NCBI RefSeq assembly: GCF_900636515.1
Contig: NZ_LR134287.1
Span: forward strand, 1,674,001-1,738,000
From: Neisseria animalis
Lineage (GTDB): Bacteria > Pseudomonadota > Gammaproteobacteria > Burkholderiales > Neisseriaceae
Direction: 5' to 3'
Length of the DNA stretch: 64,000 nt
Part shown: piece by piece, positions 1 through 64,000 of the stretch
Numbering within the stretch: the stretch's first letter is position 1
Layout of the letters: each line of letters opens with the position of its first letter
The notes under the pieces: model-generated
Database searches by the model: none
What the model was told of the DNA's origin: nothing
Seen by the model: the letters and a program-made list of their open reading frames with translations, nothing else
Made by a program: the position numbers and the translations under genes

Positions 1-27
1 TGACACGGCTGCCTTTCAGATAATGCT

Positions 28-525
28 TTATACGTCGTAAGTCCCCATAACGCTTGCGCTGGCCAAAATATGTCCCTGCATGGCAAAGTGCAAATCATTA
101 AAACGGAAACCGCGCGGCAAATCCAACACCGTATCCAAGGCATACACAATCAATTCGTAGCGGTGGCGGCAGTTCGGCGGAGCCATGCCGCCGTAGTAAG
201 AAGCCTCATCGATATCGAATTTGCCCAATACACTTGCCCAAGAATTAGCCCCTTGAGTGTAATCTTGTGCGGAGATGCTGTCGTTTTCCGCTACAACGGT
301 ACGCTTCAAATCGGAAATCAGCCAGTGTATCCACACAAAACCGCTGGCGGTAATCGCATCTTTGTCCTCCAACACCACCGCGAAAGACTGCACCCCCTCG
401 GGAGCATCGGTAATCTCGAAGGGAATCGAATAAGTCGGCATACCGTTCGGGCTGAATTGGCTGCCGCGTTTGCCGTATTTGTCGGCAAATTCGCCGTTGA
501 CAATCGCTGTCGTATGAACTTTCAT
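28..525 (-). CDS. YbhB/YbcL-type PEBP (Raf kinase inhibitor-like) protein
   Basis: A protein of 165 residues of the phosphatidylethanolamine-binding protein family, bacterial YbhB/YbcL branch. The ligand-pocket motifs are visible: EDKDA followed by WIHW, and later APPNCRHRYE, which corresponds to the family GxxHRY segment. There is no signal peptide, so it is probably cytoplasmic. The start chosen is the ATG at 525, preceded by GAGGAG at good spacing; an upstream in-frame start at 552 would add nine residues without a ribosome site. Bacterial members have no well-settled function, so none is assigned beyond the family. Family call is firm, role unknown. Confidence 0.9.
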   Translation of the reverse strand: MKVHTTAIVNGEFADKYGKRGSQFSPNGMPTYSIPFEITDAPEGVQSFAVVLEDKDAITASGFVWIHWLISDLKRTVVAENDSISAQDYTQGANSWASVLGKFDIDEASYYGGMAPPNCRHRYELIVYALDTVLDLPRGFRFNDLHFAMQGHILASASVMGTYDV

Positions 526-676
526 TGCTTCTCTCCTCTCAAAAAAGACCATGGCAGAAACCCGATTGTAGCGGATTTTTCACGGTTTATGACAATCTCC
601 CGAAACACTCGGCAAACAAAACCGCCCATCTTGCCCGAAATGCGGTTTTGCAGACGGCCTGAAGCCGCCGGAATGT

Positions 677-682
677 TATAAT
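677..682 (+). promoter_or_regulatory. -10 element of rep
   Basis: A perfect TATAAT lies 29 bases before the rep start codon. The -35 region is not convincing by eye and overlaps an uptake sequence. Confidence 0.5.
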
Positions 683-711
683 TCCCTACCTTTCCCGAGT
701 GCAAAAACCTT

Positions 712-2709
712 ATGAAACTCAATCCCCAACAACAAGCCGCGGTCAATTATCTCGGCGGGCCGCTTTTGGTGCTGGCCGGTGCAGGCAGCGGCAAAACCGG
801 TGTCATCACCCAAAAAATCAAGCATTTGATTCTCAACGTCGGCTATCCTGCCCATCAAATTGCCGCCATTACGTTCACCAATAAAGCCGCCAAGGAAATG
901 CAGGAACGCGTGGCCAAAATGCTGCCCAAATCCCAAGCACGCGGGCTGACGATTTGCACGTTTCATTCTTTGGGCATGAGAATCCTGCGCGAAGAAGCCG
1001 GCGCACTCGGCTACAAAAAGAATTTTTCCATTCTCGATGCTGCCGACAGTGCCAAAATTATCGGCGAACTGCTGGGCGGCAGCGGCAAAGAGGCCGTATT
1101 CAAGGCGCAACACCAAATTTCGCTTTGGAAAAACGGCTTGCAATCACCCGAACAAACTTTTCAGACGGCCTCCGACGAATGGGAACGGCAGATTGCACAG
1201 ATTTATGCCGGTTATCAGGCCACTCTGGAAAGCTATCAGGCGGTGGATTTCGACGACCTGATCCGTCTGCCGGCCCTTCTTTTGCAGCAAAACAGCGAAA
1301 TCCGCCACAAATGGCAGCTGCGTCTGCGCTATCTGCTGGTGGACGAATGCCAAGATACCAACACCTGCCAATTTACGCTGATGAAGCTGCTTACCGGTGC
1401 GGAAGGCATGTTTACCGCCGTGGGCGACGATGATCAGTCTATCTACGCATGGCGCGGCGCGAATATGGAAAACCTTCGCAAAATGCAGGAAGATTATCCG
1501 CAGATGAAAATCATCAAATTAGAGCAAAATTACCGCTCCACCGCGCGGATTTTGAAAATTGCCAACAAAGTCATTGAAAACAATCCCAAACTGTTCAAAA
1601 AAACCCTGTGGTCGCAATTCGGCATGGGCGAAGTGGTGAAAGTAGTTGCCTGCCAAAACGAACAACACGAGGCAGAATGGGTGGTCAGCCAGATTGTGAA
1701 ACAAAAATTAGTCGGCGGCGACAAAACCCAATATGCCGATTTCGCCGTGTTGTATCGGGGCAACCACCAAGCGCGTATTTTTGAAGAAGCCCTACGCAGC
1801 GCGCGCGTTCCCTATCAATTATCGGGCGGACAAAGTTTTTTCGACAAAGCGGAAATCAAAGACGTTTTGTCATATATCCGCCTGATTGCCAACCCTAACG
1901 ACGATCCGGCTTTCCTGCGTGCCGTCACCACGCCCAAGCGCGGCATCGGAGACGTAACACTGGGCAAACTCAATACCTACGCCCATGCCCACGAATGCAG
2001 CCTGTATGAGGCGGCTCAAACCGAAGAAGCCCTCGGCCTGCTCACCCCCGCCAACCGCGAACACCTGCAAACATTTATGAACATGATGGAGGCCTACCGC
2101 AACCGTGCCGAAGCGGCGGATGCCGGTGAAATCATTACTAGCCTGCTGGAAGAAATCGGCTATGAAAACCACTTGCTCAACAACGAAGAAGGTAAAGCCG
2201 CCGAAATCAAATGGCGCAATGTCAGCGACCTGACTTCATGGCTGGCGCGCAAAGGCGAGCAAGACGGGAAAAACATCATCGAAATCGCCCAAACCATCGC
2301 ACTGATGACGCTTTTAGAAGGCAAAAGCGAAGAAGAAACCGATGCGGTCAAACTTTCCACCCTCCACGCTTCCAAGGGCTTGGAATATCCTTATGTTTTT
2401 CTGGTCGGCTGCGAAGAAGGCATTCTGCCCCACAACGACAGTATTGAAGAAGGCAACGTCGAAGAAGAACGCCGCCTGATGTATGTCGGCATTACCCGCG
2501 CCAAACGCCAGCTTACCCTGACCCACTGCATCAAACGCAAGCGCATGGGAACATGGCACTTCCCCGACCCCAGCCGCTTCATCGACGAAATGCCGCCCGA
2601 AGACATCAAAATTCTGGGCAGGAAAGGCGGCGAACCCATCGTCAGCAAAGAAGAAGGCAAAAGCCATCTGGCAAGCCTCCGCAGTATGCTGGCGGCCAAA
2701 AGAGGCTGA
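712..2709 (+). CDS. rep: ATP-dependent DNA helicase Rep
   Basis: Superfamily 1A 3'-5' helicase of 665 residues, close to the 673 of E. coli Rep. The protein opens MKLNPQQQAAV. Walker A is GAGSGKT near residue 24, motif Ia TFTNKAAKEM, motif II VDECQD, motif III DDDQSIYAWRG, motif IV QNYRS, motif V STLHASKGLEYP and motif VI YVGITRAK. Rep removes proteins ahead of the replication fork and helps restart. The start fits the N-terminal motif exactly and an -10 box lies just upstream. A paired uptake sequence follows the gene and can act as terminator. The Rep rather than UvrD or PcrA assignment rests on overall resemblance and length. Confidence 0.96.
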   Translation: MKLNPQQQAAVNYLGGPLLVLAGAGSGKTGVITQKIKHLILNVGYPAHQIAAITFTNKAAKEMQERVAKMLPKSQARGLTICTFHSLGMRILREEAGALGYKKNFSILDAADSAKIIGELLGGSGKEAVFKAQHQISLWKNGLQSPEQTFQTASDEWERQIAQIYAGYQATLESYQAVDFDDLIRLPALLLQQNSEIRHKWQLRLRYLLVDECQDTNTCQFTLMKLLTGAEGMFTAVGDDDQSIYAWRGANMENLRKMQEDYPQMKIIKLEQNYRSTARILKIANKVIENNPKLFKKTLWSQFGMGEVVKVVACQNEQHEAEWVVSQIVKQKLVGGDKTQYADFAVLYRGNHQARIFEEALRSARVPYQLSGGQSFFDKAEIKDVLSYIRLIANPNDDPAFLRAVTTPKRGIGDVTLGKLNTYAHAHECSLYEAAQTEEALGLLTPANREHLQTFMNMMEAYRNRAEAADAGEIITSLLEEIGYENHLLNNEEGKAAEIKWRNVSDLTSWLARKGEQDGKNIIEIAQTIALMTLLEGKSEEETDAVKLSTLHASKGLEYPYVFLVGCEEGILPHNDSIEEGNVEEERRLMYVGITRAKRQLTLTHCIKRKRMGTWHFPDPSRFIDEMPPEDIKILGRKGGEPIVSKEEGKSHLASLRSMLAAKRG

Positions 2710-2731
2710 ACAGCCCGTGTCCCGGCAAGAC

Positions 2732-2796
2732 AAAGGCCGTCTGTAAAATGCAGCACTATCCGAATTGGCGATGTGCCGGTTTTGCAGACGGCCTTT
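2732..2796 (+). terminator. Paired-DUS terminator after rep
   Basis: Inverted repeat of AAAGGCCGTCTG and CAGACGGCCTTT with a loop of about 30 bases, 22 bases after the rep stop codon. Confidence 0.6.
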
Positions 2797-2937
2797 CGAC
2801 AGCGTTTTGCTTTGATTTCAATAATTTTAATCGGAAGAGATCGGGTTTGTAGACTGCCCGCAACAGCCGTGTTACACTCCTGAAATCAAGAAGAATGAAA
2901 ATTGTTTTCTGCAACCCTATCCAAACGGAATAAAAAC

Positions 2938-3210
2938 ATGAAAAAATATCTGCCCTTTTTACTGCTCCCTGTGTTTCTTGCTGCCTGCGGTGGTGCATCA
3001 GCGCCGCAAACCAGCTTCAAAGACAGCTTTATGGAAGGTTGTATCGAACAAGACAGCGATAAAGAACTCTGTTCTTGCGTTTATTCCGAACTTGAAGACA
3101 AATACGGCAAAGAGCACTTAGAAAAAGTAGGCCAAGACGAATCGCTGGCCGATGAAGAAATGGTTGAATTTATTGCCACATCAACCATGACCTGCATGGG
3201 CATCCGATAA
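2938..3210 (+). CDS. Small putative lipoprotein
   Basis: A protein of 90 residues with a classic lipoprotein signal: MKK, a hydrophobic stretch, then LAAC as lipobox, cysteine near residue 16. The mature part is acidic, with four cysteines (EGCIEQ, LCSCVY, MTCMGI) that could form two disulfides in the periplasm. I do not recognise a named family. The start is the ATG at 2938; an earlier in-frame start at 2902 would put a charged extension before the signal peptide. It lies alone between rep and miaA. Confidence 0.85.
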   Translation: MKKYLPFLLLPVFLAACGGASAPQTSFKDSFMEGCIEQDSDKELCSCVYSELEDKYGKEHLEKVGQDESLADEEMVEFIATSTMTCMGIR

Positions 3211-3306
3211 ATCCGCTCCTGCCGGATTGTCGCCAAAGCATAAAAATATATGCCGTTTTAATTTTTATGTGTTTGCATGGCTGTTCCGGCTGCTTGAGCC
3301 TCGCAT

Positions 3307-3344
3307 AAATGCCGTCTGCAAATCAAACTTTCAGGCGGCATTTT
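3307..3344 (+). terminator. Hairpin between lipoprotein gene and miaA
   Basis: AAATGCCGTCTG pairs with CAGGCGGCATTT, one strand being a degenerate uptake sequence; a run of T follows. Confidence 0.5.
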
Positions 3345-3346
3345 GC

Positions 3347-3352
3347 TATAAT
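3347..3352 (+). promoter_or_regulatory. -10 element of miaA
   Basis: Perfect TATAAT 28 bases before the miaA start, directly after the preceding hairpin. Confidence 0.45.
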
Positions 3353-3380
3353 CCGCTTTTCTTTTCACGCTGCATCTGCC

Positions 3381-4322
3381 ATGTCCGCACCCAAAGCATT
3401 TGCCATACTCGGTCCGACTGCCGGCGGCAAAACTGCCCTTGCCCTCCAAATCGCCGAACATCTGCCGGTAGAAATCATCAGCTTAGATTCGGCGCTGGTG
3501 TACCGCGATATGGATATCGGCACGGCGAAGCCCACTCTCGAAGAACGTTCTGCCGCGCCCCATCATTTGATTGACATCATTTCCCCGCTGCAAAGTTACA
3601 GCGCGGCAGAGTTTGTCCGCGACTGCACCCGTTTGGTTGTTGAAATCCATGAGCGCGGACGTTTGCCGCTGATTGTCGGCGGAACGATGATGTATTTCCA
3701 TGCGCTGACCGCGGGTTTGAACAATCTGCCGGAAGCGGATGCGGCAACCCGTGCTGCGTTGCAGGCGGATAAGGCTGCGTATGGTTTGAGTTATTTATAC
3801 GAAAAACTGAAAATATGCGACCCCGACAGCGCAAGCCGTCTGCAACCGGCCGACAGCCAACGCATCGAACGCGCCTTGGAAGTCTTTATGCTGACCGGCA
3901 AACCGTTAAGCCGCCATTTCGCCGAGCAGCAGCAATACACGCCGCCGCTGGATTTGCACACCATTGCCCTCATTCCGGAAAACCGCGCCCTGCTGCACGA
4001 GCAAATCGGCAAGCGTTTCGACAGTATGCTGGCACAAGGATTTCTTGATGAAATGCAGATGTTGCGCGGAAAATATCCCGAACTGACTGCCGATATGCCG
4101 TCTATGCGCTGCGTCGGCTACCGTCAGGCTTGGGATTATTTGGAAGGCTTGGAAAATTACGCCGATTTTGTCGAAAAAGGCAAAGCAGCCACCCGCCAGC
4201 TCGCCAAACGCCAACTGACTTGGTTGCGGAAAATCCCGCTTTCTGCCTCGCTCGATCCCTACGGCGGTCAAGACTGTTTCCCGACAGCCGAGGCATTGCT
4301 CAAGCAGCATTTCGATGTATGA
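3381..4322 (+). CDS. miaA: tRNA dimethylallyltransferase MiaA
   Basis: Adds the isopentenyl group to adenosine 37 of tRNAs that read codons beginning with U. The P-loop ILGPTAGGKTAL (usual GPTASGKT) starts near residue 9. It is followed by SLDSALVYRDMDIGTAKP and PHHLIDI, the substrate-binding signature, and by GGTMMYFHAL. The C-terminal part carries MRCVGYRQAW and RQLAKRQLTWLR. Length 313 residues is normal. The start at 3381 gives the usual short head before the P-loop; the longer frame from 3309 runs through the upstream hairpin and -10 box and is rejected. Confidence 0.95.
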   Translation: MSAPKAFAILGPTAGGKTALALQIAEHLPVEIISLDSALVYRDMDIGTAKPTLEERSAAPHHLIDIISPLQSYSAAEFVRDCTRLVVEIHERGRLPLIVGGTMMYFHALTAGLNNLPEADAATRAALQADKAAYGLSYLYEKLKICDPDSASRLQPADSQRIERALEVFMLTGKPLSRHFAEQQQYTPPLDLHTIALIPENRALLHEQIGKRFDSMLAQGFLDEMQMLRGKYPELTADMPSMRCVGYRQAWDYLEGLENYADFVEKGKAATRQLAKRQLTWLRKIPLSASLDPYGGQDCFPTAEALLKQHFDV

Positions 4323-4399
4323 TATATAAAGTTTGATTCCGCCAACGCTTATCCGTAACCCATCTTGCCTGTTCCTGCACCGCGCCACAACCCACAGCC

Positions 4400-5116
4400 A
4401 TGCTTGCTACCCCGCCTATTGCTCCGAAAACTCTGGCCGCGCTTCATTCCCTCGGCATCCGTACCCTTGCCGATTTGCGCGGGCATGGCTCCGTGAAAAC
4501 ATTTTTGCTGCTGAAAGCTGCCGGATTAACCGTTACCTTCAGCACCTTGTGGCAGCTTGAAGCCTTATCGTCGGATATTCCTGTCGGGGATTTGAGTGAT
4601 GCCCAAAAAGAAATATTGAAACAATCCGTGAAAAACCACGCCCCCGTTGCCGTGTTCCCCGCACTGCCGGAAATGGAAAGATTTATGCAGACGGCCTTAG
4701 AACAGGCAAAACAGGCGGCGGCGCTGGGTGAAATACCGGTAGGAGCGGTAGTGGTTAAAAACGGCGAAATCATCGCGGCGGCACACAATGCCTGTGTCAG
4801 CAGTTGCAATATCAGCCAGCATGCCGAAATCCGCGCCTTATCGCAGGCAGGTGGAATGCTGCAAAACTACCGCCTCGAAAATTGCGATGTGTATGTTACT
4901 TTAGAACCTTGCAGCATGTGTGCCTCCGCGCTGATACAAGCACGGGTGAAACGGGTTGTCTACGGTGCGGCAGAACCCAAAACCGGCGCAGCGGGCAGCG
5001 TGGTGAACCTGTTTGCAGATACCCGTCTGAACAAACATACGGCCATCTGCGGCGGCATATCGGAACAAGCCTGCCAAGCAGTTTTGCAGGATTTTTTTGC
5101 CGCCAAACGCCGGTAA
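4400..5116 (+). CDS. tadA: tRNA-specific adenosine deaminase with N-terminal TfoX-C-like domain
   Basis: TadA deaminates A34 to inosine in tRNA-Arg(ACG). The catalytic zinc motifs are present in the second half: HAEIRAL with the proton-shuttle glutamate, and PCSMCASAL with the two cysteines. The deaminase core starts near residue 89. The first 75 or so residues (APKTLAALHSLGI, TLADLRGHGS) resemble the C-terminal helix-hairpin-helix domain of TfoX/Sxy proteins. A protein of about 239 residues with this head is what I recall for Neisseria TadA. The function of the head is unknown. It stands directly after miaA, so two tRNA-modification genes are neighbours. Confidence 0.92.
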   Translation: MLATPPIAPKTLAALHSLGIRTLADLRGHGSVKTFLLLKAAGLTVTFSTLWQLEALSSDIPVGDLSDAQKEILKQSVKNHAPVAVFPALPEMERFMQTALEQAKQAAALGEIPVGAVVVKNGEIIAAAHNACVSSCNISQHAEIRALSQAGGMLQNYRLENCDVYVTLEPCSMCASALIQARVKRVVYGAAEPKTGAAGSVVNLFADTRLNKHTAICGGISEQACQAVLQDFFAAKRR

Positions 5117-5160
5117 GGCCGTCTGCAAAACCAAGCGCCGCGCACCAACCCAAGCTGCGT

Positions 5161-5166
5161 TATAAT
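5161..5166 (+). promoter_or_regulatory. -10 element before small membrane protein gene
   Basis: TATAAT 34 bases before the ATG at 5200. Confidence 0.4.
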
Positions 5167-5199
5167 AACGCCCTGCCAATTTGTATTGATTTATCCGCC

Positions 5200-5487
5200 A
5201 TGAACCCTTCGCATTCCCTGCTTGTCCGCTGGCTCATTGTCTGCCTGATTCCTTTGGCCACCCTGTTGTTTTTTCATTTGTTTCCGCCGCATAACGATCC
5301 GACCCAATATCTGATTAACGGCATCATTTTTGCATGCGAAGCCACGTTTTTATTTAAATTCGTACTGTTTGAAGTCATCAAACATCATTTGAAGCAGGAG
5401 CCGGAACTCAAAAGAAAGACTGCTTGGCTGTTTGCCCCGATTGTGCTGCTGATTGTTTACCTGTTTCACTATTTCGGCGCATTCTGA
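5200..5487 (+). CDS. Small inner-membrane protein, unknown
   Basis: A protein of 95 residues with three hydrophobic stretches: residues about 8-27, 38-57 and 76-93, separated by a lysine-rich piece (HHLKQEPELKRK). I do not recognise the family. The start at 5200 follows a TATAAT box, and the frame fits a membrane protein. It lies 48 bases before lgt on the same strand with one single uptake sequence between, so the two may be cotranscribed. Confidence 0.75.
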   Translation: MNPSHSLLVRWLIVCLIPLATLLFFHLFPPHNDPTQYLINGIIFACEATFLFKFVLFEVIKHHLKQEPELKRKTAWLFAPIVLLIVYLFHYFGAF

Positions 5488-5535
5488 TTTGCAGACGGCC
5501 TCTCCCTACCTGAAATAATAAGGACATTTCCCACC

Positions 5536-6390
5536 ATGATTATCCACCCGCAATTCGATCCGGTATTAATCAGTATCGGCCCCGTAGCCATCCGCTGGTA
5601 TGCCTTGAGCTATATTGTCGGCTTTATCCTGTTTATCTGGCTCGGCCGCCGCCGTATCGCCCAAGGCAATACCCTGTTTACCCGCGAACTGCTCGATGAT
5701 TTCCTCACTTGGGGCATTCTCGGCGTGATTCTCGGCGGACGTTTGGGCTATATTCTGTTTTACAAATTCTCCGACTACCTCGCCGACCCCGTCAGTATGT
5801 TTAAAGTTTGGGAAGGCGGCATGTCGTTTCACGGCGGCTTTTTGGGCGTGGTCGTGGCGATGTGGCTGTTCAGCAAAAAGCACAAACTCGGTTTTTTGAA
5901 AACCATGGACTTCGTTGCGCCGCTGGTACCGCTGGGCTTGGCTTCCGGCCGCATCGGCAACTTTATCAACGGCGAATTGTGGGGGCGCGTGACCGACATC
6001 AATGCCCCGTGGGCGATGGGTTTTCCGCAGGCGCATTACGAAGACGTTGCCGCCGCCGCACACAATCCGCAGTGGGCGCAATGGCTGGCGCAATACGGCA
6101 TGCTGCCGCGCCATCCGTCACAACTTTACCAGTTTGCATTGGAAGGCATCTTCCTGTTTGCCATCGTATGGATTTTCTCCAAAAAAACACGCCCTGCAGG
6201 ACAAGTCGCCTCCCTGTTTCTCGGCGGTTACGGCTTTTTCCGCTTTATCGCCGAGTTTGCCCGCCAGCCCGACGACTACCTCGGCCTGCTGACTCTGGGC
6301 TTGTCGATGGGACAATGGTTGAGCCTGCCAATGATTGTTTTAGGCGCAATCGGTTTCATTTATTTCGGTAAGAAAAACCGTTTGAATTGA
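5536..6390 (+). CDS. lgt: Prolipoprotein diacylglyceryl transferase
   Basis: Lgt transfers diacylglyceryl from phosphatidylglycerol to the lipobox cysteine, the first step of lipoprotein maturation in the inner membrane. Length is 284 residues. The head YALSYIVGF, the [10 protein letters not shown] segment, [13 protein letters not shown], and the signature [14 protein letters not shown] are all present, followed by [12 protein letters not shown] and the C-terminal [16 protein letters not shown]. Seven membrane segments are expected. The apolipoprotein N-acyltransferase gene lnt is also in this window near 45 kb. Confidence 0.96.
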
Positions 6391-6406
6391 TGATTAAAAC
6401 AACATC

Positions 6407-6447
6407 AGGCCGTCTGTAAATTTCGCTTCCCGATTTGCAGACGGCCT
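6407..6447 (+). terminator. Paired-DUS terminator after lgt
   Basis: AGGCCGTCTGTAAAT pairs with ATTTGCAGACGGCCT, 17 bases after the lgt stop. Confidence 0.6.
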
Positions 6448-6461
6448 TGTAGGGAAACTTC

Positions 6462-7145
6462 ATGCAAAAACACATCTTATCCCTCGACCATAAAACCATT
6501 TCCGTCTATCCCGCCGAGCAAGCCGATTCTCCCCTGCTGCTGACCTTTCTCAGCCAAGCAGAATCCGATGAGCTGGCCGCATCAACCGGCAGACACATCA
6601 CACTCGTCAGCATCGACGAACCCCAGTGGGAACGCGCCTTCACACCGTGGGCCGCCCCTGCCGCATTTAAAAAAGCACCCGATTTCAGCGGCGGTGCCGA
6701 CGACTATCTGACTTGGCTGACAAACAGCGTATTGCCCGAAGTCCTGCAGACTTATGCCTTGCAGCCGCAATGGTACGGGCTGGCAGGCTATTCGTTGGGC
6801 GGATTGTTTGCCGCTTACGCAGCTTATCAAAACACACCGTTTACCCGCTTTGCCTCCGTATCCGGCTCATTGTGGTTTGACGGCTGGGCAGAATTTATAA
6901 CGCGCAACCACCTGCAGACTTTGCCGCACCAAGCCTATTTTTCCGTCGGCGATAAAGAAAAAAACAGCAAAAATCCGCGTATGGCCGTCGTCGAAACCCA
7001 TACCCTCGCCACACAGCAAAACTGGCAGGAACAAGGTGTACACTGTATTTTCGAGCTGAATAACGGCGGCCACTTCGAACAAGTACCGCAACGCATGGCA
7101 AAAGCAATAGCTTATTTATCAACCAACGCAACTGAAAATATCTAG
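6462..7145 (+). CDS. Alpha/beta-hydrolase, putative esterase
   Basis: A cytoplasmic protein of 227 residues with the nucleophile elbow GYSLGGLF near residue 108, followed by FASVSGSLWFDGW, typical of the enterochelin-esterase/esterase-D-like branch. A probable acid is in GDKEKNSKNPRM and the catalytic histidine in NGGHFEQ near the C-terminus. Substrate cannot be told from sequence. It starts 15 bases after the lgt terminator with AGGGAA as ribosome site, and stands alone. Confidence 0.82.
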   Translation: MQKHILSLDHKTISVYPAEQADSPLLLTFLSQAESDELAASTGRHITLVSIDEPQWERAFTPWAAPAAFKKAPDFSGGADDYLTWLTNSVLPEVLQTYALQPQWYGLAGYSLGGLFAAYAAYQNTPFTRFASVSGSLWFDGWAEFITRNHLQTLPHQAYFSVGDKEKNSKNPRMAVVETHTLATQQNWQEQGVHCIFELNNGGHFEQVPQRMAKAIAYLSTNATENI

Positions 7146-7305
7146 TTATCTGATACCAAATGTTACAGCCTTGCCGTACCTGACTCAAAAAGTATAACCA
7201 AGCTGCTGGAACAGCAAATCTGCCAAACCGTATATCCCCTACGTCCACAGTTTTACCACCTTGTTTCATGCAGAAACATCCGGCTATACATAATCAAAAA
7301 CCAGT

Positions 7306-7347
7306 AAAAGGCCGTCTGCAAAATGCCTGTTTTGCAGACGGCTTTTT
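7306..7347 (+). terminator. Bidirectional paired-DUS terminator
   Basis: AAAAGGCCGTCTGCAAAA and TTTTGCAGACGGCTTTTT form a strong stem between the convergent esterase and prpF genes. Confidence 0.75.
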
Positions 7348-7365
7348 ATTCTTTACAGACCGGTT

Positions 7366-8535
7366 TTAAAAGCAATCCTCCGGCACGCGTACCCAACCTT
7401 CCATAATCACGCGCGCGCTGCGGCTCATCACGGCTTTTTTCGCCGTCCATTGGCCGTCTGCAAATTCTGCCGCCGCGCCGACGCGCAAGGTGCCGGAAGG
7501 GTGGCCGAAGCGCACGGCTTCGCGCTCGCCGCCCCCTGCCGCCAGATTGACCAGCGTACCCGGAATGGCGGCGGCGGTGGCGATGGCGACGGAAGCCGTG
7601 CCCATCATGGCATGGTGCAGTTTGCCCATCGACAGCGCGCGCACCAGCAAATCGATGTCGGTAGCTTTAATTTCTTTGCCGCTGGAGGCGGTGTAGCCGG
7701 CAGGCGGGGCGACAAAGGCGATTTTCGGCGTGTGCTGGCGGGTTTCCGCTTCTTTCAAATCCTGAATCAAGCCCATTTTCAGTGCGCCGTAGGCACGGAG
7801 TTTTTCAAAAAATGCCAATTTATCCGCATCGCCGTTGATGTCGGACTGCAACTCGGCAGCGGTGTAGCCGATGTCGGCGGCATTCACGAATACGGTCGGA
7901 ATGCCCGCGTTAATCAGGGTGGCTTTCAGACGGCCGATTTCGGGAATGTCCAATTCGTCAACAATATTGCCGGTCGGGAACATACTGCCCCCGCCGTCGG
8001 CCGGATCGAGAAATTCAATCACTACTTCGGCGGCGGGGAAGGTTACGCCGTCGAGCTCGAAATCGCCGGTTTCCAATACTTCGCCGTTTTGCATCGGTAC
8101 ATGGGCGATGATGGTTTTGCCGATATTCTTCTGCCAGATGCGGACTGTACAGATGCCGTCTGAAGGAATTTTGCTTTTGTCCACCAAGCCTTGCGACACG
8201 GCAAACGCGCCCACGGCGGCGGTCATGTTGCCGCAGTTGCCGCTCCAGTCGACAAAGGGCTTGTCGATGGAAACTTGGCCGAAAAGGTAATCCACGTCAT
8301 GACCGGGCTCTTGCGATTTATCCAGAATCAAGGCTTTGCTGGTGGACGAGCTGGCATTGCCCAAGCCGTCAATCTGCTGTTTGTAGGGGTCGGGGCTGCC
8401 GAGTACGCGCAATAAAATCTTATCGCGCGCCTCACCCGGCTGCTGTGCCGCCTCGGGCAGGTCGGTGCGTTTGAAAATAATCCCTTTTGACGTACCGCCG
8501 CGATAGTAAACGGCGGGGATTTTGATTTGCGGCAT
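7366..8535 (-). CDS. prpF: 2-methylaconitate cis-trans isomerase PrpF
   Basis: PrpF works with AcnD in the methylcitrate cycle: AcnD makes 2-methylaconitate (trans) and PrpF isomerises it to the cis form. The protein has 389 residues and starts MPQIKIPAVYYRGGTSKG, the family head with the catalytic region; DWSGNCGNMTAAVG carries the conserved cysteine, and AAGGGEREAVRFGHPSGTL is near the end. The start at 8535 has GGAGGAG in front of it; a longer frame to 8607 runs into a non-conserved leader. acnD, prpC and prpB lie upstream on the same strand, but with other genes between. Confidence 0.95.
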   Translation of the reverse strand: MPQIKIPAVYYRGGTSKGIIFKRTDLPEAAQQPGEARDKILLRVLGSPDPYKQQIDGLGNASSSTSKALILDKSQEPGHDVDYLFGQVSIDKPFVDWSGNCGNMTAAVGAFAVSQGLVDKSKIPSDGICTVRIWQKNIGKTIIAHVPMQNGEVLETGDFELDGVTFPAAEVVIEFLDPADGGGSMFPTGNIVDELDIPEIGRLKATLINAGIPTVFVNAADIGYTAAELQSDINGDADKLAFFEKLRAYGALKMGLIQDLKEAETRQHTPKIAFVAPPAGYTASSGKEIKATDIDLLVRALSMGKLHHAMMGTASVAIATAAAIPGTLVNLAAGGGEREAVRFGHPSGTLRVGAAAEFADGQWTAKKAVMSRSARVIMEGWVRVPEDCF

Positions 8536-8805
8536 TTTACTCCTCCTCTGGGTTTTCCATGGTTCTGCCCATGAATAATGTTTTTTCAGACGGCCTTTCA
8601 ATACCATGCCGTCTGAAACAGACGGTAACTGCGGCCCGGATGGAGCATCCGGTTTCCGATAATTTTATTGGGCGGTCAAACCACCCTGCCATTCTACGGC
8701 TTGACTGTTGCAGTATGCGCCGAGGCGCATCCTATGCCTGCCAACCCGATATTTCCAATTATTCCGTTGGATTTGCAAGCCAAGCTGCCGTTTTCCTTAT
8801 AAATT

Positions 8806-8817
8806 TTCAGACAGGCA
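8806..8817 (-). repeat. TG-wadDUS-type uptake sequence
   Basis: On the minus strand this 12-mer reads TGCCTGTCTGAA, the dialect described for Neisseria wadsworthii, rather than the prevailing GCCGTCTGCAAA. An ordinary uptake sequence follows within ten bases. Confidence 0.6.
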
Positions 8818-8825
8818 TTGTGTTT

Positions 8826-9218
8826 TCAGACGGCCTCGACATATTCACTGATTTCAATCAAATTGCCGTCGGGGTCGCGGATATACAGCGAGCGGATTTT
8901 TCCGGCCGCACCGGTGCGTGCAACGATGCTCTCTATAATCGGTACACCTTTGTCCTGCAATTCTTCAATAACAGCTTCAAGCGGCGTTTCGCTAATCAAA
9001 CACAAATCCACCGCACCGCAAGTGGGTTTGTCCGCTTTCGGCTCGAACTCTTTGCCTTTTTGGTGCAGATTGATTTTCTGATTACCGAACTTCAAGGCTT
9101 TGCGGTTTCCCAAAAAGGTTTCTTCCTGAAAACCGAGGATTTGTGTGTAAAACGCGATAGTGCGGTCAATATCGGCAACGGTGAAAACAATGTGGTCGAT
9201 ATGGGAGATTTTCATCAT
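8826..9218 (-). CDS. VOC-family (glyoxalase-fold) protein
   Basis: A protein of 130 residues with one vicinal-oxygen-chelate module. It opens KISHIDHIVFTVADIDRTIAFYTQILGF, the typical first beta-alpha-beta unit with the metal histidine. The second half has GAVDLCLI and RSLYIRDPDGNLIEISEY, where the glutamate is the usual last metal ligand. It could be a lactoylglutathione-lyase-like or dioxygenase-like enzyme or a resistance protein; the substrate is not evident. AAGGAT precedes the first of two tandem ATGs. It sits between prpF and the CDF gene without obvious link. Confidence 0.87.
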   Translation of the reverse strand: MMKISHIDHIVFTVADIDRTIAFYTQILGFQEETFLGNRKALKFGNQKINLHQKGKEFEPKADKPTCGAVDLCLISETPLEAVIEELQDKGVPIIESIVARTGAAGKIRSLYIRDPDGNLIEISEYVEAV

Positions 9219-9321
9219 TTATCCTTTTTTCAGACGGCCTTTTGGACGGCAGACCGTCTGAAATCAAATAACATGCTGTCCGGGTTGGCAAACCTGCCTA
9301 CTGCCCATTTCTAAAATCGGT

Positions 9322-10134
9322 TTAGCCTTTCGCCAACCGGACAATCCGCCATGCACCCGCGCAAACCAGCACGAATACCGCCGCACCGACCACCAGATCG
9401 GGATAACGCGAAGCACTCATCCAAGTCAGTATGCCCGCAGCAACTACGCCTAGATTAATAATGATGTCATTGGAGGTAAAAATCATGCTGGCACGGATAT
9501 GGCTCTCTCGGCTGCGGCTGCGGTTCAAAATATGCAGACACCAGGCATTGGCACACAAAGCCAGCAGCGACACGGCTATCATCAGACGGAAATCAGGCAG
9601 CATTTCCCAACCGAAAAACCGGTACAGGGTTTCCGACAACCCGACGAATGCCAAACCGAACTGGAACACACCCGCCGCCAACGCCACCCTTTTTTTCGCC
9701 AACGCGCCTGCACCGACGGCCAGTAATGCCAGCAGATAAACAAAGCTGTCGGCCAGCATATCCAGACTGTCCGCCAACAGACCCATCGAACCGGCCAGCA
9801 GCCCTACGCCGCATTCTAGCAGGAAAAATACGAAGTTTACCGCCAATACGCGGTAAAGCAGCCCGCGCTCCTGCAGGTTTTCCTCATCCCGCCCTGCCGC
9901 TTCCGGAGGCAGACTGTCGGCGGCCTCGTCTGCGGCAATGCTGCTGCCGAAATCCAACGTATCCAGCGCGGCCAGCAAAACGGCCGACTGATTCTCGTGA
10001 TATGCCGTCATTTCCCGTGCGGCAATATCAAAAGACAGATAACGGATACCTTCCACCCCTTCCAAACGCATCCTAATCAGCCGCTCTTCCGACGGACAGT
10101 CCATCTTGGCAATTTTAAAACGGGTTTTCCTCAT
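9322..10134 (-). CDS. Cation diffusion facilitator with HMA-like N-terminal domain
   Basis: A fusion of 270 residues. Residues 1-65 look like a heavy-metal-associated ferredoxin-like domain (KIAKMDCPSEERLIRMRLEG), but the usual CxxC copper motif is reduced to a single cysteine. From residue about 93 to the end there are six hydrophobic segments of the CDF transporter type, with LLADSLDMLADS as metal-site segment in TM2 and FTSNDIIINLG in TM5. It presumably exports a divalent metal from the cytoplasm; which metal is not clear. The normal C-terminal cytoplasmic CDF domain is missing. Confidence 0.82.
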   Translation of the reverse strand: MRKTRFKIAKMDCPSEERLIRMRLEGVEGIRYLSFDIAAREMTAYHENQSAVLLAALDTLDFGSSIAADEAADSLPPEAAGRDEENLQERGLLYRVLAVNFVFFLLECGVGLLAGSMGLLADSLDMLADSFVYLLALLAVGAGALAKKRVALAAGVFQFGLAFVGLSETLYRFFGWEMLPDFRLMIAVSLLALCANAWCLHILNRSRSRESHIRASMIFTSNDIIINLGVVAAGILTWMSASRYPDLVVGAAVFVLVCAGAWRIVRLAKG

Positions 10135-10321
10135 TACGTTTCTCTTGTTTTGCTTTCAGACGGCCTCGTAAAGGTATGGAAAACAGGCCGCTCTCCGGAT
10201 TATCCGTCCAGATATATTCAATATTCCGCTCAATCTCTTCCGCTACTGCCCTACCGGAATGGTCTGCAACAAATCCCAACTCCATATCCATCCCTGCCGA
10301 CATATCTGACGGCGTATACAA
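10115..10321 (-). CDS. Possible small hypothetical protein or gene remnant
   Basis: An open frame of 68 codons opens with TTG at 10321 and overlaps the start of the CDF gene by 20 bases. The composition is protein-like (GMDMELGFVADHSGR, IERNIEYIWTDN), but no family is recognised and the tail RGRLKAKQ is simply a translated uptake sequence. An ATG at 10303 or 10291 is possible. It may be the tail of a degraded gene. Confidence 0.25.
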   Translation of the reverse strand: MYTPSDMSAGMDMELGFVADHSGRAVAEEIERNIEYIWTDNPESGLFSIPLRGRLKAKQEKRNEENPF

Positions 10322-10703
10322 CCTGCCGCCTTGCCCAACGCACAGACGACTGCCAATCCACCCCCACCCGTAATTCCCACCCGGCCAAACGCTTTTTATT
10401 TTATCGGAAGCAGCATGTTATCCGTCCGAACACCCACAGACGGCGGGTTTGGACGGACTGCCAAAGCAGCCGTTCCATACCGCCGTACCGTCTTCGTTCC
10501 GCCCGTATTTTTCTGTGTGATTCGGCTATATCTCAAAAAGGGAATATCGGGCATTTATGCCCGGCCTTGTACCGAACAGCCCGTATCATAAACAGGCGGC
10601 ATCCGCCCGGCCGCCACCCGTACCCGGCCAAGGCCAACAACCGCAGCATAGCTTAAGGAGCGGACGGGCAACTCACCAACGCAACCGAATGCAAGGCAGG
10701 TTT
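10322..10703. other. Spacer without recognisable gene
   Basis: I see only short frames and no uptake-sequence pair in this stretch. It lies beside the transposase remnant and may be decayed mobile DNA. Confidence 0.5.
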
Positions 10704-10899
10704 ATGATGAGTACGCAAAACTACGGCGGTACCGACATCGCCAAATGAAATTTCGTCATCGGCATCACGTCTTCACCAAAGACCGAAACCAATAACGAAA
10801 AATGACTTCTCCATACCGTCGGATACCTGAAAAAACATCAGATTCCACTCATGGCGATGGAAAGCACCGGCAGGCTGGAAATCCCCTACGGCATTGCAG
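10704..10899 (+). pseudogene. IS110-type transposase remnant (N-terminal fragment)
   Basis: One reading frame with two in-frame stops (TGA at 10746 and 10803) reads YGGTDIAK, then NFVIGI, TETNNEK, LLHTVGYLKKHQ and MAMESTGRLEIPYGIA. These match the start of IS110/Piv-family transposases: the DIAK aspartate and the MEATG-like glutamate of the DEDD site. The fragment is cut off where a TG-type uptake sequence begins. It is clearly dead. Confidence 0.7.
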
Positions 10900-10902
10900 A
10901 TT

Positions 10903-10914
10903 TTCAGACAGGCA
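10903..10914 (-). repeat. TG-wadDUS-type uptake sequence
   Basis: A second exact TGCCTGTCTGAA on the minus strand, directly at the end of the transposase remnant and again followed within 30 bases by an ordinary uptake sequence. Confidence 0.6.
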
Positions 10915-10992
10915 TTATTTTTCTAATCCAACCTACTTTTCAGACGGCCTGATTACACCAATGCGGCGGGCCGGTAAGCCCGCCTTACGCCG

Positions 10993-13599
10993 CTAAGCCG
11001 CATTGCCTTCCAAAAAGTCCTGCGCGAAGCGTTGCAATACGCCGCCCGCTTCGTAAATCAGCACTTCTTCGGCGGTGTCCAAACGGCTGGTTACGGGCAC
11101 TTCGACCGTTTCGCCGTTTTTGCGGTGAATGACCAAGGTCAGGTCGCCGCGCGGGGTGCGTTCGCCGATGACATCGTAGGTTTCGGTGCCGTCCAATTCG
11201 AGCGTATGGCGGTTTACGCCTTCTTTGAATTGCAGCGGCAGCACGCCCATGCCGATGAGGTTGGTGCGGTGGATGCGTTCGAAACCTTCGGCCACGATGG
11301 CTTCCACACCGGCAAGGCGCACGCCTTTGGCCGCCCAGTCGCGCGACGAGCCTTGGCCGTAATCCGCGCCTGCCACGATAATCAGCGGCTGTTTGCGGTC
11401 CATATAGGTTTCGATGGCTTCCCACATGCGGGTAACCCGGCCTTCCGGTTCGATGCGGGCGAGCGAGCCTTGGCGCACCGTGCCGTCTTCGTTTTTCACC
11501 ATCTCGTTGAAGAGTTTGGGGTTGGCGAAGGTGGCGCGTTGGGCGGTGAGGTGGTCGCCTCGGTGGGTGGCGTAGGAGTTGAAGTCTTCTTCGGGCAAGC
11601 CCATTTTCGCCAGATATTCGCCCGCCGCGCTGGCAGGCAGGATGGCGTTGCTCGGCGAGAGGTGGTCGGTGGTGATGTTGTCGGGCAGAATTGCCAGCGG
11701 ACGCATACCTTTGAGGGTGCGCTCGCCCGCCAATGCGCCTTCCCAATAAGGCGGACGGCGGATGTAGGTAGACATCGGCCGCCAGTCGTAGAGAGGACTT
11801 GGGGCTTTTTCGGCAGCTCCGGTGTCGAACATGGGGATGTACACGTCGCGGAACTGCTGCGGTTTCACATATTCGGCGACGATTTCGTCGATTTCTTCGT
11901 CGGTCGGCCAGATGTCTTTCAGGCGGATTTCTTTGCCGTCTGCAATACCGAGCACGTCGTTTTCAATGTCGAAACGGATAGAGCCTGCAATCGCATACGC
12001 CACAACCAGCGGAGGACTGGCCAAAAACGCTTGTTTGGCATAAGGGTGGATGCGGCCGTCGAAGTTGCGGTTGCCCGACAACACGGCGGTGGCGTACAAA
12101 TCGCGGTCAATGATTTCCTGCTGGATTTTCGGATCGAGTGCGCCGCTCATGCCGTTGCAGGTAGTGCAGGCGAAAGCGACGATGCCGAAGCCGAGTTTTT
12201 CCATTTCAGGCAGCAAACCGGCTTCTTTCAGATAAATTTCCGCCACTTTGGAACCCGGTGCGAAGGAAGATTTCACCCACGGCTTGCGGGTCAGGCCGAG
12301 TTTGTTGGCGTTGCGCGCCAGCAAGGCGGCGGCGACGACGTTGCGCGGATTGGAGGTGTTGGTGCACGAGGTAATCGCCGCGATAATCACCGCACCGTCG
12401 GGCATTTTGCCGTCGGCCGGGGTTTCGTAAGGTTGAGCCAAGCCTTTGGCGGCCAAGTCGGCGGTGGCAAAACGAGCGTGCGGGTTAGAGGGGCCTGCCA
12501 TATTGCGTACTACGGTGGACAGGTCAAACTTCAACACGCGCGGATATACGGCACTCTCCAGCGCGTCCGCCCACAAGCCTGCGGTTTTGGCATAGTTTTC
12601 CACCAGCGCGACCTGCTTTTCATCGCGGCCTGTCAGTTTCAGATAATCAATGGTTTGGCGGTCGATGTAGAACATGGCGGCGGTCGCGCCGAATTCGGGA
12701 GTCATATTGGAAATGGTGGCGCGGTCGCCGACCGACAGGCTGCGCGCGCCTTCGCCGTAGAATTCGACAAATGCACCGACCACGCGCTCTTTACGCAAAA
12801 ACTCGGTCAAAGCCAGCACAATATCCGTTGCGGTAATCCCCGGCTGGCGTTTGCCGGTCAGCTCCACGCCGACAATATCGGGCAGGCGCATCATGGAAGC
12901 GCGGCCGAGCATCACGGTTTCGGCCTCCAAACCGCCCACGCCCACGGAAATCACGCCCAATGCGTCCACATGCGGGGTGTGCGAATCGGTGCCCACGCAG
13001 GTATCGGGGAAGGCCACACCGTCTTTCACCTGAACCACGGGCGACATTTTTTCCAAGTTAATCTGGTGCATAATGCCGTTGCCCGCCGGAATCACGTCCA
13101 CATTTTCAAAGGCGGTTTTCGTCCAGTTGATAAAGTGGAAGCGGTCTTCGTTGCGGCGGTCTTCGATTTCGCGGTTTTTACGGAAAGCATCGGGGTCGTA
13201 GCCGCCGCATTCCACGGCCAAAGAGTGGTCGACAATCAGCTGGGTCTGCACCACGGGATTGACCTTGCTCGGATCGCCGCCTTTTTCCGCAATCGCATCG
13301 CGCAAACCGGCCAAATCCACCAGCGCGGTCTGCCCCAAAATATCATGGCATACCACCCGCGCGGGGAACCACGGGAAATCCACTTCCTGCTTGTTGTCGA
13401 TCAGTTGGGTCAGCCAAGACTGCAAAGTCGGCAAGTCAACCTTATCGGCGCGGTTGACCAGATTTTCCGCCAAAATGCGGCTGGTATAGGGCAGCTTGTC
13501 GTAAGAACCCGCGCGGACTTCCTCGCACGCGGCACGCGCATCGTAGTATTCCAGATTGGTGCCGGGCAGGGGTTTGCGGTATTTTGCGTTGGTAGTCAT
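10993..13599 (-). CDS. acnD: Fe/S-dependent 2-methylisocitrate dehydratase AcnD
   Basis: Aconitase-family enzyme of 868 residues that dehydrates 2-methylcitrate in the propionate-degrading methylcitrate cycle and needs PrpF as partner. It opens MTTNAKYRKPLPGTNLEYYD as AcnD does. Cluster cysteines are in AITSCTNTSNP and FACTTCNGMSGAL. Active-site segments include TCVGTDSHTPHVDALG and, near the C-terminus, GADYGQGSSRDWAAKG. AAGGAAAAATATC precedes the ATG. The gene is one of four methylcitrate genes in the 7.4-17.5 kb region, separated from prpC by an EamA and a tautomerase gene. Confidence 0.96.
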   Translation of the reverse strand: MTTNAKYRKPLPGTNLEYYDARAACEEVRAGSYDKLPYTSRILAENLVNRADKVDLPTLQSWLTQLIDNKQEVDFPWFPARVVCHDILGQTALVDLAGLRDAIAEKGGDPSKVNPVVQTQLIVDHSLAVECGGYDPDAFRKNREIEDRRNEDRFHFINWTKTAFENVDVIPAGNGIMHQINLEKMSPVVQVKDGVAFPDTCVGTDSHTPHVDALGVISVGVGGLEAETVMLGRASMMRLPDIVGVELTGKRQPGITATDIVLALTEFLRKERVVGAFVEFYGEGARSLSVGDRATISNMTPEFGATAAMFYIDRQTIDYLKLTGRDEKQVALVENYAKTAGLWADALESAVYPRVLKFDLSTVVRNMAGPSNPHARFATADLAAKGLAQPYETPADGKMPDGAVIIAAITSCTNTSNPRNVVAAALLARNANKLGLTRKPWVKSSFAPGSKVAEIYLKEAGLLPEMEKLGFGIVAFACTTCNGMSGALDPKIQQEIIDRDLYATAVLSGNRNFDGRIHPYAKQAFLASPPLVVAYAIAGSIRFDIENDVLGIADGKEIRLKDIWPTDEEIDEIVAEYVKPQQFRDVYIPMFDTGAAEKAPSPLYDWRPMSTYIRRPPYWEGALAGERTLKGMRPLAILPDNITTDHLSPSNAILPASAAGEYLAKMGLPEEDFNSYATHRGDHLTAQRATFANPKLFNEMVKNEDGTVRQGSLARIEPEGRVTRMWEAIETYMDRKQPLIIVAGADYGQGSSRDWAAKGVRLAGVEAIVAEGFERIHRTNLIGMGVLPLQFKEGVNRHTLELDGTETYDVIGERTPRGDLTLVIHRKNGETVEVPVTSRLDTAEEVLIYEAGGVLQRFAQDFLEGNAA

Positions 13600-13654
13600 G
13601 ATATTTTTCCTTTGGGTTGTGTTTTTCTTTTGAACAAAATCAAGGGTACTGCTG

Positions 13655-13695
13655 TTTTGCAGACGGCTTTTTCAGAGGTAAGGCCGTCTGCAAAA
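13655..13695. repeat. Inverted pair of uptake sequences between acnD and the EamA gene
   Basis: TTTTGCAGACGGC and GCCGTCTGCAAAA flank a short loop. The stem lies just after the stop of the minus-strand EamA gene. No good T-run follows, so termination is uncertain. Confidence 0.5.
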
Positions 13696-13708
13696 TGAAA
13701 CGGTACGG

Positions 13709-14584
13709 CTATTGCCGTTTGCGGCGGGAAGGTATGCCGAATATGTGTAATGCCAAACCCGCCATCACAATCCCCATACCCGCCCAATGCCAAATGCCCA
13801 AACGCTCGTTTAAGACAACGTAGCCGACCACAAGGGCGAATACGGGCACAAGTAAGGCAAACGGGGTAACTTTTCCGGCCGGATGACGGGAAAGCACCGA
13901 TCCCCAAGCCGTGTATCCGATAAGGCTGGAGCAATAGGCCAGAAACACAACGCCTGCCACGCCTTTAATGCTCAGATTTCCGATATGGTTCACGATGCCG
14001 CTGCCGCCGTATAAATATAGGGAAGCGGCGGCAAACGCGGCAAATGCCGATACACTGCCCCACACCACCAGCGCCAGCGGAGAAACTCTGCCGATGTGCT
14101 TGACCGTAATATTTCCGACTGCCCACGACGCTCCCGCGCCCAAAACCGCCAACAGCGCCGACAGCGGCAACGTGCCTTGGTAATGCCCGACACCGATGAG
14201 CAGCAAACCGACTGCTGCGGCAGCCATGCCCCAAAGATGTTGCAGGCAAACAGGTTCGCGGAAAAAAACAGCCGATACCAGCACGGTAAAAAACACCTGC
14301 ACCTGAACCAGCAAGGCCGCCAAACCTGTCGGTAAACCCAAGTCCAGCGCGGTAAACATCAGCGCAAACTGCCCGAAGCTGATGCTTAATCCGTACAACA
14401 CCAGCCATGTCCAAGCTGTCTGCGGACGCTTGACCCACCACACGGCAGGAAACAGCACCAACAGAAAGCGCAACATACCCAGCAACATTGGCGGCAGCTC
14501 GTCCAGCGCAATTTTCATGAAAAAGAAATTGATGCCCCATACGGCAACCACCGAGGCAATCAATGCGGCATCACGGCTGTTCAT
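13709..14584 (-). CDS. EamA/DMT-family transporter
   Basis: Inner-membrane protein of 291 residues with about ten hydrophobic segments in two EamA repeats. The first begins MNSRDAALIASVVAVWGINF; the second begins near residue 145 (ALLAVLGAGASWAVGNI). The GxNF motif of the first helix is present. Such proteins export amino acids or other small metabolites, resembling the YdcZ/EamA and RhaT-type groups; substrate unknown. The start at 14584 is chosen because it gives the normal first helix and GGAACGGAACC precedes it. The longer frame to 14695 adds a basic non-conserved leader. It interrupts the prp gene order. Confidence 0.88.
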   Translation of the reverse strand: MNSRDAALIASVVAVWGINFFFMKIALDELPPMLLGMLRFLLVLFPAVWWVKRPQTAWTWLVLYGLSISFGQFALMFTALDLGLPTGLAALLVQVQVFFTVLVSAVFFREPVCLQHLWGMAAAAVGLLLIGVGHYQGTLPLSALLAVLGAGASWAVGNITVKHIGRVSPLALVVWGSVSAFAAFAAASLYLYGGSGIVNHIGNLSIKGVAGVVFLAYCSSLIGYTAWGSVLSRHPAGKVTPFALLVPVFALVVGYVVLNERLGIWHWAGMGIVMAGLALHIFGIPSRRKRQ

Positions 14585-14800
14585 GGTTCCGTTCCCGTAT
14601 CCGTACCGCAACCGCCAAACGCATACCGCTCGCAGCCATAGCAGGCGGTACACTCGGTGCGGGCAGCGGATTTGCTGCTTCATCGGCTCAGTCATTCTCT
14701 TTGGATAAAATCAACCGACACGGCCGCAGTAATGATTTTTTCAGACCATAGAGGCCGTCTGCAAATTTTCCGCCAACCTCATCAAGCATGATTGGCGGTA

Positions 14801-15163
14801 TCAAATATACGCTTCGGCACGGCAATATATTTTGGTATAGCTTTCTGCCGCCAAATCGCGCGTTTCCACCGTAATTTCACAATAAGCAATATGTGGAGGA
14901 ACAGCCGAACGGATATTTTCCGCTACCGTTTCGGCAAGCTGTTTCTTCACTTCGCCCCCCCGCCCCGCCATCAACAGCAGCGCGGCATGGATAAAATTCC
15001 GCGTTTGTCCGCCGACCAGACAGTCATCATACGCCATGGTGCGGATTTTAATGTCGGCTTCGGCAAAACAGCCGCTCTGCCGCAATCCTTCATGACAGGA
15101 ACGCATCAGCGCTACAGTATCCAGCGGCAGGCTGCGGTTGTATTCGATAACGAGGTGCGGCAT
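14801..15163 (-). CDS. 5-carboxymethyl-2-hydroxymuconate isomerase-like tautomerase
   Basis: Tautomerase-superfamily protein of 120 residues beginning MPHLVIEYN, so proline 2 is available as catalytic base after removal of methionine. Later segments YDDCLVGGQTRNFIHA and AGRGGEVKKQLAETV match the CHMI (HpaF) family, usually about 126 residues. The remaining genes of homoprotocatechuate degradation are not in this window, so the true substrate may differ. The start at 15163 is fixed by the need for proline 2. Confidence 0.85.
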   Translation of the reverse strand: MPHLVIEYNRSLPLDTVALMRSCHEGLRQSGCFAEADIKIRTMAYDDCLVGGQTRNFIHAALLLMAGRGGEVKKQLAETVAENIRSAVPPHIAYCEITVETRDLAAESYTKIYCRAEAYI

Positions 15164-15372
15164 AGGTTTTCCCAAAAATAACAAGGCAGGCTTCAACCCT
15201 TGTTTCGGCAATCGGCGGGTTGAAACCCACCTTGCTAAGATGGATTGATATTTGCAGACGGCCTTTTTACGCTGCTCGTTCTGCTGAACACGGCAAGCAG
15301 CATTCCGACAGCATCGCGCTGTTTATCCGTTTATCAGCCTTATCCGCCGTCAAAGGCCGTCTGCAAACAACA

Positions 15373-16521
15373 TTAACGCTCGTCAATCGGTACAAACGGC
15401 AACTCGTCCGGACCGGTGTAATTTGCGCTCGGGCGGATAATTTTACCGTCCTGACGTTGTTCGATAACGTGCGCGCTCCAACCGGTGGTACGCGAAATGA
15501 CAAACAGCGGCGTAAACATTGCTGTCGGTACGCTGAGTTTTTGGTAAGACACGGCCGAGAACCAGTCCAGATTCGGGAACATTTTTTTCTCGTCCCACAT
15601 CAGGGTTTCCAAACGCTCGGCAATATCGAAGAGGCGCATATCGCCTTTTTCTTCCGAAAGCTCGCGTGCTACTTCTTTAATCACGACATTGCGCGGGTCG
15701 GCAATGGTGTACACAGGGTGGCCGAAACCAATAACGATTTCTTTGCGTGCAATCCGTTCGCGGATGTCCGCCTCTGCTTCGTCGGCATTGCGGTAGCGTT
15801 TTTGAATATCGTAGGCCACTTCGTTTGCGCCGCCGTGCTTCGGTCCTTTGAGTGCACCAATCGCGCCGGTGATACAAGAGTAAATATCCGAACCCGTACC
15901 GGCAATCACGCGGGCGGTGAAGGTTGACGCATTAAACTCATGCTCCGCATACAAAATCAAAGAAATGTGCATGGCTTTGATTTGCGATTCGGTCGGGCGG
16001 CGACCGTGCAGCAGGTGCAGGAAGTGGCCGCCGATGCTTTCTTCGTCGCTGTCGAGCGAAATGGTTTTACCGTTGTGGGTATATTGGTACCAGTAGAGCA
16101 GAATGCTGCCCAAGCAGGCAATCAGTTTGTCGGCGATGTCCCGCGCTTCGCTGACCGGCTGGCTCTCACGTTCGGGGTGTACGCAGCCGAGCATGGAAAC
16201 GCCCGAACGCAATACGTCCATCGGGTGGGTATGCGCCGGCAGGTTTTCCAAAACTTTAATCACCCGCATCGGCAGATTTCGCATGGATTTGAGTTTGGCT
16301 TTGTACGCTGCCAGCTCGTGTTTGTTTGGCAGGTGGCCGTGAATCAAGAGATGCGCTACTTCTTCAAATTCGCAATAGCGGGCCAGATCGAGAATGTCGT
16401 AACCTCGGTAGCTCAAATCATTACCGCTGCGGCCTACGGTACACAGTGCGGTGTTACCCGCCGCTACGCCGGAGAGGGCTACGGACTTTTTGGGCTTGAA
16501 AGTCGGGGTTTCGGTAGTCAT
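15373..16521 (-). CDS. prpC: 2-methylcitrate synthase PrpC
   Basis: Condenses propionyl-CoA with oxaloacetate in the first step of the methylcitrate cycle. Citrate-synthase fold, 382 residues. It opens with [22 protein letters not shown] and [10 protein letters not shown], characteristic of PrpC rather than GltA. The catalytic region has [11 protein letters not shown] (histidine), [13 protein letters not shown] (histidine) and [10 protein letters not shown] (aspartate). GAGAAAATC precedes the ATG. prpB lies 99 bases upstream on the same strand with a hairpin between. Confidence 0.96.
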
Positions 16522-16562
16522 GATTTTCTCCTGTTTGTTTCTGCTTATGGTTTGGTTTATTG

Positions 16563-16602
16563 TTTTTCAGACGGCTTTTCGGCGAAACTGCCGTCTGAAA
16601 AA
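16563..16602 (-). terminator. Paired-DUS hairpin between prpB and prpC
   Basis: TTTTTCAGACGGC pairs with GCCGTCTGAAAAA. It could attenuate transcription from prpB into prpC. The words end in GAA, the commoner Neisseria form. Confidence 0.5.
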
Positions 16603-16620
16603 TAAGTGTTTCGGCAGATA

Positions 16621-17496
16621 TTATTTTTGGAACAGTTTGTCCAGCTTCTGCTCGAAATCATGGTAGTTCAAATGCTCGTACAATTCGGCACGGGTCTGCA
16701 TGGTATCGACTACGTTTGCCTGAGTACCGTCGCGCATGATGGCTTCGTACACGTTCAATGCCGCTTTGCTGGCCGCACGGAAAGTGGAAAGCGGATACAG
16801 CACCAATGACACGCCGTTTTCAGCCAATTCCTGCTGGGTATAAAGCGGCGTTGCGCCAAATTCGGTAATATTGGCCAAAACGGGCACTTTTACCGCATCG
16901 GCAAATTTTTTGTACATGGCCAAATCAGTCATGGCTTCCGGGAAAATCATGTCCGCACCGGCTTCCACACAGGCTTGCGCGCGCTCGATGGCGGATTCCA
17001 AACCCTCTACTGCCAGCGCATCGGTACGCGCCATGATGACAAAGTTTTCATCAACACGGGCATCAACGGCTGCTTTAATGCGGTCAACCATTTCATCTTG
17101 CGAAACAATGGCTTTGTTCGGGCGATGACCGCAGCGTTTTTGCGCCACCTGATCTTCGATATGTACCGCCGCCACGCCCGCACGCTCGAAGTTGCGGATG
17201 GTGCGTGCGATATTGAATGCACCGCCCCAACCTACATCAATGTCCACCAGCAACGGCGTATCGACATTATCGGTAATCCGCCGCGCGTCAATCAGCACAT
17301 CTTCCATGGTGGTAATACCCAAATCGGGGATACCGCAAGAACACGCCGCTACGCCGCCGCCGGAAAGATAGATGGCCTTGAAACCGCTGTTGGTCGCCAA
17401 ACGTGCAAAATAAGCGTTGACGCAACCGACTACTGCCAACGGATTGGAATCACGGACGGCTTCACGGAAACGCAAGCCTGCTGATGGTCGGGTCAT
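16621..17496 (-). CDS. prpB: Methylisocitrate lyase PrpB
   Basis: Cleaves 2-methylisocitrate to pyruvate and succinate, the last step of the methylcitrate cycle. Isocitrate-lyase/PEP-mutase superfamily, 291 residues. Visible motifs: [49 protein letters not shown] (KKCGH-like active-site cysteine) and [10 protein letters not shown]. The start at 17496 is preceded by AGAGGAGC; an upstream in-frame ATG at 17571 has no such site. The promoter proposed at 17803-17830 would make prpB the first gene of the transcript with a leader of about 300 bases. Confidence 0.96.
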
Positions 17497-17740
17497 AATA
17501 TGCTCCTCTTTGATTATAGGTTGTTCAGATACTTCAAACTGCGTCTGGAAACTTTTGCAGACGGCATTCAAACTGATTCGGAGCTTGCTTGGCGTATAGA
17601 AAATTATTATTGGTATTTTTAAGAATTACTGATTTGGGGAATGCTGCGCCATCGTTTAACAGAAAACGATTTCAAACGGCTGCTGCCGTAAAATGCAAAA
17701 CAACCTCCCTCAAACCGGAAAAATCAACACAGGGATTGTT

Positions 17741-17752
17741 GCGGTACACCGC
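17741..17752. promoter_or_regulatory. Small palindrome in the prpB leader
   Basis: GCGGT-AC-ACCGC lies about 45 bases downstream of the inferred transcription start of prpB. It could be an operator or a small hairpin; nothing else supports it. Confidence 0.25.
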
Positions 17753-17802
17753 GAGATATTCCTTTGTAAATGTAGTTTGGTGTAATTTTTATGTTTTGTA
17801 AA

Positions 17803-17830
17803 ATCTAAGCGATAATTTTTTCCCTGTCAA
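17803..17830 (-). promoter_or_regulatory. Predicted sigma-70 promoter for prpB
   Basis: On the minus strand TTGACA (17825-17830) and TAGATT (17803-17808) are spaced by 16 bases. The start would be near 17796, leaving a leader of about 300 bases before prpB. The rest of the spacer (17497-18144) holds one uptake sequence near 17860 and no gene I can support. Confidence 0.5.
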
Positions 17831-18144
17831 ATACTTTTTTGCATTTATATCTTACTGATTTGCAGACGGCCTACCGCTGCCGGATTTCATTTAAAATAAA
17901 ACATTATCAAATAACCCCATATATAAAGTGGTTATTTGGTTTTTGAGGGCAAAATACCGGCCAAACCCTTAAAATCGATTATTTTCAAACAATGGGAAAA
18001 ATCAAAAGATGCAGGATAAAAGCGTATTTTGAAACGTTTTTTCAAACACACGGGAGCAATACCGCTCTATCCGGAAAGAAATTTTGCAGGCAATCTTCTG
18101 CAAAGCGTACAGACAAAAAAATAACCGCTGTCAAAGCGGCTGAA

Positions 18145-18220
18145 TGGTGGCCAGAGGCGGAATCGAACCGCCGACACACGGATTTTCAATCCGTTGCTCT
18201 ACCAACTGAGCTATCTGGCC
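18145..18220 (-). tRNA. tRNA-Phe (GAA)
   Basis: A 76-base cloverleaf with encoded CCA. Acceptor GGCCAGA pairs with TCTGGCC, D arm AGCTCAGTTGGTAGAGC, anticodon loop TTGAAAA with GAA at 18187-18185, T arm GGTTCGATTCC. It is identical to the copy 37 bases upstream. Confidence 0.97.
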
Positions 18221-18257
18221 GATATAAGAGGAAAGCGCATGAAATATACAGCCTGAA

Positions 18258-18333
18258 TGGTGGCCAGAGGCGGAATCGAACCGCCGACACACGGATTTTC
18301 AATCCGTTGCTCTACCAACTGAGCTATCTGGCC
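18258..18333 (-). tRNA. tRNA-Phe (GAA), second copy
   Basis: Identical 76-base tRNA-Phe gene with CCA encoded. It is the first gene of a two-tRNA transcript with a sigma-70 promoter just upstream. Confidence 0.97.
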
Positions 18334-18359
18334 TTCGCATATTTCGTTGCAAGACACGC

Positions 18360-18388
18360 ATTAAACCAAAATTCGCACCGTTTCGCAA
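18360..18388 (-). promoter_or_regulatory. Promoter of the tRNA-Phe pair
   Basis: On the minus strand TTGCGA and TTTAAT are spaced by 17 bases. The start would be about 20 bases before the first tRNA. Confidence 0.6.
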
Positions 18389-18558
18389 GCATTCATCAGG
18401 AAAATCTTTACACAAAAACCTAAGCATTTGTTTTCAATTAACTTAAATTTCAGGACAATCAAACCCTCCGCTTTAATCTTTTCCTCTGCCATCTGAAATA
18501 GTGGCAAACCTTTTTTTACGTTACAATATACCGCTCATACCATTACCGCGATATACCT

Positions 18559-19113
18559 ATGCTTTATCAGTTTTTAAAAGATATGTGGGACATTCTGCGC
18601 CTGCACTACCGCAACCCTGAAGAATATATTTACGGGCTGCCCGTAGTGGCGGCGGTATTGCTGCTTTTAGGCGTAATCAACGCGGCCAGTATGGAGCCAT
18701 TATTCGGCAGCGGTACGGCGGCAGTTGTTTTTGCCGTGTTACTGACTGCATTGAAATGGCTGCTGCTAGCGCGCATGATGCAGGCGGTACTGCACCGCTA
18801 TGGTGCGCCCCGCCTGCCGCTGCTCGGCTTTACGCTGCTTTCGGAAGCGCTGGTAATTCCCATGCTGGCGATACTTTATGTACCGCAACTTTCCGCTGTT
18901 TTGCTGTTTTGGCAGATTTGGACGTTTTGGGTTCAAATCATCGGTTTTATGAAAATGGGAAACGTATCAGGCTGGAAAGTCCTGCTCGGCTATGTTGCCT
19001 ACTTCATCGCCACCCTGCTTGCCGGTACCGTATTGCTGCTGGTTTTCGTCATGTTCGGCTGGTTTGATGCCGAATTGCTCAACCAACGCTTGGAAAGTAT
19101 CGTCGCCCAATAA
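18559..19113 (+). CDS. Yip1-like integral membrane protein
   Basis: An inner-membrane protein of 184 residues with about five hydrophobic segments (residues about 28-45, 53-76, 88-108, 112-132 and 140-168). The head DMWDILRLHYRNPEEYIYG and segment FWVQIIGFMKMGN suggest the Yip1 domain group found in many proteobacteria, but this is a resemblance by eye. No enzymatic motif is seen. It is followed by a strong terminator and stands alone. Confidence 0.7.
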   Translation: MLYQFLKDMWDILRLHYRNPEEYIYGLPVVAAVLLLLGVINAASMEPLFGSGTAAVVFAVLLTALKWLLLARMMQAVLHRYGAPRLPLLGFTLLSEALVIPMLAILYVPQLSAVLLFWQIWTFWVQIIGFMKMGNVSGWKVLLGYVAYFIATLLAGTVLLLVFVMFGWFDAELLNQRLESIVAQ

Positions 19114-19126
19114 TATCTGTTTCGGC

Positions 19127-19190
19127 AAAAGCCGTCTGCAAATGGCAGGATAACGCATTTCGTTGCCCCGCCATTTGCAGACGGCTTTTT
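19127..19190 (+). terminator. Long paired-DUS terminator
   Basis: AAAAGCCGTCTGCAAATGGC pairs with GCCATTTGCAGACGGCTTTT and a T-run, a stem of about 20 base pairs after the Yip1-like gene. Confidence 0.75.
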
Positions 19191-19291
19191 CTTCCCAAAC
19201 CTCGATATTGACAGCCGATTAGGAGGATACCAATGATACGGTATCGTATCCCTCAGCCCTTTCCTCGCTCCTAAGGGCATCAGCCGAAGCA

Positions 19292-19768
19292 TTATTTGAA
19301 AAACTGTCCGCAGCAGGCTTTGAATTTTTTACCCGACCCGCAGAAGCACGGCTGTTTCATGGTTGGCAGCGGCACAGTCGGGTCAATAAAATACCAGCGT
19401 CCGCCAATCAATACAAACGCCGAAAGCTCATGGTGTTCGCACGCTTCCCCATCTTCTTGGAAACGCGCCACAAATTCCACTTGTGCATGAATCTTCCCGA
19501 TATGCGGTATATGCTTCAACACCGTCAGCCCCAGCCACCGCGTATTTTCGCTCCATGACCGCAAAGCACGTTTGTCCAACAAATGCTGTTGCACCGGCAC
19601 GGTTGTTTCCACAATATAATCAATATGCTGCAACACATAAGCACAATAGCGCGAGCGCATCAGAGCCTCCGCATCCGCCGCCGTCTGCCGCCCCGTATGC
19701 AGCGGTTCGCAACAAGCGGCATAGCTCCGCCCCGATCCACACAGACAATTTTGCTGATTTTCCATCAT
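19292..19768 (-). CDS. YchJ-family SEC-C motif protein
   Basis: A protein of 158 residues framed by two SEC-C zinc motifs: NCLCGSGRSYAACC at the N-terminus and PCFCGSGKKFKACC at the C-terminus. Between them is the NTF2-like core with ALMRSRYCAYV and RWLGLTVL, typical of the YchJ (UPF0225) family. The biochemical role is unknown. The frame could begin at a TTG at 19771, but tandem ATGs follow at 19768 and 19765. Confidence 0.88.
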   Translation of the reverse strand: MMENQQNCLCGSGRSYAACCEPLHTGRQTAADAEALMRSRYCAYVLQHIDYIVETTVPVQQHLLDKRALRSWSENTRWLGLTVLKHIPHIGKIHAQVEFVARFQEDGEACEHHELSAFVLIGGRWYFIDPTVPLPTMKQPCFCGSGKKFKACCGQFFK

Positions 19769-19956
19769 CAATCATTCCATCAAACAAAGATACATCAATA
19801 CACCATTATATAAGTTTGCGGAGACAACAACACATTACAGACGGCCACAACCGTCTCAAAATGCCGTCTGCATATTACATCAGAGAAAATAATCGGAGCG
19901 CCGCCGCATAAGCTGTTAGAATAGCGGCTTTCGATTTTTGCCTTCCGAGTTTCCGC

Positions 19957-20829
19957 ATGACCGCCACCGTTCAGACCCTCAACCGCCTGCTGCCGCAAAC
20001 CCAATGCAGAGAATGCGGCTACAACGGCTGCCTGCCTTACGCCGAAGCCTTGATCTCGGGCGAAGCGGCAGTCAATCTGTGCGCCCCGGGCGGCGAAGCC
20101 GTTATGCGGGATATTGCCGGCATACTGGGCAAACCCGAATGCACCCCCGCCAAAATCCAAACCAAAGCACTGGCATGGATTGACGAATCTGCCTGTATCG
20201 GCTGCACCGCCTGTATCCGCGCCTGCCCCGTCGATGCCATCATGGGCGCACACAAATTAATGCACACGGTTATCCGCAACGAATGTACCGGCTGCGGACT
20301 TTGCGTTGCCCCCTGTCCTGTTGATTGTATCCATATGCAGCCGGTCGAAACCGACTTTCTGCCACAAGCGCGACACCTTGCCGCAAGCGACAATCCGCGT
20401 TTTGCCGCCGCCGAACACGCCCTGCGCCGTTACGAATGGCAAACCGCGCGCAAACAGCGCGACACTGCCGAGCGCAAAGCCATGCTTGCCGAACGCGAAG
20501 CTGCCACCAAAGCCAAACAGCAGACGGCCTCCGCAACGGAACACCCCGCCAAGCCCGCATTCAACCCGATGGATCTGATTGCCAAGGCCATGTCCAAAGC
20601 ACAAACCCAACAAGAGCGGCTGGTTACCTCTGCCAACAGAGAAACCTTCAAATCGCGCCAACTCGAAGAAGCCAAACAACGCGCCGAGTACCGCCGCGCA
20701 CAACGCGACATAAAATACGGCAACGAAGCCGAAAAAGCCGCCGCACTGGTTTTCCTGCGCCGCTACAAAGCCGAACAGGAAGCCTTAAAAGAAGCGAAAG
20801 AAGCGGAAAAAACCCAAGCAAGCAAATAA
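19957..20829 (+). CDS. RnfB/RsxB-like ferredoxin
   Basis: A protein of 290 residues. The N-terminal four-cysteine Fe-S domain ([16 protein letters not shown] and later LCAPGG) is that of RnfB. Two 4Fe-4S motifs follow, [16 protein letters not shown] and [16 protein letters not shown]. Unlike typical RnfB there is no N-terminal membrane helix. From residue about 150 on, the tail is long, lysine- and alanine-rich and probably coiled ([17 protein letters not shown]). No other rnf/rsx gene lies nearby. It may pass electrons to a soluble partner; the annotation RsxB in related genomes is by similarity. Confidence 0.85.
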
Positions 20830-20866
20830 TGCCCCCTATTTTGGGCAGAAGTGGCAAGCCAATACT

Positions 20867-20938
20867 CAAAGGCCGTCTGCAAATCCGCACCCTACGCCCG
20901 ATACATCACACCACATCGGGCAGCTTTTTGCAGACGGC
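20867..20938 (+). terminator. Paired-DUS terminator after the RnfB-like gene
   Basis: AAAGGCCGTCTGCAAA and TTTTGCAGACGGCAT flank a 40-base loop. Confidence 0.45.
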
Positions 20939-21170
20939 ATATACCGTTTCTCGGCGCAATATCCGCCCTTGTTTTCCCGCCTTATTCGGAAACAATCATA
21001 TCCCACCCTCCGCCTTGCCATATTTCCACCCCATCAAACCCAATACTTTTCACAAATATTCCACCAAACAATCAAATAGTTATATAAAATTACATTACTT
21101 CCCCCATCAAACCCGACAGCCGGCAACCGACAAAAAACCTCTTCCGCCCCACTTTTCAATAAAACATTAA

Positions 21171-21198
21171 TTACACACCGCTACATTTCTGCTATAAT
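21171..21198 (+). promoter_or_regulatory. Promoter of gap
   Basis: TTACAC and TATAAT (21193-21198) are spaced by 16 bases; the start codon is 46 bases further. The rest of the 20830-21243 spacer is AT-rich and shows only the terminator noted. Confidence 0.5.
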
Positions 21199-21243
21199 TT
21201 GCCCGAATTTTGATACACAACCCATCAACAAAAAGGAACGATC

Positions 21244-22275
21244 ATGGGCATTAAAGTTGCCATCAACGGCTACGGCCGTATCGGACGCCAAGTATTACGC
21301 GCCATTTACGATTACAACCTGCAAGACCAGCTTGAAATTGTCGCGGTAAACGCCAGCGGCAGCTTGGAAACCAACGCCCATCTGACCAAATTCGACACCG
21401 TTCACGGCCGCTTCGATGCCGATGTCTCCCACGATGCCACCCACCTGATTATCAACGGCCGCAAAATCCCTTATTTCTCCACCCGCAACCCGGCCGAGCT
21501 GCCGTGGAAAGATTTGGGCGTAGATTTGGTTATGGAATGTACCGGCGCGTTTACCAGCAAATCCAAAGCCAACGTCCACTTGGAAAGCGGCGCGAAAAAA
21601 GTATTGATTTCCGCTCCGGGCGAAAGCGATGTTGACGCTACCGTGGTTTACGGCGTGAACGACGACGTACTCACCGCCGACATGACCGTAGTGTCCAACG
21701 CTTCCTGCACCACCAACTGTCTGGCGCCGGTTGCCAAAGTATTGAGCGAAAGCGTAGGCATCGTAAAAGGCGCGATGACCACTATCCACGCGCTGACCAA
21801 CGACCAAACCGTTACCGACGTGCGCCACAAAGACCTGCGCCGTGCCCGCAGCGGTGTGGAAAACATGATTCCCACCAAAACCGGCGCAGCCAAAGCCGTG
21901 GGCTTGGTATTGCCTGATTTGAAAGGCAAGCTCGACGGTTTGGCGATTCGCGTTCCGACCGTAAACGTCTCTCTGGTAGACTTGAGCTTTACCGCAGGCC
22001 GCGACACCAGCGTGGAAGAAATCAACGAACTGCTGAAAGCCGCTTCGGAAGAAGGCCGTCTGAAAGGCGTATTGGGCTACAACACCCTGCCGCTGGTTTC
22101 CATGGACTTCAACCACACCACCCAAGCCAGCAATTTCGACGCTACCTTAACCAAAGTCGTGGACGGCAACATGGTTAAAGTCTTCGCTTGGTACGACAAC
22201 GAATGGGGCTTCAGCTGCCAGATGCTGCGTACCGCCATGCGTATGTTCGGCTTGGAAGTGCGCCCGTTCGCCTAA
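21244..22275 (+). CDS. gap: Glyceraldehyde-3-phosphate dehydrogenase
   Basis: Converts glyceraldehyde-3-phosphate to 1,3-bisphosphoglycerate. 343 residues. The Rossmann head [17 protein letters not shown], the catalytic [10 protein letters not shown] near residue 155, the histidine in [23 protein letters not shown] and the C-terminal WYDNEWGFS are all present. Residues [11 protein letters not shown] and FDTVHGRF differ from the E. coli GapA style, and suggest one of the two gap paralogues that Neisseria carry; which one I cannot decide. AAAAAGGAACGATC precedes the ATG. Confidence 0.96.
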
Positions 22276-22290
22276 TCCGCCGTTCAGCAT

Positions 22291-22348
22291 AAAAAGGCCG
22301 TCTGCAAATCAGGAGACACCGTTCACCCTGATTTGCAGACGGCCTTTT
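22291..22348 (+). terminator. Strong paired-DUS terminator of gap
   Basis: The stem extends beyond the uptake words: AAAAAGGCCGTCTGCAAAT continues with CAGG, matched by CCTG and ATTTGCAGACGGCCTTTT. Confidence 0.8.
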
Positions 22349-22454
22349 ATAGTCATTTAAAATAAGAATAATACAGCGTTGCTTTGCCTTGCCGTACTAT
22401 GTGTACTGTCTGCGGCTTCGCTGCCTTGTCTCATTCTTATTTTATTCGACTATA
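22348..22454 (-). repeat. 107-bp Correia-like element, copy A
   Basis: Ends TATAGTCATTTAAAAT and ATTTTATTCGACTATA form imperfect terminal inverted repeats. The core GCCGTACTATGTGTACTG and CTGCGGCTTCGCTGCC closely resembles the short Correia elements of Neisseria. It directly follows the gap terminator. Confidence 0.85.
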
Positions 22455-22842
22455 TCAATCGGGCAACACAAAACCAAGCAAACCGCAAACCATAGCGGCA
22501 GAAAGGCGCAGCCGCTTTACCGCTTCTGCAACCCAAGCTCATCACCGGCATTCATCATAATATGTGATACAAGGTCTTCAGCCATACCGCCTCCTTAAGC
22601 AGCATCATGAACCATAAAAATTTATCCGTAATAATGACCGTCTGATTGTCGAAACCCGCCGTCTGCCCGCAGAACGACACGGGGTGTATCTTTTATGAAG
22701 CAAAGCCCGCCCTGCCGATACGCCGTTACCGCACCCATTCTGCCGTTCAAATACCCAACACACCAATCCTCACCGCACCATATCCAAAACATACCGCCTT
22801 CACTATAATAAGCATTATCCGATTTCACATTCCTGTTTCACC
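22455..22842. other. Spacer between gap and holC
   Basis: A minus-strand frame (22622-22828, GTG start, 68 codons, containing FWIWCGEDWCVGYL) reads rather like protein but has a stop just before its start and no family match. A TATAAT box for holC is at 22804-22809. Nothing else is seen. Confidence 0.4.
22804..22809 (+). promoter_or_regulatory. -10 element of holC
   Basis: Perfect TATAAT 33 bases before the start codon. Confidence 0.45.
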
Positions 22843-23277
22843 ATGCCCAAAGCCACTTTCTATACCCATGTCGCCCAACCGGAAGTTTTCGCCAACCGGC
22901 TTGCCGCACGCGCCGTAAAAGAATCACGCGTATTGCTGTGGGTGGGGCAAACCGACGTACTGGAACGCCTCGATCGGGATTTGTGGCAACCGCCGGAAAG
23001 TTTTATGCCGCACGAAATTTGGCAGCCCCAACACCCCATTCCGCCTGAAACGCCCCTGCTTCTGGCCTCTGCGCCTCAATTGCCCCCGTTACCGGCAGAC
23101 TTTACCGTACTCAACCTTTCTCCTGATTTTTGGCATACTGCGCCCACCGTTCCCGCCCGTGTTTTAGAAATTGTCGGCACCAGTTTGGAAGAATTGGACG
23201 AAGCACGCGCCCGTTTCAAAGCATACCGGCAAAACGGTTTCGCCATCGAACATTTCAACATGCAGGATAAAGCCTGA
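22843..23277 (+). CDS. holC: DNA polymerase III chi subunit
   Basis: HolC of 144 residues, the clamp-loader accessory protein that links the polymerase holoenzyme to single-strand binding protein. Family features are the head KATFYTHVAQPE, the segment RVLLWVGQTDVLERLDRDLWQPPESFMPHEI and the late YRQNGFAIEHFNM. It is cytoplasmic. Its usual neighbour pepA is not adjacent here. Confidence 0.92.
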   Translation: MPKATFYTHVAQPEVFANRLAARAVKESRVLLWVGQTDVLERLDRDLWQPPESFMPHEIWQPQHPIPPETPLLLASAPQLPPLPADFTVLNLSPDFWHTAPTVPARVLEIVGTSLEELDEARARFKAYRQNGFAIEHFNMQDKA

Positions 23278-23374
23278 ACCGCCTCCCAAGGCCGTCTGCA
23301 AAATGCAAACGCCGTCTTTACATACCGCGATTTAATTTTTCAGACAACCTGATTATTTTTCGCACAAACTGGGC

Positions 23375-23380
23375 TATAAT
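23375..23380 (+). promoter_or_regulatory. -10 element of the FKBP lipoprotein gene
   Basis: TATAAT 33 bases before the ATG at 23414, a little after a degenerate uptake sequence (TTCAGACAACCT). Confidence 0.45.
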
Positions 23381-23413
23381 CCCATTTTCCCTTCCAACCA
23401 GAGAAATACCGTT

Positions 23414-24223
23414 ATGAACAAAACTTTCAAAATCGGCGCCATCGCCGTAGCCGCCGCCCTTTCTTTGGCAGCCTGCGATAAAAAAGACGCGGGCAGCGAA
23501 GCCGTTCCTGCCGCCTCTGCTGCAAGCAACGACATCGCTTCCATCGGCAACACCCTGCAACAAGCCAGCTATGCCATGGGCGTGGACATCGGCCGCTCCT
23601 TGAAACAAATGAAAGACCAAGGTACGGACATCGACTTGAAAGTGTTCAATGAAGCCCTGCAAACCGTTTATGAAGGCAAACAGCCGAAAATGGACGAATT
23701 GCAAGCCCAAGAAGTCATGATGAAATTCCTGACCGAACAGCAAGAAAAAGCCAAGGCCAAACAAGAAGCCGATGCCAAAACCAATAAAGAGCAAGGCGAA
23801 GCCTTCCTGAAAGAAAATGCCAAAAAAGAAGGGGTGAAAACCACCGCTTCCGGTTTGCAATACATCATCAAATCCGAAGGTACCGGCAAACAGCCTAAGA
23901 GCAAAGAAGAAGTGGTTACCGTTGAATACGAAGGCCGCCTGATCGACGGTACGGTATTCGACAGCAGCAAAGGCAAAGATCCGATTACCATTCCGCTGAA
24001 CCAAGTTATCCCGGGCTGGACCGAAGGCGTGCAACTGCTGAAAGAAGGAGGTGAAGCCACGTTCTTTATCCCTTCCGAACTAGCCTACGGCGACCGTGCC
24101 GCCGGTGACAAAATCGGCCCGAATGCTACTTTGGTGTTCGATGTCAAACTGCTGAAAGTCGGTGCTGCAGAAGAAATGCCTGCCGTACCGCCGGTAGAAG
24201 TGGAACTGAAAAAAGTCCAATAA
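23414..24223 (+). CDS. fkpA: MIP/FkpA-type FKBP peptidyl-prolyl isomerase lipoprotein
   Basis: 269 residues. A lipoprotein signal ends LSLAACDKK, cysteine near residue 22, so the protein is lipidated. An alpha-helical dimerisation region follows (ASYAMGVDIGRSLKQM to about residue 130, rich in K, E and Q). The FKBP domain starts near residue 140: GLQYIIKSEG, VEYEGRLIDGTVFDSS, VIPGWTEGVQLLKEGG and IPSELAYGDRAAG. This is the architecture of the macrophage infectivity potentiator described in Neisseria. It catalyses proline isomerisation in the periplasm or at the outer membrane. A paired-DUS terminator follows. Confidence 0.93.
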   Translation: MNKTFKIGAIAVAAALSLAACDKKDAGSEAVPAASAASNDIASIGNTLQQASYAMGVDIGRSLKQMKDQGTDIDLKVFNEALQTVYEGKQPKMDELQAQEVMMKFLTEQQEKAKAKQEADAKTNKEQGEAFLKENAKKEGVKTTASGLQYIIKSEGTGKQPKSKEEVVTVEYEGRLIDGTVFDSSKGKDPITIPLNQVIPGWTEGVQLLKEGGEATFFIPSELAYGDRAAGDKIGPNATLVFDVKLLKVGAAEEMPAVPPVEVELKKVQ

Positions 24224-24263
24224 TCTCCGGTTAAACAGCCCGACCAAACGGGCAAACCAACCC

Positions 24264-24308
24264 AAGGCCGTCTGTATTTTTGAAATACTCAAAATGCAGA
24301 CGGCCTTT
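24264..24308 (+). terminator. Paired-DUS terminator after fkpA
   Basis: AAGGCCGTCTG pairs with CAGACGGCCTT; a T-run follows. Confidence 0.65.
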
Positions 24309-24365
24309 TGCATTGAAAACCCATCATCAAATTACACAAGGCTGCAAAACCGCACACAATATAGA

Positions 24366-24472
24366 TATAGTCGAATAAAATAAGAATGAGACAAGGCAGC
24401 GAAGCCGCAGACAGTACACATAGTACGGCAAGGCAAAGCAACGCTGTATCATTCTTATTTTAAATGACTATA
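24366..24472 (+). repeat. 107-bp Correia-like element, copy B
   Basis: Same length and terminal sequences as copy A but in the opposite orientation, starting TATAGTCGAATAAAAT. Confidence 0.85.
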
Positions 24473-24604
24473 ATACGGCTTGGCAGACTTACCGCTTCCG
24501 CAGCTTAACCCCGTCCGCACTTCAATCAAGGCTGTATCATTTGGTATAAAGTGACGATATTCTTCCGCCCAAACTGTTGGTCAACAATCCATACCGACCA
24601 ACAA

Positions 24605-24664
24605 CCTCCTTTTCAACCTCCTTTTCAATCTCCTTTTCAATCTCCTTTTCAATCTCCTTTTCAA
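24605..24664. repeat. Five tandem 12-bp units
   Basis: Five copies of A(C/T)CTCCTTTTCA in direct tandem. On the minus strand each unit reads TGAAAAGGAG(A/G)T, which contains a strong ribosome-site word and encodes E-K-E-(I/V). The array is about 145 bases before purN. Confidence 0.9.
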
Positions 24665-24808
24665 CCGCTCTAATAAACAACCGACTTACCTAAACGGCAT
24701 TCTCTATACTTGGTTTCTTCCCCATTCCGCTATACAATACGCGCGGACGACAAACCCTTTCCGGCCATGCCCCATGCATCCGCCGTGTATCCCCAGAAAG
24801 CACGCACC

Positions 24809-25435
24809 ATGAAAAACATCGTTATCCTGATTTCCGGTCGCGGCAGCAATATGCAGGCGATTGTCAATGCCAACATTCCCAATGCCCGAATTGCCGCCGT
24901 ATTAAGCAACAACGAACAGGCAGCCGGTTTGGCTTGGGCGGCAGAGCGCGGCATTGCCACCGAAAGTATCAACCATAAAGCATTTGATTCACGCTTGGCA
25001 TTCGACCGCGCCATGATGGACAAAATTGATGCTTACCAACCTGATTTGGTGGTATTGGCAGGCTTCATGCGGATTTTAACGCCCGAGTTTTGCACACATT
25101 ACGAAGGCCGTCTGATTAATATCCACCCTTCCATTTTGCCTTCGTTTACCGGCCTGCATACCCACGAGCGCGCTTTGGAGGCGGGCTGCCGCGTGGCCGG
25201 CTGCACCATTCACTTTGTGACCGCCGAGTTGGATTGCGGCCCGATTATTTCCCAAGGCATCGTCCCGATTTTGGACGGCGACAGTGCAGACGACATTGCT
25301 GCCCGCGTATTGACCGTAGAACACCAATTGTTTCCGCAAGCCGTTGAAGATTTCGTTGCAGGCCGTCTGCAAATCCACGGCAACCGCGTGTTGAACGAAG
25401 CATTCAGCGCGGAAGGCCAATCGCTGCTTGCCTGA
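24809..25435 (+). CDS. purN: Phosphoribosylglycinamide formyltransferase
   Basis: PurN transfers the formyl group from 10-formyl-THF to GAR in purine synthesis. 208 residues. It opens MKNIVILISGRGSNMQA; the active site has LVVLAGFMRIL, the asparagine and histidine in INIHPSILPSFTG, and GCTIHFVTAELDCGPII with the catalytic aspartate. The start at 24809 gives the normal head; the longer frame from 24710 is not conserved. A paired-DUS terminator follows. Confidence 0.95.
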   Translation: MKNIVILISGRGSNMQAIVNANIPNARIAAVLSNNEQAAGLAWAAERGIATESINHKAFDSRLAFDRAMMDKIDAYQPDLVVLAGFMRILTPEFCTHYEGRLINIHPSILPSFTGLHTHERALEAGCRVAGCTIHFVTAELDCGPIISQGIVPILDGDSADDIAARVLTVEHQLFPQAVEDFVAGRLQIHGNRVLNEAFSAEGQSLLA

Positions 25436-25463
25436 TTGCCCCGTTTCCAGACAACGGCAAACA

Positions 25464-25499
25464 AAAGCCGTCTGAACTTCAGTTTTGCAGACGGCTTTT
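25464..25499 (+). terminator. Paired-DUS terminator after purN
   Basis: AAAAGCCGTCTGAACTT pairs with AGTTTTGCAGACGGCTTTT with a very short loop. Confidence 0.7.
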
Positions 25500-25596
25500 C
25501 TGTATTGAATCAGCCTTAATCCGCCCGTTCCGGCAAAACAGGCAGGCACATCACGGCTGCTCACCGCCATACCGCCTGATTAAACGCTTTTTCGGA

Positions 25597-25703
25597 TATA
25601 GTCGAATAAAATAAGAATGAGACAAGGCAGCGAAGCCGCAGACAGTACACATAGTACGGCAAGGCAAAGCAACGCTGTATCATTCTTATTTTAAATGACT
25701 ATA
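25597..25703 (+). repeat. 107-bp Correia-like element, copy C
   Basis: Essentially identical to copy B, in the convergent spacer between purN and the Nramp-like gene. Confidence 0.85.
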
Positions 25704-25758
25704 AAACACGACACACCGTATCATGCCGCATCCGATTGCCCCGTATGAAACAGCCATA

Positions 25759-25797
25759 CAAAAAGCCGCCTGAACATTCCATGTCAGACGGCTTTTG
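25759..25797 (-). terminator. Terminator of the Nramp-like gene
   Basis: AAAAAGCCGCCTGA pairs with TCAGACGGCTTTT, 15 bases beyond the stop codon on the minus strand. Confidence 0.6.
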
Positions 25798-25812
25798 TCC
25801 GTTACAGCCCTA

Positions 25813-27081
25813 TCAGGCAATCAAACCCAACAGATTCAGCAGGAACAACACCGAGAATCCGGCAAGATACACCAAGCCGACATAAGTCAGCACTTTCATT
25901 GCCGGCGTTACCTTGTGCTTTTTATCGTCTTTAACCAGCCAGTAGTTCAACCATGCGAATACCGGAGCCGCCAAGAAAGCGGTAATCATGGCGAATTTCA
26001 GCAATGCGCCCATCGCGCTGTTGAACCACAAAATCAAGGCCAAACCGGAACCGGCTACCCACAAAATCCAAGCGGTCAGCCCTTTTTCCGCCTGCTCCGC
26101 GCTTCTGCCGCGAATCAGACGCGAAGTTTCGGTCAACGCCCGCGCATAGCCGTCGACAACCGTAATGGTCGTGCCGAACATACAGGCAAATGCGATAAAT
26201 GCAACCAGCGGACGCGCCCATTCCCCGATGGTTACCGCATACATATTGATTAACTGGCCGACATATTTGCCACCCGCCATCTGTACTTCTTCACCGTTTC
26301 CGTATTGGACGTATGCACCCAAAATCAGGAATACCACCGCCAACAGCGCGCTGGTCATAAAGCCGGTATTGAAATCAAACATACCGTCGCGGTAGCTGAC
26401 CGGATCGATTTTCTGACGGGCCGTTACCCATTGCGAGTTGATGGCGGAAATCTCAATCGGCGCAGGCATCCAGCCCATCAGCGCGATGATGAAACCCAAA
26501 GAAGCCATGTTCCACGGAGACGGCTCGACAAAATCCGGCTGCATCTGCATACCGCGCGACATAGCAATACCCGCCGCGACAACGGTTGCCACCGACAAGC
26601 TGACGACAATCAGCTTGGATACCCTGTCCAATGCCTTATAGTGGCCGGCCAGCAGAAGCAGCAGTGTCAACGCCATCACGCACACGGCCACCGCATTGTT
26701 CGACATCGGCAAATCAGGCAGCGCCACTTTGACAATCACGGCCGTTACCACCGCTACCGCTCCTGCATTGATGGTTGCCGCAAAAAAGCACAAAATCAAA
26801 AATATCCAAAGATATACCCGGCTTTTCTCCGCATAGCCTTCAATCAGGCTTTTGCCGTTATCCAGAGTATAGTGCGCGCTGAAACGGAAAAACGGATATT
26901 TGAACAAATTGGTCAGCAGGATAATCACGGCAAGCTGCCAGCCGTACAGCGCGCCCGCCTGTGTCGAAGCAATCAGATGCGAACCGCCGATTGCAGCGGA
27001 AGCCATCAGGATGCCCGGCCCCAAAGCATGAATACGGTTGCGCCAAGAAGAAGTGTGTGGTGAAGTCTGGTTCATAAACAA
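25813..27081 (-). CDS. Nramp-family transporter lacking the DPGN motif
   Basis: Inner-membrane protein of 422 residues with about eleven hydrophobic segments in the Nramp/LeuT order. In the first helix the segment corresponding to the metal-binding DPGN reads GGSH (AAIGGSHLIASTQAGALYGW). In helix six the usual MPHNLYLHS-like segment reads GWMPAPIEISAINS. Classical MntH residues for Mn or Fe are thus absent. Such divergent members occur widely and are usually called Nramp family divalent metal transporters; substrate unproven, magnesium or a non-metal solute being possible. The start may be the first ATG or, two codons later, the second. Confidence 0.82.
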   Translation of the reverse strand: MFMNQTSPHTSSWRNRIHALGPGILMASAAIGGSHLIASTQAGALYGWQLAVIILLTNLFKYPFFRFSAHYTLDNGKSLIEGYAEKSRVYLWIFLILCFFAATINAGAVAVVTAVIVKVALPDLPMSNNAVAVCVMALTLLLLLAGHYKALDRVSKLIVVSLSVATVVAAGIAMSRGMQMQPDFVEPSPWNMASLGFIIALMGWMPAPIEISAINSQWVTARQKIDPVSYRDGMFDFNTGFMTSALLAVVFLILGAYVQYGNGEEVQMAGGKYVGQLINMYAVTIGEWARPLVAFIAFACMFGTTITVVDGYARALTETSRLIRGRSAEQAEKGLTAWILWVAGSGLALILWFNSAMGALLKFAMITAFLAAPVFAWLNYWLVKDDKKHKVTPAMKVLTYVGLVYLAGFSVLFLLNLLGLIA

Positions 27082-27313
27082 TCCGCCTTTTGCAGACGGC
27101 CTTTCTGTTAAAATCAGTAAAAGAAACGTATTCTAGCTTAAAGTTCAACCGTTCATTGATATTTCATTGGCATTTTCAATCAATAAACTGCAAAAAACTT
27201 CCATTACACTCATCAAAGCATACAAAAACGACTTATTCCTGCTAAAAAACCATTTGCAGACGGCCTAGTATCGCTTTCTGAACATATCATACGATTTCAC
27301 ACCCTCTGCCGTT

Positions 27314-27331
27314 CTGTCATGATTTTGTAAC
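27314..27331. promoter_or_regulatory. Possible Pho-box-like site upstream of pit
   Basis: CTGTCAT-GATT-TTGTAAC resembles the two 7-bp half-sites of an enterobacterial PhoB box. It lies about 215 bases before the pit start. Whether this organism has PhoB is not known from the window. Confidence 0.25.
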
Positions 27332-27468
27332 ATTTCCCGATTAAGGTAACGTCTGCCGAGATAAAACGCTTTACTTCTCTTTACCGTTTTGTGAAAATAA
27401 CAGATACAGTCAGGAAAATCGGTTTACCCGACACAAAAAATGTTCCGTAAACCGCCCGCCTTTCCTGC

Positions 27469-27474
27469 TACAAT
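27469..27474 (+). promoter_or_regulatory. -10 element of pit
   Basis: TACAAT 71 bases before the pit ATG. Apart from this, the Pho-like site and two uptake sequences (near 27090 and 27255), the 27082-27545 spacer shows nothing. Confidence 0.35.
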
Positions 27475-27545
27475 GTATTGTTGCCGTCTGTAATTACCGC
27501 TGCGGCCGCAATATCTTGCTGCTTTTACCTAAGGAAACCATCATA

Positions 27546-29126
27546 ATGACTACCGCACCTACCGGCGCATTTGTCAAACGAGTCAACATCATCTTCGCCA
27601 CCCTGCTTGTCGGCATGGTCGGCTATTTTATTTTGTGGGGGCTGGACTACACCCACGGCAATCATACCACTCTCTTCCTGCTGGCCACGCTGTTCGGCGT
27701 ATTCATGGCATTCAATATCGGCGGCAACGATGTGGCCAATTCTTTCGGCACATCAGTCGGTGCCGGTACGCTGACCGTACCGCAAGCCTTGATTATTGCC
27801 GCCATTTTTGAAGTCAGCGGCGCCGTGATTGCCGGCGGCGAGGTTACAGACACCATCAGAAAAGGCATTATCGACCTCGGCGCGATGGAACTCGACCCGA
27901 TGCAGTTTGTCTACATCATGATGTCTGCCCTGCTGGCTTCCGCATTGTGGTTGCTGTTTGCCACCAAAAAAGGCCTGCCTGTTTCCACTACCCATGCCAT
28001 TGTCGGTGGTATTGTCGGCAGCGCCATCTGTTTCGGCATCATCAACGACAGCGGTCAGGACACTTTCGAGCTGATCAAATGGGACAGACTCGGCCAAATT
28101 GCCATTTCATGGGTACTCTCTCCCCTGTTGGGCGGCTTCGTTTCCTATGTATTATTCAGCCAAATCAAAAAATACGTTCTCGATTACAACGCTGCCGCCG
28201 ATTTGCGCCTGAAAACCATCAAGCAAGAAAAGAAAGCCTACAAAGAGCAGCACCGCTTGGCTTTTGAAGCCTTGGACGAACATGAAAAAGTCAAAGCCGC
28301 TACGGCCATGGCACGCGACGCCCAGATTTACGGCGATCCCGATTCCGACCCCGCCGAGCTGGAATCCGAATACTACAAAAAACTGCACGCTTTCGATGTT
28401 GCCAAAAGCAATGTAGACGGTTACCGCGCCCTGCAATCTTGGGTTCCGCTGATTGCCTCCATCGGCAGCATGGTGATTGCCTCCATGTTAATCTTCAAAG
28501 GTCTGAAAAACCTGCACCTCGGCTTGGGCGACATCGGCAGCTATCTGATTATTTTCATGATCGGCGCGATTGTTTGGGCGACTACTTTCGTGTACGCCAA
28601 AACGCTCAAGCGCAAAGACTTGGCGAAATCCACTTTCCTGATGTTCTCATGGATGCAGGTCTTTACCGCGTGCGGCTTTGCCTTCAGCCACGGCGCCAAC
28701 GACATCGCCAACGCCATCGGCCCGTTTGCCGCCATTTTGGACGTACTGCGTAGCGGCGACATTGCCACTCAAAATACCGTTCCCCCGATTGCCATGCTTA
28801 CTTTCGGTATCGCCCTGATTGTCGGCTTGTGGTTCATCGGTAAAGAAGTGATTCAAACCGTCGGCACCAACCTTGCCGCCATGCACCCTTCTTCCGGCTT
28901 TGCCGCAGAGCTGGCCGCTGCCGCCGTGGTCATGGGCGCGTCCCTGCTGGGTCTGCCGGTATCCAGTACCCATATTCTGGTCGGCGCAGTACTCGGCATC
29001 GGCTTGGTCAACCGCAATGCAAACTGGGCAATGATGAAACCCATCGGTTTGGCATGGGTCATTACCCTGCCCTCTGCCGCCCTATTGTCGGTTATCTGCT
29101 TTATCGTATTGCGTAACGTATTCTGA
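27546..29126 (+). CDS. pit: Inorganic phosphate transporter, PiT family
   Basis: 526 residues with about ten membrane segments. Both copies of the PiT signature are present: [22 protein letters not shown] near residue 53 and [20 protein letters not shown] near residue 381. A large hydrophilic loop lies between (residues about 210-300, [13 protein letters not shown]). It imports phosphate as metal-phosphate by proton or sodium symport. The start at 27546 follows AAGGAAACC; an in-frame ATG 30 bases earlier is less likely. A paired-DUS terminator follows. Confidence 0.93.
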
Positions 29127-29143
29127 CAAGCAAGCCAACATTA

Positions 29144-29186
29144 AAAGGCCGTCTGCAAAATACCAAATTTGCAGACGGCCTTTTTA
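29144..29186 (+). terminator. Paired-DUS terminator after pit
   Basis: AAAAGGCCGTCTGCAAAAT pairs with AATTTGCAGACGGCCTTTTT. Confidence 0.75.
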
Positions 29187-29357
29187 GTTGAATATCGGAT
29201 TCAAGCAAGAATCATATGCTCGGACAACACCCAACAAACAAGGTCGGGAAAAGCTGGGAAACTGCCAACAATCAAAAATACGGATAGCCAAGCAACTCCG
29301 CATCATTTTGTGTTGCCCGACGGTACAAGGTTGCAGCCCGCAGCCAAAAGAAACGCT

Positions 29358-29652
29358 GAGACCTTGGCAAAAAAACAAGAAACGAACCAAACTGATACTA
29401 GAGGTAAATTTTATAGTCGAATAAAATAAGAATGAGACAAGGCAGCGAAGCCGCAGACAGTACACATAGTACGGCAAGGCAAAGCAACGCTGTATCATTC
29501 TTATTTTAAATGACTATACACCCGCTCGCTTACTTGAGCTTTTTCGCTTGCTTGGGCTTTTTGAAGTTATAACTTTCAAGGTATTTATTAAATTTTCGGG
29601 CGGGTGTAAAACCCGTCCCTACAAGCCCTTGTCATGAATTTTGCAAAGGTCT
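29358..29652. mobile_element. Possible remnant bounded by IS5-type inverted ends
   Basis: GAGACCTTGGCAAAA at the left faces TTTTGCAAAGGTCTC at the right, one mismatch in 15. GAGACCTTTGCAAAA resembles, from memory, the ends of IS1106-like IS5-family elements of Neisseria. No transposase remains; the interior holds the 107-bp element copy D and low-complexity sequence. Confidence 0.4.
29412..29518 (+). repeat. 107-bp Correia-like element, copy D
   Basis: Full-length copy, same orientation as B and C, within the putative IS5-type remnant. Confidence 0.85.
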
Positions 29653-29783
29653 CAAACTGTCGAAACAGCAAGGCCATCTGCCCTGCCGCGATATTGCCTG
29701 CCGCTTGCCGTCCCATTCCTTTTGACTCTCCGACCAATCCGACTCATCGTACCGTAAAACAAACCGGCGGCGTGACGAGACCG

Positions 29784-29823
29784 AAAAAAGCCGTCTGCAC
29801 ATTGAATTTGCAGACGGCTTTTT
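29784..29823. terminator. Free-standing paired-DUS hairpin
   Basis: AAAAAGCCGTCTGCA pairs with TTTGCAGACGGCTTTTT. It is not next to a plus-strand gene; with copy E it lies beyond the minus-strand nosL and may serve as its terminator. The 29127-29948 spacer contains no coding frame I can support. Confidence 0.5.
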
Positions 29824-29840
29824 GAGTTGGTTTGGAAATA

Positions 29841-29947
29841 TATAGTCGAATAAAATAAGAATGAGACAAGGTAGCGAAGCCGCAGACAGTACAGATAGTA
29901 CGACAAGGCAAAGCAACGCTGTATCATTCTTATTTTAAATGACTATA
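29841..29947 (+). repeat. 107-bp Correia-like element, copy E
   Basis: Full-length copy with a few substitutions. It ends one base from the nosL stop codon. Confidence 0.85.
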
Positions 29948-29948
29948 T

Positions 29949-30449
29949 TTATTTGAAAATATATTCTTCGGGCATTTCATCAAAGCTGACGACTTTACCG
30001 CCCTGCATTTGTGCAAATTGTTCTGCCTGCCCTTTATCGGCAAACGGCAGCGCATCTTCCGCGCCCATACCGCCGATAAAGTCGGTGTCAATCACATAAT
30101 AGGCTTTTTTCGCATCTATCCATGCATTGTCGGCATTGGGCTTGCTCCAATCGGTTACTTTGCCCATATCGGTTACATAGATGATATGGATACCTTTCGG
30201 CTCTTCCGGCAGCTTAGTATAGCCGAACATCTGCTTGATGGTGGAAAACCAAACCGGTTTGTCGGGCTTGCCGTTCAGGAAGATTTGCGCTTTCGGGCCG
30301 TTATGCTCGGAAAGGTTCATGGTGCAGTAGTGGCCGACCGAATGATCGGTAATGGCTTGCGGTGCAGGCGGCGGCGCGGTGTTTTCTTTTGTTCCGCAAG
30401 CGGCCAGCAATACGGCTGCGGATAAGGCGGTGAGTACGGTTTTCATCAT
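29949..30449 (-). CDS. nosL: NosL copper chaperone lipoprotein
   Basis: 166 residues. The lipoprotein signal ends VLLAACGTK. The copper-site region is GHYCTMNLSEHNGPKAQIFLNG, with the cysteine and methionine of the NosL CxM motif. Then come WFSTIKQMFGY and IDAKKAYYVIDTDFIGGMG. NosL delivers Cu(I) to apo-NosZ in the periplasm. The start overlaps the nosY stop as ATGATGA, so the genes are translationally coupled. It is the last gene of the nos group. Confidence 0.94.
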   Translation of the reverse strand: MMKTVLTALSAAVLLAACGTKENTAPPPAPQAITDHSVGHYCTMNLSEHNGPKAQIFLNGKPDKPVWFSTIKQMFGYTKLPEEPKGIHIIYVTDMGKVTDWSKPNADNAWIDAKKAYYVIDTDFIGGMGAEDALPFADKGQAEQFAQMQGGKVVSFDEMPEEYIFK

Positions 30450-31276
30450 ATTTGTCGCTTTCCAAAAATCCATGCTGCCAAAGCAAGGGGAACGGCTACC
30501 CACAATACTTGGGCGGCAAGCAGTACGGGCAGGCTCAGGCTGAGTTGCTCGCTCAAGCCAGCCATTCCCGCATACATCGCGGTATTTTCATAGCCGGTCA
30601 AGTTTAATAAACGGTAAATATCGGTGGGGTTAAACAATAAAACCGCTTCGACTACGGGGGCGGTAATGGTTTGCTGCGTATCGGCAACCAGCACGCCGAG
30701 TAAAGCCATATCGAAAATCACCACGAAAAACAGCCACACGCCGATGGCAATCCCCGCCGCCGTACCGCGCTCTTTCACTTTGGCACTGATCAGATAGCCC
30801 ATCGCCAGAAACGCCGCACCGAGAATGATGCTGGCCGCTATCAGCGATAAAAACGGCTGCCAAGCCTCCACGTCGATGCCGCCGTGCGCCAATTGCAATG
30901 CGATACCGGCAAGGCCGTATCCTGCAGTTGTCGCCAAAGTCAGGATAATCAAGTGTCCGATAAACTTTCCTGCCAAAATCTGGTTGCGCGAGATGGGATA
31001 ACTGAGCAGCAATGCCATCGTGCCGCGTTCGATTTCGCCAATCAGCGCATCATAGGCCAACAGCATGGCAATCAGCGGAATCAGGAAAATCGACAGGCTG
31101 GAGAGGCTGACCACGGTAACGGTCAGCGGATCGACTTTCACCGATCCGGTCGGCGAACTGCCCAAAAATCCGAGTGATAAGGCCAATGCCGCCAACAGCA
31201 AGGCGGCGGCCAACACCCAGCGGTTGCGCAGACTGTCGCGTACTTCTTTGCCGGTAATAATCCAAATCGGGCTCAT
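30446..31276 (-). CDS. nosY: NosY ABC-transporter permease
   Basis: 276 residues with six membrane segments, ABC-2 type. It opens IWIITGKEVRDSLRNRW and contains IEIERGTMALLLSYPISRNQILAGKF, the typical NosY signature region. With NosF and NosD it forms the complex that supplies sulfur or helps build the CuZ cluster of nitrous oxide reductase. The start overlaps the nosF stop by four bases. Confidence 0.94.
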   Translation of the reverse strand: MSPIWIITGKEVRDSLRNRWVLAAALLLAALALSLGFLGSSPTGSVKVDPLTVTVVSLSSLSIFLIPLIAMLLAYDALIGEIERGTMALLLSYPISRNQILAGKFIGHLIILTLATTAGYGLAGIALQLAHGGIDVEAWQPFLSLIAASIILGAAFLAMGYLISAKVKERGTAAGIAIGVWLFFVVIFDMALLGVLVADTQQTITAPVVEAVLLFNPTDIYRLLNLTGYENTAMYAGMAGLSEQLSLSLPVLLAAQVLWVAVPLALAAWIFGKRQI

Positions 31277-32163
31277 ACATCCTCCCTTTTTAAGAATTGT
31301 GCGTACATTTCGTCTAAAGTCGGCGTGTGGATGTCGAGAAAATCAAGCTGCGACAAATCGCCCAGTTCGGCCAAGAGCGCCATGCGTTCTTCCGCTTTGC
31401 ATTCCGCCCGGTAAGTGAGGCCGTCTGCACTTTGCCAGCGCGCCGACAGGGGTTTGGCCTGCTTCAGGCGCACGGTCACTTTCAGCGGCAGGCCGCTTTG
31501 TACATGCAGTTCGTCCATACTGCCGTCGGCTACTTTGACACCGTTTTTCATCACGACAATGCGGTCGGCGTGGCCGTCCAGCTCCGCCAGCGCATGGGTA
31601 CTCAACAATACGGTCGCGCCCTTGCCGTTGAGTTCGCGCACCACTTCGTAAAACATCTGCCGCGAGGCCGGATCGAGGCCGGTAGTCGGCTCGTCAAACA
31701 GCAAAACTTTCGGTTCGCCCAATAAAGCCTGCGCCAAGGCCAAACGCTGGCGCATCCCTTTCGAGTAAGTCCCCACGCGGCGTTTGGCGGCCTGTGAAAT
31801 GCCGACGCGCTCGAGCAGTTCTTGGTTTTTGTCCAACGGCTGTTTTTTCAGTTTGGCATAAAACGCCATGGTTTCCAAACCGGTCAGCGAAGGATGCAGC
31901 GCGACGGTTTCGGGCAGATAGCCGATTTGCGCGCGCAATGCCGCACCCGCTTTGCTGCCGGTGCGACCGCCCAGCAGCATGACTTCGCCTTCGGACGGTG
32001 TAATCAGCCCGAGTATCAGCTTCATCATAGTGGATTTGCCGGCACCGTTGTGTCCGGCCAAGCCCACGCTCTCTCCGGCCTTCAGCACCAAATCAACTTG
32101 GTTGACGGCTTTCTGTTCGCCGAAACGCTTGGTCACGTTTCTTAATTCGACAGGATTGGTCAT
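31273..32163 (-). CDS. nosF: NosF ABC-transporter ATPase
   Basis: 296 residues. Walker A GHNGAGKSTMMKL near residue 35, signature YSKGMRQRLALAQALL (in place of LSGGQ), Walker B VLLFDEPTTGLDP and H-loop STHALAELD. It energises the NosDFY complex. AGGAATCCG precedes the ATG. A spacer of 245 bases with uptake sequences separates it from nosD. Confidence 0.95.
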   Translation of the reverse strand: MTNPVELRNVTKRFGEQKAVNQVDLVLKAGESVGLAGHNGAGKSTMMKLILGLITPSEGEVMLLGGRTGSKAGAALRAQIGYLPETVALHPSLTGLETMAFYAKLKKQPLDKNQELLERVGISQAAKRRVGTYSKGMRQRLALAQALLGEPKVLLFDEPTTGLDPASRQMFYEVVRELNGKGATVLLSTHALAELDGHADRIVVMKNGVKVADGSMDELHVQSGLPLKVTVRLKQAKPLSARWQSADGLTYRAECKAEERMALLAELGDLSQLDFLDIHTPTLDEMYAQFLKREDV

Positions 32164-32408
32164 CGGATTCCTTTGCTTGTTTTTGGGTTTACAGACGGCA
32201 TTTTGTATGCCTGAAGGCCGTCTGAAATATTTTTTACCGTGCAGCAGGCTGCACGCTGCGGCTGAAAGGAGTTTGGCGGCATTTATGCTGTGTGCCGCAC
32301 GCTATGTATTATTTGCAGACGGCATAAATTGGCTGAGGCCGTCTGCAAAATACCCAAACGGATAAAACACTTCTTTCACCCGCGGCGAAAAGGCTGCCTT
32401 ATGCCCTA

Positions 32409-33776
32409 TTATTGACTTGGGCCGCCCTGCACGGTTGCCTCGCCCGCCCATTGCGATTTTTCTTTTTCCGCAATTTTCTGCAAATCGTCTTTAATCTGCA
32501 AATAGCGCGGCATTACGCTGTTTTGGTGGGGTTTCATCAGCGGCTTGCTGTCGGTAACGCCGCCGGGCATGATGGCGGGAAACTGCGCCTGCGCCCATTT
32601 AACAATGCTGACGGCGGGGCTGTTCATCAGCAGCCGTGCAACAGGAGCGCGCCAGATGATTTGGTCGATAATGCCGTTGGGACGGTAAGCACTGTCGCCG
32701 ATGCCGTCGCCGTCCAAGTCAAACGCGCTGTTGTCGCTCCAATAGTTGCCGCGCCCGTCTTCCGCCCAATCAAGAAAGCGGGTGCTGACGTATTTGACTT
32801 GGTTTTCGTTTTGGACAAACGAATTTTCACTCAAGTTCGTACCTTCGATGGCGGCGGTAAAATGAATGCCGATGGCGCAGTTTTCAAAATAATTGCCGCT
32901 GATGTCGTTGAAATTGGCGTTATACACAAAAACGCATTTGTCGGCACGGTAAATGATGTTGTCGGCAATTTGGGAATGGTTGACGTAATTAAGCATGATG
33001 CCTTGGTCGCGGCTGTTGACGGCGATATTGCCGAATACTTTGATGCGGTCCGAAAACATCATGGCATAGCCGATATTGTTGCCGATGGAAATATTGCCGC
33101 TCACTTCGCTGTCGTTGGTGTACATATAATGCACGGCAAAGCGCACATCGGTGAAACGGTTGTTTTTATAGGTATTATGGGTACTGGTATTGGAGAAAAT
33201 CCCGTCGCGCCCTTTGGAAATATCGTTGCCGACCACCTGCGCGCCCGGTGCGTTCCATACGGTTACGCCGTTGCCGCGCTCGTTGGTACGCAATTCGGCA
33301 TTGCCGACAATTTTGTTTTCGCGCACCATGGCATCTTTGGAGCCGTGCAAATAAACGCCGACCGAGTTATCGAGAATATTGTTGTGCTCCACCAATGCGC
33401 GTTCGGCACTTTCTTCGAGATAAATACCGGCATCCATGTCGGGCAGACTCAGCCCGGAGCGGGTTACGGTAAGATTACGGATAACGACATCGGGGGCGTG
33501 TACGGCAATCGTCCGGCCTTTGCGGTCGCCTTGGATTTCCGCGCTGCGGTCGGCCGGCCCTTCGAGAACCAGCGGTTTGCCGATATGGATTTTGGTCTGA
33601 TAAACACCCGGCGCGAATTTGAGCGTATCGCCTGCTTGGGCGCGGGCGATGGTGGCATTGACATCATCTTGCGGAGATACGTTGATAACAGCCGCCGATG
33701 CCGTCTGCAAAATAAAGGCGGCAGCCGAAATCAGAACGGCACGCTGCAATGAGTGTATACGGAAAAATGCAGGCAT
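32409..33776 (-). CDS. nosD: NosD periplasmic copper-processing protein
   Basis: 455 residues with a Sec signal peptide (ISAAAFILQTASA, cleavage near residue 28). The rest is a right-handed beta helix built from repeats such as IYLEESAERALVEHNNILDNSVGVYL and GIFSNTSTHNTYKNNRF. This is the CASH/NosD family, required with NosF and NosY for CuZ assembly in NosZ. GAGAGAGA precedes the start. The AT-rich region upstream (33896-33980) may hold a separate promoter. Confidence 0.95.
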   Translation of the reverse strand: MPAFFRIHSLQRAVLISAAAFILQTASAAVINVSPQDDVNATIARAQAGDTLKFAPGVYQTKIHIGKPLVLEGPADRSAEIQGDRKGRTIAVHAPDVVIRNLTVTRSGLSLPDMDAGIYLEESAERALVEHNNILDNSVGVYLHGSKDAMVRENKIVGNAELRTNERGNGVTVWNAPGAQVVGNDISKGRDGIFSNTSTHNTYKNNRFTDVRFAVHYMYTNDSEVSGNISIGNNIGYAMMFSDRIKVFGNIAVNSRDQGIMLNYVNHSQIADNIIYRADKCVFVYNANFNDISGNYFENCAIGIHFTAAIEGTNLSENSFVQNENQVKYVSTRFLDWAEDGRGNYWSDNSAFDLDGDGIGDSAYRPNGIIDQIIWRAPVARLLMNSPAVSIVKWAQAQFPAIMPGGVTDSKPLMKPHQNSVMPRYLQIKDDLQKIAEKEKSQWAGEATVQGGPSQ

Positions 33777-33988
33777 ATTCTCTCTCGATGTTTTGACGGC
33801 TTGGTGCGAATCGTTTGGCCGCTTGATTGATGGCGACGGCTACCGGCCGCTGAGACACAACCATAGTGCTCACGGCTTATTTGTTTGGTTTTAACCGTCC
33901 GTATTTTATAACAAAGCCGTCTGTAATTCTAATTGTTTAGATAAATATAACTATTTAATATACTCTAAACTTTTTCAAACTGCTTTGT

Positions 33989-34095
33989 TATAGTCATTTA
34001 AAATAAGAATGATACAGCGTTGCTTTGCCTTGCCGTACTATGTGTACTGTCCGCGGCTTCGCTGCCTTGTCTCATTCTTATTTTATTCGACTATA
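33989..34095 (-). repeat. 107-bp Correia-like element, copy F
   Basis: Full-length copy between nosD and nosZ, with one change in the core (GTCCGCGG for GTCTGCGG). It lies at once beyond the nosZ terminator. The remainder of the 33777-34167 spacer is AT-rich without a gene. Confidence 0.85.
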
Positions 34096-34097
34096 TA

Positions 34098-34132
34098 AAG
34101 GCCGTCTGAAAATTACTTTTTTCAGACGGCCT
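34098..34132 (-). terminator. Paired-DUS terminator of nosZ
   Basis: AGGCCGTCTGAAAA pairs with TTTTCAGACGGCCT and is followed by T residues on the minus strand. It would separate nosRZ from nosDFYL. Confidence 0.7.
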
Positions 34133-34167
34133 GTCCGGTATTAATAAATCAATTAACTGTCAATACC

Positions 34168-36138
34168 TTATGCTTTAGGTTTAACAATCATCTGACCGGA
34201 CATTTCCATGTGCAGCGCGTGGCAGAACCATTGGCAGTAGAACCAGTGTACGCCCGGCAGGGTTGCTTTGAAGGTAATGGAAGAAGTTTGTTGCGGGCCG
34301 ATTTCCATTGCCAAGCCGTAGCCTTCCAAAGTCCAGCCGTGGGTCAGGTCTTCGATGGTCTCAACGTTGGTTACGTATACGGTAACTTCGTCGCCTTCGT
34401 TCACTTCAAAGTTCGGTACGCTGAATGACGGCGCAACAGCAGTCATGTACACGCGCACTTTGTTGCCTTCGCGAATCACGTTGGAGGCTTTGGTCAAGTC
34501 CACACCGTCTTTTTTCGCTTGCTCTTCCGCATCTTTCCACCACCATGCGTCGCGTTGGCGATCCCATGTTTTGGCAGGGTTCACTTTGGAAGCGGCCACC
34601 AGACACATATCGTGCGGTTCGGCAAAAGTCGGATTGTCGTGTACCAGCTTCATTTCGTCGCCGGAAATGTCGATTAATTGGTCGCATTCCGGTTTCAGTG
34701 GGCCGGCATTCAAGAAGCGGTCTTTGGAAAACTTGTTCAAAGACACCAGCCATTGACCGTCTGCTTCTTTGGTTTCGCCCATGGTCGAGTGGTTGTGGCC
34801 CGGTTGGTAGTTGACATCGAGTTTTTGCAAGATGTATTCCACTTTGGCATCTTTGTTTTGGTAAGCCTCAATCGCTTTTTCGATGTTCCATTTACACATT
34901 TGGCTGTCGATAAACAGCGTGGTGTAAGCGTTGCCGCGGCCGTCGAATGCGGTATGCAACGGGCCCAAGCCCAATTCCGGTTCGGCCACGACGACATCGC
35001 GCGGTTGGATTTTGTCTGCAAACAAATCGTCCAGCTTGTTCACATCCAATACGGTAACGGTCGGAGACAGTTTGCCGTTGAGCATGATGTATTTGCCGTC
35101 CGGAGACGCGTTACAGCCGTGTGGAGAGTTCGGCACAGGGATATAGCGGGTAAACGGAGAATTGGCTTCGGCGCGGCCGTCCACCATTTTCACGCCGTTA
35201 ACTTCTTTGTATTGGCCGTTTTTAATGGCTTCTTCGATGGCGGCCAGATTGAATACGACACACCAGTCCTGCTCGTTGGCAGATGCGCCTTGTACGGTCA
35301 GCGCGCGCTCGGAGTTGTAGCAGGTTGAGAACGAGTATTTGCCTTGGTAGTCGGCATCGCCGTTGTCCAAGTTGCCGTCAACCAATACCTGCCATGCGAT
35401 TTCCATGGTTTCGCCGTCGATGGCGGTGTAAACGGCGTTCCAAGTTTTTGGGTCGTCCCAAGTACCAAAACCGTCAACCGGAATGATGTGTTCGCCGTTG
35501 GCGAAGATGTAGCCGGTTTTCGGATAGCGTTGCGGACGCAGGCCGTGTACACCTGATACGTTTGGCAACTCGACGATTTTGTCGGTTTTCATCACGTTCA
35601 AATCGATACGGCAAACGCGGTTGTTCGCTTTATCGTTGGCGTAGGCATAGCGGCCGTCGTAAGTGCCGTCTGTAAACGACAAGTGCGGGTGGTGCAAGTC
35701 GCCGTTGGGCAGGCAGCGCAGATTGTTGTCTTTCAGGAATTTGTTGGTGGCAGGCGTATTGTGTTCGTTCAAAATACGCAGGCTCTCGTTGGTACGTCCC
35801 CAGCCGGTTGCGCTGTCCATGTTGAACACCGGAATACGCATCAGCTCACGCATGGAAGGCACGCCCACCAAGCGGATTTCGCCTGATTGACCGCCGGACA
35901 GGAAGCCGTAGTATTGGTCGAGTTCGCCCGGGCCGATGTGCGAAGTCATCGCACCTGAAGAAGATTCGGCTTTGGCAGCAGGTGCCGCACCGGAAGCAGC
36001 GGCTTTATCGCCTTCTGCTTTAGAACAACCTGCCAAGCCCAACAAGCCCGCACCGGCAATGCCCGCGCCTGAAGCAGCGGCAGTACCTAAGAACGAACGG
36101 CGGCTCAAACCGGTTTGGTCTAATTTTTCGTCTGACAT
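34168..36138 (-). CDS. nosZ: Nitrous oxide reductase NosZ
   Basis: 656 residues, reduces N2O to N2 in the periplasm. A Tat signal is clear ([14 protein letters not shown]), placing it in the Tat-exported clade I type. The hydrophobic part ends [10 protein letters not shown], which looks like a lipobox, followed by an alanine/serine/lysine linker. The seven-bladed CuZ propeller follows, with histidines in [31 protein letters not shown] and EPHDMC. The C-terminal CuA domain has [12 protein letters not shown]. Nothing is truncated. Expression probably depends on the FNR promoter before nosR. Confidence 0.97.
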
Positions 36139-36263
36139 AACAACTCTCCTTGGTTAAGTTTCGGTATTGCCGTCTGCAAATCGGAGAACCCGCTGCTTAC
36201 AGATACGGGGGGGTCTGCATTTTGCAGACGGCCTACCGCATGATTAAGGGTTTTACTGCTGAT

Positions 36264-38585
36264 TTATTTTTCCACCGCAATCCGTTTTTCGGAATCCGGC
36301 TTTACAAAATGGACAACTTGTTCCTGCTGTGTTTCATGTTCGGCTTTTGCAGCCGCCTGCTTTTGTTTTTTCTTGTTGGTTGCCACTACTTGCGGACAAC
36401 GCTTGTCGTGATGGTACATCACTTGACAGTGCAGACACTGAATACATTCGTTCGGGTGGATATCGCCTTCGGGTGCAATCGCCTGAACCGGACATTCGTG
36501 GGTACAAATCTGACAAGGGTTGCCGCACATTTTGTAACGGCGCAGCCAGTCGAAGATACGGAAGCGTGCCGGAATCGCAATCGCTGCACCGAGCGGACAA
36601 AGGTAACGGCAGAAGAAGCGTTCGATAAACAAACCCGCCACCAGCAATGCGACAGCAAACAATACAAACCACCATTCGCGCATAAATTTCAAAATAATGG
36701 CTGTTTTAAACGGTTCGATTTCGGCAAAATGCTCCGCCATACCCAAGTCATACAGCGATACTGCCAAGAGACCGAAGAAAATCACATACTTCACGGCACT
36801 CAAACGGGTATGCAGCAAATGCGGCACGGTAATCTGTTTCACACCCATTTTTTTGGCAATGCGGTTGGTCAGCTCTTGCAGCGAACCGAACGGACACAGC
36901 CAGCCGCAGAACGTACCGCGGTTCCACAGCAGCATGGTTGCCGCTGTAAACAGCCACAAAATGAATACCAGCGGATCCATCAGGAAAAATTCCCAGTGGA
37001 AATCGGTCAGAATGGCCGAAAATAAGGTCAGGGTATTCACCACCGACAGCTGCGCCTGCGTGTACCAGCCGATATAAAACAGCGTAAAGGTCAAAAAGCA
37101 GATGCGGAAGCGGTCGTACCATTTCTCATAGCGCACAATCCAGTCTTGGAACATAAACACCAGCAGCAAGATAGCCAAGGCGATACCGACAACGATAATC
37201 TGCCCTTGTTTCGCCTGCCAAACCTGTTTCCATAATTGGTTGGATTCGCTGTTTTCCGTAGCAGCGTCAACAATACCGGCCGTCTGATTGGCAAGTTTTT
37301 TGGTTTCTTCCACCGGCGCGGCGGCAACGGTAACGCTTACCGGCTCGGCATTCGGATCGTCCACATAATAGCCTTGCGGCAGTTCGTAATCCAAATCGGT
37401 TGTGACAAATGCTTTTTCATTCACGCCCAAGACGCGCTGAATCATCAGCTGGAGCCGCCACGGTTCGGCAGCGTCAAATTGAATATCTTCAGGAATGGTA
37501 AACCACGAAACTTCTTTGAATGCCGGCGCACCTTCAGCTGCCAAAGCCACAACGCGCTCGTGCTGTGCATCGGTGAAACGGAAAGTAGTCTCACCTTGAA
37601 TCATTTCGATACGGTCGAAAATACCTCCGCGCACATAGCCCGAACCTTTCCAAGAGTAGCGGCCTTCACCCGCCACCAATACTGCCTGCTGGCCGGGTTT
37701 CAGACGGCGTTGCAAGTTCTCCCAACCTGCTTCGCCCAACAGACTTTTACCGATGGAAGGTTGGCTGACAACGGTTACATACATATCGACAAAGGTATCG
37801 CTGCCCGGCCCTTTTTCCGCATGCTCTGCCGAACCTTCTTTGCCGTTTTGCTCAAACAGTTTGTTTACTTCGTCCACCGTCATGTGCAGTTTGGCAATGG
37901 CTTTTTGCTCCAACAGCGCATTCCAAGATTGAATGTCCTGTTTTTCCATGCCGACCGCACGGCGCGGACGAGTCTGCACTTCTACTGCCGCTTCACCGGC
38001 AGCACCCGCCTCCGCAACCTGCGCCGTACCCAGTTTGTATTCATGGGCAATGGCTTTGACCGAACGCTGCAAACTGTCGTTAATCACCATCAGCGTAACC
38101 GTCGCACCGCTGATAATATCTGCCGGCGCAACGCCGGGCTTGGGCGGATCGGTTAAAAAATTCAAACCGATGTAGTTGTCGATGAATTTATCGACACGCT
38201 CTTGTGGAATACCGATTAACACAATCGGCTCATTGTGTGCCACCAGCTTCGCCCCGGCAATCGTGCCGTCGTTTGCCAAAGCCACCATGGTATCAATCGG
38301 TTTGCTCGAATAACCGCGCGTACCGACCACATCAGTGGTGATGTACACCAAACCAAGCTGCTCATCGCCTTTATATACGCGCGCAACCATGGGTTTACCC
38401 TCCGGCTCGCCGTAGCGGTCGGCAGTCGGGAAAATTTCAGACGGCTGAATTTTGCTCAAGAACTCAGGCAAACGCTCGGCATAAGCCGGTATGCTCGATA
38501 CCGACAATACCAGCATCATCAAAAATGCCATTACCCAACGCCGCAGCATCAAGCTGCCTGCCTTTATTTGTTCCGAACCATTCAT
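36264..38585 (-). CDS. nosR: NosR, electron donor and regulator of N2O reduction
   Basis: 773 residues. A signal-like helix (residues about 15-36) is followed by a periplasmic FMN-binding domain; SGATVTLMVIND holds the threonine for covalent FMN. Several membrane helices span about 465-690, with CGWLCPFGSLQE and FFCRYLCPLGAA as paired CP motifs. A C-terminal ferredoxin domain has CGNPCQICTHECPVQAI and CIQCLHCQVMYH. NosR passes electrons toward NosZ and is needed for its expression in vivo. The gene heads the cluster and has a perfect FNR site upstream. Confidence 0.96.
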   Translation of the reverse strand: MNGSEQIKAGSLMLRRWVMAFLMMLVLSVSSIPAYAERLPEFLSKIQPSEIFPTADRYGEPEGKPMVARVYKGDEQLGLVYITTDVVGTRGYSSKPIDTMVALANDGTIAGAKLVAHNEPIVLIGIPQERVDKFIDNYIGLNFLTDPPKPGVAPADIISGATVTLMVINDSLQRSVKAIAHEYKLGTAQVAEAGAAGEAAVEVQTRPRRAVGMEKQDIQSWNALLEQKAIAKLHMTVDEVNKLFEQNGKEGSAEHAEKGPGSDTFVDMYVTVVSQPSIGKSLLGEAGWENLQRRLKPGQQAVLVAGEGRYSWKGSGYVRGGIFDRIEMIQGETTFRFTDAQHERVVALAAEGAPAFKEVSWFTIPEDIQFDAAEPWRLQLMIQRVLGVNEKAFVTTDLDYELPQGYYVDDPNAEPVSVTVAAAPVEETKKLANQTAGIVDAATENSESNQLWKQVWQAKQGQIIVVGIALAILLLVFMFQDWIVRYEKWYDRFRICFLTFTLFYIGWYTQAQLSVVNTLTLFSAILTDFHWEFFLMDPLVFILWLFTAATMLLWNRGTFCGWLCPFGSLQELTNRIAKKMGVKQITVPHLLHTRLSAVKYVIFFGLLAVSLYDLGMAEHFAEIEPFKTAIILKFMREWWFVLFAVALLVAGLFIERFFCRYLCPLGAAIAIPARFRIFDWLRRYKMCGNPCQICTHECPVQAIAPEGDIHPNECIQCLHCQVMYHHDKRCPQVVATNKKKQKQAAAKAEHETQQEQVVHFVKPDSEKRIAVEK

Positions 38586-38629
38586 GGCCTACTCCGCCCT
38601 ATCCATACGCTGATACTCAAAACACCTAT

Positions 38630-38635
38630 ATTATA
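38630..38635 (-). promoter_or_regulatory. -10 element of nosR
   Basis: TATAAT on the minus strand, 45 bases before the start codon. The transcription start would be near 38623. Confidence 0.6.
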
Positions 38636-38657
38636 TGAATCAACTATGGCTAATAAT

Positions 38658-38671
38658 TTGATATAAATCAA
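38658..38671 (-). promoter_or_regulatory. FNR box of the nos promoter
   Basis: A perfect TTGAT-ATAA-ATCAA, inside the extended palindrome TTTGATATAAATCAAA. Its centre is about 41.5 bases upstream of the start predicted from the -10 box, the class II position for FNR activation. This predicts induction of nosR under oxygen limitation. Confidence 0.85.
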
Positions 38672-38805
38672 ATTTACAAAGTTTAAAAATGACTTCGGCA
38701 ACCATCTAATACTTTTTAATTAGCTCAAATATTGGCTAATCTTATGGTTTATTTTATGTTGTTTGTATTAGTTTATTAGATATATAAAATATAACAATTA
38801 AATAA

Positions 38806-38912
38806 TATAGTCATTTAAAATAAGAATGATACAGCGTTACCAATGTTCTTATGTACCGTATGTACACGGCGAGCATTGTCACCTTGTCTCATTTTTATTT
38901 TAATCCACTATA
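38806..38912 (-). repeat. 107-bp Correia-like element, copy G (diverged hybrid)
   Basis: Left end TATAGTCATTTAAAAT as in the other copies, but the right end reads TTAATCCACTATA, the classical Correia terminus. The core has diverged strongly (TGTACCGTATGTACACGG). Length is still 107 bases. Confidence 0.75.
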
Positions 38913-38950
38913 TTCATTATAGATAATACTTTTAACCATAGAGATATGAG

Positions 38951-38989
38951 AAAGGCCGTCTGCAAAATCGCAATTTGCAGACGGCCTTT
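38951..38989 (-). terminator. Paired-DUS terminator between serB and nosR
   Basis: AAAGGCCGTCTGCAAAAT pairs with AATTTGCAGACGGCCTTT. It would end minus-strand transcripts from serB. Confidence 0.65.
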
Positions 38990-39051
38990 CTCAAGCTGAA
39001 GCCGCTAAAACCATCAAACGGCTACAGCGTTATGAGGCGAACATACGTTTT

Positions 39052-39158
39052 TATAGTCATTTAAAATAAGAATGATACAGCGTTGCTTTGCCTTGCCGTA
39101 CTATCTGTACTGCCTGCGGCTTCGCTGCCTTGTCTCATTCTTATTTTATTCGACTATA
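39052..39158 (-). repeat. 107-bp Correia-like element, copy H
   Basis: Full-length copy. It ends two bases from the serB stop codon. Confidence 0.85.
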
Positions 39159-39160
39159 TT

Positions 39161-40000
39161 TTAAGCAAACCAGCCGCGTATCCGCTCCAATCCGCCAAAG
39201 CGGACGCAGGCATCAGCGTGTTGTTGCGCTTTAGGCTTCGCCCGATACGCCACGCCGATTCCCGCTTCCTGCAGCATGGGAATATCATTCGCCCCATCGC
39301 CCATCGCCAGCACCTGCTGAGCCTGCAAGCCCAGCGATTCCCGATGTTGCACCAGCAAATCCGCTTTTGCTTTCGCATCGATAATCCGTCCGTTCAAACG
39401 GCCGGTTAATTTGCCGCCCTCCGCTTCCAATACATTCGCATACTGGTATTCAAAACCCAACCGCTGCTGCAGGCGTTGGGTAAAGAAAGTGAAACCGCCC
39501 GACACCAGCATAAACTTCACGCCGTGTTTGCGGCACTCTTTCAACAAAAACTCCGCGCCCGGCGAGAGTTTCAATACTTCATCATAAACCTGCTGCAAGA
39601 CCGATTCGTTCAGTCCCGCCAACAATGCGACGCGCTCGCGCAAAGACTGCTCAAAATCCAACTCGCCCCGCATAGACCGCTCGGTAATTTCCGCCACCTG
39701 TTCTTTCAAACCGACTCCGGCGGCAATTTCATCTACGCATTCGATGGTAATCAACGTAGAATCCATGTCGCTGACAATCAAACCCAAATCGCCAAACGCC
39801 ATATCCGGCAATATGGCAAAATCAATTTCCTGATGCAACAAAGCCGCCGCTGCCTGCTCGGGCAACACAAAATCTTCGGCCACCGCAAAACGCAAGCTGC
39901 CTCCCTGCCCTGCCGCAGGCGCAGCCAAATCCAAATCCGCCAATGCAGACAAATCGCAGGCATTCAAATCGTGGTGCTGCAAAACCAATACGTTCGACAT
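39161..40000 (-). CDS. serB: Phosphoserine phosphatase SerB
   Basis: 279 residues, last step of serine biosynthesis. HAD superfamily: motif I SDMDSTLITIECVDEIA near residue 77, motif II LVSGGFTFF, motif III lysine in IDAKAKADLL and motif IV MGDGANDIPML. The first 70 residues form the divergent regulatory head seen in E. coli-type SerB. The start at 40000 follows from the MSNVLVLQHH head; six more codons are open upstream. The gene ends directly against element copy H. Confidence 0.95.
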   Translation of the reverse strand: MSNVLVLQHHDLNACDLSALADLDLAAPAAGQGGSLRFAVAEDFVLPEQAAAALLHQEIDFAILPDMAFGDLGLIVSDMDSTLITIECVDEIAAGVGLKEQVAEITERSMRGELDFEQSLRERVALLAGLNESVLQQVYDEVLKLSPGAEFLLKECRKHGVKFMLVSGGFTFFTQRLQQRLGFEYQYANVLEAEGGKLTGRLNGRIIDAKAKADLLVQHRESLGLQAQQVLAMGDGANDIPMLQEAGIGVAYRAKPKAQQHADACVRFGGLERIRGWFA

Positions 40001-40112
40001 AATATCCACCGGAAACAAAAGAAAAACAATTATATCGGATATGGTACGAAACTAAGGAATAAAAATACCGTATGCAGCCTTATCCGCCCATTTTGCAACA
40101 GAAAAACAAACA

Positions 40113-40169
40113 ATGCCGTCTGCAAAATCCGCCGCAAGCTCCGTGGCAGCAGATTTTACAGACGGCATT
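40113..40169 (-). terminator. Paired-DUS terminator of the DUF2788 gene
   Basis: AATGCCGTCTGCAAAATC pairs with GATTTTACAGACGGCATT. Confidence 0.6.
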
Positions 40170-40183
40170 CCGTTTCGTTCTGT

Positions 40184-40390
40184 CTACTTACTTAAAACAA
40201 AAAATTCAATCAGCAGGTTTTTGAAAATAAAGCCGAATACGCCGAATCCCAAAACGAAAAACAGCATAATCATGCCAAACCGCCCTGCTTTCGATTCTTT
40301 ACCCAAATTCCAAACGATGAAACCCAAGAAAATAATCAAAACCGACAGGCAGATTTTCAATGCCCAATCAGCAAATACCGCTTCATCCAT
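40184..40390 (-). CDS. DUF2788-type small membrane protein
   Basis: 68 residues with two membrane helices (about 10-29 and 38-62) joined by WNLGKESKAGRFG. The sequence and size fit the DUF2788 family of small betaproteobacterial membrane proteins, function unknown. GGAGGAACGG is a good ribosome site before the ATG. Confidence 0.82.
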   Translation of the reverse strand: MDEAVFADWALKICLSVLIIFLGFIVWNLGKESKAGRFGMIMLFFVLGFGVFGFIFKNLLIEFFVLSK

Positions 40391-40445
40391 ATTATCCGTT
40401 CCTCCCGCGTGCTACCGAATGTACAACACATATTTACAGACGGCA

Positions 40446-41612
40446 TTATGCCAAAGCCCGTTGCAAATCAGCAATCAAATCATCAGCATATTCCAAACCG
40501 ACCGACAAACGCACCAAGCCCGGGCGGATATTGGCCGCCAACTTGTCTTCGGGAGACATTCTGCCGTGCGTAGTCGTCCACGGATGGGTAATCGTTGAGC
40601 GCACATCGCCCAGATTGGCCGTTCTGGAAAACAGCTCCGCACGATTGATCACCGACCATGCTTTTTCCTGATTTTCCACTTCAAAACCGATAACGATGCC
40701 GCCGCCGTTTTGCTGCTTGGCAACCAAATCCGCCTGCGGGTGTTCCGGCAGGCCGGCATAATATACTGCCTTAACCTGAGCATGCGTTTGCAGCCACTGC
40801 GCCACCTGCAAAGCATTGGCAAACTGTTTTTCCATGCGGACAGACAGCGTTTCCACACCGCTCAACAAATTCCACGCATTAAACGGCGACATCGCCAAGC
40901 CGCAGGAATTGCAATAAACCGCCACCTGACCCATCAACTCTTCCGAGCCGGACAATACGCCGCCCATGACCCTGCCGTGTCCGTCTATCGCCTTGGTTGC
41001 CGACTGTACCGAAATATCCGCACCCAAAGCCAACGGCTGCTGGCCAACCGGCGACATCAGGCTGTTGTCCACCACCAGCAATGCGCCCACAGCGTGTGCC
41101 ATTTCCGACAAAGCGCGCAAATCCGCCACTTCGCCCAAAGGATTGGACGGCGTTTCCAAGAAGAATAATTTGGTGTTTTCCTTAACCGCCGCCTGCCATT
41201 CGGACAAATCCGTTTGGGAAACCAAAGTAACCTCGATGCCGAATTTGGTGACCACGCCATTGATAAATCCCGCTGTTGTACCAAACAGATTACGGCTAGA
41301 CACCACATGATCGCCTGCTTTCAGAAACGTGAAGAATGCCGCCTGAATCGCCGACATACCGGTTGATGTCGCCACCGAACGCTCCGCGCCTTCCAAAGCG
41401 GAAATGCGTTCCTCAAAGGCCGCAATGGTCGGATTGGCGGTGCGCGTATAGGTAAAGCCTTTCACTTTTTTGGCAAACAAAGCCTCGGCATGCTCCGCAC
41501 TTTCCCACATAAAACTGCTGGTCAGAAACAGAGCCTGATTATGTTCGAGGTATTCGGTTTGCGCTTTGCCCCCGCGAATGGCAAGCGTTTGAGGGTGGCG
41601 TTTTTGGGTCAT
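40446..41612 (-). CDS. metZ: O-succinylhomoserine sulfhydrylase MetZ
   Basis: PLP enzyme of 388 residues of the Cys/Met metabolism family. It makes homocysteine from O-succinylhomoserine and sulfide. Motifs: GGKAQTEYLEHNQALFLTSSF near the start, YTRTANPT, VDNSLMSPVGQQPLALGADISVQSATKAIDGHGRVMGG with the PLP lysine in SATK, and RLSVGLEY at the end. Two ATGs (41618, 41612) are possible; the second is better spaced from GGAG. The frame upstream to 41759 is not conserved. Confidence 0.93.
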   Translation of the reverse strand: MTQKRHPQTLAIRGGKAQTEYLEHNQALFLTSSFMWESAEHAEALFAKKVKGFTYTRTANPTIAAFEERISALEGAERSVATSTGMSAIQAAFFTFLKAGDHVVSSRNLFGTTAGFINGVVTKFGIEVTLVSQTDLSEWQAAVKENTKLFFLETPSNPLGEVADLRALSEMAHAVGALLVVDNSLMSPVGQQPLALGADISVQSATKAIDGHGRVMGGVLSGSEELMGQVAVYCNSCGLAMSPFNAWNLLSGVETLSVRMEKQFANALQVAQWLQTHAQVKAVYYAGLPEHPQADLVAKQQNGGGIVIGFEVENQEKAWSVINRAELFSRTANLGDVRSTITHPWTTTHGRMSPEDKLAANIRPGLVRLSVGLEYADDLIADLQRALA

Positions 41613-42013
41613 ATTCATTGCTCCGTTTGGGCAAATGCCGTCCGCAAATCGTGATGTTCCGCAAGATACGGCACAACAAATCAAAACCGGAAAAGCAATC
41701 ATCTGCCACCTGCCGCTTTTCATCTCGAATGGACGATACCGCCATGATGGTACGGGCAATGTATCCGGTACGATAATTGTTGCTTCAATTTGCAGACGGC
41801 CTTTGCCGTCTCATCGATTAAATTGTTAACATTTTGCGCCTATTTTGGCTGTCTTTCAAGGGACAAACAGAAACGGCACGCGGAAAATACCGATATGAAA
41901 ACCGGCATTCTGCAAAATTCAGGTTTTTCAGCAATCAAAAACCGCCTGAAAAAAGCAGTAACAGACATACTTTTTCCAGACGGCTTCAAACGGCATGATG
42001 AACGGCTTATTGT
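41613..42013. other. Spacer upstream of metZ
   Basis: Holds a single uptake sequence near 41792 and short frames only. No gene, RNA or clear promoter is recognised. Confidence 0.5.
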
Positions 42014-43744
42014 TTAATGCGGCACTTTCAGCCCCAGCCATTTGACCGAACCGTTGCCGTCCAATTCTTTAACCACCAAGCCGAAATCGCCGATTTCAAT
42101 ACGGTCGCCTTCAACAGGGTGCTTGCTTTCCGCCCGCTGCTCAAACAATTCCAACAAGCTCAAGCTCTCTTCGCCTGCTTCCAGCTTCAAGCCGTAAGCC
42201 TGCGCCAAATCTCCGGCGCGACTGCCGGGATCGACAACAAACTCGCCGAAGAAATCGAAATTCATGCGAACCGTGCTGCCGGTTTCAGTGAAATATTGCG
42301 CCATTTTGTCCACTTGATCGGGCGGCAGGATATACCAAGCGGTATCGTTTTCACGCAATACCGTGTCGCTGTGCAGCTCGACCTTTCTGCCTTCCCGAAT
42401 CAGTGTGAAGCAGCGCCATTCGTAAGACGAAGAAATCGGCGCGACTTTATCGGGGTGCACACCCTCCGCTTCCGATTCTGCCACCACGCGATACGCCGTC
42501 AACTGCACGCTTTCGGTTTCCGACAGCCAAATATCCTGAACATCTACCGGCTCTGGCTTGGGCGGCATGGCCACTTTCAAACGGTGTGCCATCACCGGAA
42601 TGGTTGTTCCCTGAATCAACAGCGAGAGCACGACCACGGCAAAAGCCACATTAAACAGCAAATTGGAATTTGGTACGCCCATTACCAAAGGCATCATCGC
42701 CAGCGTAATCGGCACCGCGCCGCGCAAACCCAGCCAACTGATGTAAATCTTCTCGCGACGGCTGTAATCGCCTTTCCACAAACCGGTAAACACGGCAATC
42801 GGACGGGCCACCAGCATCAGAAAGGCGGCAATCACCACAGCATCTGCTCCGTTTGCCAACACATCCGACGGCGTAACCAACAGGCCGAGCACCACAAACA
42901 ATGTTGCCTGCGCCAACCAAGCCAAGCCGTCCATTACCCGCAAAACGTGTTCCGTTGCCAAGCTGTGCTTGTTGCCGACAATCACACCGGCCAAATACAC
43001 GGCCAAAAAGCCGCTGCCGCCCAGCATATTGGTGGACGCAAACACAATCAGGCCGCCGGAAACAATCATCAGCGCATACAGGCCGTCTGCAAGATTCAAA
43101 CGGCGCACCAGTTTCGCCAGAATCCGCCCGCCCAGCCAGCCGATCAGCAAACCGAAGAAAATCTGCAAGATCAGCATCCACAAAAATGCAAACACGCCCG
43201 ACTGTTCAGGCTGCATAATCATGGTAATCAGCGCGGTCACCAAAAAAATCGCCATCGGGTCATTCGCGCCCGATTCGATTTCCAGCGTTGCCTGCACACG
43301 CTCGTTCAAACGTACGCCGCTGTTACGCAGGAGACTGAACACCGCCCCCGCATCGGTCGAACCGACAATCGCCGCCATCAATACGCCGAACTTCCAATCC
43401 AAGCCCAGATAAAACGTGGTAAAAATCCCCAGCAGCACAACCGTTGCGAACACCCCCCATGTCGCCATCACCGCCGCCGGTTTCAAGACCAGACGTATGC
43501 TGCTCATACTGGTACGCAAGCCGCCGTCCAACAAGATAACCGCCAATGCCAACTGACCGATGACATTCGCCAGCGGAAAGCTGTCGAAACGGATGTGACC
43601 GATACCCTGCTCTCCCGCCAGTATGCCGACCGCCAAAAAACCCAGCAGCAAAGGCATACCGAAGCGTGCCGACAAAGTTGTCGCCACCACGCTGACAAAC
43701 AGCAGCACCCCGCCCAATAAAAACAGGCTGTTCATCCAATCCAC
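42014..43744 (-). CDS. CPA1-type potassium/proton antiporter (CvrA/NhaP2-like)
   Basis: 576 residues. The membrane half has about twelve helices, with LLDGGLRTS, GSTDAGAVFSLLRN and the ion-site segment ESGANDPMAIF. From residue about 390 the cytoplasmic part carries a TrkA-C-like domain (VVAESEAEGVHPDKVAP to TAWYILPPDQVDKM). It ends in a CorC/HlyC-type domain (FGEFVVDPGSRAGDLAQAYG). This order is that of E. coli CvrA (NhaP2), which expels potassium or sodium for protons. The exact ion is inferred. Confidence 0.9.
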   Translation of the reverse strand: MDWMNSLFLLGGVLLFVSVVATTLSARFGMPLLLGFLAVGILAGEQGIGHIRFDSFPLANVIGQLALAVILLDGGLRTSMSSIRLVLKPAAVMATWGVFATVVLLGIFTTFYLGLDWKFGVLMAAIVGSTDAGAVFSLLRNSGVRLNERVQATLEIESGANDPMAIFLVTALITMIMQPEQSGVFAFLWMLILQIFFGLLIGWLGGRILAKLVRRLNLADGLYALMIVSGGLIVFASTNMLGGSGFLAVYLAGVIVGNKHSLATEHVLRVMDGLAWLAQATLFVVLGLLVTPSDVLANGADAVVIAAFLMLVARPIAVFTGLWKGDYSRREKIYISWLGLRGAVPITLAMMPLVMGVPNSNLLFNVAFAVVVLSLLIQGTTIPVMAHRLKVAMPPKPEPVDVQDIWLSETESVQLTAYRVVAESEAEGVHPDKVAPISSSYEWRCFTLIREGRKVELHSDTVLRENDTAWYILPPDQVDKMAQYFTETGSTVRMNFDFFGEFVVDPGSRAGDLAQAYGLKLEAGEESLSLLELFEQRAESKHPVEGDRIEIGDFGLVVKELDGNGSVKWLGLKVPH

Positions 43745-43976
43745 GTTTTATTTTCCCCTTGTAAAGCATTTACTCAAAATAAACGACTGTATTTTAACAC
43801 AGGAAATGCCGTTTATTTCCTGATATTTCCCATCTTTTCAATATTTAAACCCCTTATCGAGCATGATATGGTTTTTGCAGACGGCCTGTCCGCACCAAGC
43901 CGTCTGCAAAAGCCGTCTGCAAAACTTTCCGAAACACCCGCCGCGCCGCAGCCCTGCAAGAAAGCCGTTTTTTGGT

Positions 43977-43982
43977 TATAAT
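43977..43982 (+). promoter_or_regulatory. -10 element of the DUF808 gene
   Basis: TATAAT 48 bases before the ATG at 44031. Confidence 0.4.
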
Positions 43983-44030
43983 AATGGGTTTTAACGCATA
44001 ATCTGCAACACATTACCCCTAGGAAACATC

Positions 44031-44897
44031 ATGGCGTTTGCCTCGCTCTTTACCCTGCTCGACGATATTACTACCGTTTTAGACGACGTTGCCCTCATGA
44101 CCAAAATGGCGGCAAAGAAAACCGCCGGAGTGGTCGGCGACGACTTGGCGCTGAATGCCAACCAAGTTACCGGCGTTTCCGCCGAACGGGAACTGCCGAT
44201 TATCTGGGCAGTTGCCAAAGGTTCGTTTATCAATAAAGTCATTCTCGTTCCGGCCGCGCTGCTGCTTTCCGTTTTCCTGCCTGCTGCCATTACACCGCTG
44301 TTGATGATAGGCGGCGCGTATTTATGTTTCGAAGGCGTGGAAAAACTGCTGCACAAGCTGCTGCACCGCCGCGAAACAACGGCAAACGGCCACGCAACCG
44401 ATGAAATCGTCGATGAAAAAGCCAAAATTACCGGCGCAATCCGTACAGACTTTATCCTGTCTGCCGAAATCATCATTATCGCCCTCGGCGTTGTCGGCAC
44501 ATCATACGGACTATTGACCCAATCCCTCGTATTGGCCACCATCGGTATCGGCATGACAGTATTGGTATACGGCTTGGTTGCCGTGATCGTCAAACTCGAT
44601 GACTTCGGCATTTACCTGATTAACCGCGGGCGCGGTGCTGTGTTCGGCCGCGGCATCATTGCCTTTATGCCGTGGTTTATGCGCGCATTGAGCATCATCG
44701 GCACACTTGCCATGTTTTTGGTCGGCGGCGGCCTGATTGCCCACAATTTCGCTCCCCTCCACCACTTCTTAGAAGCCAAGCAATGGCTGGACGGCGCAAC
44801 AGGCAACCTTGCCAACCTCATTGTCGGCATTATTACCGGTGCGGCAGTTTGCGCCGTCGTACTGCCACTCATAAAAATATTCGGTAAAAAACACTAA
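44031..44897 (+). CDS. DUF808/YedI-family membrane protein
   Basis: 288 residues. It opens FASLFTLLDDITTVLDDVALMTKMAAKKTAGVVGDDLALNA with the conserved DD pairs of the YedI family, and has GGAYLCFEGVEKLLH. About six to seven membrane segments follow. The function of the family is unknown. A proposed transport role has no support in this sequence. It stands 88 bases before lnt on the same strand. Confidence 0.87.
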   Translation: MAFASLFTLLDDITTVLDDVALMTKMAAKKTAGVVGDDLALNANQVTGVSAERELPIIWAVAKGSFINKVILVPAALLLSVFLPAAITPLLMIGGAYLCFEGVEKLLHKLLHRRETTANGHATDEIVDEKAKITGAIRTDFILSAEIIIIALGVVGTSYGLLTQSLVLATIGIGMTVLVYGLVAVIVKLDDFGIYLINRGRGAVFGRGIIAFMPWFMRALSIIGTLAMFLVGGGLIAHNFAPLHHFLEAKQWLDGATGNLANLIVGIITGAAVCAVVLPLIKIFGKKH

Positions 44898-44985
44898 ACC
44901 GCCAAGCCGCCAAACCTTAACCCTTTTCGATGAACCATATGCCGTCTGCATTTTTATCTTTTACAGACGACCTTTTCCAAAGCGT

Positions 44986-46533
44986 ATGAAACTCACCCGC
45001 AAGCTCGAACATTATCTGCAAATGCCGCTGCTGCACTGGCCGCTGATTGTCCTGATTGCCGCAGCCACGCCGCTGACTTTTGCCCCCTATTACCACTTCT
45101 GGCTGATGCCGCTGCTGTTTGCTGCACTTATCCGCCTGATTGAGCTGCGCCCCCAACGTGCCGTACCAACCGCCTACCTGTTCGGGCTGGTTGCCTACAC
45201 CTGCCAATTTTACTGGGTACATACCGCCCTGCACGAGGTTTCCGGCCTGCCCAACCTTTACGCCCTGCCCATGACCCTGCTGCTGCCGGCGTTTCTCGCA
45301 CTCTATCCCGCACTCTGCTTCTGGTTGTGGAAAAAATTCCATCACGCCCGCTGGCTAAAAACCGGCCTTATCCTGCCGATACTCTGGACGCTCACCGAAT
45401 ACCTGCGCGAAACCCTGTTTACCGGATTCGGCTGGGGCGCGCTCGGCTACTCCCAAATTACCAAATCCAGCCCGCTCTCCGGCTTTGCGCCTGTCGGCGG
45501 CATCCATCTCGTTACCCTTGCCACAGCCTTTATCGGCGCATGGCTTGCCTTGCTGATCAACAACCCCGGCCGTCTGAAAAACCGCGTAATGCCCTTGTGT
45601 TTCAGCTTGGCCGTCGTTACCGCCGGCTACATTTTCCAAGAAACCGATTTTACCCGCGAAGACGGCACAACCAGCACCGTTGCCCTCGTTCAGGGCAATA
45701 TCGCCCAAACCCTCAAATGGGAAGAAGAGCAAGTCATTCCCACCATACAAAAATACTACGAACACGTCAGCAAAACCCGAGCAGACATCGTGATTCTGCC
45801 CGAAACCGCCCTGCCCGTCATGCGCCAAAACCTGCCCAACGGCATACTCTCCCAATTTGCCGAACAAGCCCAAAGCAACGGCAGCGCACTCGCACTCGGC
45901 ATCAGCCAGTACACCGAAGACGGCAACGGCTACGAAAACGCCGTCGTCAACCTTTACCGTTACCACGGCGAAGCCACCCCGCCCTACTACGCCAAAAACC
46001 ACCTCGTCCCATTTGGCGAATACAAACCCCTGAGCGCTGTTACCGCCCCGCTTTACAAACTGATGAATATGCCCCTGTCCGATTTCAAAAGCGGCGGGAA
46101 AAACCAAACCCCCTTACACATGAAAGGCCAAAAAGTCGCCTTCAATATCTGCTATGAAGACGGCTTCGGCGACGAACTCATCGCCACCGCCCGCCAATCC
46201 ACCCTGCTTGCCAACGTCAGCAACATGGCTTGGTACGGCGATTCCAACGCCATGTTCCAGCAGCTCCAGCAATCCCAAGCACGCGCCATGGAACTCGGCC
46301 GCTACATGGTACGCGCCACCAATACCGGTGCCACCGCCATCATTTCACCCAAAGGCAACATCATCGCCGCAGCCGAACCCAATACCGAAACCGTATTGGA
46401 AGGCCATATTAAAGGTTACACCGGCGAAACCCCCTACATGAAAATGGGTGGCTCAAACTGGCTGGCCGGCAGCTTGGCCGTACTGGCGGTATTGCTGTTT
46501 GTGTGCCGCAGACGTATACATGAAGCAGATTAA
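44986..46533 (+). CDS. lnt: Apolipoprotein N-acyltransferase
   Basis: 515 residues. Lnt adds the third acyl chain to lipoproteins. The first 200 residues hold about six membrane helices (LIVLIAAATPLTFAPYYHFW, GFGWGALGYSQ). The nitrilase domain contains the catalytic glutamate in ILPETALPV, the lysine in KNHLVPFGEY and the cysteine in NICYEDGFGDE, then TLLANVSNMAWYGDS. A last helix lies near residue 490. The ATG at 44986 directly follows a GTCGTCTG-type uptake sequence. Confidence 0.95.
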   Translation: MKLTRKLEHYLQMPLLHWPLIVLIAAATPLTFAPYYHFWLMPLLFAALIRLIELRPQRAVPTAYLFGLVAYTCQFYWVHTALHEVSGLPNLYALPMTLLLPAFLALYPALCFWLWKKFHHARWLKTGLILPILWTLTEYLRETLFTGFGWGALGYSQITKSSPLSGFAPVGGIHLVTLATAFIGAWLALLINNPGRLKNRVMPLCFSLAVVTAGYIFQETDFTREDGTTSTVALVQGNIAQTLKWEEEQVIPTIQKYYEHVSKTRADIVILPETALPVMRQNLPNGILSQFAEQAQSNGSALALGISQYTEDGNGYENAVVNLYRYHGEATPPYYAKNHLVPFGEYKPLSAVTAPLYKLMNMPLSDFKSGGKNQTPLHMKGQKVAFNICYEDGFGDELIATARQSTLLANVSNMAWYGDSNAMFQQLQQSQARAMELGRYMVRATNTGATAIISPKGNIIAAAEPNTETVLEGHIKGYTGETPYMKMGGSNWLAGSLAVLAVLLFVCRRRIHEAD

Positions 46534-46545
46534 GCAGCTTGCTAT

Positions 46546-46598
46546 AAAAAGGCCGTCTGAAGTTGGTTACTGAACGTAATCCAATTTCAGACGGCCTA
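46546..46598. terminator. Bidirectional terminator between lnt and the Dnd-like operon
   Basis: GGCCGTCTGAAGTTGG pairs with CCAATTTCAGACGGCC, a stem extended beyond the uptake words. Both words end GAA, unlike most in the window. It ends both lnt and the minus-strand ATPase gene. Confidence 0.75.
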
Positions 46599-46609
46599 GT
46601 CACAACTGA

Positions 46610-48178
46610 TTAAATATCAAACCCGTGCATAAAATAAGGCGACCCGTTATTCCACTTGACCAAATGGTCACCTTTACCGAGTAATTTCTCTGCCCCTGTT
46701 TCGTCCAGAATGATTTTAGATTCAGTAGATTTTTGCACACTCAGGGCAATTCGAACCGGCAGATTGCTGCGCAGCGTTCCGTCTAAAGTCTGCGCATCCG
46801 GACGTTGCGTTGCCAAAATCAAATGAATACCGGAAGCACGAGCTTTTTCCGCCAACATCATCAACTGTTTTTCGATACCGTTGTGCTGCTTTTTCAAATT
46901 GGCCAACTCGTCTACCACAATAACACGGTAGCGCGGGCGAACGGATAACGGCAACTGGCTGATTTTTTGTGCGCCATACTGTTTCATCAGCGAATAGCGC
47001 TGCTCGGATTCATTCACCGAATCAACCAAAAATTGATACATCTCATCATAATCATCTAAAATCCGCTCTTCCCATAAATCTTCTTCTTTTTCAAAGACCA
47101 GATAATCCACCTTTTTCGGATCAAGAATGGCAACATCCAATTTATCCTGACCTTTGCACAAATCAAACAAACTGCGCAGCATGGTACGCAAAAATACGGA
47201 TTTGCCCGAGCCGGTCGTTCCGCCCACCAACAAATGCGGAGCAGCGGCCAAATCTTCAAAATGCGCTTTACCGTATTCATCTATGCCCACACATACCGGC
47301 AAAATATAATCTTGGTCGTATCCCTCCAGCGCTTCGGCAAATTTGGTCGCACCGAGCTTGTGCCACTGCTTTTCAGGACGCAACAATTTGACATCATATG
47401 CATGACTTTCATTGTTATAACACGGTACGATATGCAGCGCATTTTCTTTAATCCCAAGCTCAGAACACAAACCCTGATGATATTTTTCCAAATCGGCATA
47501 TTTGCTCAACCGCAGACGGTAAATATCATAACGCGCTCCGGCGTGGCTGAAATTCAACTCTCTCACAGGAATACCCAAGCGTTGGAACGCACCGCGCAAA
47601 TACTGTTCCCGGTTTTCAGACAGCACCTCGCTATCCGTATCGGCAAGGCCGTCTGTAAAATGGGCTTTCCCGGCATTTTTAACGGCCAACTCAGTCAATT
47701 CATTCAAAAACGCCTGCCGCGCCTCCAAATCAGAATCGGGCTTGAAGCGTTTGCATCCCTCCCAGAAACTATCCAATTCGACCGCACCCGTATGCCAAAG
47801 CGTTTGAATCAATGTATATAAATCATCTTTGGTGACAGCTTTATCGGGATTTAAGCGGAACAAAGTTTCACTCAGCAAAGCCAGCCACAGTCGTGAGTAA
47901 TCCTGAAAACAGGTTTGGAAAGAGGGTATCTCTATCCCACCCTTTCCTGTCGGCGCAGGAATCAAACGGTGTGACGATTCAGTAAAGCCCTTAGCAAAAC
48001 AATAACCGATACACAGCATCGCCCAATCGAAATTATTATCCAATGGCGGCAACGCTCCCGAATCCATCAATTTTTCACGAATATCTTTCGCTTCCTTACT
48101 GGAAATAATCCGCTTCTCACCCATCAGCGTATGGAAATAATCAGTATCCCAGCCGTTTATATTGTCCACTTGGTACAT
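46610..48178 (-). CDS. FtsK/HerA-like ATPase of the Dnd-like operon
   Basis: 522 residues. A RecA-type motor of the FtsK/SpoIIIE group: Walker A VGGTTGSGKSVFLRTML near residue 315, Walker B RVIVVDELANL, then LMMLAEKARASGIHLILATQRPD and LDGTLRSNLPVRIALSV. The first 80 residues (ISSKEAKDIREKLMD, FDWAMLCIGYCFAKGF) look faintly like the nick-binding protein DndE, so this may be a DndE-motor fusion. The middle region (RLGIPVRELNFSHAGARYDIYRLRL) is of the kind seen before FtsK motors. There is no membrane segment. It is the last gene, 11 bases after dndD. Confidence 0.85.
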   Translation of the reverse strand: MYQVDNINGWDTDYFHTLMGEKRIISSKEAKDIREKLMDSGALPPLDNNFDWAMLCIGYCFAKGFTESSHRLIPAPTGKGGIEIPSFQTCFQDYSRLWLALLSETLFRLNPDKAVTKDDLYTLIQTLWHTGAVELDSFWEGCKRFKPDSDLEARQAFLNELTELAVKNAGKAHFTDGLADTDSEVLSENREQYLRGAFQRLGIPVRELNFSHAGARYDIYRLRLSKYADLEKYHQGLCSELGIKENALHIVPCYNNESHAYDVKLLRPEKQWHKLGATKFAEALEGYDQDYILPVCVGIDEYGKAHFEDLAAAPHLLVGGTTGSGKSVFLRTMLRSLFDLCKGQDKLDVAILDPKKVDYLVFEKEEDLWEERILDDYDEMYQFLVDSVNESEQRYSLMKQYGAQKISQLPLSVRPRYRVIVVDELANLKKQHNGIEKQLMMLAEKARASGIHLILATQRPDAQTLDGTLRSNLPVRIALSVQKSTESKIILDETGAEKLLGKGDHLVKWNNGSPYFMHGFDI

Positions 48179-48189
48179 TCTTTTCCCCT

Positions 48190-50241
48190 TTATTCAAAAT
48201 ACACATCGGCAACGACACGCGAGCGCGCCCCCGCACTGTCTAAAGATTCCGCCTCCACGAGATAAGTACGGCTGACATGAGGTTCTAAACGTCGGCACAC
48301 TTCCGGTGTAATTTCCGTATCCTGAGACAATAAAATTACCTGCTGATCCAAATTACACCAGTGCCTGAACAAACCTTCCCGATGTCCTTCATCCAAACGT
48401 GCCAGAGGGGTATCGATGATAAACGGCGCATGATAACGGGTTACTTCCGCCAGAGCCGATACCAGCGACATAATTAAAATCTGCATTTGCCCTGCTGACA
48501 AATCTACACGTGACTCATAGCCGTCTCGACCAAAGATACCCATACGCCCATCGCTTTCCACACGGATTCTGTCGATACGCTCGTCATGCGCAATGGCACG
48601 ATTGATACGCGTTGCCGCTTCACCAACTTCTTTAACTTTCCTTTTCAGCAGTTCCTCAGTCAAACGGATAATCACCTTATCCACTTCACCCGCTCTGCGT
48701 GATTTAAGCAGGCGCGGATTACTGTCGCTGATTTTATCCTGTAAATCCCCGACCTCTTTCTGAAAGCGTTGGTAGTCTTTCTTTTGGCGGATAACATTAC
48801 TGTTCAGATAGCCTACCTGCTCTTTAAATTTTTCCGTCTCTTCATTGGTTTTTTTCAACTGTTCAACCAATTCGTCTTTATTGGTTCCTCTCAGTAATTC
48901 GATTTCTGCCAAAATCTTTTTGCGCTCCTCCTCCCGTTTTTCATTTTCAGCCAAAAATGTACCGATCTGCTCTTGCGGCATTCCCCGTAACCGGCTGATT
49001 TCGTTTTGAATCTCAGCATGAGCATTAACCGATAGATAATTGTGTTCAATCTTATCGGCACATTCGGACGGCAGAGGATAAAATAAATCCTCCCAGCAGT
49101 CTTTGACCGCCTCTTTCATCAAAGGCTGGCTCAAAATCATATTGGCCATTGCCCCCAACGCCTGATTGACTTTATCGCTGGAAACAAACGCATTCCAAAA
49201 ATCATCTACTTTTTCAGCAATTTGGTTTTTGCCTGCTTCATGATTCAGGCGGTTTTTCTCTTTTTGCAACTGCTGCTGCAATACTTTCAAATTTTCCCTA
49301 GGTAAAAATGCCAACGGCATAGCCTTAATCGCAGCCTTAACCTTTTCCTCGAATTCGGCCATTTCTTTTTCCAGCCGTTCACGTTGACGCAGTAAATCTT
49401 CAGAAGTACGGATATCGCTGCCGCCACCCAACTGCTGCATCAGTTGTTCGCGCTTAGCTGCCGCCTGCTGCCATTTTTTATCTGCTTCAGCAAACTCTTC
49501 CTGCGTCACTTGCAAAACCGCTTCTGCCGATTGCAGGTTGGTTTCCGCCTTACGCAAATCATCCTGCATTTTTGCGGTTGCCCCTTCGGAAATACATTTA
49601 CTGCGGTAATCTTTCAGACTGACCCGCAGTTTTTCCAATAATGTTACACCCAACAAACCTTTCAGCGCGGTATTCAACCATAAACCGGTGCCGCTCTGCT
49701 GCGCCGTTTGAACGATTTTCTCGCCGTCAAAAAAGAAAAACGGCGCATAATCAAACGGCAGAGCAAATGCGTTGATGTATTTGTCAAGATCTTTTTCATC
49801 AATCAGATTATAGACGCCGTTTTTCATGATTTCAGCGGTTACACTGCTGCCGTACTCACCCGAGAATACATTGCGGTCGCTTCCAAAATGCCACTTTCTC
49901 CGGATACGCAAGCCGTGTTGGGCTTCACGGTAATTCTGGCGGATTTCGATTTCCAAACTCATGGTGTACTGGCCGTATTTGGTTTCGGCTTCGTGATACA
50001 GGGCAGATTTAAGAAATTCGGGATAACTGCTTTTCTGCGTATTCAAACCCGCACGCTGCAAGTGGCTGATAGCATCTTTGCCGTACAGGCACAAATAAAC
50101 CGCTTCTAAAAGCGTGGTTTTGCCATGGCCGTTTTGTGCACCGATTAACACGATATTTTTACCATCTTCAGGCGTGGGAAAACTGAATGCAGCATTATCG
50201 TAAGATTTGAAGTTGCGTAATTTGATTGAATGAATCCACAT
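48190..50241 (-). CDS. dndD: DndD-like SMC-type ATPase, DNA sulfur modification
   Basis: 683 residues. The N-terminal ABC half carries LRNFKSYDNAAFSF and Walker A LIGAQNGHGKTTLLEAVYLCLYGKDA, the DndD hallmark. Long coiled coils (about 210-300 and 400-520, such as EKREEERKKILAEIELLRG) flank a central hinge, and the C-terminal half has LSAGQMQILIMSLVSAL (signature) and FIIDTPLARLDEGHR (Walker B/D-loop). DndD supplies ATP hydrolysis and DNA nicking or strand handling in phosphorothioation. It starts five bases after the small gene, so it is cotranscribed. Base composition is AT-richer than the surrounding core genes. Confidence 0.92.
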   Translation of the reverse strand: MWIHSIKLRNFKSYDNAAFSFPTPEDGKNIVLIGAQNGHGKTTLLEAVYLCLYGKDAISHLQRAGLNTQKSSYPEFLKSALYHEAETKYGQYTMSLEIEIRQNYREAQHGLRIRRKWHFGSDRNVFSGEYGSSVTAEIMKNGVYNLIDEKDLDKYINAFALPFDYAPFFFFDGEKIVQTAQQSGTGLWLNTALKGLLGVTLLEKLRVSLKDYRSKCISEGATAKMQDDLRKAETNLQSAEAVLQVTQEEFAEADKKWQQAAAKREQLMQQLGGGSDIRTSEDLLRQRERLEKEMAEFEEKVKAAIKAMPLAFLPRENLKVLQQQLQKEKNRLNHEAGKNQIAEKVDDFWNAFVSSDKVNQALGAMANMILSQPLMKEAVKDCWEDLFYPLPSECADKIEHNYLSVNAHAEIQNEISRLRGMPQEQIGTFLAENEKREEERKKILAEIELLRGTNKDELVEQLKKTNEETEKFKEQVGYLNSNVIRQKKDYQRFQKEVGDLQDKISDSNPRLLKSRRAGEVDKVIIRLTEELLKRKVKEVGEAATRINRAIAHDERIDRIRVESDGRMGIFGRDGYESRVDLSAGQMQILIMSLVSALAEVTRYHAPFIIDTPLARLDEGHREGLFRHWCNLDQQVILLSQDTEITPEVCRRLEPHVSRTYLVEAESLDSAGARSRVVADVYFE

Positions 50242-50246
50242 ATTTC

Positions 50247-50465
50247 TTATTTCCAGTATTTTGAATTACCAAAAACATCATCAAACATATCCGTCATCCC
50301 GCGACGGCGTATTTTCTCCTGCTGCTCCCGTTCCCATGCTACCAACTCTGCGATGGCATCTACTGCTACCCCATGCTCAAGCGCAATCTCTTCCATCAGC
50401 TTTTTAGCCTCCGGCTCACTCCACAGCAGCAAATCGCCGACTTGTTCCTGTATTTCCGTATTCAT
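50247..50465 (-). CDS. Small protein associated with the Dnd-like operon
   Basis: 72 residues, acidic, mainly helical: MNTEIQEQVGDLL, EAKKLMEEIALEHG, AIAELVAWEREQQEKIRRRG. It is not DndE by sequence. Small proteins in this position, between dndC and dndD, are known from other DNA-modification operons, but without a defined role. The start overlaps the dndC stop by four bases (ATGA), so it is translationally coupled and likely made in proportion to DndC. Confidence 0.8.
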   Translation of the reverse strand: MNTEIQEQVGDLLLWSEPEAKKLMEEIALEHGVAVDAIAELVAWEREQQEKIRRRGMTDMFDDVFGNSKYWK

Positions 50466-51580
50466 GCATTTTTCCTTGTGTAAGTCTGGATAAGGTCTTG
50501 CGCCCAAATCTGTTTGATAAGTTCGATTTCTTCCTGAGTGATTAACTCGTTGCCGTAGGCCGTCTGCACATCCAGCAACCGCTGTAAAATCATCTGTCGT
50601 GCTTCCACAGTAAACGGGCCGGGAATATGCTTGCCCTGCTTGATGGTTACCGTACCGTTTCGCCGTTCCACCTGCCGGTATTCCGGCAGATTCCGAATTT
50701 CCACCAACCAATCACGAAATTCAATCAAAGGCTGATATTCTGTTTTTCCCACATCAACAAAACCCTGCAAACTCTTATCTTTATTGACCACCGTACAAGT
50801 CCAGCAACCAAATCTGCTGGAATTGGTGCCGCAACCGGGTGCTTCGTCTTGAGACAACACAATCGGACACTCTCCGCCCGCCGCTTCGCGGTACAACTTA
50901 ATCAGGCTGTCGTGCGTACCTCCCCAAGGCGGATTGTGCGAAGCGAGAAACTCCCATACGTCATCGGTACTCAAATCGACAATCGGCCGGTACACAAAGG
51001 CATTTGCCAAGCTGCTGTGCGGAGTCAGATTGGAGTTTTCAATATTTTGATGGCTCTCAATACTGGCTTTTCGGGTAGCCGATTCATCCTTACGCACGCC
51101 CAAAATAATGATGGCAGCACCGCTTTCACTCACTTTGTTTTTGATAAAACCACTGGTCGGTTCGATTTTCAAACGGTCGGTACACCAGCGCATACTTCGG
51201 TTGGGTGAGGGATAACCTTTGCCAATCAATAACGTCCAAAAAGTTTCGCTTAATTTGGGCGTAGTCACTTCACCATTAACGGGCAACTTATAAATTTCAG
51301 CGGCACGCAGGATTTTTTCCAATGTGCCGCGCATATGCTGCACCACCAGCGGACTTTCTACCAAAGTATCGTTTGAAACAAAATGAACTTGGCGGCGGCG
51401 TAACGATGGAGGAAGTTCCAACAAGGCTTCAAAAACAAGATGGGCAACCAGTGTGCTGTCTTTACCGCCGGAGAATGTAACTATCCATGGATAAGTTTGG
51501 ACATCACTTAAATATTCTTCAATAATTGATTGGCGGATTAAAGAGAGCGGTGTCTCCTGATGTATTGGTATGATATTCAT
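50462..51580 (-). CDS. dndC: DndC-like PAPS-reductase-family protein, DNA sulfur modification
   Basis: 372 residues. The PP-loop WIVTFSGGKDSTLVAHL near residue 32 activates DNA by adenylation. Next come RWCTDRLKIEP, GVRKDESATRKASI, PIVDLSTDDVWEFLA, and the cysteine set CGTNSSRFGCWTCTVV with ECPIVL before it, the DndC 4Fe-4S ligands. It is shorter than the roughly 500 residues I recall for DndC of Streptomyces or Salmonella, lacking much of the C-terminus. A cysteine desulfurase (DndA or IscS) must come from elsewhere. The start has no clear ribosome site and lies close to the inferred transcription start. Confidence 0.92.
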   Translation of the reverse strand: MNIIPIHQETPLSLIRQSIIEEYLSDVQTYPWIVTFSGGKDSTLVAHLVFEALLELPPSLRRRQVHFVSNDTLVESPLVVQHMRGTLEKILRAAEIYKLPVNGEVTTPKLSETFWTLLIGKGYPSPNRSMRWCTDRLKIEPTSGFIKNKVSESGAAIIILGVRKDESATRKASIESHQNIENSNLTPHSSLANAFVYRPIVDLSTDDVWEFLASHNPPWGGTHDSLIKLYREAAGGECPIVLSQDEAPGCGTNSSRFGCWTCTVVNKDKSLQGFVDVGKTEYQPLIEFRDWLVEIRNLPEYRQVERRNGTVTIKQGKHIPGPFTVEARQMILQRLLDVQTAYGNELITQEEIELIKQIWAQDLIQTYTRKNA

Positions 51581-51589
51581 ATATGATAT

Positions 51590-51620
51590 TTTATATTATT
51601 TGCACCTAAAATGGGAGCAA
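51590..51620 (-). promoter_or_regulatory. Predicted promoter of the Dnd-like operon
   Basis: On the minus strand TATAAA (51590-51595) lies nine bases before the dndC ATG. The best -35 (TTGCTC, 51615-51620, 19-base spacing) falls in operator 1. The transcript would have almost no leader. Confidence 0.5.
51600..51620. promoter_or_regulatory. Operator 1 of the XRE regulator
   Basis: TTGCACC-TAAAATG-GGAGCAA, a 7-7-7 palindrome with one mismatch, between the divergent regulator and dndC. It overlaps the inferred -35 of dndC. Confidence 0.75.
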
Positions 51621-51626
51621 ATAGCA

Positions 51627-51647
51627 TTGTACCTAAAATTGGTGCAA
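51627..51647. promoter_or_regulatory. Operator 2 of the XRE regulator
   Basis: TTGTACC-TAAAATT-GGTGCAA, the same 21-bp palindrome again, 27 bases from operator 1. It reaches the first possible start codon of the regulator gene, which favours the later ATG at 51656 and suggests autorepression. Confidence 0.75.
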
Positions 51648-51655
51648 TGAGGAAT

Positions 51656-51949
51656 ATGCGCTTATCAGTACACTCTGTCGAACTGACTTACCTACGGCAT
51701 TTATTTACCCAGCGTCGCTTGGAATTAGGCTTATCCCAACGCGCGTTGGCAGACCGTTTAGGGGTGGTTTATTCGTTTATTGGAAAAGTTGAAACAGGAG
51801 ACCGCCGTTTGGATATTTTTGAATTTGTACAATACTGTACGGGTTTGGAATGGAATGCTTTGGAAGTTTTACAAGATCTGATGTCGGTATGCGAGCAGCA
51901 AAATAATCATTTTCTTTTAACCGCATTGCCCACATCACAATTAAAATGA
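51656..51949 (+). CDS. XRE-family helix-turn-helix regulator
   Basis: 97 residues. The HTH is LRHLFTQRRLELGLSQRALADRLGVVYSFIGKVETGDRRLDIFEF, residues about 11-55, an almost complete Cro/C1-type domain, followed by a short tail. Transcribed away from the Dnd-like operon and facing two operators, it is the likely repressor of both itself and the operon. AATGAGGAA precedes the ATG at 51656. Alternative starts at 51647 and 51611 would place operators inside the gene. Confidence 0.88.
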   Translation: MRLSVHSVELTYLRHLFTQRRLELGLSQRALADRLGVVYSFIGKVETGDRRLDIFEFVQYCTGLEWNALEVLQDLMSVCEQQNNHFLLTALPTSQLK

Positions 51950-52045
51950 TAAAGATAGACATTAAAAAATAACTCAAAATAATATTGACTGCCAAATGCT
52001 CCAACCACCCTCCCCCCTTTTGCACCATTATCATGAATTGAAAAT

Positions 52046-52085
52046 AAAAAGGCCGTCTGCAAAATTTTGCAGACGGCCTTTTTGC
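52046..52085. terminator. Bidirectional paired-DUS terminator
   Basis: AAAAAGGCCGTCTGCAAAA and TTTTGCAGACGGCCTTTTT meet with almost no loop, between the XRE gene and secB. Confidence 0.8.
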
Positions 52086-52109
52086 TTCAAAATGCAACGG
52101 TTACGCAAG

Positions 52110-52544
52110 TTATGCGTTACCTTCTTGCTGCTGTTGGTACAACGCTTCAAAGTTGATGGGGGCAAGCAATACCGGCGGGAAACCGGCGCGGGTAACGGTA
52201 CTGGAGATGGCTTCGCGCGCATAGGGGAACAAAATGTTCGGGCAGGCTACGCCAAGCAGCAGTTGGGCATCTTCTTCGGGAATGTTCTCCAAACGGAAAA
52301 TACCGCTTTGGGTTACTTCGTTTAAGAACATGGTGCGTTCGCTGTTCAACTTGGCCGTTACCGTGATGGTTACGTCCACGCTGTAAATGCCGTCTTCCAG
52401 CTTGGCATTGGTGGTCGATACGCGCATATCAACTTCAGGCTCGCCGTTTTCCAAGAAAATCTGCGGCGCATGCGGTACTTCCAAAGACAAATCTTTAACG
52501 TACAGTCGCTCGATACTGAATACGGGTTGCAGTTCTTCTGACAT
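52110..52544 (-). CDS. secB: Protein-export chaperone SecB
   Basis: 144 residues. SecB tetramers hold preproteins unfolded and hand them to SecA. Typical segments are [22 protein letters not shown] at the start, [10 protein letters not shown] and the C-terminal half with [39 protein letters not shown]. The start MSEELQP at 52544 matches the family; five more codons are open upstream. grxC lies 23 bases upstream on the same strand, as in many proteobacteria. Confidence 0.96.
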
Positions 52545-52567
52545 TTTATTTCCTATCATTCAAAGAG

Positions 52568-52825
52568 TTATGATTCAAGTAATTCTACCAGCTCACCTTT
52601 TTGCTGTAAGGCGTATAAATCGGTAAAGCCGCCGACGTGTGTATCACCGATAAAAATCTGGGGAATACTGCGCTGGCCGGAAAGTTGCTGCATCTCGGCA
52701 AAATCAGCAGGGTTTTGATCGACGCGGATTTCTTTAATTTCGGTTACGCCTGCCGCGGCAAGCAGCTTTTTCGCCATCAGGCAATAAGGGCAGAACGCAC
52801 CGGTATACATGGTTACGGGTTGCAT
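52568..52825 (-). CDS. grxC: Glutaredoxin 3
   Basis: 85 residues. The redox site is FCPYC at residues 11-15; the glutathione-binding TVP-like loop is RSIPQIFIG and the GG motif HVGGFTDL. It reduces disulfides with glutathione in the cytoplasm. The start at 52825 leaves the normal head MQPVTMYT; the longer frame to 53023 runs through an uptake-sequence pair. It is probably cotranscribed with secB. Confidence 0.95.
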   Translation of the reverse strand: MQPVTMYTGAFCPYCLMAKKLLAAAGVTEIKEIRVDQNPADFAEMQQLSGQRSIPQIFIGDTHVGGFTDLYALQQKGELVELLES

Positions 52826-52879
52826 AATATGTCTTTCGCTGATTGTCCTGATACTATATGGGCTGACGGCATTTTTTAC

Positions 52880-52920
52880 AAGAGTATGCCGTCTGAAATT
52901 TTTGCAGACGGCCTTTCCCT
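52880..52920 (-). repeat. Inverted pair of uptake sequences before grxC
   Basis: TATGCCGTCTGAAA and TTTTGCAGACGGCCT with a very short loop, in the divergent grxC-rng spacer. Confidence 0.5.
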
Positions 52921-53052
52921 GCAATGGAAAAACACAATATTTTGCAGTATCATATCGGCTTTGGTCAGGGTAAGACAGCAAAACTGCTTTTGCCATCTGT
53001 TTTCGCTTGAGAACCGATTGCAAAAGTTTTTTTATATTGATTGGAACCGATT

Positions 53053-54546
53053 ATGTTAGCCGGAATCCCGATTCCCAAAGACACCATACGTCCGCCGGAA
53101 ACCGTACTCGTCAACATTACCCCTCAGGAAACGCGCGTAGCGGTATTGGAAGAAAACAATATCTGCGAGCTGCATATCGAGCGCAACAGCGAACACAGCT
53201 TGGTCGGCAACATCTATTTGGGCGTGGTGCGGCGCGTATTGCCCGGTATGCAGAGCGCATTTATCGACATCGGTTTGGAACGTGCCGCTTTCCTGCACAT
53301 TGTTGATGTTTTGGAACAACGCCGCAATCCCGATGAAACGCAGCGCATCGAGCATATGCTGTTTGAAGGGCAAACCATTCTGGTTCAGGTTATCAAAGAC
53401 CCTATCAATACAAAAGGCGCAAGGCTTTCCACTCAAATTTCGCTGGCGGGACGCTTTCTCGTCCACCTGCCGCAAGACGAACACATCGGTATTTCCCAAC
53501 GCATCGAAGACGAAACCGAACGCCAAAACCTACGCGACCGCCTGCTCAACCTGCTGCCCGAAGAAGCGGGACACGGCTACATTATCCGAACCAATGCCGA
53601 AAACGCCAGCGACGAACAGCTTCAAGCAGACATCAGCTACCTCACCAAAGTTTGGGAAAATATCCAACTCCAATCCAAAACCCAACCGCCCGAAACCCTG
53701 CTCTATCAGGATTTGCCGCTGGCCTTACGCGTCTTGCGCGATATGTTCAGCATCGACACACAGAAAATTCTCGTCGATTCCACCGAAAACTGCCGCAGAA
53801 TGCTGTCGTTTGCCGAACAATACGTACAAGGCGCAGTCGATAAAATCGAGCTGTTCAAAGGCGACCGCCCACTGTTTGAAACCCACAACGTCGAACAAGA
53901 AATCAGCCGCGCTCTGCAACCGCGCGTCAACCTGAACTTCGGCAGCTATCTCATCATCGAATCCACCGAAGCGATGACCACCATCGATGTCAACACCGGC
54001 GGCTTTGTCGGCGCGCGCAATTTCGATGAGACCATCTTCCGCACCAATCTCGAAGCCTGCCACATCATCGCCCGCGAGCTACGGCTACGCAATCTCGGCG
54101 GCATCATCATCATCGACTTTATCGACATGGCACAGGATTCACACCGCGAAGCCGTCTTGCAAGAGCTTGCCAAAGCCCTGAGTTTCGACCGCACCCGCGT
54201 TACCCTCAACGGCTTTACCAGCTTGGGACTGGTCGAGCTTACCCGCAAACGCTCGCGTGAAAACCTCAACCAAATCCTATGCGAACCATGCCCCTCCTGC
54301 CAAGGGCGCGGCCGCCTGAAAACACCGCAAACCATCTGCTACGAAATCCAACGGGAAATCGTCCGCGAAGCCCGCCGCTATGATGCCAAAGAGTTTCGCA
54401 TTCTCGCCGCACCCAACGTCATCGACCTCTTTTTAGACGAAGAATCCCAGTCGCTTGCCATGCTGATTGCCTTCATCGGCAAACCGATTTCATTGGCAGT
54501 AGAAACCGCCTACACGCAAGAGCAATACGACATCGTGTTAATTTAA
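53053..54546 (+). CDS. rng: Ribonuclease G
   Basis: 497 residues, RNase E/G family, processes the 5' end of 16S rRNA and decays some mRNAs. After a head of about 20 residues comes VLVNITPQETRVAVLEE, then the S1 domain HSLVGNIYLGVVRRVLPGMQSAFIDIGLERAAFLH. The catalytic part has TTIDVNTGGFVG and IIIIDFIDM with the metal aspartates, and CEPCPSCQGRGRLK is the zinc link. Length and lack of a C-terminal scaffold indicate RNase G rather than E. The ATG at 53053 is chosen over a TTG four codons earlier. Confidence 0.93.
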   Translation: MLAGIPIPKDTIRPPETVLVNITPQETRVAVLEENNICELHIERNSEHSLVGNIYLGVVRRVLPGMQSAFIDIGLERAAFLHIVDVLEQRRNPDETQRIEHMLFEGQTILVQVIKDPINTKGARLSTQISLAGRFLVHLPQDEHIGISQRIEDETERQNLRDRLLNLLPEEAGHGYIIRTNAENASDEQLQADISYLTKVWENIQLQSKTQPPETLLYQDLPLALRVLRDMFSIDTQKILVDSTENCRRMLSFAEQYVQGAVDKIELFKGDRPLFETHNVEQEISRALQPRVNLNFGSYLIIESTEAMTTIDVNTGGFVGARNFDETIFRTNLEACHIIARELRLRNLGGIIIIDFIDMAQDSHREAVLQELAKALSFDRTRVTLNGFTSLGLVELTRKRSRENLNQILCEPCPSCQGRGRLKTPQTICYEIQREIVREARRYDAKEFRILAAPNVIDLFLDEESQSLAMLIAFIGKPISLAVETAYTQEQYDIVLI

Positions 54547-54570
54547 ACTTGGCATCATGACATTATTGAA

Positions 54571-54611
54571 ATAAGGCCGTCTGCAAAACCGCATTTTGCA
54601 GACGGCTTTTG
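54571..54611 (+). terminator. Paired-DUS terminator after rng
   Basis: AAGGCCGTCTGCAAAA pairs with TTTTGCAGACGGCTTTT. Confidence 0.7.
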
Positions 54612-54663
54612 CTGCTCTCCAACTTCCCGCAAGCGAACCGCTCTTTTCCGCCCAAACAATAAA

Positions 54664-54705
54664 AAAGCCGTTCGGGGCAATCTTCCGATTATCCCGAACG
54701 GCTTT
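54664..54705. terminator. Second hairpin after rng, not DUS-based
   Basis: AAAGCCGTTCGGG pairs with CCCGAACGGCTTT. It can serve both rng and the convergent BCCT gene. Confidence 0.6.
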
Positions 54706-54721
54706 GCTTGGATACAGAAAA

Positions 54722-54828
54722 TATAGTCGAATAAAATAAGAATGAGACAAGGCAGCGAAGCCGCAGACAGTACACATAGTACGGCAAGGCAAAGCAACGC
54801 TGTATCATTCTTATTTTAAATGACTATA
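54722..54828 (+). repeat. 107-bp Correia-like element, copy I
   Basis: Full-length copy. It ends six bases from the stop codon of the BCCT transporter. Confidence 0.85.
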
Positions 54829-54834
54829 CAACGC

Positions 54835-56844
54835 TTACTCTGCCAACTCGCTCTGCTCGTGCGCCATCATTTCCTGTCCGACATTACCCAGCAGGCTCAG
54901 ATAACGCTCGTACTGTTTCAAAATATCCGCAATCAGCTCTTCACGGCTCATATAGCGCACATCGTAACCTGTTCTGCCGTCTGCAAAATAAGTAATCGGC
55001 AAATAAGTTTGCGTTTTACGGATATGCGGCAGGTAGTCTTCTTCCACCAACTGCTCCGCAACTTCCTGCTCAACCGATTTGATACCGTACACAAAATTAC
55101 GAACCGTCGCTTTTTCCACCACCAGCTCCACCGCCGGCTCCGACTGATCGAACATCACATTAATCTGCGTACTCAAACCATACTCAGACGACATTTCACT
55201 ACTCAGCTCCCGCATGGCAGGCAAAGCGGTATATTTCAAGAAACTGCGGATATCCCCCTCTTGCGAGTGGTTCAACATCTGCTCCAACCGCTCTTTCCAA
55301 CGCTCGCCCGTCCAAAAAATACTGGTCGGCGTGATTTTCGCACTAAAATATTTTTTGTCATTCACCAAAGCCTTCCACAAGCTGAACGCCATCAGCAGCA
55401 TCAATACGGCAAACGGCAGCGCGGTAATCAGCGTCATGGTCTGCAACACGCCCAAGCCGCCGCTGCCCAATAAAGCAATGGCCACCGCCGACATCAGCAC
55501 GCCCCACATGACAGCCTGCCATTTCGGTGCCGCCATGCCTTTGTCGCGCGAAGCAATATTATTCAGCACATAAATACCCGAGTCGGCGGAAGTAATGAAA
55601 AACAATGCAATGATAATCAAAGCAACCACGCTGCTGATGGCAGACAGCGGCAAATAATCCAAGAACGCAAACAACAGCGTTTCGGGCGAGCCGGTCATGG
55701 CAGCCAACGCACCGTCAGCCACATGGGTATCCAGCCAGATTGCGCTGTTGCCGAATACGGTAAACCACAAAATACTGAACACGCTCGGTACAGCCAATAC
55801 GCCGAACACAAACTCCCGAATGGTACGGCCTTTGGAGATACGGGCGATAAACAGGCCGACAAACGGAGCCCAAGAACACCACCACGCCCAATAAAGAATC
55901 GTCCAACCGCTGAACCAAGAAGTATTATCCGGCTCGTAAGTATAAGTTTTGAAACTCAATTCCACCAAATTGGACAAATAAAAACCCAAGTTATCACTGA
56001 ATGCCGACAGCAGGTACAAAGTCGGGCCGCTTACCAATACAAACAGCATTAATGAAGCCGCCAGCACCAAATTGGTTTCGCTCAGGATTTTCACACCCTT
56101 ACCCACGCCCGATACGGCCGAAATCACCGCCAGCGACATAACCACGACAATCACCGCAATCTGCAAACCGAAATTACTCTCGGCAATCCAACCGATTTGC
56201 TGCAGCCCCGAACTCATCTGCGCCGCACCAAAACCCAGCGTTGTGATGATACCGAACAGCGTTGCCACCAATGCCATCACATCAATCGCATCGCCGAAAC
56301 CGCCGTTAATTTTATCTTTCAAAAGCGGATAAAAGCAGGAGCGCAATGCCAGCGGCAGCTTGTAGCGGAAGCCGAAATAAGCCAGCGCCAACGCAATCAC
56401 ACCGTATACCGCCCAAGCATGGATACCCCAGTGGAAAAACGTGTGCAGCATGGCAGACTGTGCATTACCGTTACTGATTGGCGAAGTGAAATGTGACAAA
56501 GGCTCTGCCACGCCGAAAAACATCAAGCCCACGCCCATGCCGGCGGCAAACAGCATCGCCAGCCACGACATAAACGAAAACTCCGGCTCTTCCTCGTCCG
56601 AACCGAGCTTGATACTGCCGAGATTACCGAGACTGACCAAAATCAGAAACAGCAGGAAAACGGAAACAATCAAAATGTAAAACCAGCTAAAATGCTTGAA
56701 AATCGCTGTTTTAGCCAAGTCCAACATATTCTGCGTCGCCTCAGGAACCAACAAGGTAGCGGCAAGCAAAGACAAAACGGATAATAAGGTAGTGCTAATC
56801 ACCACCGGATTAAACGACGATTTTTGTCGGATAAATGAGAACAT
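54835..56844 (-). CDS. betT: BCCT-family betaine/choline transporter
   Basis: 669 residues with twelve membrane segments. The substrate site is in helix 8, WTILYWAWWCSWAPFVGLFIARISKGRT, the BCCT signature. Helix 3 has FAAGMGVGLMFFGVAEPL. A C-terminal cytoplasmic domain of about 160 residues (WKERLEQMLNHSQEGD onwards) is like that of BetT, which takes up choline by proton symport in response to osmotic stress. The start at 56844 has AAGGA at good distance; an ATG three codons earlier abuts it. Choline versus glycine betaine is not decided by sequence. Confidence 0.9.
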   Translation of the reverse strand: MFSFIRQKSSFNPVVISTTLLSVLSLLAATLLVPEATQNMLDLAKTAIFKHFSWFYILIVSVFLLFLILVSLGNLGSIKLGSDEEEPEFSFMSWLAMLFAAGMGVGLMFFGVAEPLSHFTSPISNGNAQSAMLHTFFHWGIHAWAVYGVIALALAYFGFRYKLPLALRSCFYPLLKDKINGGFGDAIDVMALVATLFGIITTLGFGAAQMSSGLQQIGWIAESNFGLQIAVIVVVMSLAVISAVSGVGKGVKILSETNLVLAASLMLFVLVSGPTLYLLSAFSDNLGFYLSNLVELSFKTYTYEPDNTSWFSGWTILYWAWWCSWAPFVGLFIARISKGRTIREFVFGVLAVPSVFSILWFTVFGNSAIWLDTHVADGALAAMTGSPETLLFAFLDYLPLSAISSVVALIIIALFFITSADSGIYVLNNIASRDKGMAAPKWQAVMWGVLMSAVAIALLGSGGLGVLQTMTLITALPFAVLMLLMAFSLWKALVNDKKYFSAKITPTSIFWTGERWKERLEQMLNHSQEGDIRSFLKYTALPAMRELSSEMSSEYGLSTQINVMFDQSEPAVELVVEKATVRNFVYGIKSVEQEVAEQLVEEDYLPHIRKTQTYLPITYFADGRTGYDVRYMSREELIADILKQYERYLSLLGNVGQEMMAHEQSELAE

Positions 56845-57046
56845 ACTCAACATTCCTTCATATTTTATCGTTAAATGAAATGGAAATTTTCAGACGGCCA
56901 TACACGGTATCCGTTCAGGCGCGGAAGAAAAGTAAAATTGAAAGTTTCAATGAAACCATAAGTTTGATAGCTTGCAATGATAACATAAAACCCCAACATT
57001 CCCAAATCAGCCGCTAAACCTGCCGAAACGGCCGCGCAAAACAGCA

Positions 57047-57100
57047 AAAGGCCGTCTGCAAAACGCCCGATTCAAAACAGGCATTTTGCAGACGGCCTTT
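57047..57100 (-). terminator. Paired-DUS terminator of the NCS2 permease gene
   Basis: AAAAGGCCGTCTGCAAAA pairs with TTTTGCAGACGGCCTTT, 17 bases beyond the stop codon. Confidence 0.65.
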
Positions 57101-57116
57101 GATGCGGCAAAATCTT

Positions 57117-58430
57117 TTAGCCGCCCAAATACCAGAACTTAACCGCCCACAATACGGCTACTACCCATACCATCGGCGGTACGTCTTTCGCACGGCCGCA
57201 CAGCAGCTTAATCACCGCATAGCTGATGAAGCCGACGGCGATGCCGTCTGCAATCGAGTAAGTAAACGGCATGAAGACAATGGTCAGGAAAGCGGGAGCG
57301 GCTTCGGTCATGTCGTCCCAATCAATCTCTTTGGCACTACGCAGCATCTGCACGCCCACATACAGCAACGCGGGTGCGGTGGCGAATGCGGGCACACTCT
57401 GCGCCAGCGGTGCGAACACCAGACAAGCCAGCATCAATACGCCGACTGTTACGGCGGTCAGACCGGTGCGTCCGCCTGCCGCCACGCCCGCCGCGCTTTC
57501 TACATAAGGCGTGGTCGAAGACGTACCCATGGTCGCACCGGCGACAATCGCGGTGGAATCCGCCAGCAATGCGCGTTTCAGACGCGGCAGTTTGCCGTCG
57601 ACCAGTAGACCGGCGCGGTGGGATACGCCGACCAGCGTGCCTGTGGAGTCAAACAAGTCCACCAAGAAAAATACGAAAATCACGCTGACCATGCTGACGG
57701 TGAACAAACCTTCGAAATCCATCTGCATAAACGTCGGCGCAACACTCGGCACGCTGCCGACTACGCCTTTAAACTCGCTCAAGCCCAGCAGCGACGACAC
57801 CGCAGTCAGTGCCAGAATCGTGATGATGAGTGCGGCGCGGATGCGGAAATAACCCAATACCACCACCATCGCGAAACCCGCCATCGCCAGCAACACCGAA
57901 GGCTCGTGCACATCGCCCAAGCCGACCAGCGTTGCCGGATTATCGACAATCACACCCGCGCCTTTGAGCGCAATCAATGCCAAAAACAGGCCGATACCGG
58001 CGGCAATCGACATTTTCAAACCCATGGGCAGCGCGTTTACCAACATCTCGCGCACTTTAAACAGGCTGAATACGATAAAAATAATGCCCGACATAAACAC
58101 CGCACCCAAAGCTACCTGCCAAGGCACGCCCATGCCTTTGACCACGGCAAAGGTAAAGTAAGCGTTCAAGCCCATGCCCGGCGCAAGCGCAATCGGATAA
58201 TTGCCGACAAAGCCCATCACGAAGCAGCCGATGGCGGCGGCGATACAGGTTGCCACAAACACCGCGCCCATATCCATACCCGCCTCGCCCAAAATCAGCG
58301 GATTGACGATGATGATGTAGCACATGGTCAAAAACGTGGTTAAACCCGCCATCAGCTCCGTGCGGACATTCGTGCCGTTTTCGCTCAAGCGGAACAGTCG
58401 GTCAAACAAACTGGAATGTGAAGTATTCAT
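57117..58430 (-). CDS. NCS2-family purine permease, AzgA-like
   Basis: 437 residues with about twelve to fourteen membrane segments. The head ENGTNVRTELMAGLTTFLTMCYIIIVNP is that of the AzgA branch (adenine, guanine, hypoxanthine). APGMGLNAYF and DLFDSTGTLVGVSHRAGLL are conserved substrate-site segments, followed by GTSSTTPYVESAAGVAAGGRTGLTAV. It imports purine bases by proton symport. The exact base is inferred. Confidence 0.93.
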   Translation of the reverse strand: MNTSHSSLFDRLFRLSENGTNVRTELMAGLTTFLTMCYIIIVNPLILGEAGMDMGAVFVATCIAAAIGCFVMGFVGNYPIALAPGMGLNAYFTFAVVKGMGVPWQVALGAVFMSGIIFIVFSLFKVREMLVNALPMGLKMSIAAGIGLFLALIALKGAGVIVDNPATLVGLGDVHEPSVLLAMAGFAMVVVLGYFRIRAALIITILALTAVSSLLGLSEFKGVVGSVPSVAPTFMQMDFEGLFTVSMVSVIFVFFLVDLFDSTGTLVGVSHRAGLLVDGKLPRLKRALLADSTAIVAGATMGTSSTTPYVESAAGVAAGGRTGLTAVTVGVLMLACLVFAPLAQSVPAFATAPALLYVGVQMLRSAKEIDWDDMTEAAPAFLTIVFMPFTYSIADGIAVGFISYAVIKLLCGRAKDVPPMVWVVAVLWAVKFWYLGG

Positions 58431-58757
58431 TAGATTTCAACAATAAAAAGAAAAAGAATGTTAATTCGACATTATACTGAAAATCCGAGCGCAATACTGC
58501 TTTTCATGCTAAAAACATCGTCCCGCCCGCTCTTTCGGCAACACAGCCAAACCGCTACGCTCCATCAGGCAGCAAAACCGTTTTGCCCGATTTTGCAGAC
58601 GGCATGGTTTTCCGGCAAACCGTCAAAGGCCGTCTGCAAAATCACGTTTTCCCTTCACAGCATATCATCGGACAACGCTCCACCAAGCCAAACAACCGAG
58701 CCGCAGACAATACCAGTCATACGGGCGGCAACCTGCTGCTTCAACAGTTTTGCCAAA
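58431..58757. other. Spacer upstream of the NCS2 permease gene
   Basis: Contains an uptake sequence at about 58590-58605 and another near 58628. No gene is supported. Confidence 0.4.
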
Positions 58758-58962
58758 CCCATTCTTGGGGCAAAATCCCGCAGCGCCGTACCGCTTCGGG
58801 TTAATAAACGAGACAATCGCCGCCAAACGCCGCCCGTACCCGCCTTGATGTACAACAGCCGTCCCAACCCGACAAAAAAGCCGTCTGCAAAATCCGCCAG
58901 TAACGGTTGTGATGATGCAGATGGCTTGTAACGGATTGCCAACAGATTTGCAGACGGCCTTT
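58758..58962. repeat. 205-bp direct repeat, copy 1
   Basis: Begins CCCATTCTTGG and ends in CAGACGGCCTTT. It includes the hairpin-like set of uptake words GCCGTCTGCAAAATC and GATTTGCAGACGG-type ends. Copy 2 follows after 66 bases with about 90 per cent identity by eye. Confidence 0.85.
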
Positions 58963-59028
58963 CAACCAAGCCGCAGACAATACCAATCACACAGGAAGAA
59001 AACCATTCAATTCAATAGCCTAGTTAAT

Positions 59029-59231
59029 CCCATTCTTGGAAAAATCCCGCAACGCTGTACCGCTTCGGGTTAATGCACGAGATAAACGTCGCCAAACGCC
59101 GCCCGTACCCGCCTTGATGTACAACAGCCGTCCCAGCCCGACAAAAAAGCCGTCTGCAAAATCTGCCTTCAACGGCTGTGATGATGCAGACGGCTTGTAA
59201 CGGATTGCCAACAGATTTGCAGACGGCCTTT
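59029..59231. repeat. 205-bp direct repeat, copy 2
   Basis: A 203-base copy, which runs into the tsaD stop codon. On the minus strand both copies have an open frame reading GFFVGLGRLLYIKAGTGG, so a decayed gene duplicated in tandem is possible. Confidence 0.85.
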
Positions 59232-60300
59232 ACCCTTGCTGCACGATATCCGCCAGCGGCCAGCGCGGTTTCACATTAAATGCCCCCGCTTCCTGCCGGT
59301 TATGCAAGCGCATCGCACCGGCGAAAGCAATCATCGCACCGTTGTCGGTACAGTATGCCAGCGGCGGGAAATACACTTTTACCGCTTCTTCGGGGTGGGA
59401 TTGCTTTTTATTTGCAGACGGCCTCTGTACCGTCAGACGGCTGAATTCGTCACGCAGCTTCCAGTTTGCGCCCACGCCGCCCGCCACCACCAAGGTGCGG
59501 AACCCTGTATCCAGCAAGGCTTTTTTCGACTTAGCCACCAGCACGTCCGCCACTGCGTCCTGAAAGGCGCGGCAGATGTCGTTGCGTGTTTGCTCGGGAA
59601 TCTCATTACCGCCGCTTTCGGCGCGCACTTTTTCCACTGCAGTCAGCACGGCGGTTTTCAAGCCGGAAAAACTCATCTGCAAATCATGCGAATGCAGCAT
59701 GGGGCGTGGAAATTGGAAGGCATCGGCACGGCCGAGTCTGGCCAGCTCCGAAAGTTTCGCCCCGCCCGGATAAGGCAGCCCCAACAGCTTGGCGGTTTTA
59801 TCAAACGCTTCGCCCGCCGCATCGTCCACACTCTCGCCCAGCAGCGTGTAATCGCCGATGCCGCGCACGGCCATAAACTGCGTATGCCCGCCCGACACCA
59901 GCAAAGCTACAAACGGAAATTCGGGTTTGTCGTCCGCCAAGAGCGGCGACAACAAATGCCCTTCCAAATGGTGCACCGGAATCACAGGCTTATCCAGCGC
60001 AAACGCCAGCGCGTTGGCATAGCTCGAACCTGCCAGCAGCGCACCGCCCAAACCCGGCCCCTGCGTAAAGGCAACCGCGTCGATGTCGCCGTAACCGACA
60101 CCCGCCTCCTGCAGGCAGCCTTCGGTCAGCGGCACGAGGCGGCGGATGTGGTCGCGGCTCGCCAGCTCCGGCACCACGCCTCCGTATTCGGCGTGCATGG
60201 CCATTTGGGTGTGCAGGTGGTGCGCCAGCAAACCGCGTTCGGTGTCGTATAAGGCAACACCTGTTTCGTCACAAGAAGATTCAATTCCTAATACCAGCAT
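59230..60300 (-). CDS. tsaD: tRNA N6-adenosine threonylcarbamoyltransferase TsaD
   Basis: 356 residues. Transfers threonylcarbamoyl to A37 of tRNAs reading ANN codons. It opens [18 protein letters not shown]; metal histidines are in [10 protein letters not shown] and [11 protein letters not shown], with the ATP loop in LVSGGHTQF and [16 protein letters not shown], and [13 protein letters not shown] near the end. Between ANWKLRDEF and the YFPPL segment there is an insertion reading [10 protein letters not shown], encoded by an uptake sequence. The start at 60300 matches the family; eight further codons are open. Confidence 0.95.
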
Positions 60301-60429
60301 TGTTTGAGGCCGTCTGTAAAACAAGCCGTCATTTTAGCGGATTTTGCCCGGCCTGCGGATTTTACGCGCAAATTTCCGCGCAACACCAAATTAAGCTAAA
60401 ATACGCGCACTCTGTTTTTCCGCAAGCAC

Positions 60430-60921
60430 ATGACTACCGAAACCAAAAACTATCTTACGCCTGTCGGCTGGCAGGCATTGAAAGACGAGCTGTACCAGCT
60501 TGTCAATAAAGAACGTCCCGAAATCGTGCAGGTTGTCAACTGGGCGGCAGGCAACGGCGACCGCAGCGAAAACGGCGACTATCTTTACGGCAAACGCCGT
60601 ATGCGCGAAATCGACCGCCGTATCCGCTTTTTGACCAAGCGTTTGGAAGCCGCCGTAGTCGTCGATCCGGAACAGCGCGAGCCGACCGACCAAGTTTTTT
60701 TCGGTGCAACGGTAACCCTGCTGCGCGGCGACGGCAGCGAACAGACGGTAAAAATTGTCGGCGTGGACGAAATCGATACCGCCCAAAACAAAATCTCATG
60801 GATTTCGCCGCTTGCCCGCTGCCTGATTAAAGCCCGTGAAGGAGACGAGGTAGTATTGCGCGGGCCGGACGGTGCGGAAACCATTGAAATTTTGGAAGTT
60901 GCCTACTGCCGTATCGATTGA
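60430..60921 (+). CDS. greB: Transcription elongation factor GreB
   Basis: 163 residues. GreB rescues backtracked RNA polymerase by stimulating transcript cleavage. The N-terminal coiled coil has YLTPVGWQALKDELYQL and GDRSENGDYLYGKRRMREID, with the acidic tip D-x-S-E-N. The C-terminal FKBP-like domain has FGATVTLLRGDG, IDTAQNKISWISPLARCLIKAREGDEV. The GDYLYGKKR-like segment marks GreB rather than GreA. tsaD diverges from it. Confidence 0.95.
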   Translation: MTTETKNYLTPVGWQALKDELYQLVNKERPEIVQVVNWAAGNGDRSENGDYLYGKRRMREIDRRIRFLTKRLEAAVVVDPEQREPTDQVFFGATVTLLRGDGSEQTVKIVGVDEIDTAQNKISWISPLARCLIKAREGDEVVLRGPDGAETIEILEVAYCRID

Positions 60922-60958
60922 TTGCCCACGATACGCTTTCCATGCCAAGGCTGCCTTA

Positions 60959-61065
60959 TATAGTCATTTAAAATAAGAATGATACAGCGTTGCTTTGCCT
61001 TGCCGTACTATGTGTACTGTCTGCGGCTTCGCTGCCTTGTCTCATTCTTATTTTATTCGACTATA
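60959..61065 (-). repeat. 107-bp Correia-like element, copy J
   Basis: Full-length copy 37 bases after greB, same orientation as copies A, F and H. Confidence 0.85.
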
Positions 61066-61082
61066 TTATCTTCGGTATAATC

Positions 61083-61131
61083 AAAAGCCGTCTGTAAAAA
61101 TGCGCCCGCATATCATTTTGCAGACGGCATT
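61083..61131 (+). terminator. Paired-DUS hairpin between greB and trkH
   Basis: AAAGCCGTCTGTAAAAATG pairs with CATTTTGCAGACGGCAT. Confidence 0.55.
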
Positions 61132-61178
61132 ATTCCGTATTTTTGAATCCCGCCGTTGTCAGACGGTATGTTCCATAC

Positions 61179-62636
61179 ATGTATAAAGTTATCCCGATTA
61201 TCCATATCCTGTCCAAGCTCGGCGTATTGTTTTCGCTGCTGATGCTGGTGCCGACACTGATGGCGCACTTTACGGCAGACGGTACGTTTTCCGCCTTTGC
61301 CCGTACTGTTTTGGTAACACTTATCGGCTCGTGTACCGTATGGATTCTGACCATGCGCTACCAACGCGAAATGCGGGTACGCGACGGCTTTACGCTGGTG
61401 ATGATGTTGTGGGTCGCTTTTGCCGTGTCCGCCGCCATGCCGATTTATCTGTATATGCCGTCGATGAGCTTTGTCGATGCGTTTTTTGAAGCAATGTCGG
61501 GGCTGACCACTACCGGTGCAACCGTTATCAGCGGTTTGGACTCGCTGCCGCCCACGCTGAACTTCTGGCGGCATATGCTCAACTGGCTGGGCGGCATGGG
61601 GATTATCGTATTGGCTGTGGCGATTCTGCCGATGCTGGGCGTAGGCGGCACGCAGATGTTCAAAGCGGAAATCCCGGGAGTGGACAAAGACAGTAAAATG
61701 GCACCGCGCATTTCCCAAGTGGCGAAAAAGCTGTGGCTGTTTTACAGTCTGACCACGCTGGCGGCATTCTTATCTCTGTATTGGGCCGGCATGAGCTGGT
61801 TTGACGCGCTGTGCCATGCGATGTCCACCGTTGCTTTGGGCGGCTTTTCCACCCACGACGACAGCATTGCCCATTTCGATTCGCCCGCCGTAGAAGCCAC
61901 GATTGCCTTGTTTACCCTGTTTGGAGCCATCAATTTCGCCAGCCATTTCAGCGCATTCGGCAACCGTTCGCTAAAAGTGTATTGGAAAGACGAAGAATGC
62001 CGTATGTTGTTGCTGGTATTGTTCGGCAGTATCTCGGCGGCGGCTCTGTATCTCTGGCAGCAACAGGTTTACAGCACGCCGGAAGAAGCCTTGCGCTTTG
62101 TCGGCTTCAACTTCATCTCCATCGGTTTGGCCAGCGGCTTTGCCAATGCCGATTTCGGTACTTGGCCGCTGTTTGTTTCCCTGTGGATGTTCTTCCTCTC
62201 CAATCTGCTTGCCTGTTCCGGCTCGATGGGCGGCGGCATTAAAAACGTGCGCGCGCTGGTTTTGTTCAAATTCAGCCTGCGCGAAATGACCATATTGCTG
62301 CACCCGCGCGCCGTCCGCACCGTTAAGGTAAACAGCCGCTCCATTCCCGAACGCATGGCATTGGCGGTGATGTCGTTTATTTTTGTCTATTTCATGACCG
62401 TTGTCTTGTTCAGCTTCCTCCTGATGGCTTCGGGTTTGGACTTCGTTACCGCCTTTACCGCCGTAATTGCCTGCATCACCAACGCCGGCCCGGGCTTGGG
62501 CGAAATCGGCCCCGCCTACAATTACGCAGGGCTGACAGCCGTACAAAAAGGCTTATGTACCGCCGTTATGCTGTTGGGGCGTTTGGAAATTTTCACCGTA
62601 CTGATGCTGTTTACACCGGCATACTGGAAAAAATAA
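61179..62636 (+). CDS. trkH: Trk potassium transporter membrane subunit TrkH
   Basis: 485 residues, like E. coli TrkH (483). Four P-loop repeats give the potassium pore; the first filter is SGLTTTGATVISGLDSLP and the second DALCHAMSTVALGGFSTHD. Others are FISIGLASGFANADF and CITNAGPGLGEIGPAYNYAG. It needs the cytoplasmic TrkA, which is not in this window. The start at 61179 gives the normal head MYKVIPIIHILSKLG; a TTG twelve codons upstream is open, and the ribosome site is weak. Confidence 0.94.
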   Translation: MYKVIPIIHILSKLGVLFSLLMLVPTLMAHFTADGTFSAFARTVLVTLIGSCTVWILTMRYQREMRVRDGFTLVMMLWVAFAVSAAMPIYLYMPSMSFVDAFFEAMSGLTTTGATVISGLDSLPPTLNFWRHMLNWLGGMGIIVLAVAILPMLGVGGTQMFKAEIPGVDKDSKMAPRISQVAKKLWLFYSLTTLAAFLSLYWAGMSWFDALCHAMSTVALGGFSTHDDSIAHFDSPAVEATIALFTLFGAINFASHFSAFGNRSLKVYWKDEECRMLLLVLFGSISAAALYLWQQQVYSTPEEALRFVGFNFISIGLASGFANADFGTWPLFVSLWMFFLSNLLACSGSMGGGIKNVRALVLFKFSLREMTILLHPRAVRTVKVNSRSIPERMALAVMSFIFVYFMTVVLFSFLLMASGLDFVTAFTAVIACITNAGPGLGEIGPAYNYAGLTAVQKGLCTAVMLLGRLEIFTVLMLFTPAYWKK

Positions 62637-62650
62637 CCTTCGCGGGCATA

Positions 62651-62699
62651 AAAAGGCCGTCTGCAAAACGGGCAAACCGCATTTTGCAGACGGCCTTTC
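62651..62699. terminator. Bidirectional paired-DUS terminator
   Basis: AAAAAGGCCGTCTGCAAAACGG pairs with CCGCATTTTGCAGACGGCCTTT, between the convergent trkH and pepN. Confidence 0.75.
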
Positions 62700-62716
62700 A
62701 GCAACGGCAATCCGTA

Positions 62717-64000
62717 TTAGGCCAGAATCTTGCCCGCAATTTCACCCACGTCTTTCGACAAACCTTCTTGCGCGGCGATGCGTTGCAGTTCGGCGGTCAT
62801 CAACGCGCGGCGTTTGGGCTCGAGCTTGTTGCAGATATTGAATGCCTGTACCAGACGCGCGGCAACTTGCGGATTGAAGCGGTCGATTTCCAACACTTTT
62901 TCCGCGATAAAAGCATAGCCGCTGCCGTTTTCCGCATGGAAATGCGGCACGTTGCGGCTGAAGCTGCCCAACAGCGAACGCGCTTTGTTCGGGTTTTCCA
63001 AGCTGAATTTCGGATGGTTTAAGGCTGTCCGAACCTGCTGGAGCGTATCGCTGCGGCGGCTGCTGCCGACGAGCGTGAAATATTTGTCCATCACCAGCGC
63101 GTCGTCGGCGAACTTGGCGGCAAATTTGGCCAATAATCCGTTGCGTTTGTCGCTTTCATGATGGTTGGCGGCAGAAAGCATACCCCATTCGTGGGTCATG
63201 TTTTTCGCCATTTTGTCGTATTCGAGCGCGATAAAGTCTATGGTTTCCGGCTCGGCACGCAATGCCAGCGCGCGCATCGCATTCCGCAGCGCGCGCCATC
63301 CGGCGCGGTCGGGATCGTATTCGTACACCTCCCCGCCGCCCTGCTCTTCCTGATTCTGTGCGTTCAGGAGCAATCCGGCGATTTCGTCGGCGTAGGTTCG
63401 GGCGATTAAATCCAACAGGGCTTCCCGTGCCTGATGAACGCGCAGCGGGTCGATTTCGTTTCGATCCGCCCAACATTCGGCTTCAGACGGCACTTGCAGC
63501 AGCAGGGTTTTAAACGCGGGATTCACATCAGCGCGCAATACATAGCCTACCGCCGCCAGCAATCCGCCGTGTCCGGGCAGCGGCAGCCCCTGAGCGAGCG
63601 CGTATTCGTTGGCGGCCACTGCGCGGCGGTACAGTGTTTGCGCCGCCTCCCAACGGGCAAAGGCATCGGTATCGTGCGACAGCAGCAATGCCAGTTCTTC
63701 ATTGCGATACGGATAGTTCAGATGCACCGGTGCGGAAAAACCGCGCAACAGCGATGGCACTACGCTGCGCCCTACGCCGGCCAATACAAATTCCTGTTCG
63801 GCCTCTTCCAGCACCAGCACCGCCTCGTACACATGCCCGCCCTGATAGCCGAAGGCCGTCTGAACGCCGCTTTCCGCATCCAGCAAGGCCACTTTCAGCG
63901 GCATCATCATCGGTTGTTTTTCCGCCATGTCGGGCGTGGCGGGAATACTTTGTCTGACCGTCAGCACATAATCGCCGTTGTCTTTCAGACGGCCCGATAC
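62717..64000 (-). CDS. pepN: Aminopeptidase N, C-terminal part (runs off the window)
   Basis: The last 428 codons of PepN, about half of its usual 870 residues; the N-terminal catalytic part with HEXXH lies beyond 64000. The C-terminal helical domain is recognised by TVRQSIPATPDM, MMMPLKVALLD, VVPSLLRGFSAPV, ELALLLSHDTDAFARWEAAQTLYR and the end LSKDVGEIAGKILA. The frame continues without a stop to the window edge, so the internal ATG at 63967 is not its start. PepN removes N-terminal residues from peptides in the cytoplasm. Confidence 0.94.
   Translation of the reverse strand, partial: VSGRLKDNGDYVLTVRQSIPATPDMAEKQPMMMPLKVALLDAESGVQTAFGYQGGHVYEAVLVLEEAEQEFVLAGVGRSVVPSLLRGFSAPVHLNYPYRNEELALLLSHDTDAFARWEAAQTLYRRAVAANEYALAQGLPLPGHGGLLAAVGYVLRADVNPAFKTLLLQVPSEAECWADRNEIDPLRVHQAREALLDLIARTYADEIAGLLLNAQNQEEQGGGEVYEYDPDRAGWRALRNAMRALALRAEPETIDFIALEYDKMAKNMTHEWGMLSAANHHESDKRNGLLAKFAAKFADDALVMDKYFTLVGSSRRSDTLQQVRTALNHPKFSLENPNKARSLLGSFSRNVPHFHAENGSGYAFIAEKVLEIDRFNPQVAARLVQAFNICNKLEPKRRALMTAELQRIAAQEGLSKDVGEIAGKILA

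What the first reader, a model, noticed from the sequence alone, without database searches (positions are those of the whole stretch)
46610..51949. Compact Dnd-like DNA phosphorothioation operon with its own regulator and no neighbouring dndA, dndB or restriction genes
The sequence shows XRE regulator, then divergently dndC, a 72-residue gene, dndD and an FtsK/HerA-like ATPase, with overlaps or gaps of -4, 5 and 11 bases. DndC and DndD families are known to insert sulfur into the DNA backbone. Here the usual DndA, DndB and a separate DndE are missing, as are Dpt restriction genes. The segment is AT-richer than its flanks (lnt and secB), which suggests acquisition. It could be a modification-only, epigenetic or minimal defence system that borrows IscS.
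Basis: partly seen in the sequence, partly recalled or inferred. Interest (0 to 1): 0.82.

Follow-up and report, generated by a model that had tools for sequence, protein, structure and literature searches.

The report
Mix-and-match DNA sulfur-tagging gene cassette
A Neisseria-like bacterium carries a compact gene set predicted to put sulfur into its DNA backbone, and relatives appear to swap the DNA-scanning part and the motor part of this machine independently, which offers a natural way to test what decides where the sulfur goes.

Summary
The operon is real; gene limits and the -4/5/11 spacings are as described. But DndE is not missing: it is the first ~170 residues of the "FtsK/HerA" protein, followed by a complete FtsK-type motor. 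DndE fused to HerA/FtsK beside dndD is in print, so this is a Dnd phosphorothioation system of a described subclass. The genome has iscS; models for DndB, one DndH and SspE-type (GmrSD_N) proteins found nothing. Modification-only is plausible, unproven.

Two things I saw in no paper searched. (1) The 72-residue protein looks like a detached piece of DndC: its profile matches the C-terminal stretch of long DndCs reported to bind DndD, which this short DndC lacks. (2) Across related cassettes three units assort: DndC, the block SP-DndD-DndE domain, and the motor. Two relatives (about 96.6% DNA identity at two control loci) share site, DndC and motor (99%) but their blocks are 36-46% identical; one of these blocks recurs, 90-98% identical, in another genus with a different motor. 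Crossovers fall inside the fused gene. Tree tests reject common descent of the parts (p-AU 2e-7 to 1e-73).

Sulfur in the DNA, and whether the block sets target sites, are untested.

The parts
51611..51949 (+). XRE-type regulator gene, divergent from dndC (true start may lie further in: most sister proteins are 86-104 aa)
   Evidence: HTH_3 28.9 bits, cut-off 23; divergent XRE homologue in 12 of 13 other genus loci; lengths
51581..51610 (.). gap between the two divergent start codons; promoter/operator region presumably here or inside the annotated XRE start
   Evidence: coordinates; function inferred
50462..51580 (-). dndC, 372 aa: sulfurtransferase core without the C-terminal ~100-170 residues of long DndCs
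   Evidence: TIGR03183 381.2 bits, matched to position 364 of 447; SGGKD, specificity-loop residues NRS, Cys 133, 238, 250, 259, 262; alignment with five long DndCs
50247..50465 (-). sp, 72 aa: small protein, read here as the detached DndD-binding tail of DndC
   Evidence: Pfam Sp-DndD 45.1 bits; hhalign to long DndC, probability 93.1%, score 50.6, best of 60 column shuffles 22.8
48190..50241 (-). dndD, 683 aa: SMC/Rad50-like ABC ATPase
   Evidence: TIGR03185 252.9 bits, just over its cut-off 245.85; best PADLOC model is labelled PbeC, 389.8 bits, best DndD model 286.5; LSAGQ and IIDTPLARLD, no CxC or CxxC
46610..48178 (-). dndE::ftsK, 522 aa: DndE domain fused to an FtsK-type translocase
47669..48178 (-). 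DndE domain (residues 1-170 of the fused protein)
47621..47668 (-). linker (residues 171-186, pLDDT under 50), where crossovers cluster in relatives
46613..47620 (-). FtsK alpha-like region and motor (residues 187-522)
   Evidence: FtsK_SpoIIIE 292-460; Foldseek E 1.6e-25 to E. coli FtsK motor
47579..50503 (-). region equivalent to the block exchanged between L063 and L064 (dndC codon ~360 to fused-gene codon ~200)
   Evidence: mapped by homology; not an exchange observed in the window itself
46552..46595 (.). inverted pair of GCCGTCTGAA after ftsK, probably a terminator (recalled use in Neisseria)

Best explanation
A stand-alone Dnd phosphorothioation cassette. Inferred working: IscS, encoded elsewhere, supplies sulfur to DndC; DndC is docked on the DndD ATPase not by its own tail but by the separate 72-residue protein, which is that tail on its own gene; DndD with the DndE domain binds and scans DNA; the FtsK motor fused to DndE drives the complex along double-stranded DNA; the XRE protein regulates the operon. 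In the family the cassette evolves by exchanging whole units: XRE with DndC core, the block SP-DndD-DndE, and the motor. Shown here: gene content, the DndE and FtsK folds, the SP-to-DndC-tail match, and the exchange. Inferred: sulfur insertion, docking, translocation, regulation, and what the exchanged block changes.
For: Families over cut-off. DndE by relatives and by fold. FtsK motor fold. IscS present. SP profile to DndC 438-491 of an E. coli DndC, score 50.6 against at most 22.8 in controls, overlapping residues 433-482 that PMC12193691 assigns to DndD binding, with L458, E462 and R471 present. Exchange: L063/L064 DndC 99, SP 46, DndD 38, DndE 36, motor 99% identity; L064/L204 96/91/90/98/45; nucleotide profile; AU tests; correlations over 12 loci, 66 pairs: SP, DndD, DndE 0.94-0.98 among themselves, 0.34-0.53 with DndC or motor.
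Confidence: 0.72

Rival explanations
1. The exchanged SP-DndD-DndE block does not change target sites; it is replaced to escape inhibitors made by phages or plasmids, while DndC alone sets the core motif.
For: The DndC loop called the specificity loop in PMC12193691 (abstract and passages) reads NRS in both L063 and L064, and NRS or NRN in all 14 genus loci. A phage protein against a Dnd system is reported in PMC12345140 (abstract start only).
Against: PMC10853773 section 15 (read) argues from DndE's variable DNA face for target choice by DndE. No inhibitor is known here.
Confidence: 0.3
2. The FtsK motor is the defence arm: PT marks self, and the motor acts on unmarked incoming double-stranded DNA (pumping or blocking) without a nuclease.
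For: Complete motor; no DndH-model match in 17 of 17 cassette genomes; PADLOC's nearest models for this protein include SspH, 143.5 bits, matched in its last ~200 positions.
Against: Helicase-fused DndEi is reported as essential for PT itself (title of Zheng 2016 seen in reference lists; paper not held). The motor is exchanged independently of the DNA-binding block.
Confidence: 0.12
3. It is a CxC/PbeABCD-type restriction or suicide system with DndC as an added arm.
For: Best PADLOC model of the ATPase is labelled PbeC (389.8 against 286.5 bits for DndD); SP genes are also described in CxC systems (PMC10853773 section 16).
Against: No CxC or CxxC in the ATPases of the 14 genus loci; no nuclease-helicase gene beside the operon; dndC is the best conserved gene in most pairs; PADLOC gives PbeC labels to many DndD-like proteins.
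Confidence: 0.05
4. No exchange took place: SP, DndD and DndE merely evolve faster than DndC.
For: DndC is the slowest part in most pairs.
Against: Motor and block change places as the divergent part (L063/L064 against L064/L204 and L056/L057); DNA identity jumps from about 45% to 100% inside one gene; AU p 3e-60, 2e-42, 1e-73, 9e-10, 2e-7 (groups chosen after seeing identities).
Confidence: 0.02

Closest known systems
Dnd systems with HerA/FtsK fused to DndE ('clade-3' HerA/FtsK; Rakesh, Aravind and Krishnan 2024, PMC10853773; abstract, passages, sections 14-16 read)
   Same: DndE and a HerA/FtsK ATPase in one polypeptide beside a DndD-related ATPase
   Different: The passages and sections I read do not say that SP is a DndC tail, or that block and motor are exchanged; Neisseria is not named in the main text (0 occurrences)
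DndEi (helicase-fused DndE; Zheng 2016, paper not held, seen as cited in PMC7464106 and PMC5316992)
   Same: DndE with an added ATPase/helicase domain in a PT modification cluster
   Different: I could not compare sequences; whether its added domain is FtsK-type is unknown to me
Canonical DndABCDE / DptBCDE
   Same: DndC, DndD and DndE chemistry; IscS can replace DndA (PMC3519819, passages)
   Different: Long DndC with its own tail, separate DndE, often DndB and DndFGH; here short DndC plus SP, fused motor, no DndB or DndH match
CxC-ATPase / PbeABCD systems
   Same: SP gene and a DndD-like ATPase-DndE pair
   Different: No CxC motif, no PbeA-type gene beside the operon, dndC present
Type I restriction specificity-subunit exchange (recalled)
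   Same: Works like: one conserved enzyme core with an exchanged DNA-binding part
   Different: Unrelated proteins, no nuclease here, effect on specificity unproven; likeness only, not membership

Membership tests
Dnd phosphorothioation modification system | DndC sulfurtransferase | tested here: met
   TIGR03183 381.2 bits, cut-off 290.4; SGGKD and five conserved cysteines
Dnd phosphorothioation modification system | DndD ATPase | tested here: met
   TIGR03185 252.9 bits, cut-off 245.85, narrowly; PADLOC prefers a PbeC label
Dnd phosphorothioation modification system | DndE | tested here: met
Dnd phosphorothioation modification system | A cysteine desulfurase (DndA or IscS) | tested here: met
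   IscS at C1:1265934-1267016, TIGR02006 696.8 bits, cut-off 643.2; no dndA in the operon
Dnd phosphorothioation modification system | Phosphorothioate in the DNA | not testable with these tools
   Needs LC-MS or iodine cleavage
DndE-HerA/FtsK fusion subclass | DndE and HerA/FtsK in one polypeptide next to a DndD-like gene | tested here: met
DndEi | Helicase/ATPase activity needed for PT | not testable with these tools
   Motor fold only
DndFGH-coupled Dnd restriction-modification | DndH in the genome | tested here: not met
   0 of 17 cassette genomes with one PADLOC DndH model; the control rang in 5 of 14 genomes. DndF and DndG not searched
DndFGH-coupled Dnd restriction-modification | DndB | tested here: not met
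   PF14072: 0 in the own genome; control rang in 2 of 14
Ssp system | SspE-type (GmrSD_N) protein in the genome | tested here: not met
   0 in the own genome; 6 of 17 cassette genomes have one, not tied to the cassette here
CxC/PbeABCD system | CxC motif in the ATPase | tested here: not met
   No CxC in the 14 genus loci
CxC/PbeABCD system | PbeA (HKD nuclease with SF2 helicase) in the genome | not tested
   Not searched genome-wide; no such gene among the ORFs beside the operon

The most novel reading that the evidence does not exclude
A phosphorothioation system with a plug-in recognition block: SP (a DndC tail on its own gene), DndD and the DndE domain travel as one unit that decides which sites are modified, while the sulfurtransferase and the DNA motor are kept or exchanged separately, so Neisseria-family lineages change their sulfur epigenome in one recombination step, as type I systems do with specificity subunits.
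Probability: 0.35. Interest if true: 0.8.

Novelty: new variant of a known kind. Interest (0 to 1): 0.6.

Why it matters
What sets the site choice of phosphorothioation is argued in two ways in the papers seen here: a loop of DndC (PMC12193691) or the variable DNA face of DndE (PMC10853773). G013 and G037 are a natural experiment: same chromosomal site, DndC core 99% and motor 99% identical, but an exchanged SP-DndD-DndE block. Mapping PT in such a pair would address the question directly. The detached DndC tail would also give a job to a small protein that databases name only by its neighbourhood.

Tried and rejected
DndE absent: rejected.

Clean empty site at lnt-secB: not found. No Lnt match within about 1.5 kb of secB in the 29 relatives' loci fetched (of 45 genus genomes with secB). 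Of 29 relatives' lnt loci fetched (of 45 relatives), 28 share one other downstream gene and one ends 139 bases after lnt; I read that gene as a sigma-32 gene from its translation (name recalled). So the window's junction is rearranged, not a simple insertion into a conserved gap.

Partner nuclease in the flanks: among 14 genus loci, flanking gene families recur in at most 4, and these come from shared sites or from reading frames opposite XRE. This was BLAST among the loci and reading; the neighbours were not annotated by HMM.

TusA as partner: a TusA-family gene follows ftsK in Aureimonas and Rhizobium (Pfam for the first) but not in the window; the genome has one TusA-family gene elsewhere, under the NCBIfam TusA cut-off. 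PMC3519819 passages report iscS as the only gene required among the deletions tested.

Genome-contig scan: 80 loci of which most look like ordinary FtsK by partial match; not used.

DUS as cause of the swaps: GCCGTCTGAA lies at dndC codon 338 in five loci and at the equivalent place in a sixth, and in the DndE-motor linker of three, among 12 loci examined, but the swap pair L063/L064 has none at either junction and the window has none inside the four genes, so this is only suggestive.

Print searches for module exchange or SP as a DndC tail: (listings and abstract starts), 8, 34 and passages of PMC10853773; none seen. The library is open-access only.
Full report
1. What is there. The window lies in a one-contig 2,240,945-bp genome (C1:1674001-1738000); named matches of the FtsK-like protein are mostly Neisseria. 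dndC, sp and dndD pass curated cut-offs. The FtsK-like protein carries FtsK_SpoIIIE at residues 292-460.

3. The small protein as DndC's tail. Long DndCs from five records are 476-544 aa; DndCs of loci with sp examined here are 355-386 aa (cut-off or truncated copies aside) and end about where the C-terminal part of the long ones begins (alignment). A profile of SP sequences aligns to E. coli DndC 438-491 with probability 93.1%, E 3.1e-7, score 50.6. Controls: best of 60 column shuffles 22.8, reversed 18.1, DndD 13.2, DndE-FtsK 19.5, short DndC 9.8; SPs from outside the genus alone 55.6, genus SPs alone 35.4. DndC models had already given the window's SP weak hits at their C-terminal ends (E 0.003-0.008). 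PMC12193691 (passages) predicts that DndC residues 433-482 of E. coli B7A bind the DndD globular domain and reports that L458D/E462A/R471A disrupts binding; the E. coli sequence used here has L458, E462 and R471. I infer that SP docks DndC on DndD in trans.

4. Distribution. A dndC homologue was found in 14 of 46 genus genomes and 17 of 83 family genomes, own genome included. Of 13 genus loci besides the window, 9 have all five genes open; L061 has the fused gene in two ORFs, L065 ends with its contig inside dndD, L066 lacks the start of dndC and the XRE gene, L067 is broken in several genes. A divergent XRE homologue is in 12 of 13. Sp-DndD was found in 4 of 369 genomes drawn from the class, own included. 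The order dndC-sp-dndD-DndE/FtsK occurs on plasmids of Aureimonas, Burkholderia glumae and Rhizobium phaseoli. L183 has XRE, dndC, sp, dndD and a 528-aa protein with DndE (24.1 bits, just under cut-off) and a HerA-type (DUF87) region.

5. Three units assort. Amino-acid identities as DndC 1-335 / SP / DndD / DndE 1-170 / motor 216-end: L063 with L064 99/46/38/36/99; L064 with L204 (another genus of the family) 96/91/90/98/45; L063 with L204 96/43/38/36/44; L056 with L057 94/82/87/83/47. L063 and L064 share the chromosomal site (93.5% over an 8.4-kb and 93.7% over a 5.7-kb match on the two sides); the two genomes are 96.7% and 96.5% identical at secB and lnt. The 150-base profile is 97-100% through XRE and most of dndC, with a dip to 90%, falls near dndC codon 360, stays at 40-69% to about codon 200 of the fused gene, and returns to 97-100% for the rest of the motor. 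The last residues of DndC change with the block. Over 12 loci and 66 pairs (L066 and L206 left out; L061, L065 and L067 not entered), identities of SP, DndD and DndE correlate at 0.94-0.98 (0 of 5000 permutations); all pairs with DndC or motor lie at 0.34-0.53 (18-60 of 5000 permutations reach them), including DndE with the motor of the same polypeptide, 0.36. Tree tests (quick trees; groups named after seeing identities): L063 with L064 in the DndD tree p-AU 3e-60, with L062 added 2e-42; in the motor tree L064 with L204 1e-73, L056 with L057 9e-10, window with L055-L057 2e-7; in the DndC tree L064 with L204 is not rejected (0.17). Among 116 fused proteins, the window's DndE part is 91% identical to that of P0032 while the motors are 50%.

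6. What may drive it. The loop called the specificity loop in PMC12193691 reads NRS or NRN in the 14 genus loci and NRS in both L063 and L064; neither equals the patterns that paper ties to known motifs (passages), NRS being nearest to its TRS (GAAC/GTTC). If that loop alone sets the core motif, the exchanged block would alter flanking preference, scanning or sensitivity to inhibitors. If DndE sets it, as PMC10853773 section 15 argues (read), the motif changes. The sequence cannot decide.

7. Sulfur source and missing partners. IscS is present over cut-off, and IscS supports dptBCDE in E. coli (PMC3519819, passages). One DndH model matched in 0 of 17 cassette genomes, DndB in 0 of 1 (own), GmrSD_N not in the own genome but in 6 of 17. 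DndF, DndG, PbeA and PT-reading HNH nucleases were not searched. Modification-only is compatible with these data, not proven.

8. Verdict. A known chemistry in a described fusion subclass, with two additions: a DndC apparently split into core and docking tail, and exchange of scanning block and motor between cassettes. Novelty is marked as a new variant for these additions; the fusion itself is published.

Noticed in passing
window 22392-22459, 24361-24428, 25595-25659, 29412-29474, 39096-39159, 54721-54784, 61003-61066: Near-identical ~65-base dispersed repeats on both strands; they look like a Correia-type repeat (name recalled).
   Followed up: partly
window 46533-52110: lnt is followed here by the cassette, whereas 28 of 29 relatives' lnt loci share another downstream gene that I read as sigma-32; the own copy of that gene was not looked for.
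   Followed up: partly
L067 (G007): Cassette in pieces: dndC, dndD and dndE::ftsK each fall in several ORFs, a decaying copy.
   Followed up: no
L061 (G016): dndE::ftsK lies in two overlapping ORFs while the other genes are open.
   Followed up: no
L185 (Moraxella osloensis plasmid) 3271-7276 and 17536-21540: A cassette of this type is interrupted by two copies of a transposase gene pair and bordered by Tn3-family genes.
   Followed up: partly
L051 13932-14168 and L053 13992-14195: A TusA-family sulfurtransferase gene directly follows the DndE/FtsK gene on Aureimonas and Rhizobium plasmids, which suggests a sulfur relay; PMC10853773's main text has no occurrence of TusA.
   Followed up: partly
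L182 9986-14318 and L184 3187-7412: sp-type loci with a DndD-like ATPase and a ~510-aa HerA/TrwB-like protein (in L182 with a clear DndE domain, 34.7 bits) but no dndC beside them.
   Followed up: partly
L054 (Mesorhizobium amorphae plasmid) 7838-18562: One locus holds dndA, short dndC, dndD-dndE, then sp, a second DndD-like ATPase and an FtsK-type protein.
   Followed up: no
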